Positions 1-64,000 of a DNA stretch of 64,000 nucleotides are shown in pieces. This DNA comes from Tridacna crocea (lineage: Eukaryota; Mollusca; Bivalvia; Cardiida; Cardiidae). Under the pieces are notes generated by a model that was given only the letters and a program-made list of their open reading frames with translations, did not search any database and had not been told where the DNA came from. Each line of letters opens with the position of its first letter. Positions within the stretch are counted from its first letter, which is position 1. The stretch covers positions 8,475,001 through 8,539,000 of the forward strand of contig OX031063.1 of assembly GCA_943736015.1 (NCBI GenBank), written 5' to 3'. The translations under genes were made by a program, and so were the position numbers.

Positions 1-128
1 GGATGAAGATAAATGTTCCATTGAATAACTCACTCATTGAATGACGTCATTCTACATGGACTGTCGCAGATTTTACCACGTTTTCCTTGCACTGTGTTTA
101 TATAGCCAAAGTCGCGTGTCATGTTAGA
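1..128 (+). repeat. Degenerate copy of the 59.8-60.0-kb exon-like repeat
   Basis: This stretch matches the minus strand at about 59825-59965 from GGATGAAGAT to GTCATGTTAGAAT, with small deletions. It is no longer open. A shorter third match lies near 604-640. The three copies suggest a dispersed repeat rather than a host exon. Confidence 0.55.
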
Positions 129-337
129 ATAAACAATTAACCACAGTGTAAACAAAAATATTTAAACTCTAACATTTTAATTATAGGAAAACAAGTTCAA
201 ACATTGCATACAAAATCAGGTGCGCATCACTAATAATTCTCTTAAATAAACATTGTCTGTTTCCTTCACTAACCAAAACGAAACCTCACTTCCCATTTGG
301 TGTAAAGAAAATCAAAATTTCAATAAAACTTAAAGCA

Positions 338-519
338 TCAACCACAGGAAAAAAACGTGCTATTTTGCTGACTATTTGGTTTTCTCCCTTTCAAACGACA
401 ATGAAGAATGAATGTATCGTCAAGCATTAGAATTGCATTCGCTTCAAATCCTCTGAATATTGCCCAACCAACTCCCAATCCTTTTTCAAATGCAACGCAG
501 TCGGATTTTATGTCAATCT
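338..519 (-). other. Exon-like open stretch of unknown identity
   Basis: On the minus strand a good acceptor (CATGTTGCAG) precedes about 59 open codons starting IDIKSDCVAFEKGLGVGWAI and ending STFFSCG plus stop. It could be the last exon of an antisense gene or of a transposon passenger. No partner exon was found to the right within 1 kb, and I do not recognise the protein. Confidence 0.25.
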
Positions 520-522
520 GCA

Positions 523-1283
523 ACATGAAAAGACATTAGATTCAAGCATTTTCACTGGTAATATTTTAATCAGTTCCATCATTGTTTTTTATCGCCCTTC
601 TGCTGCACTGTATTTATAGAAAAAAAATGTTATGTTAGAGTTCTAAACCTTTTGATAAATTATTGATTGATTTAAGAGCAATGAAAAATTGGTTTTAATG
701 ATTTAACACTGTTTTCTACCAATAGGGCTTGCATTTAATACTTGTCTTTTTTTATCCAAAATACTGCCAGTACTGGTGACTTTTGCCCGCAAGCATCTGT
801 CTCTAGCACAAGTATTTAAAGTTTTCTTTATTTGATTATTTTACCTTATACCAAATAACACAATTTTAGAATTCCCCAAATGGAAAGTTTTTGCAAGCTA
901 CGAAGTACTTGTTACTTTCAAGTAGAATTATCCCGTAGAAGGATAAAAAAAAAGACATTGTGTAAACAGGAGTAAGCGTTGGTTACTAGTGCAATTATTT
1001 TCTCCTTGTCCGTCAATGTTTCCAAAAGGCCTCTACCATAGAAATGATAAACTTCAGGAAGGGTTAGTACATACAGTTTTTGAACTTATTAAGTTCCTTA
1101 TTTTGAAACAAAGGGTGAACAATTTCATTCCCAGCAACAGTTCTTGTTGCATTTTAAAGGACAAGTTTTTAATCAATTTATATCTATTCAGAAAAGAACT
1201 GTTCTGCTCTGGAATGTATTTTATAGGGAAAAAAAGGACATGTAAGACTTATCATAAACAATGTTGACTTGTTTTTTTTTCAG
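523..1283. other. RPTP intron, AT-rich, nothing further recognised
   Basis: Apart from a short match to the exon-like repeat near 604-640, I see no gene, palindrome or tandem repeat here. Confidence 0.5.
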
Positions 1284-1418
1284 AATTGGTTGGGAAAAAA
1301 TGCTTTTGTAATATTAAAAACGCCAGAGAAGGACAAGTTAATAGAGTTCTGGTCATTGATACAGCAGTGTGATGTAAAGATAATTGTGAGTCTGGATGAT
1401 AAATTAGAGGCAGATAAG
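1284..1418 (+). CDS. RPTP D2 exon (first in window)
   Basis: 45 codons, starting NWLGKNAFVILKTPEKDKL and ending LDDKLEADK. A long T run plus CAG precedes it and GTATGA follows. It enters and leaves in phase 0. It matches the D2 strand-helix region where RPTPs have FIATQGP..T..DFW. Confidence 0.82.
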
Positions 1419-4400
1419 GTATGACAGAAGTACTGAAATCGATTTTGCAAGTTCTTTTTGAACTACATATATATTGATTCTTGCCTTATTCTACACCCGA
1501 AATTTCTACCTAACAAATCCGACTTTTAACAACCCTGATGATCACAGCGTTTGAAAACATAGTGGGGATAAGGAGAAAAGTTTGGTAACTTGCCCCATTT
1601 AATATCTTAAAACATGACGAAAGGATTCTGACTTTTGACAACCCTGAAGCTTTTGAAGAGATTATTTGAAAAGGAAAATATGCTGGTAAAGATATTTCGC
1701 CTTTTCTCACAGTGTTTTCTACAAAATAAGAGAAAAATTTGGACATCTGAGCACTGCCTTATTTTTCAAATGCAAATGCTCTTTAACATGGACAAGTAAA
1801 ACGTGTTGTCTCTTAGCTCTTTACCACACATTCCTGACTTCTAACACCCCAAAAGAAGCCTTTTGAAAACATTGAGGGAAAAGGAGAAAATGCTGAAAAC
1901 CAGCATTTTCTCCTTTTTCCACAACGTTTTTCTCCCCTGTTAAAAAAAAAATTGCACCATTTGAGCCACACTGAATTTGTCGTCTGCAAATGGTTTGAAT
2001 ATGGACAAGGCTAAAATTTTGTCGTCTAGTAAAGAGTTAAAGAATCAACTCTGAACCACTTTGAATTGAACTTTTACTTTTGATAAAACAATAAATATTA
2101 ACTGAGAATCTACCTCTACTGTCGGCAGCAAGCTTTAATATTTCTTTTTTTCCCATCTTCTTTTCCTGTTCTGTTTACTAATCAGTCAAAATGGCTTCTA
2201 GACATTTAATGCCCCAAATTCGGTTTTACTAGCAAGGTTGAATGACTTTCCTTCTTAAGGAGCGAGTCCAGACTTTGGATCTAATACACTGATAACTGTA
2301 AATAATCTGAATATTTGTTTCATATATAAACATCATTTCACCCAATATTCTTTTAAGGAGAGGACTTGCTTTCACCTGGACACAAACCTCATGTCCGTGT
2401 TCAACTTGACACTGTTAGAAGAGACGGTGAATGGTAGCCACATGGAGAGGACACTGACATATAAATCTAAGGTTGGTTTTACCATAGGTCTTTGAAGCTC
2501 GGTCTGTCACGAAACACTGAAATTTCCATTGATTGATCAGCAGACACCATTCCATTTGTAGCATATTTACGTATGCCTCTTTTATTATGTATAGTGTTAT
2601 CTAGCATTCTCCCTAAGAATCATGCAGATGGTGATAAGTGACTAGTCACAGAATTCATTGGTTTTACCTTCATTTAATCAGACTTGTTGAAAAACTTTCC
2701 CAAAACAAAGCATTCCTTTTTTCTGACAGTGGTTTCCATGGAAACGAGAAATAAAAATTTCACAGAGATTGGTCAAAAGTTGTCGGCAAAAAAAATGAAA
2801 AATGACACTTTTCGGGGTTGTTTTTGACAAATCATTATTGGTTAGATTATCTATACTAAAACTTATGGTAAAAGGAGGACATGAGTACTACTGGAAATTA
2901 CATAGAAAAATGAAAAATGTCACTTGCACTGTGTTGCATAGCAACAGAAATTTAGCCATAGAAACCAGATTTTCAAACTTCCAATTTTTAACATTTTCAA
3001 ACCAAATTATCTTCTAACAGCAAAGGTGCATATGAAAAATACATATAGGGCCTAAATGGGCAACATTTGAATTTTCACGGCCAACAATAAAAAAACTCAA
3101 AATGTTTTTAATTTTTGTAACCATGGCAACAAAACTATTGAACCGTCAGAGATTTTACAAAAAAGTGTCAATTTCAAAGCAAATTATCTCCCTTCTGCAA
3201 AGAGAAATATGAACAGTGTATATACATATTAAATAATCCATTTCTGTTCAACCAATAGAGAAAAATTTAAGTTCTGCAAAAATCCAAATATTAGTCACTA
3301 TGGCAACTAAATTATCAAACAGTTTGCCATTTTAACAAAAATCAGCACATTCAAAGTAAACTACTGCCCTTTTAGATTATCTATACTACTACTTATGTCA
3401 AAAAGATGGCAAGAGTAGTACTAAAAATTATATAGGAAAATATAGAAAAAATTAAAATGTCACTTGCATTGTGTTGCATAGCAACAGAAGTTTAGCCATA
3501 GAAAGCAGTTTCACTGTGTTGTAAGCTGTACGGCACAAAATGTGTAGTCACTTCCAAGATGGCGGACTGTTTACTTGGAGAAAGGTGGGTGTCACATTTT
3601 ATCATCAATAACTTTTTTTCTTGAAACCTTCGAGATATGATACTTATAATATATTGTGTGGGAATGATGTGGTAAGCCTCGGTGCTATATAGCAAAGAGC
3701 CAGTGCCATTATTCGATACGTTATATCGGCGTAAACATTGCCATTGGGTAAAATTTGAATTTGAAGTGAGGAACTTGCATCGTTTTTAGTTATAGAATGG
3801 AAAATAAGCTAATGCAGTGGGTGAAGGTTGTTGTTTCTGTAGGTATTTATCACGTGCTTTTCAATGATTACGGTCATTTTTGTGAAATATGTCTAGAAAG
3901 ACCCGAAAACATGTGTTTTGTATATCGCTAATGCAGCGGTGTAGTCCACATCAACAATTTCACACACAGCGGTGTAGACCCGATTTTTTCTGAACGGTTT
4001 AGACACAATTTAAAGCACAATATATGTACGGTTTAGACACAGTTGGCTTGGTCTTGAATCTTCTTTTCTGAAGATAACGTAACTTGGCGTTAATCCAGAA
4101 TCATGAAAATTGGCACCAACAGTTCGAGACAGTCTCCCTTATTACCGACACCCACGGAAGGAACCAACTGGAACCGATAAAGGATCATCGTGGAACGAAA
4201 AGAGATAGTTGGGAACAAAAGAGTGCATCAAGACATTATTTACGATATTATTTATGTAATAGTGAGTATTATATCACGAAAAAATAAATTATGAAATTAC
4301 TAATTAATGTCTGTGCACTTATAAATCAATTCCATCATGGTGGCAGCCATAATTTCAATCATTCACTTAGGATGATAATTACCATCCTGGACTTGACAAT

Positions 4401-7400
4401 CATTTTCATTTCGAAGTTGTTTTAAATACTGTCGCTGATTCGTATCTTGGTATCTGTTTGTTTAATATCTAGTTAAAGATGCCCGTCTACAGCCGGTGAG
4501 CAGAAATGCTGTTAAATTAATAAAAAACATAGCATGGTACAGAAAATCTGTCTTTATTGTACGCAAGGATAAATTACTGACATGTATGGAGTAACTAAAA
4601 AAAAAATAGAAACGCGGAGGTTTGTGTTAGAAATCGAGCATTGGTCGGAAAATAACTGGCTGACGATCGAAGCTGTAAACAATGACAGTGCGTCACGGAA
4701 ATTTATCGTTGCTTTCCGCCTAAAGTCGGATACGGTGTAACTTGCATATCACTCTCTTGCACTCCGGATCATCACATTCACCTCTGTAGTGGGCTCAGAA
4801 AGTAGTCCGTCATTACGCGATACTTTCGTCACATGACCAGAACTCAAAATGGCGACACAAACGCCGGTGAAAGAAAGACCAATATCGATTACTTTTTGTG
4901 CTGTTGAAACAGCATACGGCAAATCTGACTAAGGGGTAGGCAATGTGAAAAAGACGGATTTTCTGAAAAGCTTAAATGTCTTTTAAAGGACCATAACTTG
5001 TTTTTTAATCTTATAACCTAAGATTTATCGGTGTATTAAAACTGTTGTCATCATTCCTGGGCGCAGCCATTTTTGTTAAACTTGGCGTAAGATTCTGATC
5101 AGTAAAGAGGCTCGAAAAAAAAATAGTTCCATTTTATACAGGTAAATTCATCAGTTTGAACGCACCTATAATGTATCCAGAATCATATTTCCATTGTCTA
5201 CCTTATAGTTTTACACACGAAACAGTTAAACAGTAACAAAACATCTTTTCCTAGGTTTGACAAGATTCTTGTCATTTAGCCCATCGCAGAGATGTATACA
5301 TGTGAGAGTAACGAACGACAACTCTGCTCGGAGATTGCTTGCATATAGGCCGCGACCTCCGTCTAAAATCGAGGCTGCAACAGAGAAGCCTACATTTTCT
5401 TTTGTTTTCTCAGTATACGCAGGGCGAAGGTCAAATATAGTCACGAGACAGAATGTATGATCATTATACAAATCTACCAGAGTGTATAACGGATATCGAA
5501 AATCTTCGATTCAAAAACCAGAAACAATGAGTCTGTTTAGATGGAAGGCCGCAACTCGGCGAAATGCATTTTCTATCGATTGTTATCTAAGCAAGAGTGT
5601 CAGGCAAAATATTTGGCATGAACATATAAGAATGACTATATTTTGATAAAATAAAAACAAAATTAGTTAAAACTGGCTTAAAATGAGTATAAGGATCTCT
5701 CTAAAGTTTTTAGTTTCTGTGCCACTGTTCAAGTAAAATATTACCAGTAGGTTAACACGGAATGGGGGATAAAAAAAAAACCACTGCAGTAAAAATTACG
5801 TAATTATTGTTTTTTACCCCAAAAGGAAAAATCGTAAGATGGAATTCCATGTGATCGATATTCACAATTTTCATTTACCATTGTACAATTTGATTTCATT
5901 ATATACGGGTCATGGATTTATATTTATAGAACCGAATGTTACCCATCAAGATTAGTTATCTCATAAAGTTTATTATTTATTCTTATCGTTTCCGGAATGT
6001 TTCTTTTGGCCCCGGACTACATCTGGTAGTAGACTGGTGTCAGTCCATTAAATAGAACCTTTTCATTAAAACAAAATCATCAAGTAAAACTGCAAAATGG
6101 AAACTGTGTTCTCAATGCTCTGAATGTCTGATTTAACATATTTCAGAAGAAGGGCAAATAACAACACATATTTCTGTGACCTTGCTGTAGTTGTGTACCT
6201 TGTTTAGTAGAATGACTTAAATGCAGGGCCTGAATGCCAGGCTACATCTGGTAGGTGAATATACAGACCCGTTCGCGAAGTACCAAAGCAATTTTAATTT
6301 CCCATATTTTGAAAGAAAGACAGTCAATGATTAGTGAAACACTTTCAAAACATGAATAATTCCCGTGGCATCTTATTTGATATAAATTTGTCTTTTAGAA
6401 AATACAGGATAGCAATAATATTGTACATGTATTTCCAAAAGCCCTGATGTTACTTTTGTTCCATGAAGTGTCAAACAAGAGTCTCTAAATCTCCTCCAAA
6501 TGAGCATTGGTAGCACGTGAATGGCGTGCAACTGGAATATAAGATAGACAAAGTTTTTTTTAAAGCAGGTAAATGGTATGTAACATAAATATCAAAAGAC
6601 AAAGTCTTTGCAGTTCATGTCTAGACCACAGATAGAATCAGATTTTGTGTCTAAACCGTACAGTATATAAAGCTTATGTGTGTGTCTAAACCGTTCAGAA
6701 AACGCCGTGTCTACACCGCTGTGTGTAAAATTGTTGATGTGGACTACACCGCTGCATTAGAGATATACAAAACACATGTTTTCGGGTCTTTCTAGACATA
6801 TTTCACAAAAATGACCGTAATCATTGGAAAGCACGTGATGAATACCTACAGAAACAACAGCCTTCACCCACTGCATTAGCTTATTTTCCATTCTATAACT
6901 AAAAACGATGCAAGTTCCTCACTTCAAATTCAAATTTTACCCAATGGCAATGTTTACGCCGATATAACGTATCGAATAATGGCACTAGCTCTTTGCTATA
7001 TAGCACCGAGGCTTACCACATCATTCCCACACAATATATTATAAGTATCATGTCTCGAAGGTTTCAAGAAAAAAAGTTATTGATGATAAAATGTGACACC
7101 CACCTTTCTCCAAATAAACAGTCCGCCATCTTGGAAGTGACTACACATTTTGTGCCGTACAGCTTACAACACAGTGAGTTTTTCAAACCTCAAATTTTGA
7201 AGATTTCAAGCCAAATTATCTACTAACAGCAAAGGTGCATATGAAAAATACATATAGTGCCTAAACGAGCAACATCTGATTTCTCACACCCAACAATGAA
7301 AAAACTCAAAATGTTAATAATTTTTGTAACCATGGCAACAAAACTATTGACCCGTCAGTGATTTTACAAAAAAGTGGCAATTTTAGAGCAAATTATCTCC

Positions 7401-10400
7401 CTTCTGCTAGGAAAAATATTAACAGTGTATTTATGTATTAAATGGATCCACATCTGTTCAACTAATACAGAAAAATTCAAGTTCTGCAACAATCCAAATA
7501 TTAGTTTCCATGGCAACCAAACTATCCAACAGTTTACAATTTTAACAAAAATCAGCACATTCAAAGTAAACTACCGCCCATTAACAAAGGATTACTTACT
7601 TAAATTACCCACATCTGTTTGTCAATATTAAAATGTAAAAGAAAAAAAATAATGGCCCAATCATGTTACCATGGCAACCAAATCAATGAACCATCACAAA
7701 TAACAGCTTGTTTAAAGCAAATTAATCCCTTCCAGCTAGGAAGCATCTGATTAAATTAAACATACTTTAAATGACTAATTTGTGTTCTGCACATACAAAA
7801 GATAAAAGGTATTCAACACTTCAGAAAAAGAAAATGTTACCATGGCAACAGAACAGTAAACTCATTCCCATAAAATATAGCAAAGTCAGTGCAAAGTATT
7901 TTCCATTGACTAAAAAGTATTTTATGAGTTCCGAAAACATTTTAATAAACCAAATACTTTAAATGCTTCTAAAACAAGTAACCATGGTTACCAAATCAAC
8001 AGTGATTTTTAGCTGTACTGGCTGGAAAGCCACTAGAGCTTATATCATGGTATGGTTTCCGTCGTCTCTCCGTCTGTAAGTCTTTTTCTTGTTTACGCAA
8101 TAAAGTCTACATTTTTTGTCAGATTTTGGTGAAACTTGCACAGTTTGTTTATCTCATCAACAGCTTTAACCCTATTGGTTTAAAAAAAAAAAATCCAACA
8201 AACATTTTAGGAAAAGTAGCCATTTGAAATTGAAAATTTCCATTAGCTGTTTGAAGTTGAGAATTTCCATTTCTTGTTTATGCGATAAAGTCTGCATTTG
8301 TGGCCAGATTTTTGTGACACTTGCACAGTTTGTTTATCTCATCAATAGCTTCAACCCTATTTATTTTGGAAAAATATTCAAAAATTTTATGGGAAAAGTA
8401 GCCATTTAAAATTGAAATTTTCCATTGCTTGTTTACGCGATGTAGTCTGCATTTGTGGCCAGGTTTTCGTAAATCTTACAGGGTTTGTTTATCTCATCAT
8501 TAGCTTCAACCCTATTGGTTTTCGAAAAAAAAAGTCCATAGAGTATAGGAAAAATTTCCATTGTTTGTGTACATGATTTAGTTTCCATTTGGTATCAGAT
8601 TATTTTAAAACTTGCACAGTTTTGTTTATCCCATCAATAGCTTGAACCATATTGGTTTTAAAAAGAATCCAATAAACAATGTGTGGGTATGGGAAAATAG
8701 CCACTTAAAGTTGAAAATTTCCAATTCTTGTTAGGCAGTGAAGTCCACAGTTTCGATCCAGTTCTTTTTGAAACATTCAAAGATTGTTTGGTTCCTCAAG
8801 GGGTTGAGCCCTATTAAGAATCTATTAAGATCTATTGAAGAAGATCTACTGATCTGTTCAGGAAAATCAGCCATTTGATAACTTAGAATTGCTTACATAA
8901 CAAAGTCAACCTTATTTGTTGTTTTTCTTTGAAATTTGCTAGGATTTTTTAATACAAGGTGTACTGAAACCCTATCAAATTTGGTTGGATTTCCAAACTT
9001 TTTTTTCCAGAAATTGCACTTCATTGTTTTCACTCATTGTTCAATTCACCATCTTCTTAGTGGGCTGAAGCGCAGTTGTAATAACATTCCCCCTTTTCTT
9101 GTGTATTTTTCCTTTTTTCGTTTTGCGTCATGAGTTTATAGTGGATGCTACCAAAAAAATAAAGTCAGTACCAGTAGAGCAATTTGACAGTCAGACTGAA
9201 GAATTGTTTTTGGGAAATACTAAATACAAAACGACGGAGAGCTGTGAATAGAATATTATGAAAGCATGTTTTGTGTTCTGCACTTCTCCTCAGAGACAAC
9301 TATCCAGCTGTGAAGTTAGTTCAGCTCCAGACAAAATTTAAGTGTGGAAAATAACAAAATATCAAAGGGCAATAATTCTTAAATAATGCAATCAAGAGTT
9401 ATGTTTCTTATGCACCACACTTCTCTTTGATGAGATCTATCCATCTGTGAAGTTTCATGTTTATCCCTCACATAGTTTTTGTGTTATGCTCTAGACAAAA
9501 TTTAAGTGAGAAAATAAAGGGTAATAACCCTTAAAATATGGAATCAAGAGTTACGGTTCTTATGCACTGCACTTCTCTTTTATGAGATCTATCCATCTGT
9601 GTAGTTTCATGTTTATATCTCAAATAGTTATTGAGTTGTGATCCATACAAGAAATTGGGATGCGAAGAGGGATAGACAGAATGAAGGAAGAATGGACAGA
9701 CAGACGGACGGACGGCTACTATTACCATATACCTAGCCGCCGTTTTGGCGGGGGATTATTAGCATGTATGCTACTTTTTGAATGAAAACTAACATGCCAT
9801 GAACTATACATGGAGAGGTATGAACATTCTTAATTGTTGGTCATTCTATTTGACAGATAATTGTATTTTCTCAATTTTACCGATATGTTGCCAATTTGGC
9901 TGCCATGGTAACCTGGAGTATGATATGATATGCTAATTGTTATTTTTTTCATGGACAAGACATTAGATTAATAGCGATTTCTAAAACCAAAGTTATTCAG
10001 TTTACTTACTCTTGTCTCTACAATTATGCCTTGAAAATAAGCAAAAATTGCAGTTTTATGCCAATGTCGAGATTAAGGTTGCCATGGAAACCAGAGTTTT
10101 TAAAGGAATAAAATTCTTTCTAAAAAATCCTGAAGAGGACCATGGTAGGATCATTTCTGTGAAGTTTCATGAAATTTGGATGGGTAATTTTAGAGAAGAA
10201 GATGTTTGAAATAAAATTTAACGTATGCACCCATGTACACACGCATGCACACACGGACAGACACACAGACGCAAGATGGATACCTGGCCATGACATAAGC
10301 CCGCTGGCCTCCTGCCAGTGGATCTAATGAAACTGACATGCCATGAACCATATATAGAGGGGTATGAAGATTCTTAATTGTTTTTCATTATATTCGACAG

Positions 10401-13400
10401 ATAATGGTATTTTCTCAATTTTACCGATACATTGCCAATTTGGCTGCCATGGTTACCTAGTGTATGATATGATATGCTTATTGTTATTTTTTCATCGACA
10501 ACATGTTAGATCAATAGCTATTTCTAAAACCAAAGTTATTCAATTTATTTACTCTAGTCTCTACAATTATGCCATGAAAATAAGCAAAAATTGCAATTTT
10601 ATGCCAGTGTCGAGATTCAGGTTGCCATGGAAACCAAATTAAGACACAAAACCAAAATATCTTGTTTGCAGCCTTTCAAATTTGTATTAATACTTCATAT
10701 GTCATATTAACTGATGTTCAAATATTTGTGTTTAGTGGTCATTTTTTTGCATAAAATACAGCATTTTCCGAATTTTACAAATCTGTTGTCACTTTGGTTG
10801 CCATGGTATCCTGACCTAAAAACATTTTGACCTTTTTTATTTTTTTATTTGTAACCCAATACATCAGTCTTTATGCCCAATATTGAAACCTTAAATCCTA
10901 GCTTTGCTGTTAGGAGATAATTGAGATAGAAATTTGTCAACTTAAGCCACCAGCAGAAATGCGAAATACAGCCTTTGTTCGTTGCCATAGAAACACATTC
11001 TGCAAGCTTATTTTTACTATTGCATTCTTGATATTGTAAGCCAATACATGGGTGATTATGTATTAATAGCACAACTCACTGGACTTTTGGTGACAAATAT
11101 GTTGTAACAACTTCAAAGTGCTTAATTTTTCAAGTTTTAAAAAGCAAAAAATATGCTTCTGGGGCAAAAACTTTCTGTGGCCGTTGCCATGGTAACAGCA
11201 TGACAATAAAAGTTTCCCTTTGGCTTTTGAACTTTTGTGACTAAAGGAATCAATTGCACTAAGTTTTTTTGGTATTCTGAAAAAGTCACTTATCACCTCT
11301 TCTACAGGGCCTGCATGATTCTTAGGGAGAATGCTAGTTATTACATAGGTTATTACATAGGATATGTACAGATCTAGGCATTGTGTCAGTGATCTATTTT
11401 TAGTGAAGCAGTTCGATGGTACAGCATTGAAAACATTGGCGTTCCCTGATAGACTGATGGAAACTTAGTGGCCTGTGGTATTACAGTCTAGTTCAATGAA
11501 ATTTAGTTATCTTTTTTTATTCTAGTACCAAGTGTAGTTTACATGCTATAATGATATGGCCCGCAACACGCGAAAAGGGACACTCGGACATTTGCGTAAA
11601 GTGTCATCTCGGAATAGCCTGCGCAGTCCGCGCAAGCTAATCCGAGGCGACACTTCCCATTTTTATGTAATTTTCTGTTTCGCACAAGTCTACTGTAGCA
11701 CAAAATCTAATGTAGTCGTAAAGTGCCGTCTCGGATTAGCCTGCGCGGACTGCGCAGGCTGATCCGAGACGACACTTTACGCAAATGTCCGAATGCCCCT
11801 TTTCGCGTGTTGCGGGCCAATTATAATGATAATCAAGCTCATTTTTCAAGAACTATGCAAAGAAACTGACAAAACTGCATACGTGTGTTCTTTATATAAA
11901 ACACCATTGTTTCTATTTATTTATTTATTGAATGCCTTATCACAAAAAAGGGACTTGGTGTGTATCTCCATCATAAAATGCCATGTTATGAGAAAAAGAA
12001 GTTTTATGTACAGTGTCATTATGAACCAGTTACTGTCTGTCCGTCTATATCTACAAAAATCCTTATGAAAATTGATGAAACTTCATACATATGTTCCTTA
12101 TGATAGTCCGCCAAAACTGTTTTTTTTCCTCTCTCATTTATTTAATGCCGTGTCATGGAAAAAAAAAGGGGGGGGTATAATACAACCACAAACAATCATT
12201 ATTTGTTTTTATCAAATGAAATGCTGTCTCACTGAAAAAGACAGTTTAATGTATAATTTCATTACGAACCAATAACAAAAGGTTGTGTAAATACAATACA
12301 AATTAACCTTTTTATGATTTTATCACAAAAGGTCTTTTTTCGGCAATGTTATGGGGATTTGATTTTAGCAAAACAACTTGTTTTTACAAGAAAACAAATA
12401 ATTAATTTTGCAGATGACTGGGCTCTTTTTTCTTAATGAACTGTGGAAAAATGAAACTTTTTTGGCTCGGCTATCTTAAAACAAAAAATCAAGGTAATGT
12501 CTTAGTGCTGGTGTGGTCATCTGTATCGTCGTCATTGTGCAAAAATCTTTTTACATTTACAAAGCTTTGACATTTCATAATGTCTCTGTTATTGCTGAAG
12601 ATATATACTTTCTAAGTTGGACAAGCTGTTCACTGTCAAAAGGGAGAACTCTTACAATAGCGGCTGGTAACCATCAAAGTATTTCAAACACAATTATTCT
12701 CTCTTGGCGACTTAAAATCTTCAATGAAAAGCATATGCAGCCGAGCAGTGGCCACATATGTGGTGCTCTTGTTATTGGTATCTGATCAGCACGAGCTTCA
12801 TACGGCAGTAAATTTATCTATCTGTCTGGTAGAACAAGGTAACATGATTACAGGCCATATAATTATACCAACAATTAACATTGTCTACCATTAGAATGAT
12901 AAACTCTCTATGTTCATATAGTAGTCAGAACTTACGGTTTCCAGATATCAAATATGTTTCCCTGGTCGGGGCGGGAAGTTAGCTCAAGTTACTCAGATGT
13001 ACAGTTTTTAATTCAAACAATGTATTTTAGGGAACCTTAATCACTATCCAGGAATTTTGGACTGCATATAGAAAAAATATCAGACTGCTCAGAAAATGAA
13101 ATCTAGACTTATATTACTCATTTGCTAAACGACAAAAAATTGGAAGTGTCCAAACTGAAAGCATTTACAACCGACCATTTAAAATGTAGCATGAGTTGAA
13201 AGAATAAAACACATCCGGAAAGGAGAAAATCCTGCCTGTTACAAGCATTTCATTCTTTTCCAGCAATGCTTTTAACAGTTTTCTATTTCAGGGTCAATAA
13301 AAACTGATGTTGTGTTGGAAAGGGTTATGACTTAAATAGTATATCGGATATTATTGTAGCAGCACACTGAAAATTGTAAAAGTTGTATCAGATTTATTTG

Positions 13401-14607
13401 AAACGAAATTCTTTGTTTTTTAGTGTATCCATTAGCGAAAGAATTGAATTTACAAACTATTGTTTTAGATTTAGGGCTGTTATTTATTATTATTATTATT
13501 ATTATTGATGTACTGGTTGTTTTGCTTTTAATCCAATTTTTGAAAAATCAGTAATTTAGCGGAAAAAGTTGAGTCAATGCAAATCTGTCTTCACGCTTGA
13601 TATTTAGAGGTAAGTTACGTGTAATAACTATAGTACTCGTTTGTGACAAGAAAGAATTAACCGTCCTTTACTTTTGTTCTTACTTATTATATTTTTAGAC
13701 CAGAGAAGACCGCATCATGAAACAGTATGAATGTAAAGAATTGACGTCGAACAATACAGAACCTATAGAGCCAAAAGACTTAATAAATCTGATAGAAAAA
13801 GTGTTACACTGGCAGCAGGAGCTATCAGATGCTTCTCCTGTTTTGGTGCATTGTCCGTAAGTTATTTTTGTTTTGTTTTTCATCGCTGAAAGTACATATC
13901 AACATATACGCATAAATTGTGATGTCATCTGAACTCATTCGGCAGTTCTTCAGTTATCCTTTTTCTTCATTTTATTTTTCCATGAAATTTGATCTATAAA
14001 ATGAATGAACCAATCTTCATTTTAACAATCAGAGACAAGTGTGAGTTGTTGAACTCTTAAAATCATGACATGAAATTGGATCTATAAAATGAAGTTTATC
14101 TAAGAGCAGATTGATCATAAGGTAGAATAGTTCTCTAACCTATAAAAAAAAAATACAAAAAGGAGACGGAGCCATATCAGTCAGTGCAGACAAGGATACT
14201 TTTTGTGGGTGTGTTAAACTCCTTCTTTCTCAGAGGGTGGCCCTTTTCTTTTGATTTTAGATGATCTGTTTTTGACATGTTCTTTGTCTTTCAATATCTA
14301 ATCTTTTTCTAAATGGCAAAAATGTTCCTTGAATTATCTGTAAAGGGGCTAACAACGTTATTGCTTTTCTACTTACAGAACAGGAACTGAGATATGTGGA
14401 TTGGTTTGTATCCTCTTGAACGAGTTAAACAGAATGAAAAAACGTGGTGGGGTCTTAAATATCTTACAATCAGTCAAAACAATGAAAGCTAGAGATTTTG
14501 GAGTTGTTTCCGCTTACGTAAGTGATGCTTTGGTGGTCCATTTTCTTATTAGATCCATGTCCATTGAGCCAGCTCGACATTCCAGCTTAACCACCAGCTC
14601 AACAGCA

Positions 14608-14687
<80 letters not shown>

Positions 14688-16493
14688 AAAATCGATGTCC
14701 GTTGAGCAAACTCGCCATTGCAGCTCAACCCCAAGCTCAACAGTAAAAATACTCATACATATATTCGATCAATGTCCGTTGAGCCAGCTCGACATTACAG
14801 CTCAACCACCAGCTCAACAGCAAAAATACATATTTATGTCAAAATCAAAGTCCGTTGAGCCAGCTCGACATTCCAGCTCACCAGCCAGCTAATCAGTAAA
14901 AATACCAATACATTATGCTTCGATCAATGTCCGTTGAGCCAGCTCGAAATTCAAGCTTAATGGACAGCTGAACAGCCAAAATACATACATATATATGTCA
15001 AAATCAATGTCCGTTGAGCCAGCTCGACATTCCAACTTAACCGCCAGCTTAACAGCAAAAACAATAAAACTACATATATATGTCAAAATCAAATTCCGTT
15101 GAGCCAGCTCGACATTCTAGCTCAACCACCAGCTCAACAGCAAAAATACATGTATATGTCAAAATCAAAGTCTGTTGAGCCAGCTCGACATTCCAGCTCA
15201 TTGGCCAGCTCAACAGTTAAAATAATTAAACATATGTTTCGATCAATGTCCGTTGAGCCAGCTCGACATTCCAGTTCAACCAACAGCTCAACAGTAAAAG
15301 TACTTAAACACATGTTTCGATCAATGTCTGTTGAGCCAGCTCGATATCCCAGCTCAACCAACAGCTCAACAGCAAAAATACATATATATGTCAAAATCAA
15401 GAAGTCTGTTGAGCCAGCTTGACATTCCATCTCGACTGCCAGCTCAACAGTAAAAATACTTATACATATGTTTCAAAAAAGGCCGTTGAGCCAGCTGGAA
15501 ATTTCAGCTCAACCGCCAGCTCAACAGTAAAAATATTCATACATATGGTTCCGTCAATGTCTGATGATCCATCTCGACATTCCAGCTCAAAGGCTAGCTT
15601 AACAGCTCAACAGCCAAAATACATATACATGTCAAAATCAAAGTCTGTTGAGCCAGTTCGGCATTCCAATCCAACGGCCAGGTCAACAGGAAAAAATAAA
15701 TATACGTATCAAAATCAAAATCTTTTGAGCCAGTCGACATTCCAGTTCTTCCGCCAGCTCAACAGTAAAAATACTAATACATATGTTTCTATCAATGTTC
15801 GTTGTGCCAGCTCAACCACAAGCTAAAGAGCAAAAATACATATATATCTCAAAAATCAAACCTTCTTTTAGCCAGCTCGACAATCCAGCTCAACCGCCAG
15901 CTCTATAATAAAAATTCTCATACATATTTTTATTGTCTGTTGTGGCAGCTTAACATTCCAGCTCAACTGCCAGCTCAACAGCAACAATACATATATATGT
16001 CAAAATCGCAGTCTGTTGAGCCACCTCGACATTTCAGCTTAACCGCCAGCTCAACAATAAAAATACGTATACATATTTCCATCAATATCTGTTGAGCCAG
16101 CTCGACATTCCAGCTCATCAGTCAGCTCAACAGCAAAAATACATATATATGTTCTGAGCAAAGTAGGAATCGGGACAATTCCGGAATTGTCCTGCGCAAA
16201 GTAGGAATTCTCACTTTGTTGGGCAAAGTAAGAATTCCTACCTGGCACGGTTCAAAGTAGGAATCGGGACAAAGTGAGAATCTTTTGTTTTCCCTGCGAG
16301 GGGTGGGAATATATTTTCAGGATTGTGGGCCTTGTAGTTCAGAACCAATCACGGAGATGGTAATTAAACTAATAATTGGTTAATTATCTGCGTTTAATTA
16401 TGTTGATCAAAGGGGTTAAATATCATCCAGTATTTTACTTAGGAAGATTAATAGATTTGTTTTTCTCACTTGCGGTATGTCATTCGATCTGGA

Positions 16494-16532
<39 letters not shown>

Positions 16533-19500
16533 AAATAAATACATAAATAAATAGATAAACTCTTACAAACGCTTAAACATCTCCAGCCTTGACCGAAGCA
16601 CGTTGCTAAAGAAAATAAGACAAGAATTAGTTCAACAGCAGATATAAAATAAGGCCTCCTCTGTCCTATGGATACCGAATAAACGCAGTTCATACAATAA
16701 TAGACTTATCAAAAAATCTATGTAAAGTATGGGCATCAGTTTTAAGATGTAAGAAACGACGAGAAGAGAATCATGCTTACCAGAATGTAAAACCTTTGCA
16801 ACGTAACTATAATATTCTCACTTTACTCTATACCCTTTGAATTCTAACTTTGTCCACGCCTACTCCTAATTTGCGCAGGGACTATATCTGACCGTAATAC
16901 AATGTTTCTCCCTTGCGCAATTCTAGAATTGTCCGGTACAATTCCGGAGTGGACGGACAGAGTAGGAATTCCTACTTTGCGCAGGACATATATATGTCAA
17001 AATCAAAGTCCGTTAAGCCAGCTCGACATTCCAACTCAACGGCCAGCTCAACAGCAAAAATACATTTATATGTCAAAATCAAAATCCGTTCAGCCTGCTC
17101 GACATTCCAGCTCAACGGCCAGCTAAACAGCAAAAATAAATATATATATCAAAATCAAAATCCATCGAGCCAGATCATCATTCCAGCACAACCGCCATCT
17201 CAACAGCAAACATACATATATTTCAAAAAGAGAGTCCGTTGAGCCTGGTCAAGATTCCAGCTCAACGTCCAGCTCAACAGTAAAAATACTTATACGCATG
17301 CTTCAAACAATGTCCGTTTAGACACCTTGGAATTCCAGTTCAACGGCCAGCTAAACAGCAAAAATGGATATAAATGTGAAATCGAAATCCGTTTAGCCAG
17401 CTCGACATTCGAGTTGAACTGCCAGCTCAACAGTAAAAAATACTGATTCATATGTATCGAACAATGTCCGTTAAGCCAGCTCGACATTACAGCTCAACCA
17501 ACATAGGATATTCTAGCACATATACCAAAGCCCTAAAATATAGGCTGCTAAGCCAAAGTGTCAAAAATTCCTGACGTTTACGTGTTTCGTGACATTATTA
17601 GGACAGCACGTTATGAAAAAAACTATGCCGTTCTTTAATAAAAGTTCCACACTTTGAAAGGTGTATTCACTCATCTTTCAGAGGATAGGTAGCAATTGTC
17701 TGGCAGTTTACCACTCCAAGAACTGGCACACTCGATGGAATGCTTCATTACATCAATCTCACTATTTTTCTAACCAGAAAAAATGACTTCTTTTATCATG
17801 ACATCTTTCACTCTTAATCAAACAAGAAATTTCTGAGTAACAGAATAGCATTTTTCGTTTTCATCAGGAAATTTCAAACGTTAATAATCTTAAAGATTTA
17901 ACATTAGAATTTTCTAGAACACATACAGAAGCTTTAAACTTTATACTACTAAACCAAAGAGTCAAAGAGTCCTTACGTTCACGTGTTTCGTGGCATTATT
18001 ATGACAGCACGTTATGAAAAAACTATGCCGTTCTTTAATAAAAGTTTCACACATCGAAAAGTGTATTCTGTCAGCTTTCAGAGGATAGACACTAATTGTC
18101 TGCCAGCTGACCACTCCAAGAACTGGCACACTCGATGAATTGCTTCATTATATCAACCTTCCTATATTTCTAACCAGACAAAAAAAAACTGACTCATGCA
18201 AACAAGACATCTTTAACTCTTGATCAAACATAAAGTTTCTCAGTAACAGCTGGTCAATAGCATTTCCTTTTCTTTTTCATCGGAAGATTTGAAACATTAA
18301 TTGTCTTGAACATTAAAAAATAGAATTTTCTAGCACATAATTAAAAGCTTTAAACATAAGGCTATTAAGCAAAAGACTCAAAGGGTCTTGACGTTTACGT
18401 GTTTCGTGGCATCATTAAGACAGCACGTTATGAAAAAAACTATGCCGTTCTTTAATAAAAGTTTCACACATCGAAAAGTGTTTCCAGTTAGCTTTCACAG
18501 GATAGGCAGTAATTGTCTTGTAGTTGATCACTCCAAGAACTGGCACACTCGATGGAATGCTTCATTAAATCAACCTTCCTATGTTTCTAACTAGAGGAAA
18601 TAAACCGACGTACGCAAACAAGACATCTTTAATTCTTAATCATACCAGATATTTCTGAGTAACACGTTTTCGTTCGCAATTTTTCGTTTTCTTTAGGAAA
18701 TTTCAAACATTAATTGTCTTGACAATCAAAAATTAGAATCTGACACATATACAGAAGCCTTAAACTTTAGGCTACTAGGCCAAAAAGTCAAAGCTTCCTT
18801 TACGTTTACGTGTTTCGTGGCAATTTTATGATAGCCATTTCTGAACAAACTATGCCGTTCTGTAATAAAAGTTTCACACATCGAAAAGTGTTTTCAGTCT
18901 GCTTTTAGAGGATAGGCACTAATTGTCTGGCAGTTGACCACTTCAAGAACTGGCACACTCGATGGAATGCTTCATTTAATCAACCTTCCTATGTTTCTAA
19001 CCAGAGGAAATAAACCGACGTACGCGAACAAGACATCTTTAATTCTTAATCATACAAGACATTTCTGAGTAACACATTTTCGTCCGCAATTTTGCGTTTT
19101 CATTAGGAAATTTCAAACATTGATTGTCTTAAAAATTAAAAATTTAAATTTTTTAGCACATGAACAATAGCGATTAAATGAAGGCTAGTTAGCCAAATAC
19201 CCAATGAGTCCTGACGTTTACGTGTTTCGTGGCATTTTTAAAACAGCACCTTATGAAAAAACTATGCCGTTCTTTAATAAAAGTTTCACACATCAAAATG
19301 AGTATTCAGTCAGCTTTCAGAGGATAGGTAGTAATTGTCTGCCAGTTGACCACTCCAAGAACTTGCATACTCAATGATATGCTTTATTGAATGAACCTTC
19401 CTATGTTTCTATGCAGAAAAAAAAACGACGTTTTTCATTACGACATCTTAAACCCTTAATCAAACAAGACATTTTTTAGTATTATATGGTGAATAGCATT

Positions 19501-22500
19501 TTTTTGTTTTCATTAGAAAATTTCAAACATTAATTGGCTTTCAAATTAAGAATTAGAATTTTCAGGCGCATATACAGAAGCCTTACGCTTAGGCTACTGA
19601 GCCAGAAAAAAACGACATCTTTCAAGACATCTTTAACTTTTAATTAAACAAGAAATTTCTAAGTAACAGCTGGTGAAAAGCATTTTTCGTTTTCATTAGG
19701 GAATTTCAAACATTTATAATCTTAAAGATGAAAAAATTAGAATTTCCTAGAACATATACAGAAGCTTTAAACTTTAGGCTACTAAACCAAAGAGTCAAAG
19801 AATCCTTACGTTCACATATTCCATGGCATTATGAAAACAGCACGTTATGAAAAAATATACCGTTCTTTAATAAAAGTTTTACACATAGAAAAGTGTATTC
19901 TGTCAGCTTTCAGAGGATAGGCAGTAATTGTCTGGCAGTTGACCACTCCAAGAACTGGCATGCTCGATGGAATGCTTCATTAAATCAACCTTCTTATGCT
20001 TCTATCCAGAGATAAAACGACGTCTTTCTTCACGACATTTTTAACTCTTAATCAAACAAGAAATTTCTATGTAACAGCTGGTGAATAGCATTTTTTTCAT
20101 ATTCATCAGGATGTTTCAAACATTAAATGTCTTGAAAATTAGAAAGTAAAAAAAATTAGCACATATATAAACGGTTTAAACTTTAGGTTACTGGGCCTAA
20201 GATCAAAGAATCCTAACGTTTACGTGTTCTGTGGCATTATTTAGAAAGCACGTTCTGAAAAAACTATGTCGTTCTTAAATAAAAGTTTAACATATCGAAA
20301 TGAGTATTCAGTCAGCTTTCAGACAATACGTGGAAACAGTCTGACAGATGCCTACTCCAAGATCTGGCACACTCGATAGAATTCTTCATGAAATGAACCT
20401 TCCTATGTTTCTATCAAGAGCAAAAACGACGTCTTTCATCACGACATCTTTAATTCTTAATCAAACAAGAAATTTCTGAGTGAAACCTGGTCAATAGCAT
20501 TTTTATCGTTTCCATTAAGAAATTTCAAACATTATTGTCTTGGAAATTAGAGATCAAAAGGCATTTTTAAGACAGCACGTTATGAAAAAACAATGCCGTT
20601 CTTTAATAAACATTCCACACATCGAAAAGAATATTCTGTCAGCTTACAGAGGATAGGCAATAATTGTCTGGCAGTTGACCACTCTAAGAACTGGCACACT
20701 CGATGGAATGCTTCATTAAATCAACCTTCCTCTACCTCTAACCAGAAGAAAAAAAAAACCGACGTATGCGAACAAGACATCTTAAACTCTTAATCATACA
20801 AGACATTTCAAAGTAATATGTTTTCGTTCGTAATTTTTCGTTTTCATCAGGAAAATTCAATCATTTATTGTATAAACAGTTAAAAATCAAAATTTTCTGG
20901 CACATATACAGAAGCCTTAAACTTTCGGCTACTAGGCCAAAAAGTTAAAGATTCCTGACGTTAACATGTTTCGTGGCAATTTTATGATAGCACTTTCTGA
21001 ACAAACTATGCCGTTCTTTAATAAAAGTTTCACACATCGAAAAGTGTTATCAGTAAGCTTTCAGAGGATAGGCAGTAATTGTCTGGCAGTTGACCACTCC
21101 AAGAACTGGCACACTAGATGGAATCATCATTAAATGAACATTCCCGTTTCTGACCAAACAAAAACAACGCGCGCGCGATCAAGACATCTTTAACTCTTAA
21201 TCAAACAAACGATTTCTAAATAACACATGGTCAATAGCATTTTTTTCATTTTCATTAGGAAATTTCAAACAATAATAATTCTCTTGCAAACCAAATGTTA
21301 GGATATTCTAGCACATTTACCAAAGCCCTAAAATTTAGGCTGCTAAGCCAAAGTGTCAAAAATTCCTGACGATTACGTGTTTCGTGACATTATTAGGACA
21401 GCACGTTATGAAAAAACTATGCATTCTTTAATAAAAGTTCCACACATTGAAAGGTGTATTCACTCATCTTTCAGAGGATAGGTATTTATTGTCTGGCAGT
21501 TGACCACTCCAAGAACTGGCACACTCGTTGGAATGCTTCATTGCATCAATCTCCCTATGTTTCTAACCAGAAAAAACGACGTCGTTTATCATGACATCTT
21601 TCACTCTTAATCAAACAAGAAATTTCTGAGTAACAGCTGGTGAATAGCATTTTTCGTTTTCATCAAGGAATTTCAAATGTTAATTATCTTAAAGATTAAA
21701 ATTTAAAATTTCCAGAACAAATACAGAAGCTTTAAACTTTAGGCTACTAAACGAAAGAGTCAAAGAGTCCTTACGTTCACGTGTTTCGTGGCATTATCAT
21801 GACAGCACATTATGAAAAAACTATGCCGTTCTTTAATGAAGTTTCACACATCGAAAAGCGTATTTAGTCAGCTTTCAGAGGATAGGCAGTAATTTTCTGG
21901 CAGTTCACCACTCCAAGAACTGGCCCACTCTATGGATTGCTTCATTATATCAACCTTCCTATATTTCTAACGAGACAAAAAAAAAAAAAAACCTGACGCA
22001 TGCAAACAAGACATCTTTAACTCTTGATCAAACAAAAAATTTCTCAGTATAAGCTTGTCAATAGCATTTCCTTTTCCTTTTCATCGGAAAATTTGAAACA
22101 TTAATTGTCTTGAACATTAAACAAGAGGGCCAAGATAGCCCTGGATCGCTCACCTGAATTTTTGAGAGGACCATAGCCTTTTATAAGAAGGTATTGAAAC
22201 ACAACAAAATCACTATTTTGCCAAGCAATTTTTAAAAGGTAACCAGTAAAAGTCCTTTCAAAATCTGGCCATCAGTTTCAGAAAAGAAGAATTTATAGGA
22301 CTTTCTTAATTTCCGTACTGTGCAAGTAGCCCCCATTTACCAGAGCCATGTCCCTTGACCTATCAAAATTTCGCGAACAAATTTTGATAAAAGTCATTCA
22401 AGGAATATTTCCGTGAAATAATTTTCAAATCCGACCAGCCGTTTAAGAGAAGAAGAATTTTCAAGAAATTCTTCATTTCAATATAGTGCAAGTAGCCCCC

Positions 22501-25500
22501 ATTCACCAGAGCAATGTTTCTCTTCGAATCAAACTTTCACGAACAATTTTTGAAAACGATCACCCAAGGAATATCTCTGTGAAAATTTTCCAAAATCTGA
22601 CCAGCCGTTTCAGAAAAGAAGAATTTTTAAGAATTTCTTCCTTGCCATATAGTGCAAGAAGCCCCCATTCACCAGAGCTATGTTTCTTGACGAATCAAAA
22701 TTTCACGAACACTTTTTGAAAAGGGTCATCCGAGGAACATCTCTGTGAAATTATTTCAAAATCTGACCGCATTCACCAGAGCCAAGTTTCTTTACGGACC
22801 AAAATTTCACGAACAAATTTTGAAAAGGGTCACCCAAAGAACATCTCTGTGAAATTATTTCAAAATCTGACCAGCGGTTTCAGAGAAGAAGAATTTTTAA
22901 GAATTTCTTCATTTCTGTATATTGCAAGAAGCCCCCTTTCACCAGAGCCATGTTTCTTGATGGATCAAAATTTCGCGAACAATTTTTGAAAAGGGTCACC
23001 CAAGGAACATGTATGTGAAGTTATTTCAAAGTCTGGCCAGCGGTTTCAGAGAAGAAGAATTTTTAAGACTTCCTTCATTTTTGTATAGTGCAAGAAGCCC
23101 CCATTCACCAGAGCCATGTTTCTTGACGGATCAAAATTTCACGAACACTTTTTGAAAAGGGTCACCCAAGGAACATCTCTGTGAAATTATTTTATAATCT
23201 GGTCAGCGGTTTCAGAGAAGAAGATTTTTAAATAATTTCCTAAAAAAATCCATTTTGTTGCCATGGCAACCAGAGTTTTTGACGGAATCAAATTCTGTGA
23301 ACTCTTTTCAAAGGGGACCTCCCAAGGAACATTCCAGCCAAGTTTGGTCCAAATTGTCCCAGCAGTTTATGAGGAGTTGATGTTTAAAGAATTGTTGACG
23401 ACGCAAGACGCGCGACAGACGACACACGACGGACGACGGACACGGGGTGATTCTAAAAGCTCCCCTTGAGCACGTTGTGCTCAGGTCAGCTAAAAATAGA
23501 ATTTCCTAGCACATTATTAAAAGTTATAAACATTAGGCTATTAAGCCAAAGACTCAAAGGGTCCTGACGTTTACGTGTTTCGTGGCATCAGCACGTTATG
23601 AAAAAACTATGCCGTTCTTTAATAATAGTTTCATACATCGAAAAGAGTATTCAGTCATCTTTCAGAAGATAGGTATTAATTGTCTTGCACTTGGCCACTC
23701 CAAGAACTGGCACACTCGATGGAATACTTCATTAAATCAACCTTCCTATGCTTCTATTCAGAGAACAAACGACGACTTTCTTCACGACATCTCTAACTCT
23801 TAATCATACAAGAAATTTCTGAGTAACAGCTGGTGAATAGCATTTTTTATATTCATCAGGAAATTACAAACATTAAATGTCTTGAAAATCAAAAAGTAAA
23901 AATTTTTAGCACATATACAAACGCTTTAAACTTTAGGTTACTGAGCCAAAGATCAAAGAGTCCTAACGTTTACGTGTTATGTGGCATTATTTAGAAAGCA
24001 CGTAATGAAAAAACAATGCCGTTCTTAAATAAAAGTTTCATATATCGAAAAGATAAAAACAACTATGCCGTTCTTTAATAAAAGTTTCACATATCGAAAG
24101 AGTATTTACACATCTTTCAGAGTATAGGCAGTAATTGTCTGGCAGTTGACCACTCCAAGAACTGGCACATTCGATGGAATGCTTAATAAAATCAAACTCC
24201 CAATATTTCTAACCAGACGAAAAAAACTGATGCGTGCAAACAAGACATATTTAACTCTTAATCAAACAACAAATTTCTCAGTAACAGCTGGTCAATAGCA
24301 TTTCTTTTCATTTTTATCAGAAAATTTGAAACATTTATTGTCTTGAACAATAAAAAATAGAATTTTCTATCACATATATAAAAGCTATAAGCATTAGGCT
24401 ATTAAGCCAAAGTCTCAAAGGGTCCTGACGTTTACGTGTTTTATGTCATCATTAAGACAACACGTTATGAAAAAACTATGCCTTTCTAAAAAAAAGATCC
24501 ACACATCAAAAAGGGTATTCAGTCATCTTTCAGAAGATAGGTGGTGATTGTCTGGCAGTTGACCACTCCAAGAACTGGCACACTCGATGGAATGCTTCAT
24601 TAAATCAACCTTCCTATGTTTCTATCCAGAGGAAAAACGACGTCTTTCATTACGACATCTTCAACTGTTAATCAAACAAGAAATTCCTGAGTTACAGCTG
24701 GTGAATGGCATTTTTCATATTCATCAGGAAGTTTCAAATATTAAATGTCTTGAAAATTAAAAACTAAAGATTTTTAGCACATAAACAGAAGCTTTAAACT
24801 TTAGGTTACTGAGCCAAAGATCAAAGATTCCTTACCTTCAAGTGTTTCGTGGCATTTTTAAGACACCACTTTATGAAAAAACTATGCTGTTCTTTCATAA
24901 AAGTTCCACACATCGAAAAGAGTATTCAGTAAGCTTTCAGAGGATAAGCAGTAATTGTCTGGCAGTTGACCACTCCACGAACTGACACACTCGATAGAAT
25001 GCTGCTTTAAATCAAACTTCCTATCTAACAAGAAAAAACCGACGTTTGAGAATAACACATCTTTAATTCTTAATCATTCAAGACATTTCTCAATAACAGG
25101 TGGTCGTTGGCAATTTTTCATTTTCATTAGGAAATTTCAAACATTAATTGTCTTGAAAATTAAAGTTTAGAAATTTCTAACACATATACAGAAGCTTTAA
25201 ACTTAAGGCTACTAAGCCAAAGACCCAAAGAATCCTGACGTTTACGTGTTTCGTTGCATTATTAACCCTTTACTCCATAGAAACTCATTTCTACGCATTG
25301 CTTGTAGGAGCCTCTGGAAAACACTGTGGCAAAAGGTGAAATTGCTCTTGTCGAGGAATTCCACCTTTTGCCACAATGTTTTCTTTGCTATAAAAAGGTG
25401 TCATATACAAATAAGAAACTGCTTCATCCTTGCTGCTATTTAGGGACAATTATAGATACCACACAAATGTGAAATTATTAAGACACAAATGCATTATAGG

Positions 25501-28500
25501 GTAAAGGGTTAAGACAGCACTTTATGAAAAACCTATGCGAGTTTTTAATAAAAGTTTCACACATCGGAAAGAGTATTCACTCATCTTTTAGAGGATAGGC
25601 AGTAATTGTCTGGCAGTTGACCACTCCAAGAACTGGCACACTCGATGGAATGCTTCATTAAATCAACATTCCTGTTTCTAACCAGACAAAAAAAAACGGC
25701 TCGTGCGAACAAGACATCTTTAACTCTTGATCAAACAAAAGATTTCTGACTAACACATGGTCGATAGCATTGTTTTCGTTTTCATTAGGAAATTTCAAAC
25801 ATTAATTGTCTGAAAATTAAATGTTAGGATTTCCTAGCATATATACCAAAGCCCTAAAATTTAGGCTGCTAAGCCAAAGTGTCAAAGAGTTCTGACGTTT
25901 ACGTGTTTAGTGAAATTATTAAGACAGCACGATATGAAAAAACTATGCCGTTTTTTTAATAAAAGTTCCACACTTTGAAAGGTGTATTCACTCATCTTTC
26001 ATAGGATAGGTATTTATTGTCTGGCAGTTGACCACTCCAAGAACTGGCACACTCGATGGAATGCTTCATTACATCAACCTCCCTATGTTTCTAACCAGAA
26101 GAAAACGACGTCTTTTATCATGACCTCTTTAACTCTTAATCAAACAAGAAATTTCTGTGTAACAGCTGGTCAATAGCATTTTTCATTTTCATCAGGAAAT
26201 TTCAAACATTAATTATCTTAAAAATAAAGAATTAGAATTTTCTAGAACATATACAGAAGCTTTAAACTTTATGTTACTAAACCAGAGAGTCAAAGAGTCC
26301 TTACGTTCACGTGTTTCGCTGCATTATTACGATAGCGCGTTATGAAAAAAATATGTCCTTCTTTAATAAAAGTTTCAAACATCAAAAAGTGTATTCAGTC
26401 AGCTTTCAGAGACTAGGCAAGAATTGTCTGGCAGTTGACCACTCCAGGAACTGGCACACTCGATGGAATGCTTCATTTATCAACCTTCCTATGTTTCTAT
26501 CCAGACAAGAAACCGACGTATGCGAACAAGACATCTTTTACTCTTAATCAAACAAGAAATTTCTGAGTAACAGGTGGTCGTTCGCAATTTTTTGTTTTCA
26601 GCAGGAAATTTCAAAAATTAATTGTCTCGAAAATTAAATAATAGAATTTCCTGGCACATATACAGAAGCTTAAACTTTAGGCTACTAAGCCAAAAGGTTA
26701 AAGAGTCCTGACGTTTACGTGTTTCGTGGCATTATTAAGACAGCATGTTATGAAAAAAATTTGCCGTTCTTTAATAAAAGTTTCACAGATCGAAAAATGT
26801 TTTCAGTCAGCTTTCAGAGGATAAGAAATCATTGTCTGGCAGTTGACCACTCCAAGAACTGGCACACTGGAATGCTTCATTAAATCAACATTCCCATGTT
26901 TCTAACCAGGAGCAAGAAGAACGACGTATTTTGATTTTGACATATATATGAGCGCGGATCTGGGAAAAGGTGCCTTATGGCCAAAATTTTCGGTTTTTGT
27001 TTTTTTGCATTTTATTAAAGGGAGTTCATTTCTGTCTGATGTGTTTATCATTTTTCATCGATATGATGTATAGTTTCGGAGATATGCACGTTTAAATACA
27101 GGCACCCTCCACAATGCGTTTTGTTAACGAACGTCACGTCAGCGACGTCAATTCTAAAACGCAGTAAAATGCGTACATTTTGTCAGTGGGTGTGAAACGT
27201 CAATGTAAAAACACATCTCTACATGTTTTTCTTGAGTTTGTTCCTTGATTTAATCCAAGGATTAAACGACAACGAGACGCTGTTTAGCTACCTGATTACC
27301 TAGGCAGTTTGCCAAGCATTAGGAGAAGAAAAACAAACAAACAACATAAATTATTCCTTGTTACTGAATGTAATGTTAAAAACAATGAGCATATTCATAT
27401 GACATATTCGGAATGATTTAAATCATATTCAATAAAGAAACTACCAAACAGCAATTACTATTTACGTGATATAAAAAAAAATACATACGGAATATAACGT
27501 TGTAGTGAATTTCTTTGTGTTTGTAATTAATTCGTGGAGCATAAGAAAATTTGACGTCGCGCGATGTCAAAATTTTCTTACGCTGAGAGAAGTAAACACA
27601 AGCACCATGAAAGTTACTACAACACAATATTCGTTTTTATATACCTATAAAAAAGACAACATACTTTGATTTTGACATACATATGTATTTTTGCTGTTGA
27701 GCTGGCTGTTAAGCTGGAATGTCGAGCTGGCTCAACGGACTTTGATTTTGACATATATATGTGTATTTGAGCTGTTCAGCTGACTCTCGAACTGGAATGT
27801 CGACCTGGCTCAATGGACATTGATCGAAAAAAATGTAGAAGTATTTTTACTGTTGAGCTGGGGGTTGAGCTGGAATATCGAACTGGCTCACAGGACTTTG
27901 ATTTAGACATGGATATGTATTTTTGCTGTTGAGCTGGCCGTTGAACTGGAATGTTGAGCTGGCTCAACGGACATTGATCGAAACATATGTATTTTAATGT
28001 TGTGTTGATGGTCCAGCTGGCTAAACGGACTGATTTTGACATATAGATGTATTTTTGCTGTTGAGCTGGCCGTTGAGCTGGAATGTCGAGCTGGCTCGAC
28101 GGACTTTGATTTTGACATGTAGATGTATTTTTGCTGTTGAGCTGGCCGTTGAGCTGTAACGTCGCGCTATCTTAACGGACATTGATCGAAACAGGTGTAT
28201 AATTTTGTTTACTGTTGATCTGGCGTTAAGCTGGAATGGGCTGGCTCAACGGAATTTGATTTGACATATGTCTGTATTTTTGCTGTTGAGCTGACCGTTG
28301 AGCGAGGATGTCGAGCTTGGTCAGCGGACATTGATTTAAACATACATGTATATGTATTTTTACTGTTGAGCTAGCGATTGAGCTCGAATGTTGAGCTGGC
28401 TCAACGGACAAGGATCTAGTATTTTTGCCGTGGAGCTGGTGGTTGAGCTGGAATGTCGAGTCGGCTCAACGGACATTGATCGAAATATATGTATAAGTAT

Positions 28501-31500
28501 CTTTACTGTTGAGATAGCGGTTGAGCTGGAATGTCGAGCTGGCTCAACAATCATGGATTTAATATTTTTGCTGTTGAGCTGACCGTTGAGCTGGAATGTC
28601 GAGCTGGCTCAACGGACATTAATCGAAACATATGTATAAGTATTTTTACTGTCGAGCTGGCGGTTGAGCTGGAATGTCGGAATGTCGAGCTGATTCAACG
28701 GACTTTGTTTTTGACATATATATATATATATGCCCGTTCAGCTGGAATGTCGACCTGGCTAAATAGACTATGGTTTAGACATATATATGTATTTTTGCTT
28801 TTGAGCTGGCCGTTGAGCTGGAATGTAGAGCTTGCTCAACGGACATCGGTAAAAGCATATGTACAAGTATTTTATCTGTTGAACTGGCCGTTGAGCTGGA
28901 ATGTCGAGCTGGCACGACGGACTTTGATTTCAACATATAGATGTATTTTTGATGTTGAGCTTGCCGTTGAGCTAGAATGTCGCGCTGTCTTAACGGACAT
29001 TGATCGAAGCAGATGTATAATTTTGTTTATTGTTGATCTGGCCGTTAAGCTGGAAAGAGCTGGCTCAACGGAATTTGATTTCACACATTTATGTATTTTT
29101 GCTGTTGATCTGACCGTTGAGCTCGAATGTCAAGCTTAGTCAGCGGGTATTGATTAAAATATTTGTATAAGTATTTTTACTGTTGGGCTAGCCTTTGAGC
29201 TCGAATTTTGAGCTGGCTCAACGGACATGGATCTAGTGTTCTTGCTGTGGAGCTGGTGATTGAGCTGGAATGTCGAGCCGGCTCAACGGACATTGATCGA
29301 AACATATGTATAAGTATTTTTACTGTTGAGATAGCGGTTGAGCTGGAATGTCGGGCTGGCTCAACAATCATGGATCTAATATATTTGCTGTTGAGCTGGC
29401 CGTTGAGCTGGAATGTCGAGCTGGCTCAACGGACATTGATCGAAACATATGTATAAGTATTTTTTACTGTCGAGCTGGCGGTTGAGCTGGAATGTCGGAA
29501 TGCCGAGCTGACTCTACGGACTTTGTTTTTGACCTATATATATGCCCGTTCAGCTGGAATGTCGACCTGGCTAAACAGACTTTGGTTTTGACATATATAT
29601 GTATTTTTGCTGTTGAGCTGGCTGTTGAACTGGAATATCCAGCTTGCTCAACGGACATCGATCAAAGCATATGTACAAGTAATTTAACTGTTGAGCTGTC
29701 GTTGAGCTGGAATGTTGAGCTGACTCAGCGGACTTTGATTTTGACATATATATTTATTTATTTTGGCTGTTCAGCTGCCCGTTCAGCTGGAATGTCGACC
29801 TGGCTAAATAGACTATGGTTTTGACATATAAATGTATTTTTGCTGTTGAGCTGGCCGTTGACCGGGAATGTAGAGCTGGCTCAACGGATATCGATCGAAG
29901 CATATGTATAAGTGTTTTAACTGTTGAGCTGGCCGTTGAGCTTGAATGTTGAGCTGGTTGATTTGATTTTGACATATATATATCTTCAATAATGTTTTAT
30001 GGTTCAGAACTATGGGGTCTAAGTGAATTTGAATGTGTTGAAAAAGTGAACACATACTGTTTGAAGCGCTTCATGTCAGTGCCATTGAAAACAATTAATG
30101 ATGCTGTTCGGGGTGATACCGATAGATTCCCTATGTATATATATTCCTCAAAGCGAGCCATTAAGTACTGGTTACTTATCATAGACTTCCCAAGAAACCG
30201 AATTGTAAAAATGTGTTACGAAATACTACAACTATTTGACAGTTTGGGCTATCATAACTGGGTTAGCCAGGTACGCATAAATTTATCAATTGACGGATTT
30301 GCTTTTATATGGGACAATCAAGGTGTTGATAACGTGTCGGCTTTTCTAAAAGCTTATTTACAGAGACTAAAAGATCAATATATTCAAATATGGAGAGACA
30401 GGTGTAGCAATAGCTCAAAGTTGAATAGTTATATCAGTTTTAAAGCAGAGTTTTCGTATGAGCTGTATTTAGATTTAGTTGATGTGGGTAAGTTCAAGAA
30501 AGCCATTGCAGCGTTCAGAACTTCCTCGCATCAACTAATGCTGGAAAAAGGGAGAGAACTTGGTCTACCCATAGAAGAAAGGATGCGTCCCTTGTGTAAC
30601 TTAAGTGTTGAAACAGAGTTCCATTTTCTTTTGGAATGTGCGTATTACAATGATATACGCTATAACTGTATACTACAATTCTATTGGAACACTCCAAAGG
30701 AAGAAAAATTCAACATGTTATGAGCACCGAATCTTTAATCAAACACTTATATATGTATATATTTCATGCTACTGAAAGGAAAATAAAGCAGACTGTAAAG
30801 AAAATAACCAGATTAAGCACTACATCACATCTATGTCATTATGTTTTTCTGTATATTTAATGTGTTTGGGCCGGTGGCCATATCATTAATCAATAAAGTA
30901 AAAATTGTATATCTGAGAATGCTTTAAGGCTTGAAACAAGCAGACATATATACTCATTTTACCATTTTTAATGTTAAATTAATTTTAGTTATAATATTTA
31001 ATCTTTAATCTAAATGTGAATCAGTATATCTCTAATAGTTTTCTCAGATTCCCAGCGAAAAAGTACATCTGGGTCTTCAAAATGGTTAATTTGAATAAAA
31101 ACTTTTGAAAACCTAAGGGAAGAGGAATTGACTCGTTTTGCTCTTAATGACTTGTTTTGCCCTCTTTTTTTCTATCTTCCCTGTATTACAGGCATGTTTT
31201 CTATAACTCATTAGAACCTGTTTTCTCTTAGGTCTTAACGTGCAATTTATTTATTATCCTTTTCAAACACGATCCTGAGTTTCAACAACCCTTAAGAAGA
31301 CATCTTTGAGAACATCATGAGAAAAGGAGAAAATGCTGGTAAACAATATCTGCCTCGTGATCGACAATAACTCCTAACCTATAAAAGATGAACACGATCA
31401 TTTAAACAACATTTATTATCTGCAGTACTTTCAATATGGGACACATCTAAAATCGTGTCTTCTGGTAGAGAACTTATCTGCTAATTGATGCCGCAGCTGT

Positions 31501-31750
31501 TTTGTCAATACTTTATGGGATTTTTGGTCTAGTTTCGAACAGAAAAGGTGTGAATGGAAACTTCTAAAATTGAAATCAATAAAGATAATTTAAATACCAG
31601 CATTGTGTATTTAAATACTGTATTATTGCTTAAATCGCTTTTATTGTCATTTTGATACAGGAGCAGTACCTCTTTCTCTTTGAAGTGATTCGCTGCTATC
31701 TGGAGGATGGAGAAGTTTATGCTAATGTCAAAGAGAACTTGTCTTCGTAA
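1284..31750 (+). CDS. Receptor-type protein tyrosine phosphatase, C-terminal (D2) exons, 5' partial
   Basis: Five exons join in phase to 211 residues plus a stop: 1284-1418, 2358-2471, 13699-13856, 14379-14517 and 31661-31750. The product reads like the second phosphatase domain of a receptor-type tyrosine phosphatase. An FW..I...DV..IV strand (EFWSLIQQCDVKIIVSL) comes first, then VHCPTGTEICG at the signature loop, then a QSVKTMKARDFGVVSAYEQY helix pair and a short tail ending ENLSS. In active enzymes the loop is HCSAGVGRTG. Here the cysteine is kept, but isoleucine replaces the arginine, and no WPD motif is seen between residues 84 and 140. The domain is therefore predicted to lack catalysis, as is usual for D2 domains, which act in substrate or partner binding on the cytoplasmic side. 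The extracellular part, membrane span and D1 must lie left of the window. The introns of 11.2 and 17.1 kb are filled with repeats. Confidence 0.85.
1495..1816 (+). repeat. Degenerate TTAA-type MITE, possibly two fused copies
   Basis: It contains two rounds of the motif 'ttttgacaaccctga ... gaaaacat.gtggg..aaggagaaaa' and the usual end (tgcaaatgctc...gtcgtct). It directly abuts the better copy that follows. Confidence 0.5.
1817..2036 (+). repeat. TTAA-type MITE (about 220 bp)
   Basis: It starts CTCTTTACCACAC and ends GTAAAGAG, flanked by TTAG and TTAA. Its core is the palindrome typical of this family, with AAGGAGAAAATGCTG facing CAGCATTTTCTCCTT. The family has many copies in the window. The best-proven one lies at 25266-25508. 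Confidence 0.7.
2358..2471 (+). CDS. RPTP D2 exon
   Basis: 38 codons between TTTTAAG and GTTGGT, phase 0 at both ends. The read is ERTCFHLDTNLMSVFNLTLL and then EETVNGSHMERTLTYKSK. Of the other two frames, the one checked contains a stop. The beta-strand pattern FNLTLLEE...RTLTY fits the middle of a D2 domain. Confidence 0.75.
2700..3506. repeat. Tandem X-box units, left block
   Basis: Diverged repeats of about 170-200 bp contain ccatggaaac/ccatggcaac cores, 'atttagccatagaaa.cag' and 'agcaaaggtgcatatgaaaaatacatata'. The same units resume at 7182, after the inserted 3.7-kb element. Confidence 0.65.
3512..7176. mobile_element. 3.67-kb element with about 525-bp TIRs and 5-bp target duplication
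   Basis: The left TIR (3512 to about 4040) and right TIR (about 6635-7176) are nearly identical over about 525 bp. Both ends read CACTGTGTTGTAAGC inward. AGTTT flanks both ends (3507-3511, 7177-7181). Removing the element and one AGTTT restores a unit resembling the neighbouring repeat at about 2950-2985, so the insertion is real and young. Inside the TIRs, GGTTTAGACACA recurs. The 2.6-kb centre has short open stretches only and no recognisable transposase. Confidence 0.8.
7182..8000. repeat. Tandem X-box units, middle block
   Basis: About five units of 140-180 bp carry GTAACCATGGCAAC (7326), GTTTCCATGGCAAC (7504), GTTACCATGGCAAC (7665 and 7836) and GTAACCATGGTTAC (7978). Confidence 0.7.
8009..10327. 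mobile_element. Composite nested repeat with degenerate TIRs and internal tandem units
   Basis: The left end (ttagctgtactggctgg...gcttatatcatgg) and the complement of the right end (ttagatccactggcagg...gcttatgtcatgg) are similar over about 47 bp. Inside are about five roughly 150-bp units (8080-8720, 'gataaagtctgcatttgtggccag...'), three roughly 170-bp units (9270-9640), a GACGGACGGAC run near 9705 and a CGCCGTTTTGGCG hairpin at 9738. The exact ends are uncertain and two elements may be fused. Confidence 0.45.
9775..10560 (+). repeat. Direct duplication with about 552-bp period
   Basis: The stretch at 9775-9990 (aacatgccatgaactatacatgg ... atgatatgatatgct) recurs at 10327-10560 with about 85-90% identity by eye. 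The second copy continues into further X-box units. Confidence 0.6.
10561..11300. repeat. Tandem X-box units, right block
   Basis: X-box-like palindromes lie at 10621, about 10799, about 10979 and 11183 (GTTGCCATGGTAAC), spaced by about 180-200 bp. The block runs up to the right TIR of the 8.7-kb element. Confidence 0.65.
11556..11821. mobile_element. 266-bp MITE with 9-bp target duplication
   Basis: TATAATGAT flanks both ends (11547-11555, 11822-11830). The termini are inverted (TGGCCCGCAACACGCG). Each arm carries a GC-rich hairpin, GTCTCGGAT.AGCCTGCGC with GCGCAGGCT.ATCCGAGAC. The 9-bp duplication and TIRs would fit a Mutator-like source, which is inference. Related copies lie at about 41596-41805 and 63480-63735. 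Confidence 0.75.
11831..13698. other. RPTP intron remainder
   Basis: AT-rich sequence without a supported gene. It includes an ATT microsatellite at 13481-13506 and a weak inverted copy of the TTAA-MITE core at about 13160-13330. Confidence 0.5.
13481..13506. repeat. (ATT)n microsatellite
   Basis: About eight ATT repeats inside the phosphatase intron. Confidence 0.85.
13699..13856 (+). CDS. RPTP D2 exon carrying the start of the signature loop
   Basis: 52 codons plus 2 nt (phase 0 to 2), with acceptor TTTTTAG and donor GTAAGT. It ends SDASPVLVHC with the first two bases of proline, so the loop codons are split by the next intron. The usual WPD region is replaced by CKELTSNNTEPIEP. Confidence 0.87.
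14379..14517 (+). CDS. RPTP D2 exon, degenerate HC(X5)R loop
   Basis: One base completes the proline, then 46 codons starting TGTEICGLVCILLNELNRM and ending ARDFGVVSAY. Acceptor is CTTACAG and donor GTAAGT. The position of the invariant arginine is isoleucine. A 17.1-kb repeat-filled intron follows. Confidence 0.88.
14610..14684. repeat. (AC)n(AT)n microsatellite
   Basis: About 15 AC repeats run directly into about 23 AT repeats, replacing the 'acatatatatg' part of a minisatellite unit. The expansion probably began there. Confidence 0.95.
16152..16984. mobile_element. 0.83-kb inverted-repeat element inside the minisatellite
   Basis: The ends carry inverted copies of 'gcgcaaagtaggaattc' and 'acaattccggaattgt', and minisatellite sequence (acatatatatg) resumes on both sides. 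It contains a CT microsatellite at 16499-16529. A target duplication cannot be separated from the motif present in every satellite unit. No coding region was seen. Confidence 0.6.
16499..16529. repeat. (CT)n microsatellite
   Basis: About 15 CT repeats within the element inserted in the left minisatellite array. Confidence 0.95.
22122..23490. mobile_element. 1.37-kb 'caagagggcc' element inserted in the satellite
   Basis: It starts caagagggccaagatagccc and ends cacgttgtgctcaggtcagc. TAAA flanks both ends (22118-22121, 23491-23494) and intact satellite units show the empty site (cattaaaaaatag). Inside are about six units of roughly 160 bp (agcccccattcaccagagc ... ccagcggtttcagagaaga). The end module 'gctcagg.gagcta' is shared with about 32480-33035 and 42968-43560. 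It appears non-coding. Confidence 0.75.
25266..25508. mobile_element. TTAA-flanked MITE with proven empty site
   Basis: Its 243 bp begin CCCTTTACTCC and end GGTAAAGGG, with TTAA at 25262-25265 and 25509-25512. Other satellite units read 'gcattattaagacagc' without it, so TTAA is the target and the element moved as a unit. TTAA targets and CCCTTT-type ends fit a piggyBac- or Kolobok-mobilised MITE, which is inference. Confidence 0.85.
26951..27660. other. 0.7-kb unique block inside minisatellite sequence
   Basis: It is flanked on the left by 'tttgattttgacatatatatg' (26930-26950) and on the right by 'ctttgattttgacatacat', both of the inverted minisatellite type, so it looks inserted. It contains CpG-bearing parts (aacgtcacgtcagcgacgtca) and a TGACGTCGCGCGATGTCA palindrome near 27552. 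No protein was recognised. Confidence 0.5.
27664..29970 (-). repeat. 78-bp minisatellite, right array, inverted
   Basis: About 29 units have the complement of the left-array consensus (ctgttgagctggccgttga, gctggaatgtcgagctggc, tcaacggactttgattttg). The two arrays thus form inverted arms around the 410-bp satellite. Open frames on both strands come from the repeat period. Confidence 0.9.
29981..30942 (+). mobile_element. 5'-truncated LINE (non-LTR retrotransposon) 3' end
   Basis: An open stretch of 243 codons (29992-30723) matches the end of a LINE ORF2 downstream of the reverse transcriptase. It has FYGSELWG near the start, KRAIKYWLLI in the middle, and a C-terminal LCNLSVETEFHFLLECAYYN knuckle. 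A 3' UTR of about 200 bp contains ggccggtggccatatcatta and AATAAA. The reverse transcriptase and endonuclease are absent through 5' truncation. GACATATATA at 29971-29980 and 30943-30952 could be the target duplication. A CR1/L2-like clade is a guess. Confidence 0.8.
29992..30723 (+). CDS. LINE ORF2 C-terminal fragment
   Basis: 243 residues with no internal stop. The first ATG lies inside the ORF2 reading, so it is not a real start. The C-x2-C-type residues near the end (LCNLS...LLECAYYND.R) are typical of the tail that follows the reverse transcriptase in many animal LINEs. An open frame this long suggests a fairly recent insertion. It would not make a functional transposition enzyme alone. 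Confidence 0.75.
   Translation: MFYGSELWGLSEFECVEKVNTYCLKRFMSVPLKTINDAVRGDTDRFPMYIYSSKRAIKYWLLIIDFPRNRIVKMCYEILQLFDSLGYHNWVSQVRINLSIDGFAFIWDNQGVDNVSAFLKAYLQRLKDQYIQIWRDRCSNSSKLNSYISFKAEFSYELYLDLVDVGKFKKAIAAFRTSSHQLMLEKGRELGLPIEERMRPLCNLSVETEFHFLLECAYYNDIRYNCILQFYWNTPKEEKFNML
31225..31480 (+). repeat. Degenerate TTAA-type MITE
   Basis: It keeps 'gagtttcaacaaccct', 'agaaaaggagaaaatgctgg' and the terminal 'ctgcagtactttcaatatg'. It lies just upstream of the last phosphatase exon. Confidence 0.5.
31661..31750 (+). CDS. RPTP last coding exon
   Basis: The exon follows TTTGATACAG and encodes EQYLFLFEVIRCYLEDGEVY, ANVKENLSS and stop TAA. The EQY.F motif is the conserved final helix of PTP domains. 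It joins in phase 0 to the exon 17.1 kb upstream. Confidence 0.85.
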   Translation, partial: EQYLFLFEVIRCYLEDGEVYANVKENLSS

Positions 31751-32479
31751 TCACTCTTTAGGACTGTAAACTACCATTTATTTTATTGTTATTAGAATTG
31801 ATACTTTGACTGTATGGTGTTTTATGCCGCTGGTTTAATCCCCAAGCTATGCCAACTTCTGTCCGAGGAAAAGCAGGATTCATTCCCCTTTCAGGCTTGA
31901 TCATGGTTTTGATGATAGTTATGTGGGAAAGCAGCTAATGGCTTGATAAGAATATTGTGTGAAGTACTGGTATAAGAAACAATAGGGAGATAGAATATGT
32001 AAACTAACCACTGCGATAAAATTGAGGTCATGATGGAAACGCGTTTCACACAATACAGACAAATACGTAGCTCTTTCCGTGCCACACTAATAAATATGAC
32101 ATTTTTTTCTCTGTGGCTGTAAATAAGATTTACTAGATCTCAAATATTTTTTCTTGACAATAGAGATAAGGAACCTAGATCAAATTGTGATCATTAATAA
32201 TCACAAAAACCCCTATTTTCAGCTAATGAAAGTTGAAAAGAATTGAAATTCCTGTAGAAATGATAAAGAAAAGCATGTTAGGAATTTTTGTTAGTCCCAT
32301 GTTTTAGAAGCAGTTGCTTCCATTCCATTAATGTTATCTATTTTATATATATATAAAAAGGCAAATTTCTCTTTTTTTGTTTGTTTTTGATTATGAAAAA
32401 AAAAACAACAAAAAAAAAATGATGCAAAGGCTATGTATACAGAATCTGACATTCTTGGTATTTAAGATAAAGTTTTATT
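31751..32479. other. RPTP 3' UTR and flanking AT-rich DNA
   Basis: No further exon or repeat of note. Poly-A-rich runs lie at 32394-32420. Confidence 0.45.
32089..32094 (+). promoter_or_regulatory. Candidate polyadenylation signal of the RPTP gene
   Basis: An AATAAA hexamer lies about 340 bp after the phosphatase stop codon. The region is AT-rich, so a chance match is possible. Confidence 0.3.
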
Positions 32480-33035
32480 AAAATAAAAATATTTGTCTCG
32501 GAAATATTCTATTAAGCCAGCCTTAGGCGAACTGAATAACAATTTTTCTTGGTAAGGGTAAAGCCTCAAAAGTGAAAACTCTGCTTATTTTCTAAAGAGT
32601 CCGAGACATTATCTAGACAAATATTCTGACCAGCCGTCATGCATTTTCGACTGAAATGTGGGTTCAAAAGCGTGCACAAGGATTATATTTTTAAAACTTG
32701 ACCGGGTGACTTACTTTTTTTATCCAACGTGACATATCAGAAACACAAATATTCTGACCCAGTTTTATAATTATTTGACCGAAAATTTGGCCTCCTACGT
32801 GTTTATCCAGGTTTCCACAAGATTTGGCAAAGTAACTTAGTTTTGACTAGATCTGACATTTTTTCAGCTTTGTCAGGGACTCTGTCAATACAAACATTTT
32901 GAAGAAGTTACTTGGACATTTGACTGAAAATAAGACTCTAGAGCAAACACAAGGTAAAAGCTGATGAAGGACAATAGACACAGCACGATCTCATAAGCTT
33001 GCCTTCAGCACCACGTGCTCAGATGAGTTAAAAAT
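32480..33035. repeat. Degenerate 'gctcaggtgagct' family element
   Basis: It has internal sub-repeats of about 120 bp ('caaatattctgacc', 'atttgacngaaaa'). The right end 'agcaccacgtgctcagatgagtta' matches the terminal module of the 22122-23490 element. Confidence 0.5.
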
Positions 33036-33041
33036 GATTCT

Positions 33042-33256
33042 GGGTCCGTATTCTACAACCATTCTTAAGAACATTCACAGTCTTATTCTTCATAATTTTT
33101 TCAATGTGAAAGTAACAGAATTTTAAAAGTAACAGAATTTTTGATTGGCTAAACCATCTGGTTTAGCCAATCAAAAGTTCTGTTACTTTCACAGTCAGTA
33201 AATCTTGAAGAATAAGACCAAGACTGTTCTTAAGAACGGTTGGTGAATACGGGCCC
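33042..33256. mobile_element. 215-bp palindromic MITE
   Basis: The arms begin GGTCCGTATTC.ACAACC and end GGTTGGTGAATACGGGCCC, each followed by 'gttcttaagaac'. They meet at 'gattggctaaaccatctgg', which pairs with 'ttagccaatc'. A partial copy lies at 48955-49015. Confidence 0.75.
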
Positions 33257-33675
33257 TGCTTTTTAGGGATCTAACATGAGAGCTTTTTAGAAACAGGATC
33301 CGCCATGCGATGGTATTTGAGTCAAAGGGTTGAAAGGCTCTGTGTGGGGATTATGCCCTGCAAGTCATGGCATAATCATAGATTTATAAAACTATGCTAA
33401 CATCCGGGTCATAATCATGGTCCTGAGACATTCAGAACATTTACAAATAGCAAAAGGTGTTATCAATATAAGCCCGCACGGATTGTACAGACTGACATTA
33501 GTTGATAGTTTTTGTCGATGCATTATTCTACCTTTTTACAGAATGCAGATCATGTACACAAAGCCAAACTTCTAAACGGCCACTTTTAAGCTGGAATTCC
33601 TCGTAGGACTTTTTTGGCATCCGCTGTCCAGAAAAGAGGTAGCTTGATGCGTGGAAGATAATTGACCAGTACTTT

Positions 33676-33822
33676 GAGGTTATTACACGGCTGATGAGGG
33701 CCGGAGAGTGATATCGGCCCGCCACCTAGATATCTGCCGCGAGGGTTTTAGCCCGAGGGCAGATTTCGAGGTGGAGGGCCGATATCACTCTCTGGTCCTC
33801 ATCAGCCGTGTAATAACCTCGT
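33676..33822. repeat. Terminal palindrome of the giant foldback, left
   Basis: The arms 'ttattacacggctgatgag' and 'ctcatcagccgtgtaataa' surround a GC-rich core (gatatcggcccgcc, cgaggtggagggccgatatc). The matching right-end palindrome is at 38764-38906. Confidence 0.8.
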
Positions 33823-35535
33823 TATTACATTCATGAATCAATTGCTCGATTTCTTTTTATTTTCTAGCATGTTTAAAAACTAAAAACGAAAAAATCTTAT
33901 CTCCATTCGACACAACTGTTTTCCGCGGGTAAACGTCACGTTCATGACGTCATTCATCATCAAGATCGTAAAGCTGCATATCATTGTAAAAAGATGTTAC
34001 CATTATCACACTGATCAACGTGAGCCGCGGACACCATGTGTTCTCCGTACACCAGATCGAATTTCCCATGGAAGAACCGGAGGTGGTGTAAGTATTTTCA
34101 TTTTTATGGACCTGATTAACCTAGATAGAAATGTTGATTTACAGCAATGTCAAGACGAATGATTGATCTATTTACATACATACTAGGGAATAATAATACC
34201 ATCATATAAGCGAGCTGTGGCTTTATGAGCAACTGGGGTCTTATTGTTTTGAAGTTTGTTGCCGATTTTCGGACAAAATCCCCAAACCATTGTTCATTTT
34301 ACAAGTTTGTATGATAAGATAAATGTATTCCCTAAAGGAACACAAAATTTCACTTAGAAATGTCCATCCAAAGCGAAGATATACGTTTTTGAATGGACCG
34401 GGTAGAGGAAAATATGCTAACAAGACACCATTTTCATTTTCAGAGTATGTACATGGACACCAGATCAGGAAAAGCTTGTGGTAACTGGACACCAACCTTT
34501 AAATCATCAATATATCTGCCTGAAACTCGATGCATGGCTGTATACGAAGACTATTTTTGTAAACATTATGTCACTACGGTCCATTTCCTGATAAAGAGCA
34601 TGTTCAACGCAATTTCATTACTTGTAGCACTTGCTTTTTTGAAATATTTGCAAAGTTACGGCAATTTACGAAGTAGACCTACGATGCTTGATCACAATTG
34701 ACCGGTCATTGCCTCCAATGTTGGTGCAAGACATGTTCTTTTTTTAAAGCGTTTCAGTTTTATGAATGGCGTATTAACCCATTACCACGCAATCAGAAGC
34801 TTTAATGTCCCTGGGAAAGATGGCTTCGAAAAACATTGTCTATAAAGAAAAACCCCTATTAACTAATACAGAGTGTACATTTTTTACCACATTTGGCCTG
34901 ATTCTTAGTTTAAATAATTTTCAAATCCGCTTGGCCAAATGCCAGCGGGCTCTTAGAATGGCATTCTACCCTTCGTACATTTGCATGCGTCCGTTTGTTC
35001 GTCTACGAGTTTATTTTTAAATTTTTTATTTAATTGACTTCTCCTCAGAAACCACCAAGTGGAAATCAACAAAATTCAAACGTGGATGATTCCATAAATT
35101 TCTTTCGAGATACTTCGATCCTTTAAAAAAGATGGCTTATGTGGAAGGAGCTTATTTTCCGTGTACAGCGCGTTGTGAAAATTGTAAAATTTGTCCTCTC
35201 AAAGAACTCAATCACGAGATTGGCATTGGGTAGCGTTCTATCACATTCCTTCAATAAATTTTGATCTGCTGAAAAAACATGGCTTTTGTTGGTGGGACTT
35301 ATTTTCTCTTTGTGTCATAAAGCGGAAGTACTTGCAGCTCTTTAAATAAATTCATTGATAATACAAGTATGTAGATCTACATGTATTTCATAACACAGAT
35401 GATCACTGATAATGTTTCATTTTATCCAATATGCTAGGTGATCATGATGTATGAGATATTAATCTTTATTGTTACAAACTTACATAGTTCTTGGAAATGT
35501 AGCATTAGTGATCAGAAATAGTTTTGTACGTAGTG

Positions 35536-35992
35536 TTAGGAAATTATTAGAGAGGTTAATTGCAGCCATGGCAAATTTCTAAATTAAATCTTTTCTGAAA
35601 TTCGTCATTTATAAAAAATAAACCACGTCTAGTTCCTGTTTCGGTTTTTTTTATTTCGCTTTATTTACAAAACCATGACGAAACAGACTGTGTATCAGAA
35701 CAATTACGCTCGAAGAAATAGAATTAGACAGCAAATTCTGCGGCAGTCTGCAATTTGAACTCACCACTGTTGGAGGGTCTGATGACCTCTCCAATAAATT
35801 TCAGCTATACGAAATACAGTAAAACCTGGCATGTTGGCCACCTGTATTAAGCAAGCAACCTGAATAAACAAACATACATGTAGTTCCCGACAAATAGCAA
35901 TGCACAGACATTCATCTGTATCAAGCAAGCACCTGCCTTTGGCAAGCTCTTTTGACCGTCCCTTTGATAATATGATTAATATAGGTTGAACT
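35536..35992. other. Spacer of the giant foldback
   Basis: It contains a repeat at 35675-35820 (cagactgtgtatcagaac ... gatgacctctccaataa) that recurs inverted at about 47705-47830. The rest holds a loose repeat of 'caagcaagcacctg'. No coding region was seen. Confidence 0.5.
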
Positions 35993-37517
35993 GTAACTAT
36001 TTCTGATCACTAATGCTGCATTTCCAAGAACTGTGTAAGTTTGTAACAATAAAGATTAATATCTCATATATCGTGATCACCAAGCATATTGGATAAAATG
36101 GAACATCAGTGATCATCTGTGTTATGAAATACATGTAGATCTACATACATAATGCATGTATTATCAATGAATTTATTTAAAGAGATGCAAGTACTTCCGC
36201 TTTATGACACAAAGAGAAAATAAGTCCCACCAACAAAAGCCATGTTTTTCAGCAGATCAAAATTTATTGAAGGAATGTGATAGAAAGCTACCCAATGCCA
36301 ATCTCGTGATTGAGTTCTTTTGAGGGGACAAACTTTACAATTTTCACAACGCGCCGTACACGGAAAATAAGGTCCTTCCTCATAAGCCATCTTTTTTAAA
36401 GGATCGGAGTATCTCGAAAGAAATTTATGGAATCATCCATGTTGAATTTTGTTCATTTGCATTAGGTGGTTTCTGAGGAGAAGTCAATTAAATAAAAATT
36501 TTAGAAATAAAAGCGTAGACGAACAAATGCGCGCATGCAAATGTACGAAGGGTAGAATGCCATTCTAAGAGCCCGCTGGCATTTGGCCAAGCGGATTTGA
36601 AAATTATTTAAACTAAGAATCAGGCCAAATGTGGTAAATAATGTACACTCTGTATTAGTTAATAGGGTTTTTTCTTTATAGACAATGTTTTTCGGAGCCA
36701 TCTTTCCCAGGGACATTAAAGCTCCTGATTGCGTGGTAATGGGTTAATATGCCATTCATAAAACTGAAACACTGTAAAAAATGAATATGTCTTGCACCAA
36801 CATTGGAAGCAATGACCGGTCAATTGTGATCAAGCATCGTAGGTCTACTTCGTAAATTGCCGTAACATTGCAAATATTTCAAAAAAGCAAGTGCTACAAG
36901 TAATGAAATTGCGTTGAACATGCTCTTTATCAGGAAATGGACCGTAGTGACATAATGTTTACAAAAATAGTCTTCGTATACAGCCCATGCATCGAGTTTC
37001 AGGCAGATATATTGATGATTTAAAGGTTGGTGTCCAGTTACCACAAGCTTTTCCTGATCTGGTGTCCATGTACATACTCTGAAAATGAAAATGGTGTCTT
37101 GTTAGCATATTTTCCTCTACCCAGGTCCGTTCAAAATCGTATATCTTCGCTCTGGAAGGACATTTCTAAGTGAAATTTTGTGTTCCTTTAGGGAATACAT
37201 TTATCTTATCATACAAACTTGTAAAATGAACAATGGTTTGGGGATTTTGTCCGAAAATCGGCAACAAACTTCAAAACAATAAGACCCTAGTTGCTCATAA
37301 AGCCACAGCTCGCTTATATGATGGTATTATTATTCCCTAGTATGTGTGTAAACAGATCAATCATTCGTCTTGACATTGCTGTAAATGAACATTTCTATCT
37401 AGGTTAATCAGGGCCATAAAAATGAAAATACTTACACCACCTCCGGTTCTTCCATGGGAAATTCGATCTGGTGTACCGAGAACACATGGTGTCCGCGGCT
37501 CACGTTGATCAGTGTGA

Positions 37518-38535
37518 TTATTGTTTCTCAATCTTAATATTCAATTTAGTGTGATACGGATCAAAACTGAGAAACAGGATAAATAGATGGTTGGTCCTTC
37601 GAATTATAAAACTTAATCAAGCTCGGTTCACCCGGCTCAATGGATAAAAACTGTAGAACTACTAGATCTAACCTATAGACACAACACATTGCCTGATAAG
37701 TTTCTCAATCCAAGGCAACAATTGTCTATTCACTATTTATCATGTGTTTGTTGGTTTAACGATTCAACGTTGCCTGTAGTTTTGAAGATTTGTCCGCTAG
37801 CGATTGACGGACCGATTCCGCCATTTTTTTTTTCAAAATGAATGTTTTGAGAACGTTAGTTTACGAGCGAGTGTTCTGTTGCTATAGATATAGAACAAAT
37901 ATCTTATCAACGGGCAGGATATCAGATATCAGCCCGTTGCCCCGCCATCTCGGCCCTCGCGTGACACTGATATTACACCATTTTCGGTGGAAAATGTTAC
38001 TATTATTAGTAACAGAATGTAATAAAAAAGCTTATTACATTCTGTTACTAATAATAGTAACATTTTCCACCGAAAATGGTGTAATATCAGTGTCACGCGA
38101 GGGCAGATATGACGGGGCAACGGGCTGATATCTGATATCCTGCCCGTTGATAAGATATTTGTTCTATATCTATAGCAACAGAACACTCGCTCGTAAACTA
38201 ACGTTCTCAAAACATCCATTTGGAAAAAAATGGCGGAATCGGTCCGTCAGTCGCTAGCGGACAAATTTTCGGAAACACGGCCACCGTTGAATCGTTAAAC
38301 CAACAAAGACGTGATAAATAGAGAATAGATTGTTGTTGTTTTGGATTGGGAAACTTATCAGGCAATGTGTAGTGTCTGTAGGCTAGTAGTTCTACGATTT
38401 GTATCCATTGAGCCGGGTGAACCGAGCTTGTGTAAGTTTCATAATTCCAAGCACCAACCATCTATTCTATTTATCCTGTTTCTCAGTTTTGATCCCTATC
38501 ACACTAAATTGAATATTTAGACTTAAAAACAATAA
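37518..38535. mobile_element. 1.02-kb foldback nested in the right arm
   Basis: Two arms of about 0.5 kb face each other around 38026. They start TTATTGTTT, then 'aatattcaatttagtgtgat'. The centre is 'gttactattattagtaacag'-like with a short poly-A loop. The left arm of the giant element lacks it (gttaccattatcacactgat), which shows it came second. Confidence 0.8.
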
Positions 38536-38763
38536 CGGCAACATTTTTTTAACAATAAACAAACATGAAGAACTGTTTATTTAAAACGTCCGATACTGCA
38601 CATACGCAGCTCTACGATAGTGTTGATGAATGACGTCATGAACTTGACGTTTACCCGCGGAAAAAAGTTGTGTCAAATGGAGACAATATATTTTTGTTTT
38701 TAGTATTTAAACTTGCTAGAAAACCAAAAAAGTCGAGCTATTGATCCATGAATGTAATAAAGA

Positions 38764-38906
38764 GGTTATTACACGGCTGATGAGGGCCGGAGAGTGATAT
38801 CGGCCCTCCACCTCGAAATCTGCCCTCAGGCTAAAGCCCTCGGGGCAGATATCAAGCTGGCGGGCCGATATCACTCTCCGGCCCTCATCAGCCGTGTAAT
38901 AACCTC
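38764..38906. repeat. Terminal palindrome of the giant foldback, right
   Basis: Inverted counterpart of 33676-33822 and itself palindromic. It ends 'gccgtgtaataacctc'. Confidence 0.8.
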
Positions 38907-39379
38907 TAAATACTCCAGCCTAATTTTGAAAGAATTTTTTGATTTGTTTTATCGAAATGAAAATATTTAACATTCATTCACTTAAAACTAAAAATTAGAA
39001 AATCATTTTTTTTTTAACTTCACGCTCCTCTCTGTAATTTTTTTTTGTGCAGAAAATGATTTTCATGTGTTTCCTTACTGATGACAACAAATTCAGTTTG
39101 GAATGCTTCTCATCTTATAAATTGGTTTGTCTGATAGGCACAACGCCTGCGCAAACCGTGTGGTGTCCCTTTTTTGAAAAGAGATACCTTTTCTTGGCAA
39201 AATCGAAAAACATGTTTTGTTAAAATGCAATTTCTATCTTCCAAACATATGTTTTGAGTTGTTTATATGCACCTTTCTATTACCTGGTAAAATTTACAGG
39301 ACAAAACAAACGTGGCCGGTTAGAAGTTTTGTTGAGTGTGTATGATTAAGCGCATTAACTGCTTTTAATTGTATCTTTT

Positions 39380-39830
39380 TTATTTCATGCTTTTTGGTAG
39401 GTTATCAAGAAATATCGGTGAAATATTTTTCGACATTTCATGGTTACGACCAGTCAAAATACCGATTTTTATAATACAGTTACCTACATGTATGTAAAAA
39501 TGCGCGTGATTCACAACTAGATGGAAATCTGATGTTTTGTACCTTACATTTCTCAAACTTGACGTAATATATTGTGATGCGTTGCTATGCGGAGGGGGTA
39601 CGCCACGGGAAAAAAACTGAAAAGAACTGTACTGGATTTTGATAAATTTTCTCCCAGAAAGGGTTAAAAGCATGAAATAAATAGGATCGTGAACATATTC
39701 GGTAATATTTTTACTGCAGGCTGCACCACTCGTAAAAATACCACCGATGATGTTCATTCGATGAAAAAGATTTCGATCTTTAACCGAAAATAACAAATAT
39801 CCTCTATATATTATTGTTGAATTGAATTTG
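39380..39830 (-). repeat. Dispersed element with 'cggtaaaagatcgaaa' terminus
   Basis: The minus strand begins 'agaggatatttgttatttt', then 'cggttaaagatcgaaatc', and ends near 'tttcttgataaccta'. Matching parts lie at 60345-60720 (same order, opposite strand) and 48990-49100. The long open stretch at 39380-39796 follows the repeat and has no recognised domain. Confidence 0.55.
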
Positions 39831-39839
39831 TATATATTT

Positions 39840-40735
39840 TATGTGAATTTTTTTTCTCTTGTTATTGTTTCTTTTTGTCACAGAACTTTCATTTTTCTTT
39901 TCAAATTTTGAGTTTAGACTATGTTCTGTTCAGACTTAGTACAATTTTCAGATTGTAGAAAACATATTAATGGCCTATTTTAATGGACATTTATTCTTGT
40001 CCAAGACTACACAGCAGATTTACGGACCTGTTTACATGTCAAAATACAGTTTCAGGAATAATTACTCAAGACTTTCATGTGTCCTTAGTGGCATCACATG
40101 TGACCTGCAGGATAAAGGTATATAGGATCTGAAATAAGTTGATTTTTGGGATAAAATTTTATCTTACGATTCTACAAAAAATGTTGTTAAGCGAGCCTTG
40201 GAGAGCTAAAAACACTTTTGTTGATTCATTTAATGAATTTTTACCTCAAATCCAGCGAGTATCAGATGCTTTTCGTCACATAACTGTATAACAAGAATTA
40301 TAGCCCATAATGTGTTAAAACAGAGGCATACATGTATAATCTGTAGTGAAATTTACATGAAGCCTAAAGATGCTCTTCTTTGAGAGGCACATTACGAACG
40401 AAATATACTACCGAACAAACTTGCATTTATTGATTCTGTTTTGAAACTTAAAGTGATTAAGTTAACAACTTTATCACGATTAAGAATTTTGACCCTTTAT
40501 TATCTTTAGAAACCCAGATCACCAATGTTTTAGAAATGAAGCTTATAATAACAGCGTGTTGACCAAATTACTGCCAATTTCGTAATGGCTGTAATACAGG
40601 GGAGTTATGTGATAAAACTTTTCCCTAATGTAAATTATTGCCTCAAGTTACCTTCGTTAAACACCAATGAAAGTCGCTTGTCATAGATTTAAATCAAAGT
40701 GGGAAAAAACTTGAAAGCTTTACCAGAACTTGCAC
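39840..40735. other. AT-rich intergenic DNA
   Basis: No gene, palindrome or tandem repeat recognised. Confidence 0.5.
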
Positions 40736-40737
40736 TC

Positions 40738-40945
40738 TCTTAACAAAATTTTAGATTTCTTCAAATTGAAAGCATCTGCAGCCGACAAATAATGTGACAA
40801 ATAATGTGACTCAAAAATTGAAATTAGAATGTTTGAGGGGTAAACAGTATTGTATGAAAAGGAGAAAATTTTGGTTTCTTTTTCCCTGTATGTTTTCAGA
40901 AGTCTTCTTTGAGGTCGTTAAAACCCTGGACTATTTAGGAAAGGT
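40738..40945 (-). repeat. Inverted, diverged TTAA-type MITE
   Basis: On the minus strand it shows 'gacctcaaagaagacttc', 'aaaacatacagggaaaaag' and the terminal 'ctgcagatgctttcaattt'. Confidence 0.5.
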
Positions 40946-40989
40946 CAAATAAGTATACTTCTTATGTTTATTGGTAGTGTAATATAATG

Positions 40990-41132
40990 TTATTAATCAA
41001 GTGATTTCGTATTGGCCCAGTTACAGGTCCGAGGTCAGCCGTATTGGCCCCGAGGCCGAAGGCCGAAGGCCGAGGGCCAATACGGCTGACCGAGGACCTG
41101 TTACTGGGCCAATACGAAATCACTTGATTAAT
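40990..41132. mobile_element. 143-bp palindromic MITE
   Basis: The arms 'attaatcaagtgatttcgt' and 'acgaaatcacttgattaat' continue through 'attggcccagt.acaggtcc' to a GAGGCCGAAGGCC-repeat loop. Related direct repeats (gtattg.tcggaggtcaa) lie at 41395-41480. Confidence 0.8.
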
Positions 41133-41149
41133 GACAATTTTATTAATTA

Positions 41150-41320
41150 ACCCTTCACCAAACAATCACTGGTTTTTACGACCCTGAAAAAGAGGCCTTC
41201 TGAAAACATTGTGGGAAAAGGAGAAAATGCTGGTAACAAGCATTTTCTCCTTTTCCCACAATGTTTTCTACCCTGCTGAAAACAAATATCAATTTTTGGG
41301 TTACGTTTACTTTGCCGCCT
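41150..41320 (+). repeat. TTAA-type MITE, 3'-truncated
   Basis: TTAACCCTTCACCAAACAATC starts it, and its core palindrome is very well kept (ttgtgggaaaaggagaaaa facing ttttctccttttcccacaa). It breaks off near 41320. Confidence 0.65.
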
Positions 41321-41394
41321 CCTGGAACTTGATTGGCTAAAAGTAAGCGCAGACGCTCACGCCACTGAACTTTTGACCAATCACGTTCAAGGAT

Positions 41395-41500
41395 TTCTGT
41401 ATTGGTCGCGGGTCATCAATATTGATACGAGGTCAACTGTATTGATCGGAGGTCAAGTCGTATTAAGCCGGGGTCACGACCTGTGTACTATACGAAATCA
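41395..41500 (+). repeat. Short tandem 'gtattg.tcg.ggtca' units
   Basis: Four to five units of about 20-25 bp resemble the inner arm of the palindrome at 40990-41132. They may be remains of its parent element. Confidence 0.45.
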
Positions 41501-41595
41501 GAAATGTGACTGGTATCGCGTGGACCGGTTTCCTTGTATAACTTCTATATATCCAATAGTTAATTAATAAATGATGGTATAGAATAGGCTTGGAG

Positions 41596-41805
41596 CTCAC
41601 GAAAAAGGGCAGTCGGATATTTGCACCCAGTGTCGTCTCGGATCAGCCTGCGCGGTTGACGTCACTTTCAGTTTTTTATGTAATTTTCTGTTTTGCGCAA
41701 GTGTACTGAAGAACAAAATCTAATTTAGACGTAAAAACGTCTCGGATTAGCCTGCGTGGACTGCACTTTACGCAAATGTCCGAAAGCCCTTTTTCAGATA
41801 ATGCA
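41596..41805. repeat. Diverged copy of the 11556-11821 MITE family
   Basis: It keeps 'gtgtcgtctcggatcagcct', 'ttttttatgtaattttctgt', 'gtctcggattagcctgcg' and 'ctttacgcaaatgtccga', with the first hairpin partly lost. Confidence 0.6.
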
Positions 41806-42399
41806 GACTTTTTATCTCCTTCACATCCCCTGACCATGTTACTTATACATAATTTTTCTTCTGTTTATATTTTTTGCTGTGTTTGTTTGTTTGAAAGCTA
41901 AGTGCCTTCTTCAATAAATATCTATTCTAATCCATTTTCAGTAGTTCACTTTCTGTTTTGATACAAGTAATTTTGGAGAGAGAGAGATTTTCTTTCATAG
42001 AGATACAGAGGGGCAAATGTCTTTCTCTACAGTAGATTTGGCTGGTTGATTGATTGAATGGTGTTTAATACCGGTTTCAACATATTCTTCCGAAACCACT
42101 GACTGCTTTCCCACTTCTTCCATCGTCGAACAAAAGCAGCGAAAGAGGAACGAATCGTGTTGCAATGACTATTATAAGTCCTCGGAAAGAAATTAGTCAA
42201 ATTAGAAATTCGATACTGCGATCCCCCCTTCCCCCCCACCCCCGTTTTCAAGTCCTATATGCTGCCAATAATTGAGATAACGGTGCCCGACCTAATAGCT
42301 CAACCGCTGAAGTATCTGCACGGTTACCGAAGGGTTTGGCATTCCTCTACCGGCTTACATGTCAACACAATATTCAACCTTTAAAACTCGACAACATTT

Positions 42400-42570
42400 T
42401 AGACCCCCTCCATATTGAAAGCATTTGTAAAATAGAAACTTAATATGACTTAAATCAAGAGATTTAAAAAAAAAAAAAAAAAACATTGTGGGCAAATAAG
42501 AAAATGCTAGAGACCAGCATTTTCTCCTTTGCCAATAATGTTTTCAAAAGGCTTCATTGTCAAGGAATTC
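42400..42570 (-). repeat. Inverted, diverged TTAA-type MITE
   Basis: Core 'aacattgtgggcaaataag', 'aaaatgctagagaccagca' and 'ttttctcctttgcc', with an A18 run next to it (42465-42483). Confidence 0.5.
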
Positions 42571-42967
42571 GGAACTCAAGATTGGGCGGTTAAGAGTTCG
42601 CCCTCGAATTCTCAGAGACGAAGACCTTTGTGAAACTGTTCAACTGCAAGAGGAACCCGAACCCCTAAGTCTCTGTGGTTTTCTCAAGGAGCCGTCAGGT
42701 TTCAAAAGCACTTTATATCAGGGTCGTTAAAACTCAGGATTGTGTTTCAACCTTTCAACATATGCATCCATGTTTTATACATTGGCGATTGCAATGCCTA
42801 AGTACAGGGCTTTTCTTTCTGTATGGTAGAAACGTGAATGCTGAAGATGTTAGACTTGTCTAAGTTGAAAGCATTTGCTCACAGAAAATGTAAAATGGCT
42901 CAAAGAATGATTCTTCAAAGGTAGAAAAGAATATAGGAAAAGAAGGAAAGGCTGGTTACCAGTATTG

Positions 42968-43560
42968 TGGCTCACCTGAGCATAAAGAAAACGCTCAAGG
43001 TGAGCTTTTGTTATGTGCTGTGTCCGCGGTCTGTCTACCATTGTGTACTTTCTAGAGGCCACATTTTTCAATCCGACACTATTGAAACTTGGTCAGAATG
43101 TTTGATGGTAACCTAGCCAAAAACTCTGGAATAGGGTCACATTTGTTCAAATGTTATTAAATTTAAGACTCCAGAGGAACATTTTCAGCCTGAAACTTAA
43201 ACTTTTTCTGAAACTTATGTTTGATTCAGTCTTCGACGCCTTTGAAAATAGGTTACTTCTAGTTGAAAAGTAGGTCACTTGTGTGAACTTTAAGAGCCAT
43301 ATTTCCAGCATGTGTATCTTGATGATCTACTTGGGATTTGTAAATTTGGTCTTACCTGGTAAAAAGTTAATTCACTTTGCCAAATCTTAGAAAAAACTTT
43401 TGTGAAGTCTGAAGCCACCTTTTCAGTCTGATACTCACGAAACAATGTCAAATGTTCGTCTAGATGTTACACTGGACAAAAAGTAGGTCATTAATACTTA
43501 TGTGTTTTACTTCATTTACAACTTTACCCATCACAGATGACATACTTTCAAGAGACTTCT
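42968..43560. repeat. 'ctcacctgagc' family element
   Basis: It starts with a hairpin, ctcacctgagcataaag facing cgctcaaggtgag, as at the ends of the 22122-23490 element. Diverged roughly 110-bp sub-repeats follow (aaaagtaggtcact, ttttcagtctgatac). Confidence 0.5.
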
Positions 43561-44869
43561 CTCTCAGGGTCGTTGAAATTTAGCAATGTGTTTTTAAAAG
43601 TTTAAATTGTCAACGAGTTCTCGGACAAAGAGCGTTTTGAACCGGTCCAACCGCAAGAGGAATCCTGGACCCCTCGCTTTCTGTGCTTTATTAAATGAAG
43701 CTTCGATAGGCTGTATTCACAAACTATTCTAAATAACTTTTTGTCTTATTCTGGATCTGAAATGTAAGTCAACTTCTGATATCCAATTTTGCCTATAAGA
43801 AAGTTCTTTACAATGAAATTTAAATAGTTCTCAGAAACCTGGCAGTGAATGTTTTTAACATTGGTCAACAAATGCTAGCCCAGTTTATTTTCAGTCCCGT
43901 TATCGGTTTAAAACTTCTGTAGGAACAGATGACCGCTACATCTCGCACTGCATCTCAGTATTCTTCACATACATCTGGAAGATAAATGCATTAGATATAA
44001 CTATGTCACAACATTTTTTGTTATCTTAGCATGGCCCAAACTGTATGTTAGTTGCATTTCCCGTAACTCTTGACTGAATATCACATACGTCACATGGGCT
44101 TGTATGTGCCATATCTTCGAGAGATACCACATGTGTCCTCCAGATGTTTGTGTATAATATATGTTCCCTCACATACATGTGTAAAACATATGTCCTAGAG
44201 ATACATGTTCATCAATTATATCTCTAAGCTGTTTGCCAAATGTATGTCCATCCGCCGGATATAGAAGTATCCTGAGGATATAGACAGTTTATGGTAAATA
44301 ATAATATTTCACAAGACCGCTATTGTTGTCCGCATATTAATTAGAGCCATGATGATTATTCTTTAAATAGTTTTCGGATCCTGAAAATAAACATCCTTTT
44401 GGGGGTCATAGAATAGAAGTTTGTCTTATCCAAAGAATTTGATGTCAAACATATCGTTACAATTTACACCAGTGCTATGATAAGAGTCAGCAATGACTTG
44501 CCCCTTTTTATACAGCATCTCGCGAAAAAGGCACCCATAATGTTCGCTCTGCTATCATTACGCACGAGCTTTAAGAGATATTTAAAAAATTCTTTCCGAG
44601 GATTTAAAAATCTTTTATGACAGGAAAGAAAGGTCAAGAGTTCATTCAGAGGCGATTTGTACATGCCAGTGACCTTAGTACGGTAGTTGACCTTCAGCAT
44701 AGTCTTTTGAAGGGTAGAAAACAGATTTTATCTGCGAAAATCCAATTTATGAATACACCCCTTCACAATGTTGAGTAATATGCTTTAAAACAGCCAGTGA
44801 CTTTGGAAGATTGTTATTCGTAGCAATCTTAAAAATAAAGCAGTAGGTTGCCATATAGTCCCACTTTTT
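43561..44869. other. Intergenic DNA, possible degraded inverted-repeat element
   Basis: 'ggctgtattcacaaa' at 43728 and the complement of the end near 44760 ('ggggtgtattcataaa') could be worn TIRs of a 1.03-kb element. The 78-codon open stretch at 44464-44700 has no recognised domain. Confidence 0.3.
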
Positions 44870-45065
44870 AACAAATTTGATGAAGAAGGATTTGGAAAAC
44901 ATTGTGGGATAATGAGAAAACTCTGATACCAGCTTTTTCTCCTTTTCCCACAATCTTCTCTTTCTTTCCATTGCCAACTTAAAGGTTTTGAGCTAAGATT
45001 AATATATCTTCTGCAAATGCTTTCAATTCGAATCGGTCTAAAATTAGACACCTCATAAACAAACA
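44870..45065 (+). repeat. Diverged TTAA-type MITE
   Basis: It shows 'gaaaacattgtgggataatg', 'ctttttctccttttcccac' and 'ctgcaaatgctttcaattc'. It lies about 300 bp upstream of the FAS1 gene promoter. Confidence 0.55.
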
Positions 45066-45372
45066 AAACTGTAACGGATTTGCAAATGGAGGCCTTGGAC
45101 AAGGAGACAATATATCAATAGCAAAAAGTTTCGACCCAGTTTTTTTTTGCGGACGTATATAGACTCTCTGAAAAACGGATTAAATAGGTAAGTCTGCAAA
45201 AAGTACACAAATGTTAAAATACGAAGGCCAAATGAGACAGTATTCTTTATGCTACGATGATTTCAAAAGCGATCAGCTGCAGAATACTGAAAGATAATGC
45301 CAGAGATAATGTAACATTTTGCCATCTGTCATTTCCCAAGGAAAGACAGGTTAGTCACCGAACACTATACGG

Positions 45373-45380
45373 TATAAAAG
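45373..45380 (+). promoter_or_regulatory. TATA box of FAS1 gene A
   Basis: TATAAAAG lies 51 bp before the start codon at 45431. Transcription would then begin about 30 bp downstream, giving a 5' UTR of only about 25-30 nt. The preceding sequence is otherwise free of repeats. Confidence 0.55.
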
Positions 45381-45430
45381 ATTAGATATTTAAATGAGCA
45401 CATAAACTATTTCCTAACCCAAAACCAAAC

Positions 45431-45578
45431 ATGGCACTGCCACAGTTTTTCGTATTGGTGGTGACACTTTCCACCGTAGGTGCTGCCTCTTTGTATGATA
45501 CTTTAAAGAGTTTGAATGCCACGACGTTTTTGAGTCTTGTTGACCAAGTCCACTTGGATACAGATTTAAAGGTTGGAG
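45431..45578 (+). CDS. FAS1 gene A exon 1 (signal peptide)
   Basis: Starts ATG, encodes the signal peptide and SLYDTLKSLNATTFLSLVDQ, ends phase 1 before GTGAGT. The mature protein probably begins at about residue 19. Confidence 0.9.
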
Positions 45579-48500
45579 GTGAGTTTAGCTTGAATGCATG
45601 TAATACATAACCTTTTTTCAATCGGTAATGCACTTAGCATGTAAATAAAAAGGTCGATGCTTTGATTCCAAGTGTGGGCAAATTCTGGCCGCAGCCGTAT
45701 GAACGAAATTGCAATGGAAGACATTTATGTAGTCGCCGAAAGATGCAATTTTTCGCTGAAGATGTATCTGGTTATGTGGGGACGCCGCATATCCATGACG
45801 ATGAAAATGGAAAAGGTGCTGTTAATTGGTATCCAGGCAAGTTTGGCCGCCACGACGTACAAATTTAAGAAGCTTTAAGCACCACAAATCATTATTTGTA
45901 TTTCCTCTTGCTTGAATAGTGCATTATGTCGCTATGTTTAAGGACACTAATACGTGACTACGGCTGTATGTGGGAATCGATATCAGGAATTCCTGATCAG
46001 GCACATGAGTTCGTCATCACTGAACGATGGAGGAGATCAGTATATCATGTCGCTACTAAAAGCGATTTCAGTGAAGATCAGGATCAGACTGGACAGAACC
46101 TGCATTCTTATCTGAATTGTACACCTATGACCAAATCATCATCAGTTGTGTTAAAAATGTAAACACAACGTTATTGAGAGAGAGAGACAAAGAGAGAGAC
46201 AGAGACAGAGAGAGAGAGGGATCAGTTTGAAAGATGACATATTTACTCGAGGGCTTATGAAAACTTTTGAGAAACTAGGTCAATATCGAGTTATTTTTAC
46301 AGTAAGACAAACATTGTGCGGTAAGACAAACATAGTAGAACAAGCCTTCAGCAAAGAAAAAAACACACTTTGTTCAGATTTGTGTACTATTAGTTTTATG
46401 ACATCTTCATCATTATATCAATCGTATCACAACGGCTAGTGCCCAACTCAATGAACTTCATAGTCATCTAAAGCGTATGACTGCTTTCTTACATAAACAT
46501 CAGGGAAACAATGTTCAGATAGGTATGAATTCTAACTAAATGATTTTCAGAATTCCTCGACAACAACTGGTTTTGGAATTTATATAATTCTTTCTTGTCG
46601 TTGTTGTTATTGTTGTTGTTGTTTTTGCAGGCCCATACACCTTACTAGTACCAACCGATGCTGCCTTTGCAAAGATACCAGCAAGTGATTTGGCTGCAGT
46701 TAAAAATGACCCATACGCCATTATGAATGTCATAAAGTACCACATTTCTAGTGGTGTACACAACAAGAAAGAATTTCTATTTGGCAGACACTATTTTCTT
46801 AACAGTACCAACGGACATGTATTACGAGTACTTAGGTCGGCTGTAAGTCACCCATGCTTGTCTTTTGTGACCAGTAATCAAAGTTCCATATTTACATTAA
46901 CTGGAAAAAATTAAAGGCGATAAACTAAATGTGGCTTAAACATTGGGATTTGTCTCCGAAGCAGAACAAGGAATTGTAGGAAATGGGAAAATGCTGATGA
47001 TAGGTCCAACAGCTTACACTTTTTTTTTTATTACTTAAACTTTACCTAGAACCCCTAAACATTAAAATGTCATAACTCGTAGAACAGACGAAGGTTTCGG
47101 TCTTTAACATAGTACATTTGCAATAATAACACCTGATGCACTTTTTGTCTGTAAGTCTGTCTGAACCCAACAATCCAATCAGTGCTAAAATATATAAAAT
47201 ATTTAAAAATTGTATCAATTATCTCTCATAAAATTCATGAGACAAAAGGTATCATATTTACTTTGGACATTGCAATATTTGATAACAAAGAAAGAAAGAA
47301 ATGCTGGTTGAAACGATATCATTTATATGCGAATTTGTTGTCTGTATGTTATCTAAATGCATTTAGTATCATTTAAGTGCGTATTTGGTTTATGTTATAT
47401 CAAATTATAAGGAATGGAGGAATTTTATTTATCTATATTTATTTATTCTCATGTAGCCATGAAAGAATAAAACCTAATCACTTTTTTTTTTGTACAAGTT
47501 CGCTTCTTTACAAGACGTCATGAGTTGTTGACTATATTTTTCAACGTGATGTTCAACCGCTAAAATCTCATCAAAACTCTATAGATAGCTTTGGTATGTT
47601 GAAACAAAAGTTATAAAATTCACTGGTGAATCATAGAATTCTCCGGTAAATTATGTAAGGAATGTAGATATTTTTTTAGACTTAATCACACTGCATGAAA
47701 GGCAGTTTCAATGAAGAGGTCATCAGACCTCTCCAATAGTGGTGAGTTTAAAAGGCAGACTGCCACAGAATTTGCAGTCTAAAACCATTCTTATTGTGAA
47801 ATTATTCTGATATACAGTCTGCATAGGATAATTGTTTGTTTTATTGTAATTTCTGTCACCTTATGAAAAACTATAGCTATGTTTCAATCGTGGCTTCGCA
47901 ACTTGTGAAAATATAGCCCTTGCTTTTCACTTGGTGAAGGGAATTTCAATTACACTCTGAAACAGATAATTGTCATCTTTATCATTTCTACAGTTGCTAT
48001 CACTTTTAGTGATTATACACTTTAACAGTGACGATAACAGAAAAACTTAGGTATATGGTTTTGGAATGAAATCATAATCTATGAGATAGATGGAATCTCT
48101 CAGATGATTCAGTATGCTTTTTCTTTATAAATGGACTAACGAATTAACACGTCAACAAACGGATGAACGAACGAAATAAAGAACAAACGAACGAATGAAC
48201 GAACAAACAAATGAATCAATCAATCAATGAATAAATGAATGAAGTATCAAAGAAATTATCAATGGATAACTATTTTGTTAACTCGGTGTAATGCAGAGAA
48301 ATGACCCTCCCCTACAAAATTACCCGTGGGTCATTTCTCTACGTAAAGGAGTGACCCATAGGTAATTTCTTTTCGTAGAGGAATGACTCGGGTCATTCCT
48401 CTACGTAGTAAAATGACTCCTGGGGTCATTTCTCTACGTAGAATAATGACCCGGGTCATTTTGTAGGGGAAAGTCATTTCTCTGCATTACACCGATAAAG

Positions 48501-51500
48501 AGTTCTGAGATATGTTTTATCTGTCTATGAATGCAGTTGATTTCTATATTTTACACCTAGACTGGTCTGCACTTTAACCAAGCCACAGCAGTGAAGACTG
48601 ACATCAATGCTACAAACGGTGTAATTCATCTTATTAATACAGGTACAGTTTGTTTCAATTTTTAGAGGTGCTTAGATATTCTTCCTGATCGAAAATTCTA
48701 TTTCATTGAAACTATTTCTTTACTGCTTCTCCTGCAATGTATACTTGTTGAAGTTCAAAAGTAACAAGCTCAAACGTATGAAGTGGTCTATAAATGAAGA
48801 TTAGGTTTTTTTCATGGTGATTAATAGGTCACAAAAATAAAATGTGTGAAATGTTACGTCTGTAATTAATTGTATACTTATGACAAAAAAATTACAAATA
48901 TGATGTGTGGTATCCCTGCTTGTGATGTAAAGCGTCAGGATCTTCCTTGGCCCGTATTCACCAACCATTCTTGAGAACGTTCTTTGTCTTACTGTCCAGA
49001 ATTTTCTACATTTGTAGAAAATATTACCGATGGTGGTCACTCGATGAATTAAATTTCGATCTTTCACCGAAAAAGACAGATATCCTCTATATATTGCTGA
49101 TTTAAGCTGTTTATTGCTTAAAAATATTCTGCTTGACGGGCAGTGTAGATTCACAGACTTGACGATCCGTGCTCTCTGCTCTTGATCAGCACGCAAAAGA
49201 TCATGGAGTCGCGCTTCGGAACCTAATGGTTAGGTTAGTTTTATAGATACTGGAAAGACATTTCACGCAATCTGATTGAATAATATGCACCAAACATACA
49301 TGTTTACAGGTGCACATCCTGTACACTGGCAAAATCCACGTAAAAGTTGTTTCCCTTTCGAGAGCCTCGTATACATAAATACATTTCAACACAACTCCCG
49401 AAATGACGGCGTCGATCGGTACGACCCGCTCATAAGAAAAACATTCTGAGTAGCCGGCTGCATGTTGAATCACTTTTGATGCTTGTCATGAAACCGGAAA
49501 GAGTGGACGATTTTGAAAATAAATGAATATAGTTACATATACTATCGTTTGTTATCATTCCAAAACAAAATACACGAAGTTGAAGGGCTGTTTAAAGTTG
49601 TTTACTAGTAAATCCATCTTTAACCCATTACCACTCAATCCCTACTTTTGACGCCCCTGAGAAAGAAGCCTTTTGAAAACACTGTGGGAAAAGGAGAAAA
49701 TGCTGGTAACCAGCATTTTCTCCTTTTCCCACAGTGTTTTCTACCCTTTCCAGAACAAATTTCTATTTTTCAGTCACCTTTATTTTTTCGACTGCAAATG
49801 TTCTCAATTTGGACCAGTCTAAAATTGTCTCGTGTGGTAATGAGTTAAACAAAGATACGAACGCAGCGACATCATCAAGTTTATGAACCAAACTGCACGT
49901 TTTACCAAGACTTTAGTGACGCCAGCTCTGAATTAGGTTAGTTTTCATTAAATCGGGGCACTCAGAAGGGGAATTCTATTTCTTCAGCGAACTCAATTTT
50001 ACCTCTTGTTTTAACTTTGCTGGCAATGGCGGCAAGAAATATAACACTTTTGCATCAATTTCAGTTCTTGACGTCCCTGAGGGAACAGTGGTTGACATTT
50101 TACAAAACCAAGCCTACAACACTTCAAAGTTTTACGATCTGATTAAGAAGGCGCATCTACAGGACAACTATGCACATCCAAGTAAGTGTAAAATTGTACA
50201 GGAAAAAGAAAGTTTTGAACCATTTATTTACCTATGAATTTTTTGAGAAATAGCGTTTTTTACTTCCCGCTCCGCTGGTATACATAGTCCGTGCTCCAAG
50301 TATTGTTCCAATTAAATATTAGCCATGCTCTGTGAAAAAGAGATCGATGAATATGGAAAAAGTATTGACCTGGGTTAGCCGGTGTAATGCACAGAAATGA
50401 CCCTCCCCTAGAAAATGACCCGGGTCATTATTCTACGTAGAGAAATGACCCCAGAAGTCATTTCATTACGTGGAATAATGACCCGGGTGATTATTCTACG
50501 TAGACAAATGACCCTCTGGCGTCATTTCTCTACGTAAAATAATGACCCGGATCATTCCTCTACGTAGTGAAATGACCCATGGATCATTTTGTAGGGGAGG
50601 GTAATTTCTCTACATTACGACGGCAATCCGTTCCGGCTGTTCTAGGGAGAAACCTTCATTATTGGTCAATTTCTGCTTGTCAAGGACCATTCTACCAGCG
50701 GTCATGATTTAGTGGGTTGTTAGACCAAAAGGATTTCATGGGTCCAGAATTAATTGATGACTTGTTTGTATAATGCGTCACGAGCATACATTAACCCTGA
50801 GGCTGCTAAGCGCGACTCACTGACCTTTAGCGAACAGTATAGATCAAGATCAGACTGCACAGAACGTGCAGTCTGATCTTGGATCTACACTGTCCGAGAA
50901 GGAGATATTCTTCCTTAAATCAAAGCTTTGAAATATCAATATTTGGGTTTTCACTATAGATATAAAAAAAATTATTGCAGTTATTAAGCAGGATAGGGTT
51001 AATTACCCTTTGCAACAGCACGACTGAATGAAGAATGGTTGATTTTTAATGCCTTTTTCAGGTCAATTTTTTGATTGAGTGACCTTGACACTATCTGTAG
51101 CAAAATGTGATGTCTGATCCTTTCTTTTCTAGCCGGTATCAACCGTTACACGATGTTTGCTCCTTCTAATGCCGCAATGGATGCTGTACCTCAGTCCAAA
51201 ATAGATGCTCTTTCAAAAGATTATACATATCTTAGAAGTAAGAGACTTTGCACTTTTTTACAGCCTTTAAGTCGATATTAGAGTTGGAAAATTTCTGGAC
51301 AAATGTCCAAAAATTCATTTCTGCTTGCCTTTAAAGAAAGGCAGATGCCTTCCCTTTATACGCTTGAGCTTGTGAATTTTGCCATTCAAAAAGAGTATAG
51401 CAAGGCTGACACTTGCACGATTCTGTGACACACATTGGCACGCCTCGAGTCGTGCCAGTGCGAAAACTAGTCGTAAACTGGCGTGAAGTGTGCGTAAACA

Positions 51501-54094
51501 CGTCGTGACTGCGTGCCATGTCGGGACAAAAATTTTGAAATGTTCAAAATTTTGGTCACGACAAAATTTCGCGACCGGGTCGTGAACTATGCGCAAACTG
51601 TTCGTGAAATCGTCGGGACGGTGCGGGAGGATGCGTGCCAGTGCGCGCCATGCCACGACTGTCACGAATAGTTCACGAACAGCTCACGTCGGGTTCACGA
51701 ATAGTTCAGGACATGTTCACCAGCAGTTCACGACTAATGCGCGACAGTGGCGCTCGCGTCGGTGCGGGGGTATATATATGGCTTCCTGAACACTGCTCCA
51801 GAGATCGCCAGCGAAGAGACAATTTATATCAAAGCAGACACGAGCCTCCTAGTTCGTGCCCCAAAATGGCACAACTTGCCACTACAGAATCGTGGCCAAA
51901 AGTCGTGCGAGTGTCAGCCTCGCTTATATCAACTTAAAAGACGTATACATAGGATCTAACATAAACTAACGTTTGAGGTGAAATTCCATTGAATTATCAG
52001 ACAAAAAAGTGTCATTATGCAAAGGTATGGCAAGAGTCATTTAATAATCTCAAGAATCACATATTCAATGTCTAGATATATGTGATCCATCACACAAAAA
52101 GGGACCTTCTGGAAAATCCAAAAAGTGTCAAACCCGATCAGACTGCGCAAATTGTGCAGGCTGACAAGGGCTGACACTTTTCACTTTAGTGACATTTTCT
52201 GTTGGAAAAGTGGTCATTGTACCTTGTTATGCAATCATTTTTGAATTATCTACTAAAATTACCATGATTATCAATTTTGACAGTTGACGGTGAAGTTCGT
52301 GTCCAGCCTATTTGGAAAAATTACCGGCTGAGATTTGCTGTAAAACGAAATGAAATTACATACTGCTCCTTTGACGTCACAAACTCATATCTCTTGAAGG
52401 AGTGTTTAGGATAAGACAATTTTTAACGGCTAGATTACACTGAAAATATGGGTGTTTTGGTGATACTGTTCCAAAATACATGCCATAGAACTTGAAGTTT
52501 CTTTTTCATTGGTATTTTCTTTTAGTATTGGTAGAGTACCACGTACATTCGGGCACACTACACGCATCGTCAATAGCAAAACGCCATTCGATAACCACAA
52601 CTCTTCCAAACCACAGCATAAATATTACTACGAACGCTGGTAAGATTTGAAATATACCTGTACCATTCTTTTCATCATCAAGTTCCTCTTAAAGGCTCAG
52701 TAAATTCCGAAATATCAAAGCAGGTGCCATAATACATTTGAATTTAAATCATATCACTTAACAATATGAAAAATATTGTGGAGATAATAGAAATTGACAG
52801 AAAAAAGAATTTTAAAGTCAGGTAAAAAAGTAAACAAAAGACAGGGCTACCTTGCAGGTTTCAGCTTAGTTTTGAAATTAATTTCTCTCTCAGCAACTAA
52901 GCCTTGGACGGACAATACAATGACAAATTGTCGTCTTCACAATAATTTCTACATGTTTAAATGGTATTACATAAATTCAAATGCAATTTAATACACGATT
53001 TGTTTACTTTAGATATTACCCGTATACTTGCTTGCAAGCGAAAACTAGTTTGCTATGGACAACTTCGAAAAGATTATGTAAAGTGTGTGTATTCTCAACA
53101 AATTTCAAAATTTAATACAAATGTAACAGTGGAATTGCGGTAACAGGGGATGGTTAGTGTTCTTTACACTTTTCGGCGCTAAGGCCAATTCCGCTTGAAT
53201 TGCATAAAGGACCATACGTGCCATCTTACTTTGAGTGTACACCATCTTTATTCAGGATATGTGTAAAAGGACAAAAATCTGGGCCTATTTTAGACCATGA
53301 ATATTTTACTGACTTTGAGTATGCATTTCATTCATTGGAAGCTGAAACATTTACAGCATTACATGGAAGTGCATGTGGCTGCGTCGTGTTTGCCAAAAAG
53401 GTTGTTGGATGCATCCCATCAGGCTGACATGGGTTATGAAAATTTTAACTTCCTTAACCCTTTACCTAACAATCCCTGGTTTTTACGACCCTGAGATAGA
53501 AGCCTTTTGAAAACGTTGTGGGAAAAGGAGAAAATGCTGGAAAGCAGCCTTTTCTTCTTTTCCCACAATGTTTTCTATCCTATCATATAGAAAAATCATC
53601 TTTTTAGCAACTGTTAATTTGCCATCTGCAAAATGCTTTCAATTTGGTCTGGTCCAAAATTTGCCGTTTGGGAAAGGATTAAAGTTTCTTGCTTATGTCA
53701 GGAAAACAAATGTTAAAAACAGGACCAAACGCTTGTAAAAAACAGTTGCTCATGTTCCAACAATTCTCCATCCAACATGCTGTTGTTTTTTGTTTTGTTT
53801 GTGGTAGGTTTTAGCGAATCTCTAAAAAGACTGTATTCATGTGAGCCATGCTCTGGCAAAATGAGGTTAAATGCATCTCTGTGATGTTTCATACCAAGGT
53901 AGCAATTAAATAACTATGAAACCTGAAATTACAAGCGATATTTCCACAATTTTATTTCAGCTGGTGATATCATATTAAACGGACAGGCGGATGTGGTGCT
54001 ACCAGATATTGAAGGAGAAAACGGTGTCGTTCACGTGATATCGAGTGTGTTGTTTCCACAAATTCTTACATCTGGTACAGATTTGGTTGGTTGA
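45431..54094 (+). CDS. Secreted two-domain fasciclin (FAS1) protein, gene A
   Basis: Seven exons join in phase to 303 residues: 45431-45578, 46631-46842, 48561-48642, 50065-50181, 51133-51237, 52526-52639 and 53961-54094. The N-terminus MALPQFFVLVVTLSTVGA is a signal peptide, so the product is secreted. There is no other hydrophobic span. Two FAS1 domains follow. The first has YTLLVPTDAAF (52-62), KYHISSG and NGVIHLINTVL (139-149). The second has YTMFAPSNAAM (192-202), EYHVHSG and NGVVHVISSVL (280-290). These are the H1, YH and H2 motifs of FAS1. Several N-glycosylation sequons are present (NAT, NST, NTS, NHS, NIT). FAS1 proteins such as TGFBI and periostin mediate cell-matrix adhesion; a matrix role is inferred. 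Gene B on the opposite strand is a convergent paralogue. Confidence 0.92.
45579..46630. other. FAS1 gene A intron 1
   Basis: It contains short open stretches at 45662-46162 without recognised domains and a GA microsatellite at 46176-46220. No repeat family was recognised. Confidence 0.4.
46176..46220. repeat. (GA)n-rich tract
   Basis: Interrupted GAGAGA repeats inside intron 1 of FAS1 gene A. Confidence 0.85.
46631..46842 (+). CDS. FAS1 gene A exon 2
   Basis: Acceptor TTTTTGCAG, donor GTAAGT, phase 1 to 0. It carries the H1 motif YTLLVPTDAAF and the KYHISSG motif of domain 1. Confidence 0.93.
47705..47830. repeat. Inverted copy of the repeat at 35675-35820
   Basis: 'gaggtcatcagacctctcc' and 'cagactgccacagaatttgc' match the complement of the foldback spacer sequence at 35675-35820. 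Confidence 0.6.
48163..48243. repeat. Diverged (GAAC/GAAT)n tetranucleotide tract
   Basis: Runs of aacgaacgaa and aatgaatcaatcaat over about 80 bp. Confidence 0.75.
48284..48494. mobile_element. CTACGTAG foldback element, copy 1
   Basis: The termini CGGTGTAATGCAGAGAAATGA and its complement enclose repeated palindromic modules (TCTACGTAGA, ATGACCCGGGTCAT). The whole 211 bp can fold on itself. Copies 2 and 3 lie at 50380-50621 and 62903-63118. Confidence 0.8.
48561..48642 (+). CDS. FAS1 gene A exon 3
   Basis: 82 nt between ACACCTAG and GTACAG, phase 0 to 1. It encodes TGLHFNQATAVKTDINATNG and VIHLINT, the H2 motif closing domain 1. In gene B this exon is fused with the next. Confidence 0.88.
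48955..49100. repeat. Fragments of two dispersed families
   Basis: 'ggcccgtattcaccaaccat' is one end of the MITE seen at 33042-33256. It is followed by 'cgatctttcaccgaaaaag' and 'gatatcctctatatattgc' of the 39380-39830 family. Confidence 0.55.
49624..49844 (+). repeat. TTAA-type MITE (221 bp)
   Basis: TTAA flanks both ends (49620-49623, 49845-49848). It starts CCCATTACCACTC and ends GTGGTAATGAG, with a near-perfect core palindrome (ggagaaaatgctggtaacc facing agcattttctcc). Confidence 0.85.
50065..50181 (+). CDS. FAS1 gene A exon 4
   Basis: 117 nt, phase 1 to 1, reading VLDVPEGTVVDILQNQAYN and then TSKFYDLIKKAHLQDNYAHP. It spans the domain 1/2 boundary. Confidence 0.88.
50322..50790. repeat. 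'gccatgctctgtgaaaa' family element, interrupted
   Basis: It begins 'agccatgctctgtgaaaaag' and continues 'tattggtcaatttctgctt' and 'ggaccattctaccag' after the inserted foldback at 50380-50621. Related copies are at 59538-59799, 61175-61374 and about 57905-58013. Confidence 0.55.
50380..50621. mobile_element. CTACGTAG foldback element, copy 2
   Basis: Same termini and modules as copy 1. The number and order of the ATGACCCGGGTCAT/CTACGTAG modules differ. It is inserted in an older repeat. Confidence 0.8.
50795..50998. mobile_element. Second TTAA-flanked MITE family, copy 1
   Basis: TTAA at 50791-50794 and 50999-51002. It starts CCCTGAGGCTGCTAAG and ends AAGCAGGATAGGG. It holds a hairpin (gatcagactgcac facing gtgcagtctgatc). 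A diverged copy is at 57098-57278. Confidence 0.75.
51133..51237 (+). CDS. FAS1 gene A exon 5
   Basis: 105 nt after TTTTCTAG, phase 1 to 1. It carries the second H1 motif (YTMFAPSNAAM). Confidence 0.9.
51392..51940. mobile_element. GC-rich inverted-repeat element with TATA-like motif
   Basis: The ends 'agcaaggctgacacttgcac' and the complement 'agcgaggctgacactcgcac' are inverted. The interior is CpG-rich against an AT-rich background, with many short units of GTTCACGA / TCGTGAAC and GCGTGCCA. A TATATATATG lies directly after the GC-rich part. The open frames through it are low-complexity and not believable proteins. Confidence 0.65.
51771..51780 (+). promoter_or_regulatory. TATA-like motif in the GC-rich element
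   Basis: TATATATATG follows 180 bp of GC-rich repeats ending GGTGCGGGGG, and 'gcttcctgaacactgctcc' follows it. The arrangement resembles an RNA polymerase II core promoter. Activity is unproven. Confidence 0.3.
51945..52525. other. FAS1 gene A intron 5 remainder
   Basis: Contains a short 'gatcagactgcgcaaattgtgcaggctg' type repeat at about 52130-52215. Nothing else recognised. Confidence 0.4.
52526..52639 (+). CDS. FAS1 gene A exon 6
   Basis: 114 nt, phase 1 to 1, reading ILVEYHVHSGTLHASSIAKR and ending SINITTNA. Gene B has an exon of identical length and phase at this position. Confidence 0.9.
53458..53678 (+). repeat. TTAA-type MITE (221 bp)
   Basis: TTAA at 53454-53457 and 53679-53682. 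It starts CCCTTTACCTAACAATCCC and ends TTTGGGAAAGGA, with the usual core palindrome. Confidence 0.85.
53961..54094 (+). CDS. FAS1 gene A exon 7 (last)
   Basis: Starts after TTATTTCAG, encodes AGDIILNGQADVVLPDIEG through NGVVHVISSVL, and stops with TGA at 54092. Confidence 0.92.
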
Positions 54095-54204
54095 ATGTGT
54101 TATGTTGTTTTGCAGGTCTATAATACCATTTATTAAATTGTTTTCTTAAAGAAGTTTTTGTCTTCTTCCCCTGTTTCTCCCTATTTACCTCGCAATTGTC
54201 GTGA

Positions 54205-54210
54205 AATAAA
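54205..54210 (+). promoter_or_regulatory. Candidate polyadenylation signal of FAS1 gene A
   Basis: AATAAA 110 bp after the stop codon, the first such hexamer downstream. Confidence 0.45.
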
Positions 54211-54272
54211 GAAAAAAAGTACTAAATTCTGAGCCTCTGTACTTTACATTTAACTGCCAGATCAGGTACAAA

Positions 54273-54466
54273 ACTCCAGATAGAGGGAGTGATAATGATT
54301 TCAAAATTGAAAATATTAATCATTCTCCACAAAACCCTATGTTATGTGTACTCTTTAGAATTGTCTCGGCGAGACGATTCTAATAAGTAACCACAACATA
54401 GGGTTTGTAAGAGACATAAATTATTTAGAAAACCATCACTCTCTCTTATCTGGAGCTCTGCAGGTA
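54273..54466. mobile_element. 194-bp palindromic MITE between the two FAS1 genes
   Basis: The arms 'actccagatagagggagtgat' and 'atcactctctcttatctggag' continue inward to 'aaccctatgtt', which pairs with 'aacatagggtt', and to a GTCTCGGCGAGAC tip. It lies in the convergent 3' intergenic gap. Confidence 0.7.
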
Positions 54467-54591
54467 GCTTCTGCAACCGATCGAAAAACAAATTAAAAAT
54501 TGAAATAACCGTGAAGAACATGAAGATATCAAAAACATTATAAAGATGAAATAAGACGACAAATCTATTGGAACAATACACATTTTATGCA

Positions 54592-54597
54592 TTTAAT
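54592..54597 (-). promoter_or_regulatory. Candidate polyadenylation signal of FAS1 gene B
   Basis: ATTAAA on the minus strand, about 46 bp after the stop codon. It is the nearest signal-like hexamer. Confidence 0.35.
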
Positions 54598-54642
54598 CGG
54601 TCATAATTATGAAACAAAAGAGCTTCGAACGACAGATACAGA

Positions 54643-54779
54643 TCAGCCCTGTTGTTGTTGCTGCGCTTCCAACTCCTTCCTTAGATCGTCCGGAAAGAGA
54701 ACTTTATCTAGAGCGTGAATAACTCCATTACTAGCACCAATGTCGGCTACTATGACCTTTGCGTCTTCAGCGTAAACAC
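54643..54779 (-). CDS. FAS1 gene B exon 6 (last)
   Basis: Starts after AATTTTTAG, encodes the last H2 motif and the EAQQQQQG tail, and stops with TGA at 54645-54643. Confidence 0.92.
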
Positions 54780-57700
54780 CTAAAAATTAGATAGAACCCT
54801 GCCTCTATTTTCTGTGACTCGATGTGTTTTTGCGCATGTGTAGATCTAGGGTATATGTCATTTAGTCATAATTGAAAGATATACAATGTCAGACACACAG
54901 AGGTTTTTTTTTCATAAAAAACCTTCAAGAGCACAATATTTGAGTATTTACCAATGGATGTAAATTTCCCCTCTGGTGCTTTTAGCAGGTAAGGGTTGAA
55001 GTGCAAGTAAGAAGATACTTCACAAGCCTTATAACGAATTTGGCGTCAATTTAGATATCTTTGTGATACTTGGAGACTAGTTTCTGAGCACCTATTAGCC
55101 GGTAATTTTTTTGTAATTGTTTACAAATCAAGTTCACATGTCGAAATAAAGTATAAAGCCATTTTCTCCCTTATCAAGAAGAATCGTTTATACCATCTGA
55201 TTCAGTAGAAGCTGATTGAGGGAATAGCTTTTTCTATGTTTCATATAGTAATTTACGTCAGGCAGATAACGTTTTAATTTGTGACGGCATAAACCTGTGG
55301 TAGAAGAGATAAGCATCTTTTGTATACATCTGTTGTAAACCATGTAGATAAAGGGAACGAACGTAGAAAACACAAACACTAAGACACAGAATCATTTGAA
55401 GTCACAAACCTGAGCTAGTGACGTTGATGTGTATTGGTGTTCCATGGAGTGTATATAATATTTCTCCATCTTGTAGGAGATGGGAACTTCTCGCCCCAGG
55501 AACAATGTGGTATCTCAACATCTCTGAAAATGTCACATCCGTAGTTAACTCGTACACCATACTCAAACATGCAATTACCCTAGCTAACTTTTTGTTCTTA
55601 AACATGACGTTTTTTTTTTCACATGAAAAAAGACCTTTATGGAATATATGTCGGAAGGTTATATCAGGAAATGTCTTATAAAATGAGTCAAACTTTCCAA
55701 CACACGAGCCATATGAACGAGGCATGCCCTTTTAAAAAGCTGCTTGTTGCATGCGCAAAAGTATTGATCCACGTCAGCCTGCTTTTATTCAGTTTTCTGG
55801 ATGGCAAAGGACAAGACTATCCCATGATTCAGTTGACTGTTGGACACAATGGGTTTAGTTGATCCATGATTATATAGTGACTGGCTTTGTATAAGTTTAT
55901 TGCATCACGGAGATGCTTTTGCCCCCCACCCGCTCCCTCCCCCCGTCTAAGTGACTATCGAACAGTCAGTTTCAATTTACCAAGAACGCTCAAAATTGTG
56001 TAGTATTGGTAACATATCACAAACGTTGTACATTTGTTTTCAATAATTTGCTTTAAATTCTAAATATAAAACTATAAATAAAATTGTGTTTACGTAATAA
56101 CGATTTGGCGTATACTCAGTATCAAAAGATCACCCAGAGGTATTACTCGAACATATTGACATGAAATAGATGACCTCTATTACCATATATTACATGCATG
56201 AATTATTGTTCGAGCTTAGCTTCGGCTACTGACGACTTGATGATATAAATATTAACTCTTTAATTATTCTTTGAATAAAAGTCACTTTCAGGTCAATTTA
56301 TTTGGGTAATAAGGATGGCGCGAAAACAGTTGGCGGTCTTCCTATTCAAACTCAATCAAGTGAATTCAAGAAAGAAATTAACTAAAAAAGATTGTTTCGT
56401 AAAGAGATCGACTACTGAATACAGAAAGCCTATAAGACAGTTCAAACGTTATCAAATACCAACCTTTATAATAATGTCTTGCATTAGGCATATCTCGATA
56501 GAATATTGTTCCAATGGATCCAGTAAAAGCCGTGTCCGTAGGCGCAAAGATGGTGTATTCCCCCTCTAAAATAGATGATGGAAAACGAATATTACTTCAT
56601 CCCTTTACCAAACAATTCCGAATTCCAACAACTCTAAGATCGAATGCTTTTACAAGAGCTTTGGTAAAAAAGAGAAATGGTTGTTACAAGATTTTTTTTT
56701 CTTTGCCAACAATGTTTTCTCCCCCTTCTAGGACAGATTGTTGCATTCCAGCATTATTTACTTTGTCTTCTGCCGATGTTTTACATTACACAAGTCTAAA
56801 ATTCTACTGTCTGATGAAGACTTAAGCAGACGACTAACTCTATATCATACTGAAAGCATTTGTAAACGACAAATGAAATGTCGCTAATGTTAAATTTAAC
56901 TAAGAAAGGGTTTAAACACTCACTGCGAGAAAAACAAACCTTATATTACTGGCATGTACAATATTTTTAAAGCCCTGTACTAGAGAGTCAGTAAAGCAAA
57001 AGCAGACATTTTTAAAACCGTATAATTAGAAAATAGACTGAAAAGGTGGGCATGGCATAGTATTTATGTGGAATTTGTCCTTTGTAACAATGCTTAACCC
57101 TTAGGCTACTAAGCACAACTCAGATGAAAATCAGGCTGCACAGAACGTGCAATTTGATCTTGGATCTACATTTCCGATAAGGAGATATTTTCCCCTAGAA
57201 ATAAGTTTAAAATAGTAAACGTTTGGGTTTTTACTACAGCCTTAAAAGTTTCATTTGACTTATTTAGCAGAATAAAGGTTAAGAAGAAATATTTTGCCTG
57301 AAGACGTTAAAATGTTCACAAAAATGATTAAATCTGCTTGCCATAGCATGAAATTCTATAAATAAATCAATGCAGTAGCGAGTTGTTGGTGCGTTGCATA
57401 AACCTAGTAGCATAACACTAGTTATAAAGATCCCCCTCGCGGCATTTCATTCATTTCACATGCCTCCTTCCATCGAGCAAATAGAAAATATTGAATTTCG
57501 TTAAAGTGCCAAACTTGCGCATCAAAATGCAGTTAGTTACACATCGTTTTGTTATTTTTTTGTCAGGTTTATAAATTTGATAAGTTATCTAGAATTATGT
57601 TTCGTAATTGTTTTTGTTGCATATTCCTTATTGGTTGGTTCTTGGTTAAGGAAGTGCGCCTCATTTAATTCATTAAAATGTGATTTTGATACTATAACAT

Positions 57701-60700
57701 TTTGGCGCCTTACGACCTTTACACCAGCAGGTCTTTTATTCAACTATCTACAATCAAAAAGGTATTTTCACATAAACACGACTTGGAATACATTGCAGAA
57801 AGGAGCATTATCGTGTTTATTGAGTGCAATTGCATCTAAACTCAAGTTTTAATCAACTGACATAACGATAATCCTGCGGTAGAATGTTTCTTTGACATTC
57901 AGAAAATTATCCAGTGGCAAAGTGTTTCGATCCAGTTCAGCCTGCGAGGACTGCGAAGACTTACAAAGGACGATGCATTTTGCAGATGCTCTCTTTCACA
58001 GAGCATGGCTTATTCAAAGATTTTGTCCATAGCATTTAACAAAAGTTCCTTTCCTGCTGATATTCGTCATTTATCTCACGTTTTCTGGTTGGTGTTATTT
58101 CTGATATATAGCTTTATGAGATATAATTCAGATATAACACATTTAGACACTAGATATTTATAAGATATAACACCATTTGCGTATACTGTTTTGTATAAAT
58201 TGAACCTTTAAAAGTACGATCCCGTATTATATCCCTGAGGATTGTATTGTCTAAACATTGTGGAAAAAATGGGTTATGTGAGTAGCAAGCATTTTCTAAT
58301 TTTTTAGCAAGATACAATAACTTTTAAGTAAACATAAATCCTTTCATAAAGACATGTACAAAAGTGTGTCGTGTGGTAAAGAGATAAGCGGCACGTACTC
58401 TCAATTAAATAAGTCATGTTGGCCAGAAGAAGACTGAACAGAAACTCGTTGAACATGTCGTCTCTGAGGACAAATTCGGCTGCTAGGTTGTTGGTACTGA
58501 AGACTGGGGGAATGAGGACGGTGTCAATGGAATGTAGGACACCGTTTTTCAGTATAACGTCGTTGCTTTGGACAATTGTTGAAGCGTTGTTCAGGATAAT
58601 GGTCTGAAATAAATGAAAACAATGCAAAAAAAAAAAGAGAAAAAAATCTGTCCCTTCCACATAAGGCATATTAATAAAACAAAATCCCAAAACAAACGGA
58701 AACGGATGGACAAATAATCTAAACAAAAGTCTACATATTGATTGAAATAGCCGAAGACATCAAGCCATACGGCGGCTAGTTCATTCTGCTTTAAAAATAT
58801 TTTATTTGTTAGATGTCACTCTATACCAAACTATCCCAAATTTTTAACGTCTTTGTCAAAGAATACGTTTGAAAATGTTGAAAGCGATTATTTCTAGTAT
58901 TTCTAAAGTCATTTTTATAATTTAGGTTATCTTGAATTTGCTGTGTGCAAAAGCTTTCAGTTTTGACAAGTATTATGTTTTGTTGTTTGGTAAAATGAAA
59001 AGGTTAAAAGAAAGGCCTTTTTTATCAATCAGACGCAGATAGAACATGAAAATGTGTCATATAAGATCACGAACTAGGACGAGAAAAACAAAAGCAACCT
59101 ATATCCTTACACCGTTATTTCTTAGCACGTTGATTGGTTGTCCGTTTATAGCGTATTCAGTGTTTTGTGGATTGAACTCGGGAATCAACGTGAAGCCATT
59201 TAGGATATGGTATCGGATCAAGTTCTTCAGAAGTAAATCGTTGTGACCAAGGGTCACCATAAGGTCGGGATCGAGCTTGGCAATGGCAATATCTGTTGGA
59301 GCAAGGACGGTGTATGGCCCTAGAAATGGATAAGTGAATGCATGACAATAATCGTACTTAATAATGAATAATTAATAATGTTTGAATAATCAGGCCCTGA
59401 TGATAGATAAATGTATGGTATATTGTTATGGCTCTAGCTTGGAAAAAAAGTAAATATTCGAAAAGATGAATTTGACCATGGTAATTGATAAAGGAATGGT
59501 AAATTACAAGGCCTTCCTGATAACTTCGATTAAAAACGAGCCATGCTCTGTGAAAAAGGGGTTGATTGCACCTGCGAAAAGTATCGACCAAGGACACCCT
59601 GTGCAGTTCCCGCAGGCTGATCTGGGCCGAAACGTTTCGCTATTGGTCGATTTTTCTGTTTGTCAGAGGACCAATCTACCTCGTGACTACGTGAGTTATT
59701 GAAAAAAAGTGGCATCGATAGATCCTTAATCATGTGATGATTTGTATCATGTATAACGGAGATGCATTAAGCCCCCTTTTGCCAGGACACGGCTCAAATA
59801 AACCTTTTAAAATGGTATATCCATCATTCTAACATGACACGTGAATTCGCCTCTATAAACACAGTGCAAGGAAAGCGTGGTAAAGTCTGCAATATTTCAT
59901 GCAGAGTGACGTCATTCTGTATAAAGTAAGTTAGTGAGTTATTCAATGGAACATAATCTTCATCCGTTTTTACTCTTAGGGTGAACTTGTTTTCCTTTCG
60001 TAAAGAATTGGTCATGTTAGAATCGAAATAATCTTTCTGTCCTGGTTCATCGTTCAATAAACACGTTGTGAGTTATGAGGCGCAATGAATAAACTACTCT
60101 GGCTATCGCCCTCGTGGATTATTTATTGTGCCTCATAACTCACAACTGTGGTTTATTGAACGATAAACCTCGATAGAAAGAAGATTATTTTTTAAATATT
60201 CTTAATTTGAAAGTAATTAATTTGAAAGTCGAAATGGTAAAAGAGACACTAACGTGAATCCTTGACTTGAAATAATACTACAACTTAGACTACTTCTTCT
60301 GCTGATATTGCCTCTGTAACTACTATTATAATACTACTAATTTCAGTTGTATAAGAGGATATTTGGGGGTTTTTTTTCGGTAAAAGATCGAAATTTATTT
60401 CATCTCGTGAACACCATCGGTAATATTACCGATGGTGTTCACGAGATGAAATAAATTTCGATCTTTTACTAAAAAAAATCTTCTTATGTCATGCTTTTAA
60501 CCCTGTCTGGGAGGAGCTTTATCGAAATTCAGTACATTTCTTTCCAGTTATTCCCCGTTGTGTAACCCCTCCTCATAGCAACGCATTACAATATTACGAC
60601 AAACGCGAGAAATGTGCGGTAAATGACGTCATATTTCCATCTCGGTTGTGAGCCACGCGCATTTTACCTAGGTAACTAGAATATCGATATCGATATTTTC

Positions 60701-62036
60701 ACTGGTCGGAGAGCATGAAATAAAATGATAATAATGATATTTATGTAGTCAAAGAATTATTGCAATAGTTCATAAAGAGATACAAAGAAAGGAAGTGTAA
60801 TGTATTTCAAAATACGACAGCAACTGCGTTTTTCTGCCTGAACCTTTTGTTGTTTGCACTTATGAAATGAATTTAATCCCAGAAATAAATGCATAACATT
60901 GCTACTCATGAAGACTTTAGTTCATAATAAAACAGCAATCGCCTCATTGTCTACGCATGTCATATTCTTCGAAGATGCTATGACGCATCAGGTATTGTTT
61001 GATTGGGTAAATGTTTTTTTTTTTTTAATTTTAAATCAAAATTAGTAAGTGTTGACGGGTAGAAATTAGTCTGTTCTGTACCCAGGATGCCTAAATTCGA
61101 TAGATGTGTATATGTAGAATGCCATCTAGCGGGAGATAATGGAGTTACAAATGATAGTTTTTTTTTTTTTCAGATTTCAGTCAGCACAGGCTGACATGGG
61201 CTGAAACTTTTCGCTATCTTCAAATTTTCTGCATGTCAAAGGATAACTTTACCTTATGATTCTGTCGGTTGTTTGGTGAAAGGGGTTTTATAGGTCCGTA
61301 ATTATGTGGTGTCTTGCTCAGTAAAATGCATCTCGTAGCTGCACTAGCCCCCTTTTGCCAGAGCATGGCTCATTCATACATTTTCGTCATGGCCAACATT
61401 TTTTGGAATATTTCATGCAAGACCATCCATACTGAATACTGAATACTGAACAAAAGAGGACACTTATGTTCAAATTGCCGATATAGTTTCACGACAGATG
61501 CTATCCATGCGTTCCTGGAGTTTCATTTACTAGTACTTCGCATAATTTTCTTTCCAAGCCACTGGCTACTCTCCCTCATGATGATCGGCGAAACAATGGT
61601 CTGCGACCTCGACGATGGCCAAGTGTACAATAAACTGAATATCAGACGAAACTTAACCTATTGAACCGACTAAAAAAGCGGACATTACTTGTGCAAGGTC
61701 AGATTGCGCGATTTTTGTCTGTCTGATCTTTGTTAACTTAAAGAACCGACTAATCAAGACGATGTAATTCGTTCAAGATCACAGTGCTCGTTATTTGCAA
61801 GATTTCACGGTTTTCAGGGAGGCGCTAAAAGGATGGGATGTATGTTTACCTGTTTGTATTTATATCGACTTACCACTGCCGTCTAGGGTCGTGTCAAGAT
61901 GGGCCTCCTGCACAAGTCTTGTAAATAGTTTATATCCATTATCATTTAAGTACTGATATATGGTTTTGTCCTCAAAACAGTGGAATCCCGACAGATATAA
62001 TGAAAGAAAAACGAAACAAACGTTTACGAAATTCAT
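54643..62036 (-). CDS. Secreted two-domain fasciclin (FAS1) protein, gene B
   Basis: Six minus-strand exons join in phase to 309 residues: 62036-61874, 59319-59111, 58603-58399, 56565-56464, 55523-55410 and 54779-54643. The N-terminus MNFVNVCFVFLSLYLSGFHC is a signal peptide. An upstream in-frame ATG at 62075 would precede it with a hydrophilic stretch and is less likely. FAS1 domain 1 has YTVLAPTDIAI (57-67), RYHILNG and NGVLHSIDTVL (144-154). Domain 2 has YTIFAPTDTAF (196-206), RYHIVPG and NGVIHALDKVL (282-292). The tail is a Q5 run followed by G. Sequons include NAS, NMT and NVT. Exon phases match gene A throughout, but exons 3 and 4 of A are one exon here. Secretion and matrix adhesion are inferred from the family. 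Confidence 0.92.
55410..55523 (-). CDS. FAS1 gene B exon 5
   Basis: 114 nt, phase 1 to 1, reading EMLRYHIVPGARSSHLLQDG and ending PIHINVTSSG. Same length and phase as exon 6 of gene A. Confidence 0.9.
56464..56565 (-). CDS. FAS1 gene B exon 4
   Basis: 102 nt, phase 1 to 1, after CTATTTTAG. It carries GEYTIFAPTDTAF and ends ARHYYK before GTTGGT. Confidence 0.87.
56604..56823 (+). repeat. Diverged TTAA-type MITE
   Basis: Starts CCCTTTACCAAACAATTCC and ends 'tctactgtctgatgaagac' just before TTAA. The core palindrome is partly lost. Lies in a gene B intron. Confidence 0.6.
57098..57278. repeat. Second TTAA MITE family, copy 2
   Basis: TTAA at 57094-57097 and 57279-57282. It shares 'cttaggctactaagcacaac', 'gcacagaacgtgcaatttg' and 'aaggagatattttcc' with the copy at 50795-50998. 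Confidence 0.7.
58399..58603 (-). CDS. FAS1 gene B exon 3 (equals exons 3+4 of gene A)
   Basis: 205 nt, phase 0 to 1, acceptor TTATTTCAG and donor GTACGT. It contains NGVLHSIDTVL and runs through the domain boundary without the intron found in gene A. Confidence 0.92.
58822..59002 (+). repeat. Worn TTAA-type MITE
   Basis: Only 'aactatcccaaatttttaac', 'ctgtgtgcaaaagctttcag' and the closing 'tggtaaaatgaaaaggttaa' remain recognisable. Confidence 0.4.
59111..59319 (-). CDS. FAS1 gene B exon 2
   Basis: Acceptor ATTTCTAG, donor GTAAGG, phase 1 to 0. It carries YTVLAPTDIAI and RYHILNG of domain 1. Confidence 0.92.
59538..59799. repeat. 'gccatgctctgtgaaaa' family element
   Basis: It begins 'gagccatgctctgtgaaaaa' and ends 'gccaggacacggctc'. 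Its interior has 'gcaggctgatctgggccgaa'. The same start and end occur at 50322 and near 61374. Confidence 0.6.
59824..60057 (-). repeat. Exon-like dispersed repeat
   Basis: 77 open codons on the minus strand (DEDYVPLNNSLTYFIQNDV, then TLHEILQTLPRFPC) sit in intron 1 of gene B. Exons 1 and 2 of gene B join in phase without it, and a worn copy lies at 1-128, so I treat it as a repeat. The protein is not recognised. Confidence 0.4.
60030..60195. repeat. Imperfect palindrome
   Basis: 'tcgttcaataaacac' and 'ttgtgagttatgaggc' face 'gcctcataactcacaa' and 'gtttattgaacga' around a loop of about 45 bp. The right arm also mirrors the start of the exon-like repeat. Confidence 0.7.
60345..60720 (+). repeat. 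Dispersed element, same family as 39380-39830
   Basis: It shares 'cggtaaaagatcgaaat', 'ttaaccctgtctgggagga', 'gtgtaacccctcctcatag' and 'gagccacgcgcatttta' with the inverted copy at 39380-39830. It contains the perfect palindrome at 60381-60468. Confidence 0.7.
60381..60468. repeat. Perfect 88-bp palindrome
   Basis: Two 44-bp arms from 'taaaagatcgaaatttattt' to 'caccatcggtaat' are exact reverse complements with no spacer, centred between 60424 and 60425. Confidence 0.95.
61175..61374. repeat. 'gccatgctctg' family element, inverted end
   Basis: 'cacaggctgacatgggctga', 'ctgcatgtcaaaggataac' and the end 'ccttttgccagagcatggct' match the family seen at 59538-59799. Confidence 0.5.
61874..62036 (-). 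CDS. FAS1 gene B exon 1 (signal peptide)
   Basis: Starts ATG at 62036, encodes the signal peptide and FEDKTIYQYLNDNGYKLFTR, ends phase 1 before GTAAGT. Confidence 0.88.
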
Positions 62037-62628
62037 CTTTCGACTTATTCCAACTCCACAGTTTGAATGCCACACGTTAGATAAGACAGGAAAATTTAAG
62101 GCAGTGGATGTGACATATAATTTTGAAAATTTGATAAGAAAACATGAGTCCTATTTGTATTACACAATCCTTACAATTTGTTCGAGTTAAACCCAAATAC
62201 GTTTACTGTGGTGCATGATCAGTCTCAAAGACAAAATTTGCAATCTAATGTTGGAAGTATGAGCCTATTGTTGGATGTTGTGACAGTTTTTCGTCAAAAA
62301 GGCATATACGAGAGGAAGGTTTATTTTTTACTATTTGCTGGTATATTGTTAATGCCATAAGTAGCTATTAAAAAGTTAAAATAAGTGGGACAATGGTTTT
62401 GTAATGTCCTTCTATTGATGAGAAGTGTTTTTTTTATTCTCAGGTGTTTTTTCTGTTTTTACTTTCGAAACTTAAAATTCTGATTTTAGCCGACCAGGAC
62501 AACTGCAGATGCTACAGAGTGGATGAAGATCAGACACCATAGTATACACTTTATTTCGTCTAGTGTTAAAACATCTTTTTTTTCAGATTTTTTTTCAAGA
62601 AATAATAAAGAGAGAGAGAGAGATTTAA

Positions 62629-62850
62629 CCCTTTACCACACAATCCCGAATTTTGACGACCCTGAAAAAGAAAAATTTTCTGAAGAACTTTGTTGGAAAA
62701 GGTAAAATGCTGATAACAAGCATTGTCCCCTTTTCTAAAAATCTTTTTAACCCTTTCCTCAACAAATTTCAATTTTTGGTACACATTTTTTAGTTGTCTG
62801 CAGATGCTTTGAATTTGGAATATTCCAATGTTTTTTCGTTTGGCAAAGAA
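62629..62850 (+). repeat. TTAA-type MITE (222 bp)
   Basis: TTAA at 62625-62628 and 62851-62854. It starts CCCTTTACCACACAATCCC and ends TTTGGCAAAGAA. A short GA run precedes it. Confidence 0.82.
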
Positions 62851-62902
62851 TTAAATCACACAAAAAATAGCACTTTGGCTGTTCAGTCACTACATACTGT
62901 TC

Positions 62903-63118
62903 CGGTGTAATGCAGAGAAATGACCCTCCCAAACAAAATGACCCATGGATCATTTCTCTACCTAGAGGAATTACCCGGGTCATTATTCTGCGTAGAGAAA
63001 GCACCCTCTGGAATCATTTCTCTACGTAGAATAATGACCCGGGTTTTATTTCTTATTCCTCTTCGTAGAGAAATGACCCATGGGTCATTTTGTAGGGGAG
63101 GGTCATTTCTCTCCACCG
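62903..63118. mobile_element. CTACGTAG foldback element, copy 3
   Basis: Starts CGGTGTAATGCAGAGAAATGA and ends CTCCACCG, with internal CTACGTAGA and ATGACCCGGGT modules. It lies upstream of FAS1 gene B. Confidence 0.78.
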
Positions 63119-63479
63119 GCTTCCTAAGCTTCTTTGCTCCCATATAGAACTGTTAAGTTTAGAGACTTTCTGGCCAACATACTCACAACACACGCAACAT
63201 TAATATAAAGAAAATTGGATGTATCTAAATATGTCGTGATCGGTGCACTGTGAAAAGGTTTTTTTTTTCTTTTTTCTGTAAGCATCTACAAAAAGCATTG
63301 ACCCTTACTGACCCATACAAGCATGTGCACATTTTGCAGGCTGAACACTAGGAATATTCTACCTTTGGTAACTTTTCTGCGTGCCCAAGGACGATTTTAC
63401 TACAGGATTCTATAGGTTGAAAGATAAAGTGCAATTTATGGATCCAATTTTATGTGATCCCTACTCGATATGGTCTGTA

Positions 63480-63735
63480 ACATGCAAAAAGGGGCTTTTC
63501 CACATTTGTGTAAAGTGTCGTCTCGGATCAGCCTGCGCAGTCCGCGCAGGCTGGTCCGAGACGTAACTTTACTTCAACATTAGTTTTTGTCCTACAGGAG
63601 ACTTCCTAGAAACAGAAAATCACACTCGATTGAAAAGTGTCGTCTCAGATCAGCCTGTGGGGACTGCACAGGCTGATCAGAAACAACCCTTACGCAAATG
63701 TCCGGATGCCTTTTTTCACGTGTTGCAAGCCAATC
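63480..63735. repeat. Copy of the 11556-11821 MITE family
   Basis: Two GC-rich hairpins (gtctcggatcagcctgcgca facing gcgcaggctggtccgagac, and a weaker second) and the end 'cacgtgttgcaagcca'. Confidence 0.7.
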
Positions 63736-64000
63736 ATAATGCATCAAGGAGATGCACTGAACCTCATTTTGCGAGAGCACGGCCAATATACTTGTCAACT
63801 TGCAAACAGTTGCTTGCTACAGCATGGATTTATGACAATAGGTCCAGATGAGTTAATGTTATAAAATTAAGGGGGGAGGGGGGTTAATTTCCCCGTCAGG
63901 AAGACCTACGTCTGTCAAATATACAAGAAACCTTTTTTCATATTTTATTGAAAAAAGGAAACTAAATAATGTTTTCAATGCAATTGTTTTTTTTTTTTTT
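63736..64000. other. Right edge, nothing further recognised
   Basis: It contains a short G-rich run (ggggggaggggggt) near 63871-63884 and a T run at the edge. Confidence 0.4.

What the first reader, a model, noticed from the sequence alone, without database searches (positions are those of the whole stretch)
14548..29970. Mirror-image minisatellites bracketing a second satellite inside one intron
About 27 units of a 78-bp minisatellite, about 9.4 kb of a 410-bp satellite, then about 29 minisatellite units in reverse orientation all lie in a single phosphatase intron. If transcribed, the two minisatellite arms (about 2-3 kb each) could pair into long double-stranded RNA. In DNA they make a quasi-palindrome with a 10-kb loop. 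Such a layout could arise from a transposon whose ends were minisatellite-bearing, or from inversion.
Basis: partly seen in the sequence, partly recalled or inferred. Interest (0 to 1): 0.72.

Follow-up and report, generated by a model that had tools for sequence, protein, structure and literature searches.

The report
Broken foldback transposon with satellite inside
The two mirror-image repeat arrays are best read as the arms of an old, damaged copy of a common foldback-type jumping gene in an intron, with a separate satellite DNA array lodged between them; the layout is real but of a known kind.

Summary
In detail: 27 plus-strand units of a 76-78 bp repeat, about 9.4 kb of a ~410-bp satellite and 30 minus-strand units lie in one modelled 17.1-kb intron of a tyrosine-phosphatase-like gene. 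The mirrored minisatellite is not peculiar to this locus. It is the arm pair of a foldback-type DNA transposon family. At other loci copies share a terminus (GGGTCCGTGAAGTTGGC...), their arms run + then - (17 of 17 mirrored elements in 23 fetched loci), and 8 of 11 both-ended copies have flanks matching at 8 or 9 of 9 bases, against 3 of 110 mismatched pairs. In 14 of those 17 the arms lie about 60 bp apart or less. Here both outer ends are lost and several elements are nested inside. The 410-bp satellite is independent: absent from 20 other minisatellite loci, and three other 410-bp arrays have no minisatellite in the flanks read. No transposase of this family was found. Arm RNA can pair in silico. 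Whether the satellite was inserted, captured, or simply flanked by two half-elements is unresolved.

The parts
14518..31660 (+). modelled intron of a tyrosine-phosphatase-like gene that contains the parts below
   Evidence: GTAAGT at 14518 and AG at 31659-31660, phase-0 join; PTP exons upstream on the same strand
14548..16152 (+). left foldback arm, outer part: 20 units; outer terminus missing
   Evidence: no terminus match in the window (hits starting in its first 12 bases) or in 14000-30500
16153..16985. MITE-like insert in the left arm (ends CAAAGTAGGAATTCC-like, by eye)
   Evidence: interrupts the + units; 180-bp related stretch at 82% in L022
16986..17502 (+). left foldback arm, inner part: 7 units
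17503..26926 (+). ~410-bp satellite array; abuts the left arm directly
   Evidence: junction limits
22128..23500 (+). 166-bp-repeat element nested in the satellite (Helitron/Helentron-like by recall; ends by eye)
   Evidence: 84% match over 588 bp in L015
26927..26941 (-). 15 bases that read like a minus-oriented unit; possibly a sliver of the right arm, possibly part of the next insert or of its target
   Evidence: sequence; 7 of the listed copies of the next insert also match leftward into this stretch
26942..27650 (.). ~710-bp transposon present in many copies
   Evidence: 39 other scored places at 89-97%; 18 of the 40 listed matches start exactly at 26942
27662..29981 (-). right foldback arm: 30 inverted units; outer terminus missing
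29982..30723 (+). open frame that looks like the end of a LINE reverse transcriptase (by eye, recalled); adjoins the right arm
   Evidence: 253-aa open frame from 29962; no Pfam match at E<=1

Best explanation
The mirrored minisatellites are the two arms of an old, non-autonomous foldback-type DNA transposon. Shown at other loci: a conserved outer terminus, tandem-unit arms that run + then - and mostly meet near the centre, and mostly 9-bp target duplications. Shown here: both outer termini are gone and several repeats are nested inside. Inferred: the units multiply a binding site for a transposase acting in trans (as reported for Galileo) and the element moved by cut-and-paste, perhaps with a MULE-type enzyme. 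Inferred: an array of an unrelated 410-bp satellite came to lie at its centre, by insertion or by capture during repair of a break near the palindrome centre. No function for the host is indicated.
For: 78-bp arrays lie on many chromosomes (177 matches, a lower bound). Outer ends align to GGGTCCGTGAAGTTGGCTCAACG.... A 100-base terminus query had 1166 first-look candidates; the 40 best were scored, each 97-99% identical at its best match. With ends allowed to slide by up to 3 bases, 8 of 11 both-ended copies have 8 or 9 of 9 flank bases matching, against 3 of 110 mismatched flank pairs. All 17 mirrored elements in 23 fetched loci run + then -; by eye so do 16 of 19 further, unfetched clusters in the cut listing, the other 3 showing one strand. 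Copy lengths run from 276 bp (L042) to 5768 bp (L017, a nested mariner-like element included). The terminus contains the unit's core. The satellite is unlinked elsewhere; the left arm-satellite junction is spanned by no other listed match.
Against: This copy has no recognisable outer terminus and no target duplication, so its membership rests on the arms. One both-ended copy, L018, has no duplication (3 of 9). The two window arms are among the least alike (rank 33 and 34 of 35), which also fits two different elements; but L017, complete with an exact duplication, ranks 14 and 32. On the right, satellite and arm are separated by the ~710-bp insert, and the 15-base sliver may not be arm DNA. No transposase of the family was found. 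Six of 20 10-kb loci show only one arm in the stretch read, so half-elements may be common.
Confidence: 0.82

Rival explanations
1. Two separate foldback half-elements lie on either side of a satellite array and only look like one element.
For: Single-arm copies occur (6 of 20 loci in the stretch read); the two window arms are less alike than most arm pairs; satellite and right arm are separated by another insert.
Against: The left arm abuts the satellite directly and the arms have the + then - order of one element; the three other main 410-bp arrays have no such arms in the flanks read.
Confidence: 0.22
2. An inverted duplication or chromosomal inversion turned one minisatellite array round.
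For: The arms are inverted copies.
Against: The same + then - layout recurs in 17 mirrored elements at other fetched loci, with shared ends and mostly 9-bp duplications.
Confidence: 0.03
3. The arrangement is an assembly misjoin inside repeats.
For: Arms and satellite are repetitive; the exact junctions are found only here among listed matches.
Against: The host gene model reads through on both sides in phase; satellite stretches within the window are only about 77-91% alike, diverged enough to assemble.
Confidence: 0.07
4. The arms are kept as a source of intronic double-stranded RNA (editing, small RNA or splicing control).
For: One 600 x 600 nt arm pair gains 298 kcal/mol on pairing, against 8.5-19.6 for 5 random pairs; longest exact complementary runs 45, 44 and 43 nt.
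Against: A foldback copy has this property whether or not it is used; the arms are only about 73% complementary; no transcript data were available.
Confidence: 0.05

Closest known systems
Tetris, foldback transposon of Drosophila virilis (PMC4079207: abstract and first parts of Results and Discussion read)
   Same: Non-autonomous; inverted ends with tandem repeats inside a flanking terminal domain; 8-10 bp target duplications; repeat and terminal domain share a stretch; variable middle; no transposase found.
   Different: Repeat is ~220 bp there, 76-78 bp here. There the foldback's own repeats expand into satellite; here an unrelated satellite lies between the arms.
Galileo (P superfamily, foldback-like; PMC3573991 and PMC3688188: abstracts and outlines read)
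   Same: Long internally repetitive inverted ends; copies range from nearly complete to two-TIR and solo-TIR; the repeats hold transposase binding sites.
   Different: Galileo's transposase is known; none was found here.
Tm1, Mutator/Foldback family of root-knot nematodes (PMC3169594: abstract and outline read)
   Same: Composite inverted ends of variable length, 9-bp duplications, MITE-like copies.
   Different: Copies with a Phantom-type transposase are known there.
Rehavkus elements (PMC6446971: passages read)
   Same: 9-bp duplication; a minisatellite next to a terminal inverted repeat.
   Different: Transposase with PHD finger; none is linked to this family.
Helentrons with satellite-like central repeats in Pacific oyster (PMC7492417: abstract and outline read)
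   Same: Mobile elements carrying tandem arrays; a possible model for the nested 166-bp-repeat element at 22128-23500 (resemblance recalled, not tested).
   Different: Satellite-like repeats are central in the element; inverted minisatellite arms are not described in the abstract.

Membership tests
Foldback-type transposons | long inverted arms made of tandem repeats | tested here: met
   + array then - array in the window and in 17 mirrored elements at other fetched loci
Foldback-type transposons | conserved outer terminus and target-site duplication (family, other copies) | tested here: met
   sliding test 8 of 11 copies at 8-9 of 9 against 3 of 110 mismatched pairs; L018 fails
Foldback-type transposons | outer terminus and duplication on this window copy | tested here: not met
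   no terminus found in the window; read as lost ends of a decayed copy
Mutator/MULE superfamily | MULE transposase encoded by a copy of the family | tested here: inconclusive
   none seen in the copies read; of 61 Pfam MULE matches three loci were fetched and none has this family's terminus or unit at E<=1
Mutator/MULE superfamily | 9-bp target duplication | tested here: met
   not exclusive to MULEs
Rehavkus | transposase with PHD finger | not tested
   no autonomous copy found
Transposon with the 410-bp satellite as a regular part | satellite present in other copies of the element | tested here: not met
   none in L013-L032 except a 40-bp match in L028

The most novel reading that the evidence does not exclude
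The centre of a foldback element is a fragile palindrome that breaks and takes up foreign DNA in repair, and here it acquired a 9.4-kb satellite array from elsewhere: foldback centres as landing places that let satellites leave their home regions and settle in genes.
Probability: 0.2. Interest if true: 0.5.

Novelty: new member of a known kind. Interest (0 to 1): 0.3.

Why it matters
It shows that an odd 'mirror' array is one copy of a widespread foldback family, and it offers an example of an unrelated satellite lying between foldback arms inside a gene. The copies read, from about one unit per arm (L042) to about 35 (L017, L031), would allow the growth of such arms to be compared.

Tried and rejected
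Autonomous copy. The open frame in the loop of L017 is a mariner-like transposase (Pfam DDE_3, E 2.4e-9) with its own inverted ends starting at TA (by eye), so a nested element. Open frames in L024 and L028 belong to one protein family (39-47% alike) without a Pfam match above its cut-off; a 99% identical copy elsewhere (L039, 7 kb) has no arm units or terminus, so it is read as an unrelated transposon. L022 has an open frame with a Ulp1-protease match below cut-off, not followed. Pfam MULE: three of 61 matches were fetched; L043 and L044 have inverted ends of other short tandem motifs; none of L043-L045 matches this family's terminus or unit, and the ends of L043 and L044 do not exceed shuffles (L045 not in that test).

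Donor of the satellite: window stretches match the C13 array at 41.30 Mb at about 78-83% and each other at about 77-91%, so no donor can be named. Shared flanks of the 410-bp arrays: the output was long and cut and showed mostly common repeats; only the few matches cited were used.

Arm-relationship test: 36 arms with at least 5 units; shorter arms dropped. Arms of one element are not reliably nearest relatives even in complete copies, so it does not decide between one element and two.

Species: not identified; a bivalve is a guess from recalled repeat types.

Full report
The window is C8:8475001-8539000 of a 1.05-Gb genome in 31 contigs. The finding is real. A one-unit profile gives 27 plus-strand units of 76-78 bp (14551-17502, with an insert at 16153-16985) and 30 minus-strand units (27678-29970); a ~410-bp satellite lies between, from 17503 to about 26926. 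The arms are about 73% identical as inverted copies over 1.5 kb.

Host gene. An exon ending at 14517 before GTAAGT and an exon starting at 31661 after AG join in phase into a tyrosine-phosphatase-like end, giving a 17,143-bp intron that holds the whole structure. This is a model by eye and splice signals. The exon at 13702-13854 matches Y_phosphatase weakly (E 0.023, below cut-off) and the exon at 14353-14559 has no Pfam match; three PTP exons above cut-off lie just upstream on the same strand.

What the arms are. The 78-bp repeat has 177 matches in the genome search, a lower bound. I fetched 20 loci of 10 kb and three smaller ones chosen by terminus (L040-L042). Outer ends of most arms align to a common terminus, GGGTCCGTGAAGTTGGCTCAACGCTCAGTAATCG..., which runs into the first unit; several arms lack it. 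Mirrored elements in these 23 loci number 17: L014, L016, L017, L018, L019, L021, L022 (first), L023, L024, L025, L027, L030 (two), L031, L040, L041 and L042. All 17 run + then -. Odd spots: a single flipped unit inside one arm of L017, and in L030 two complete elements follow each other. L029, with only weak units on one side, was left out. Six loci show one arm only in the stretch read (L013, L015, L020, L026, L028, L032). Of 19 further clusters in the cut listing, read by eye and not fetched, 16 run + then - and 3 show one strand.

Target duplications. Eleven copies have both ends. With ends allowed to slide by up to 3 bases, the best 9-base match of a copy's own flanks is 9 in four copies, 8 in four, 7 in two and 4 in one (L018); among 110 mismatched flank pairs 3 reach 8, 14 reach 7 and none reaches 9. 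With fixed ends the own matches are 9, 8, 9, 3, 8, 6, 7, 8, 2, 7 and 2, the two values of 2 being L040 and L042, whose end was one base off; mismatched pairs peak at 2-3, and 12 of 110 reach 6 or more, so 6 of 9 (L027) is weak. For L014 I had moved the right end seven bases outward by eye, to a GGGTAAC end, before the test. Copies range from 276 bp (L042, about one unit per arm) to 5768 bp (L017, which includes a nested mariner-like element). This is the anatomy of foldback transposons. The terminus query had 1166 first-look candidates; the 40 best were scored, at 97-99% identity. The family is therefore large, and the best copies are alike; the scored ones are a selected sample.

The window copy is a wreck. 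No terminus was found on either side (for hits starting in the first 12 bases of the terminus; for 14000-30500). The right arm runs into an open frame that looks like the end of a LINE (by eye; Pfam gave nothing). The ~710-bp insert at about 26942-27650 has 39 other scored copies at 89-97%. Eighteen of 40 listed matches of the junction query begin exactly at 26942, but seven begin further left, inside the 15 bases that I first read as a sliver of the right arm. That sliver may belong to the insert or to its target, so direct contact of satellite and right arm is not shown. In mending this I lowered the best explanation from 0.85 to 0.82 and raised the two-half-elements rival from 0.20 to 0.22.

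The satellite is a separate thing. The other main 410-bp arrays, at C10:24.55 Mb, C13:34.58 Mb and C13:41.30 Mb, have no 78-bp unit or terminus in the flanks read, about 2.7-3.4 kb on each side. Smaller related arrays on C13 and C7 were not examined. None of the 20 10-kb 78-bp loci holds the satellite, apart from a 40-bp match in L028. In the listed matches only this locus spans the left junction (listing cut) or the right one. In 14 of the 17 mirrored elements the arms lie about 60 bp apart or less; the exceptions are L017 (mariner-like element), L024 (an unrelated transposon and other DNA) and L031 (1.8 kb, unidentified).

How it worked. The unit contains a 9-bp stem (CCGTTGAGC...GCTCAACGG; RNA fold z -4.2 against shuffles), while the terminus alone folds little better than shuffles (z -1.2). 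The unit core also lies in the terminus. In Galileo, repeats in the long ends hold extra transposase binding sites (PMC3688188, abstract), and the authors of Tetris suggest a similar scenario (PMC4079207, part of the Discussion read). I infer the same here. No transposase was found. Two of three MULE loci read in this genome (L043, 515-aa open frame; L044, 432-aa open frame) have inverted ends built of short tandem motifs, but of different sequence, so a MULE-type enzyme is plausible and not shown.

RNA pairing. In one 600 x 600 nt test the arms gain 298 kcal/mol by pairing, against 8.5-19.6 for five random pairs from the window. A copy of this family would be expected to do so in any case; nothing shows a role.

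What stays open is how the satellite came between the arms. Insertion into, or capture at, the centre of one element is the simplest reading. Two half-elements flanking an older array is the main rival: the two arms are less alike than most pairs (rank 33 and 34 of 35), though that test does not separate known single elements well (L017 ranks 14 and 32; L024 ranks 35 and 3).

Literature. The listings of searches held foldback elements in flies and nematodes and satellite-bearing Helentrons in oyster, and I saw in them no title or abstract start about a foldback element with a foreign satellite between its arms. Seven papers were opened: PMC4079207 (abstract, parts of Results and Discussion), PMC6446971 and PMC8268682 (passages), PMC3573991, PMC3688188, PMC3169594 and PMC7492417 (abstract and outline). 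The species here is unknown, so no claim of first report is made.

Noticed in passing
33999-38535: A second large inverted repeat: 1.5-kb arms at 95.8% identity (33999-35523 / 35995-37524), followed by a self-palindrome at 37518-38535, 89%.
   Followed up: no
3511-4041 and 6646-7177: Inverted repeat of 532 bp at 96% identity.
   Followed up: no
46588-46914, 55402-55731, 59099-59371: Fasciclin-domain open frames, the first on the + strand and the other two on the - strand (Pfam).
   Followed up: no
13846-14400: The phosphatase model would read VHC-PTGTEICG across the intron before 14380: the catalytic loop seems shortened and lacks the usual arginine, so the domain may be inactive or a micro-exon was missed (by eye).
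   Followed up: no
48318-48461 and 50412-50578: Tandem units that are themselves partly palindromic (AATGACCC...GGGTCATT, TACGTA).
   Followed up: no
L043 (C9:57329000-57334500) and L044 (C9:39098500-39103500): MULE-type loci with 515-aa and 432-aa open frames whose inverted ends are tandem copies of a short motif (GGACGTTTTGGCCAC; CCCATTTCGCCCAA); L043 also has a 155-bp tandem array after the gene.
   Followed up: partly
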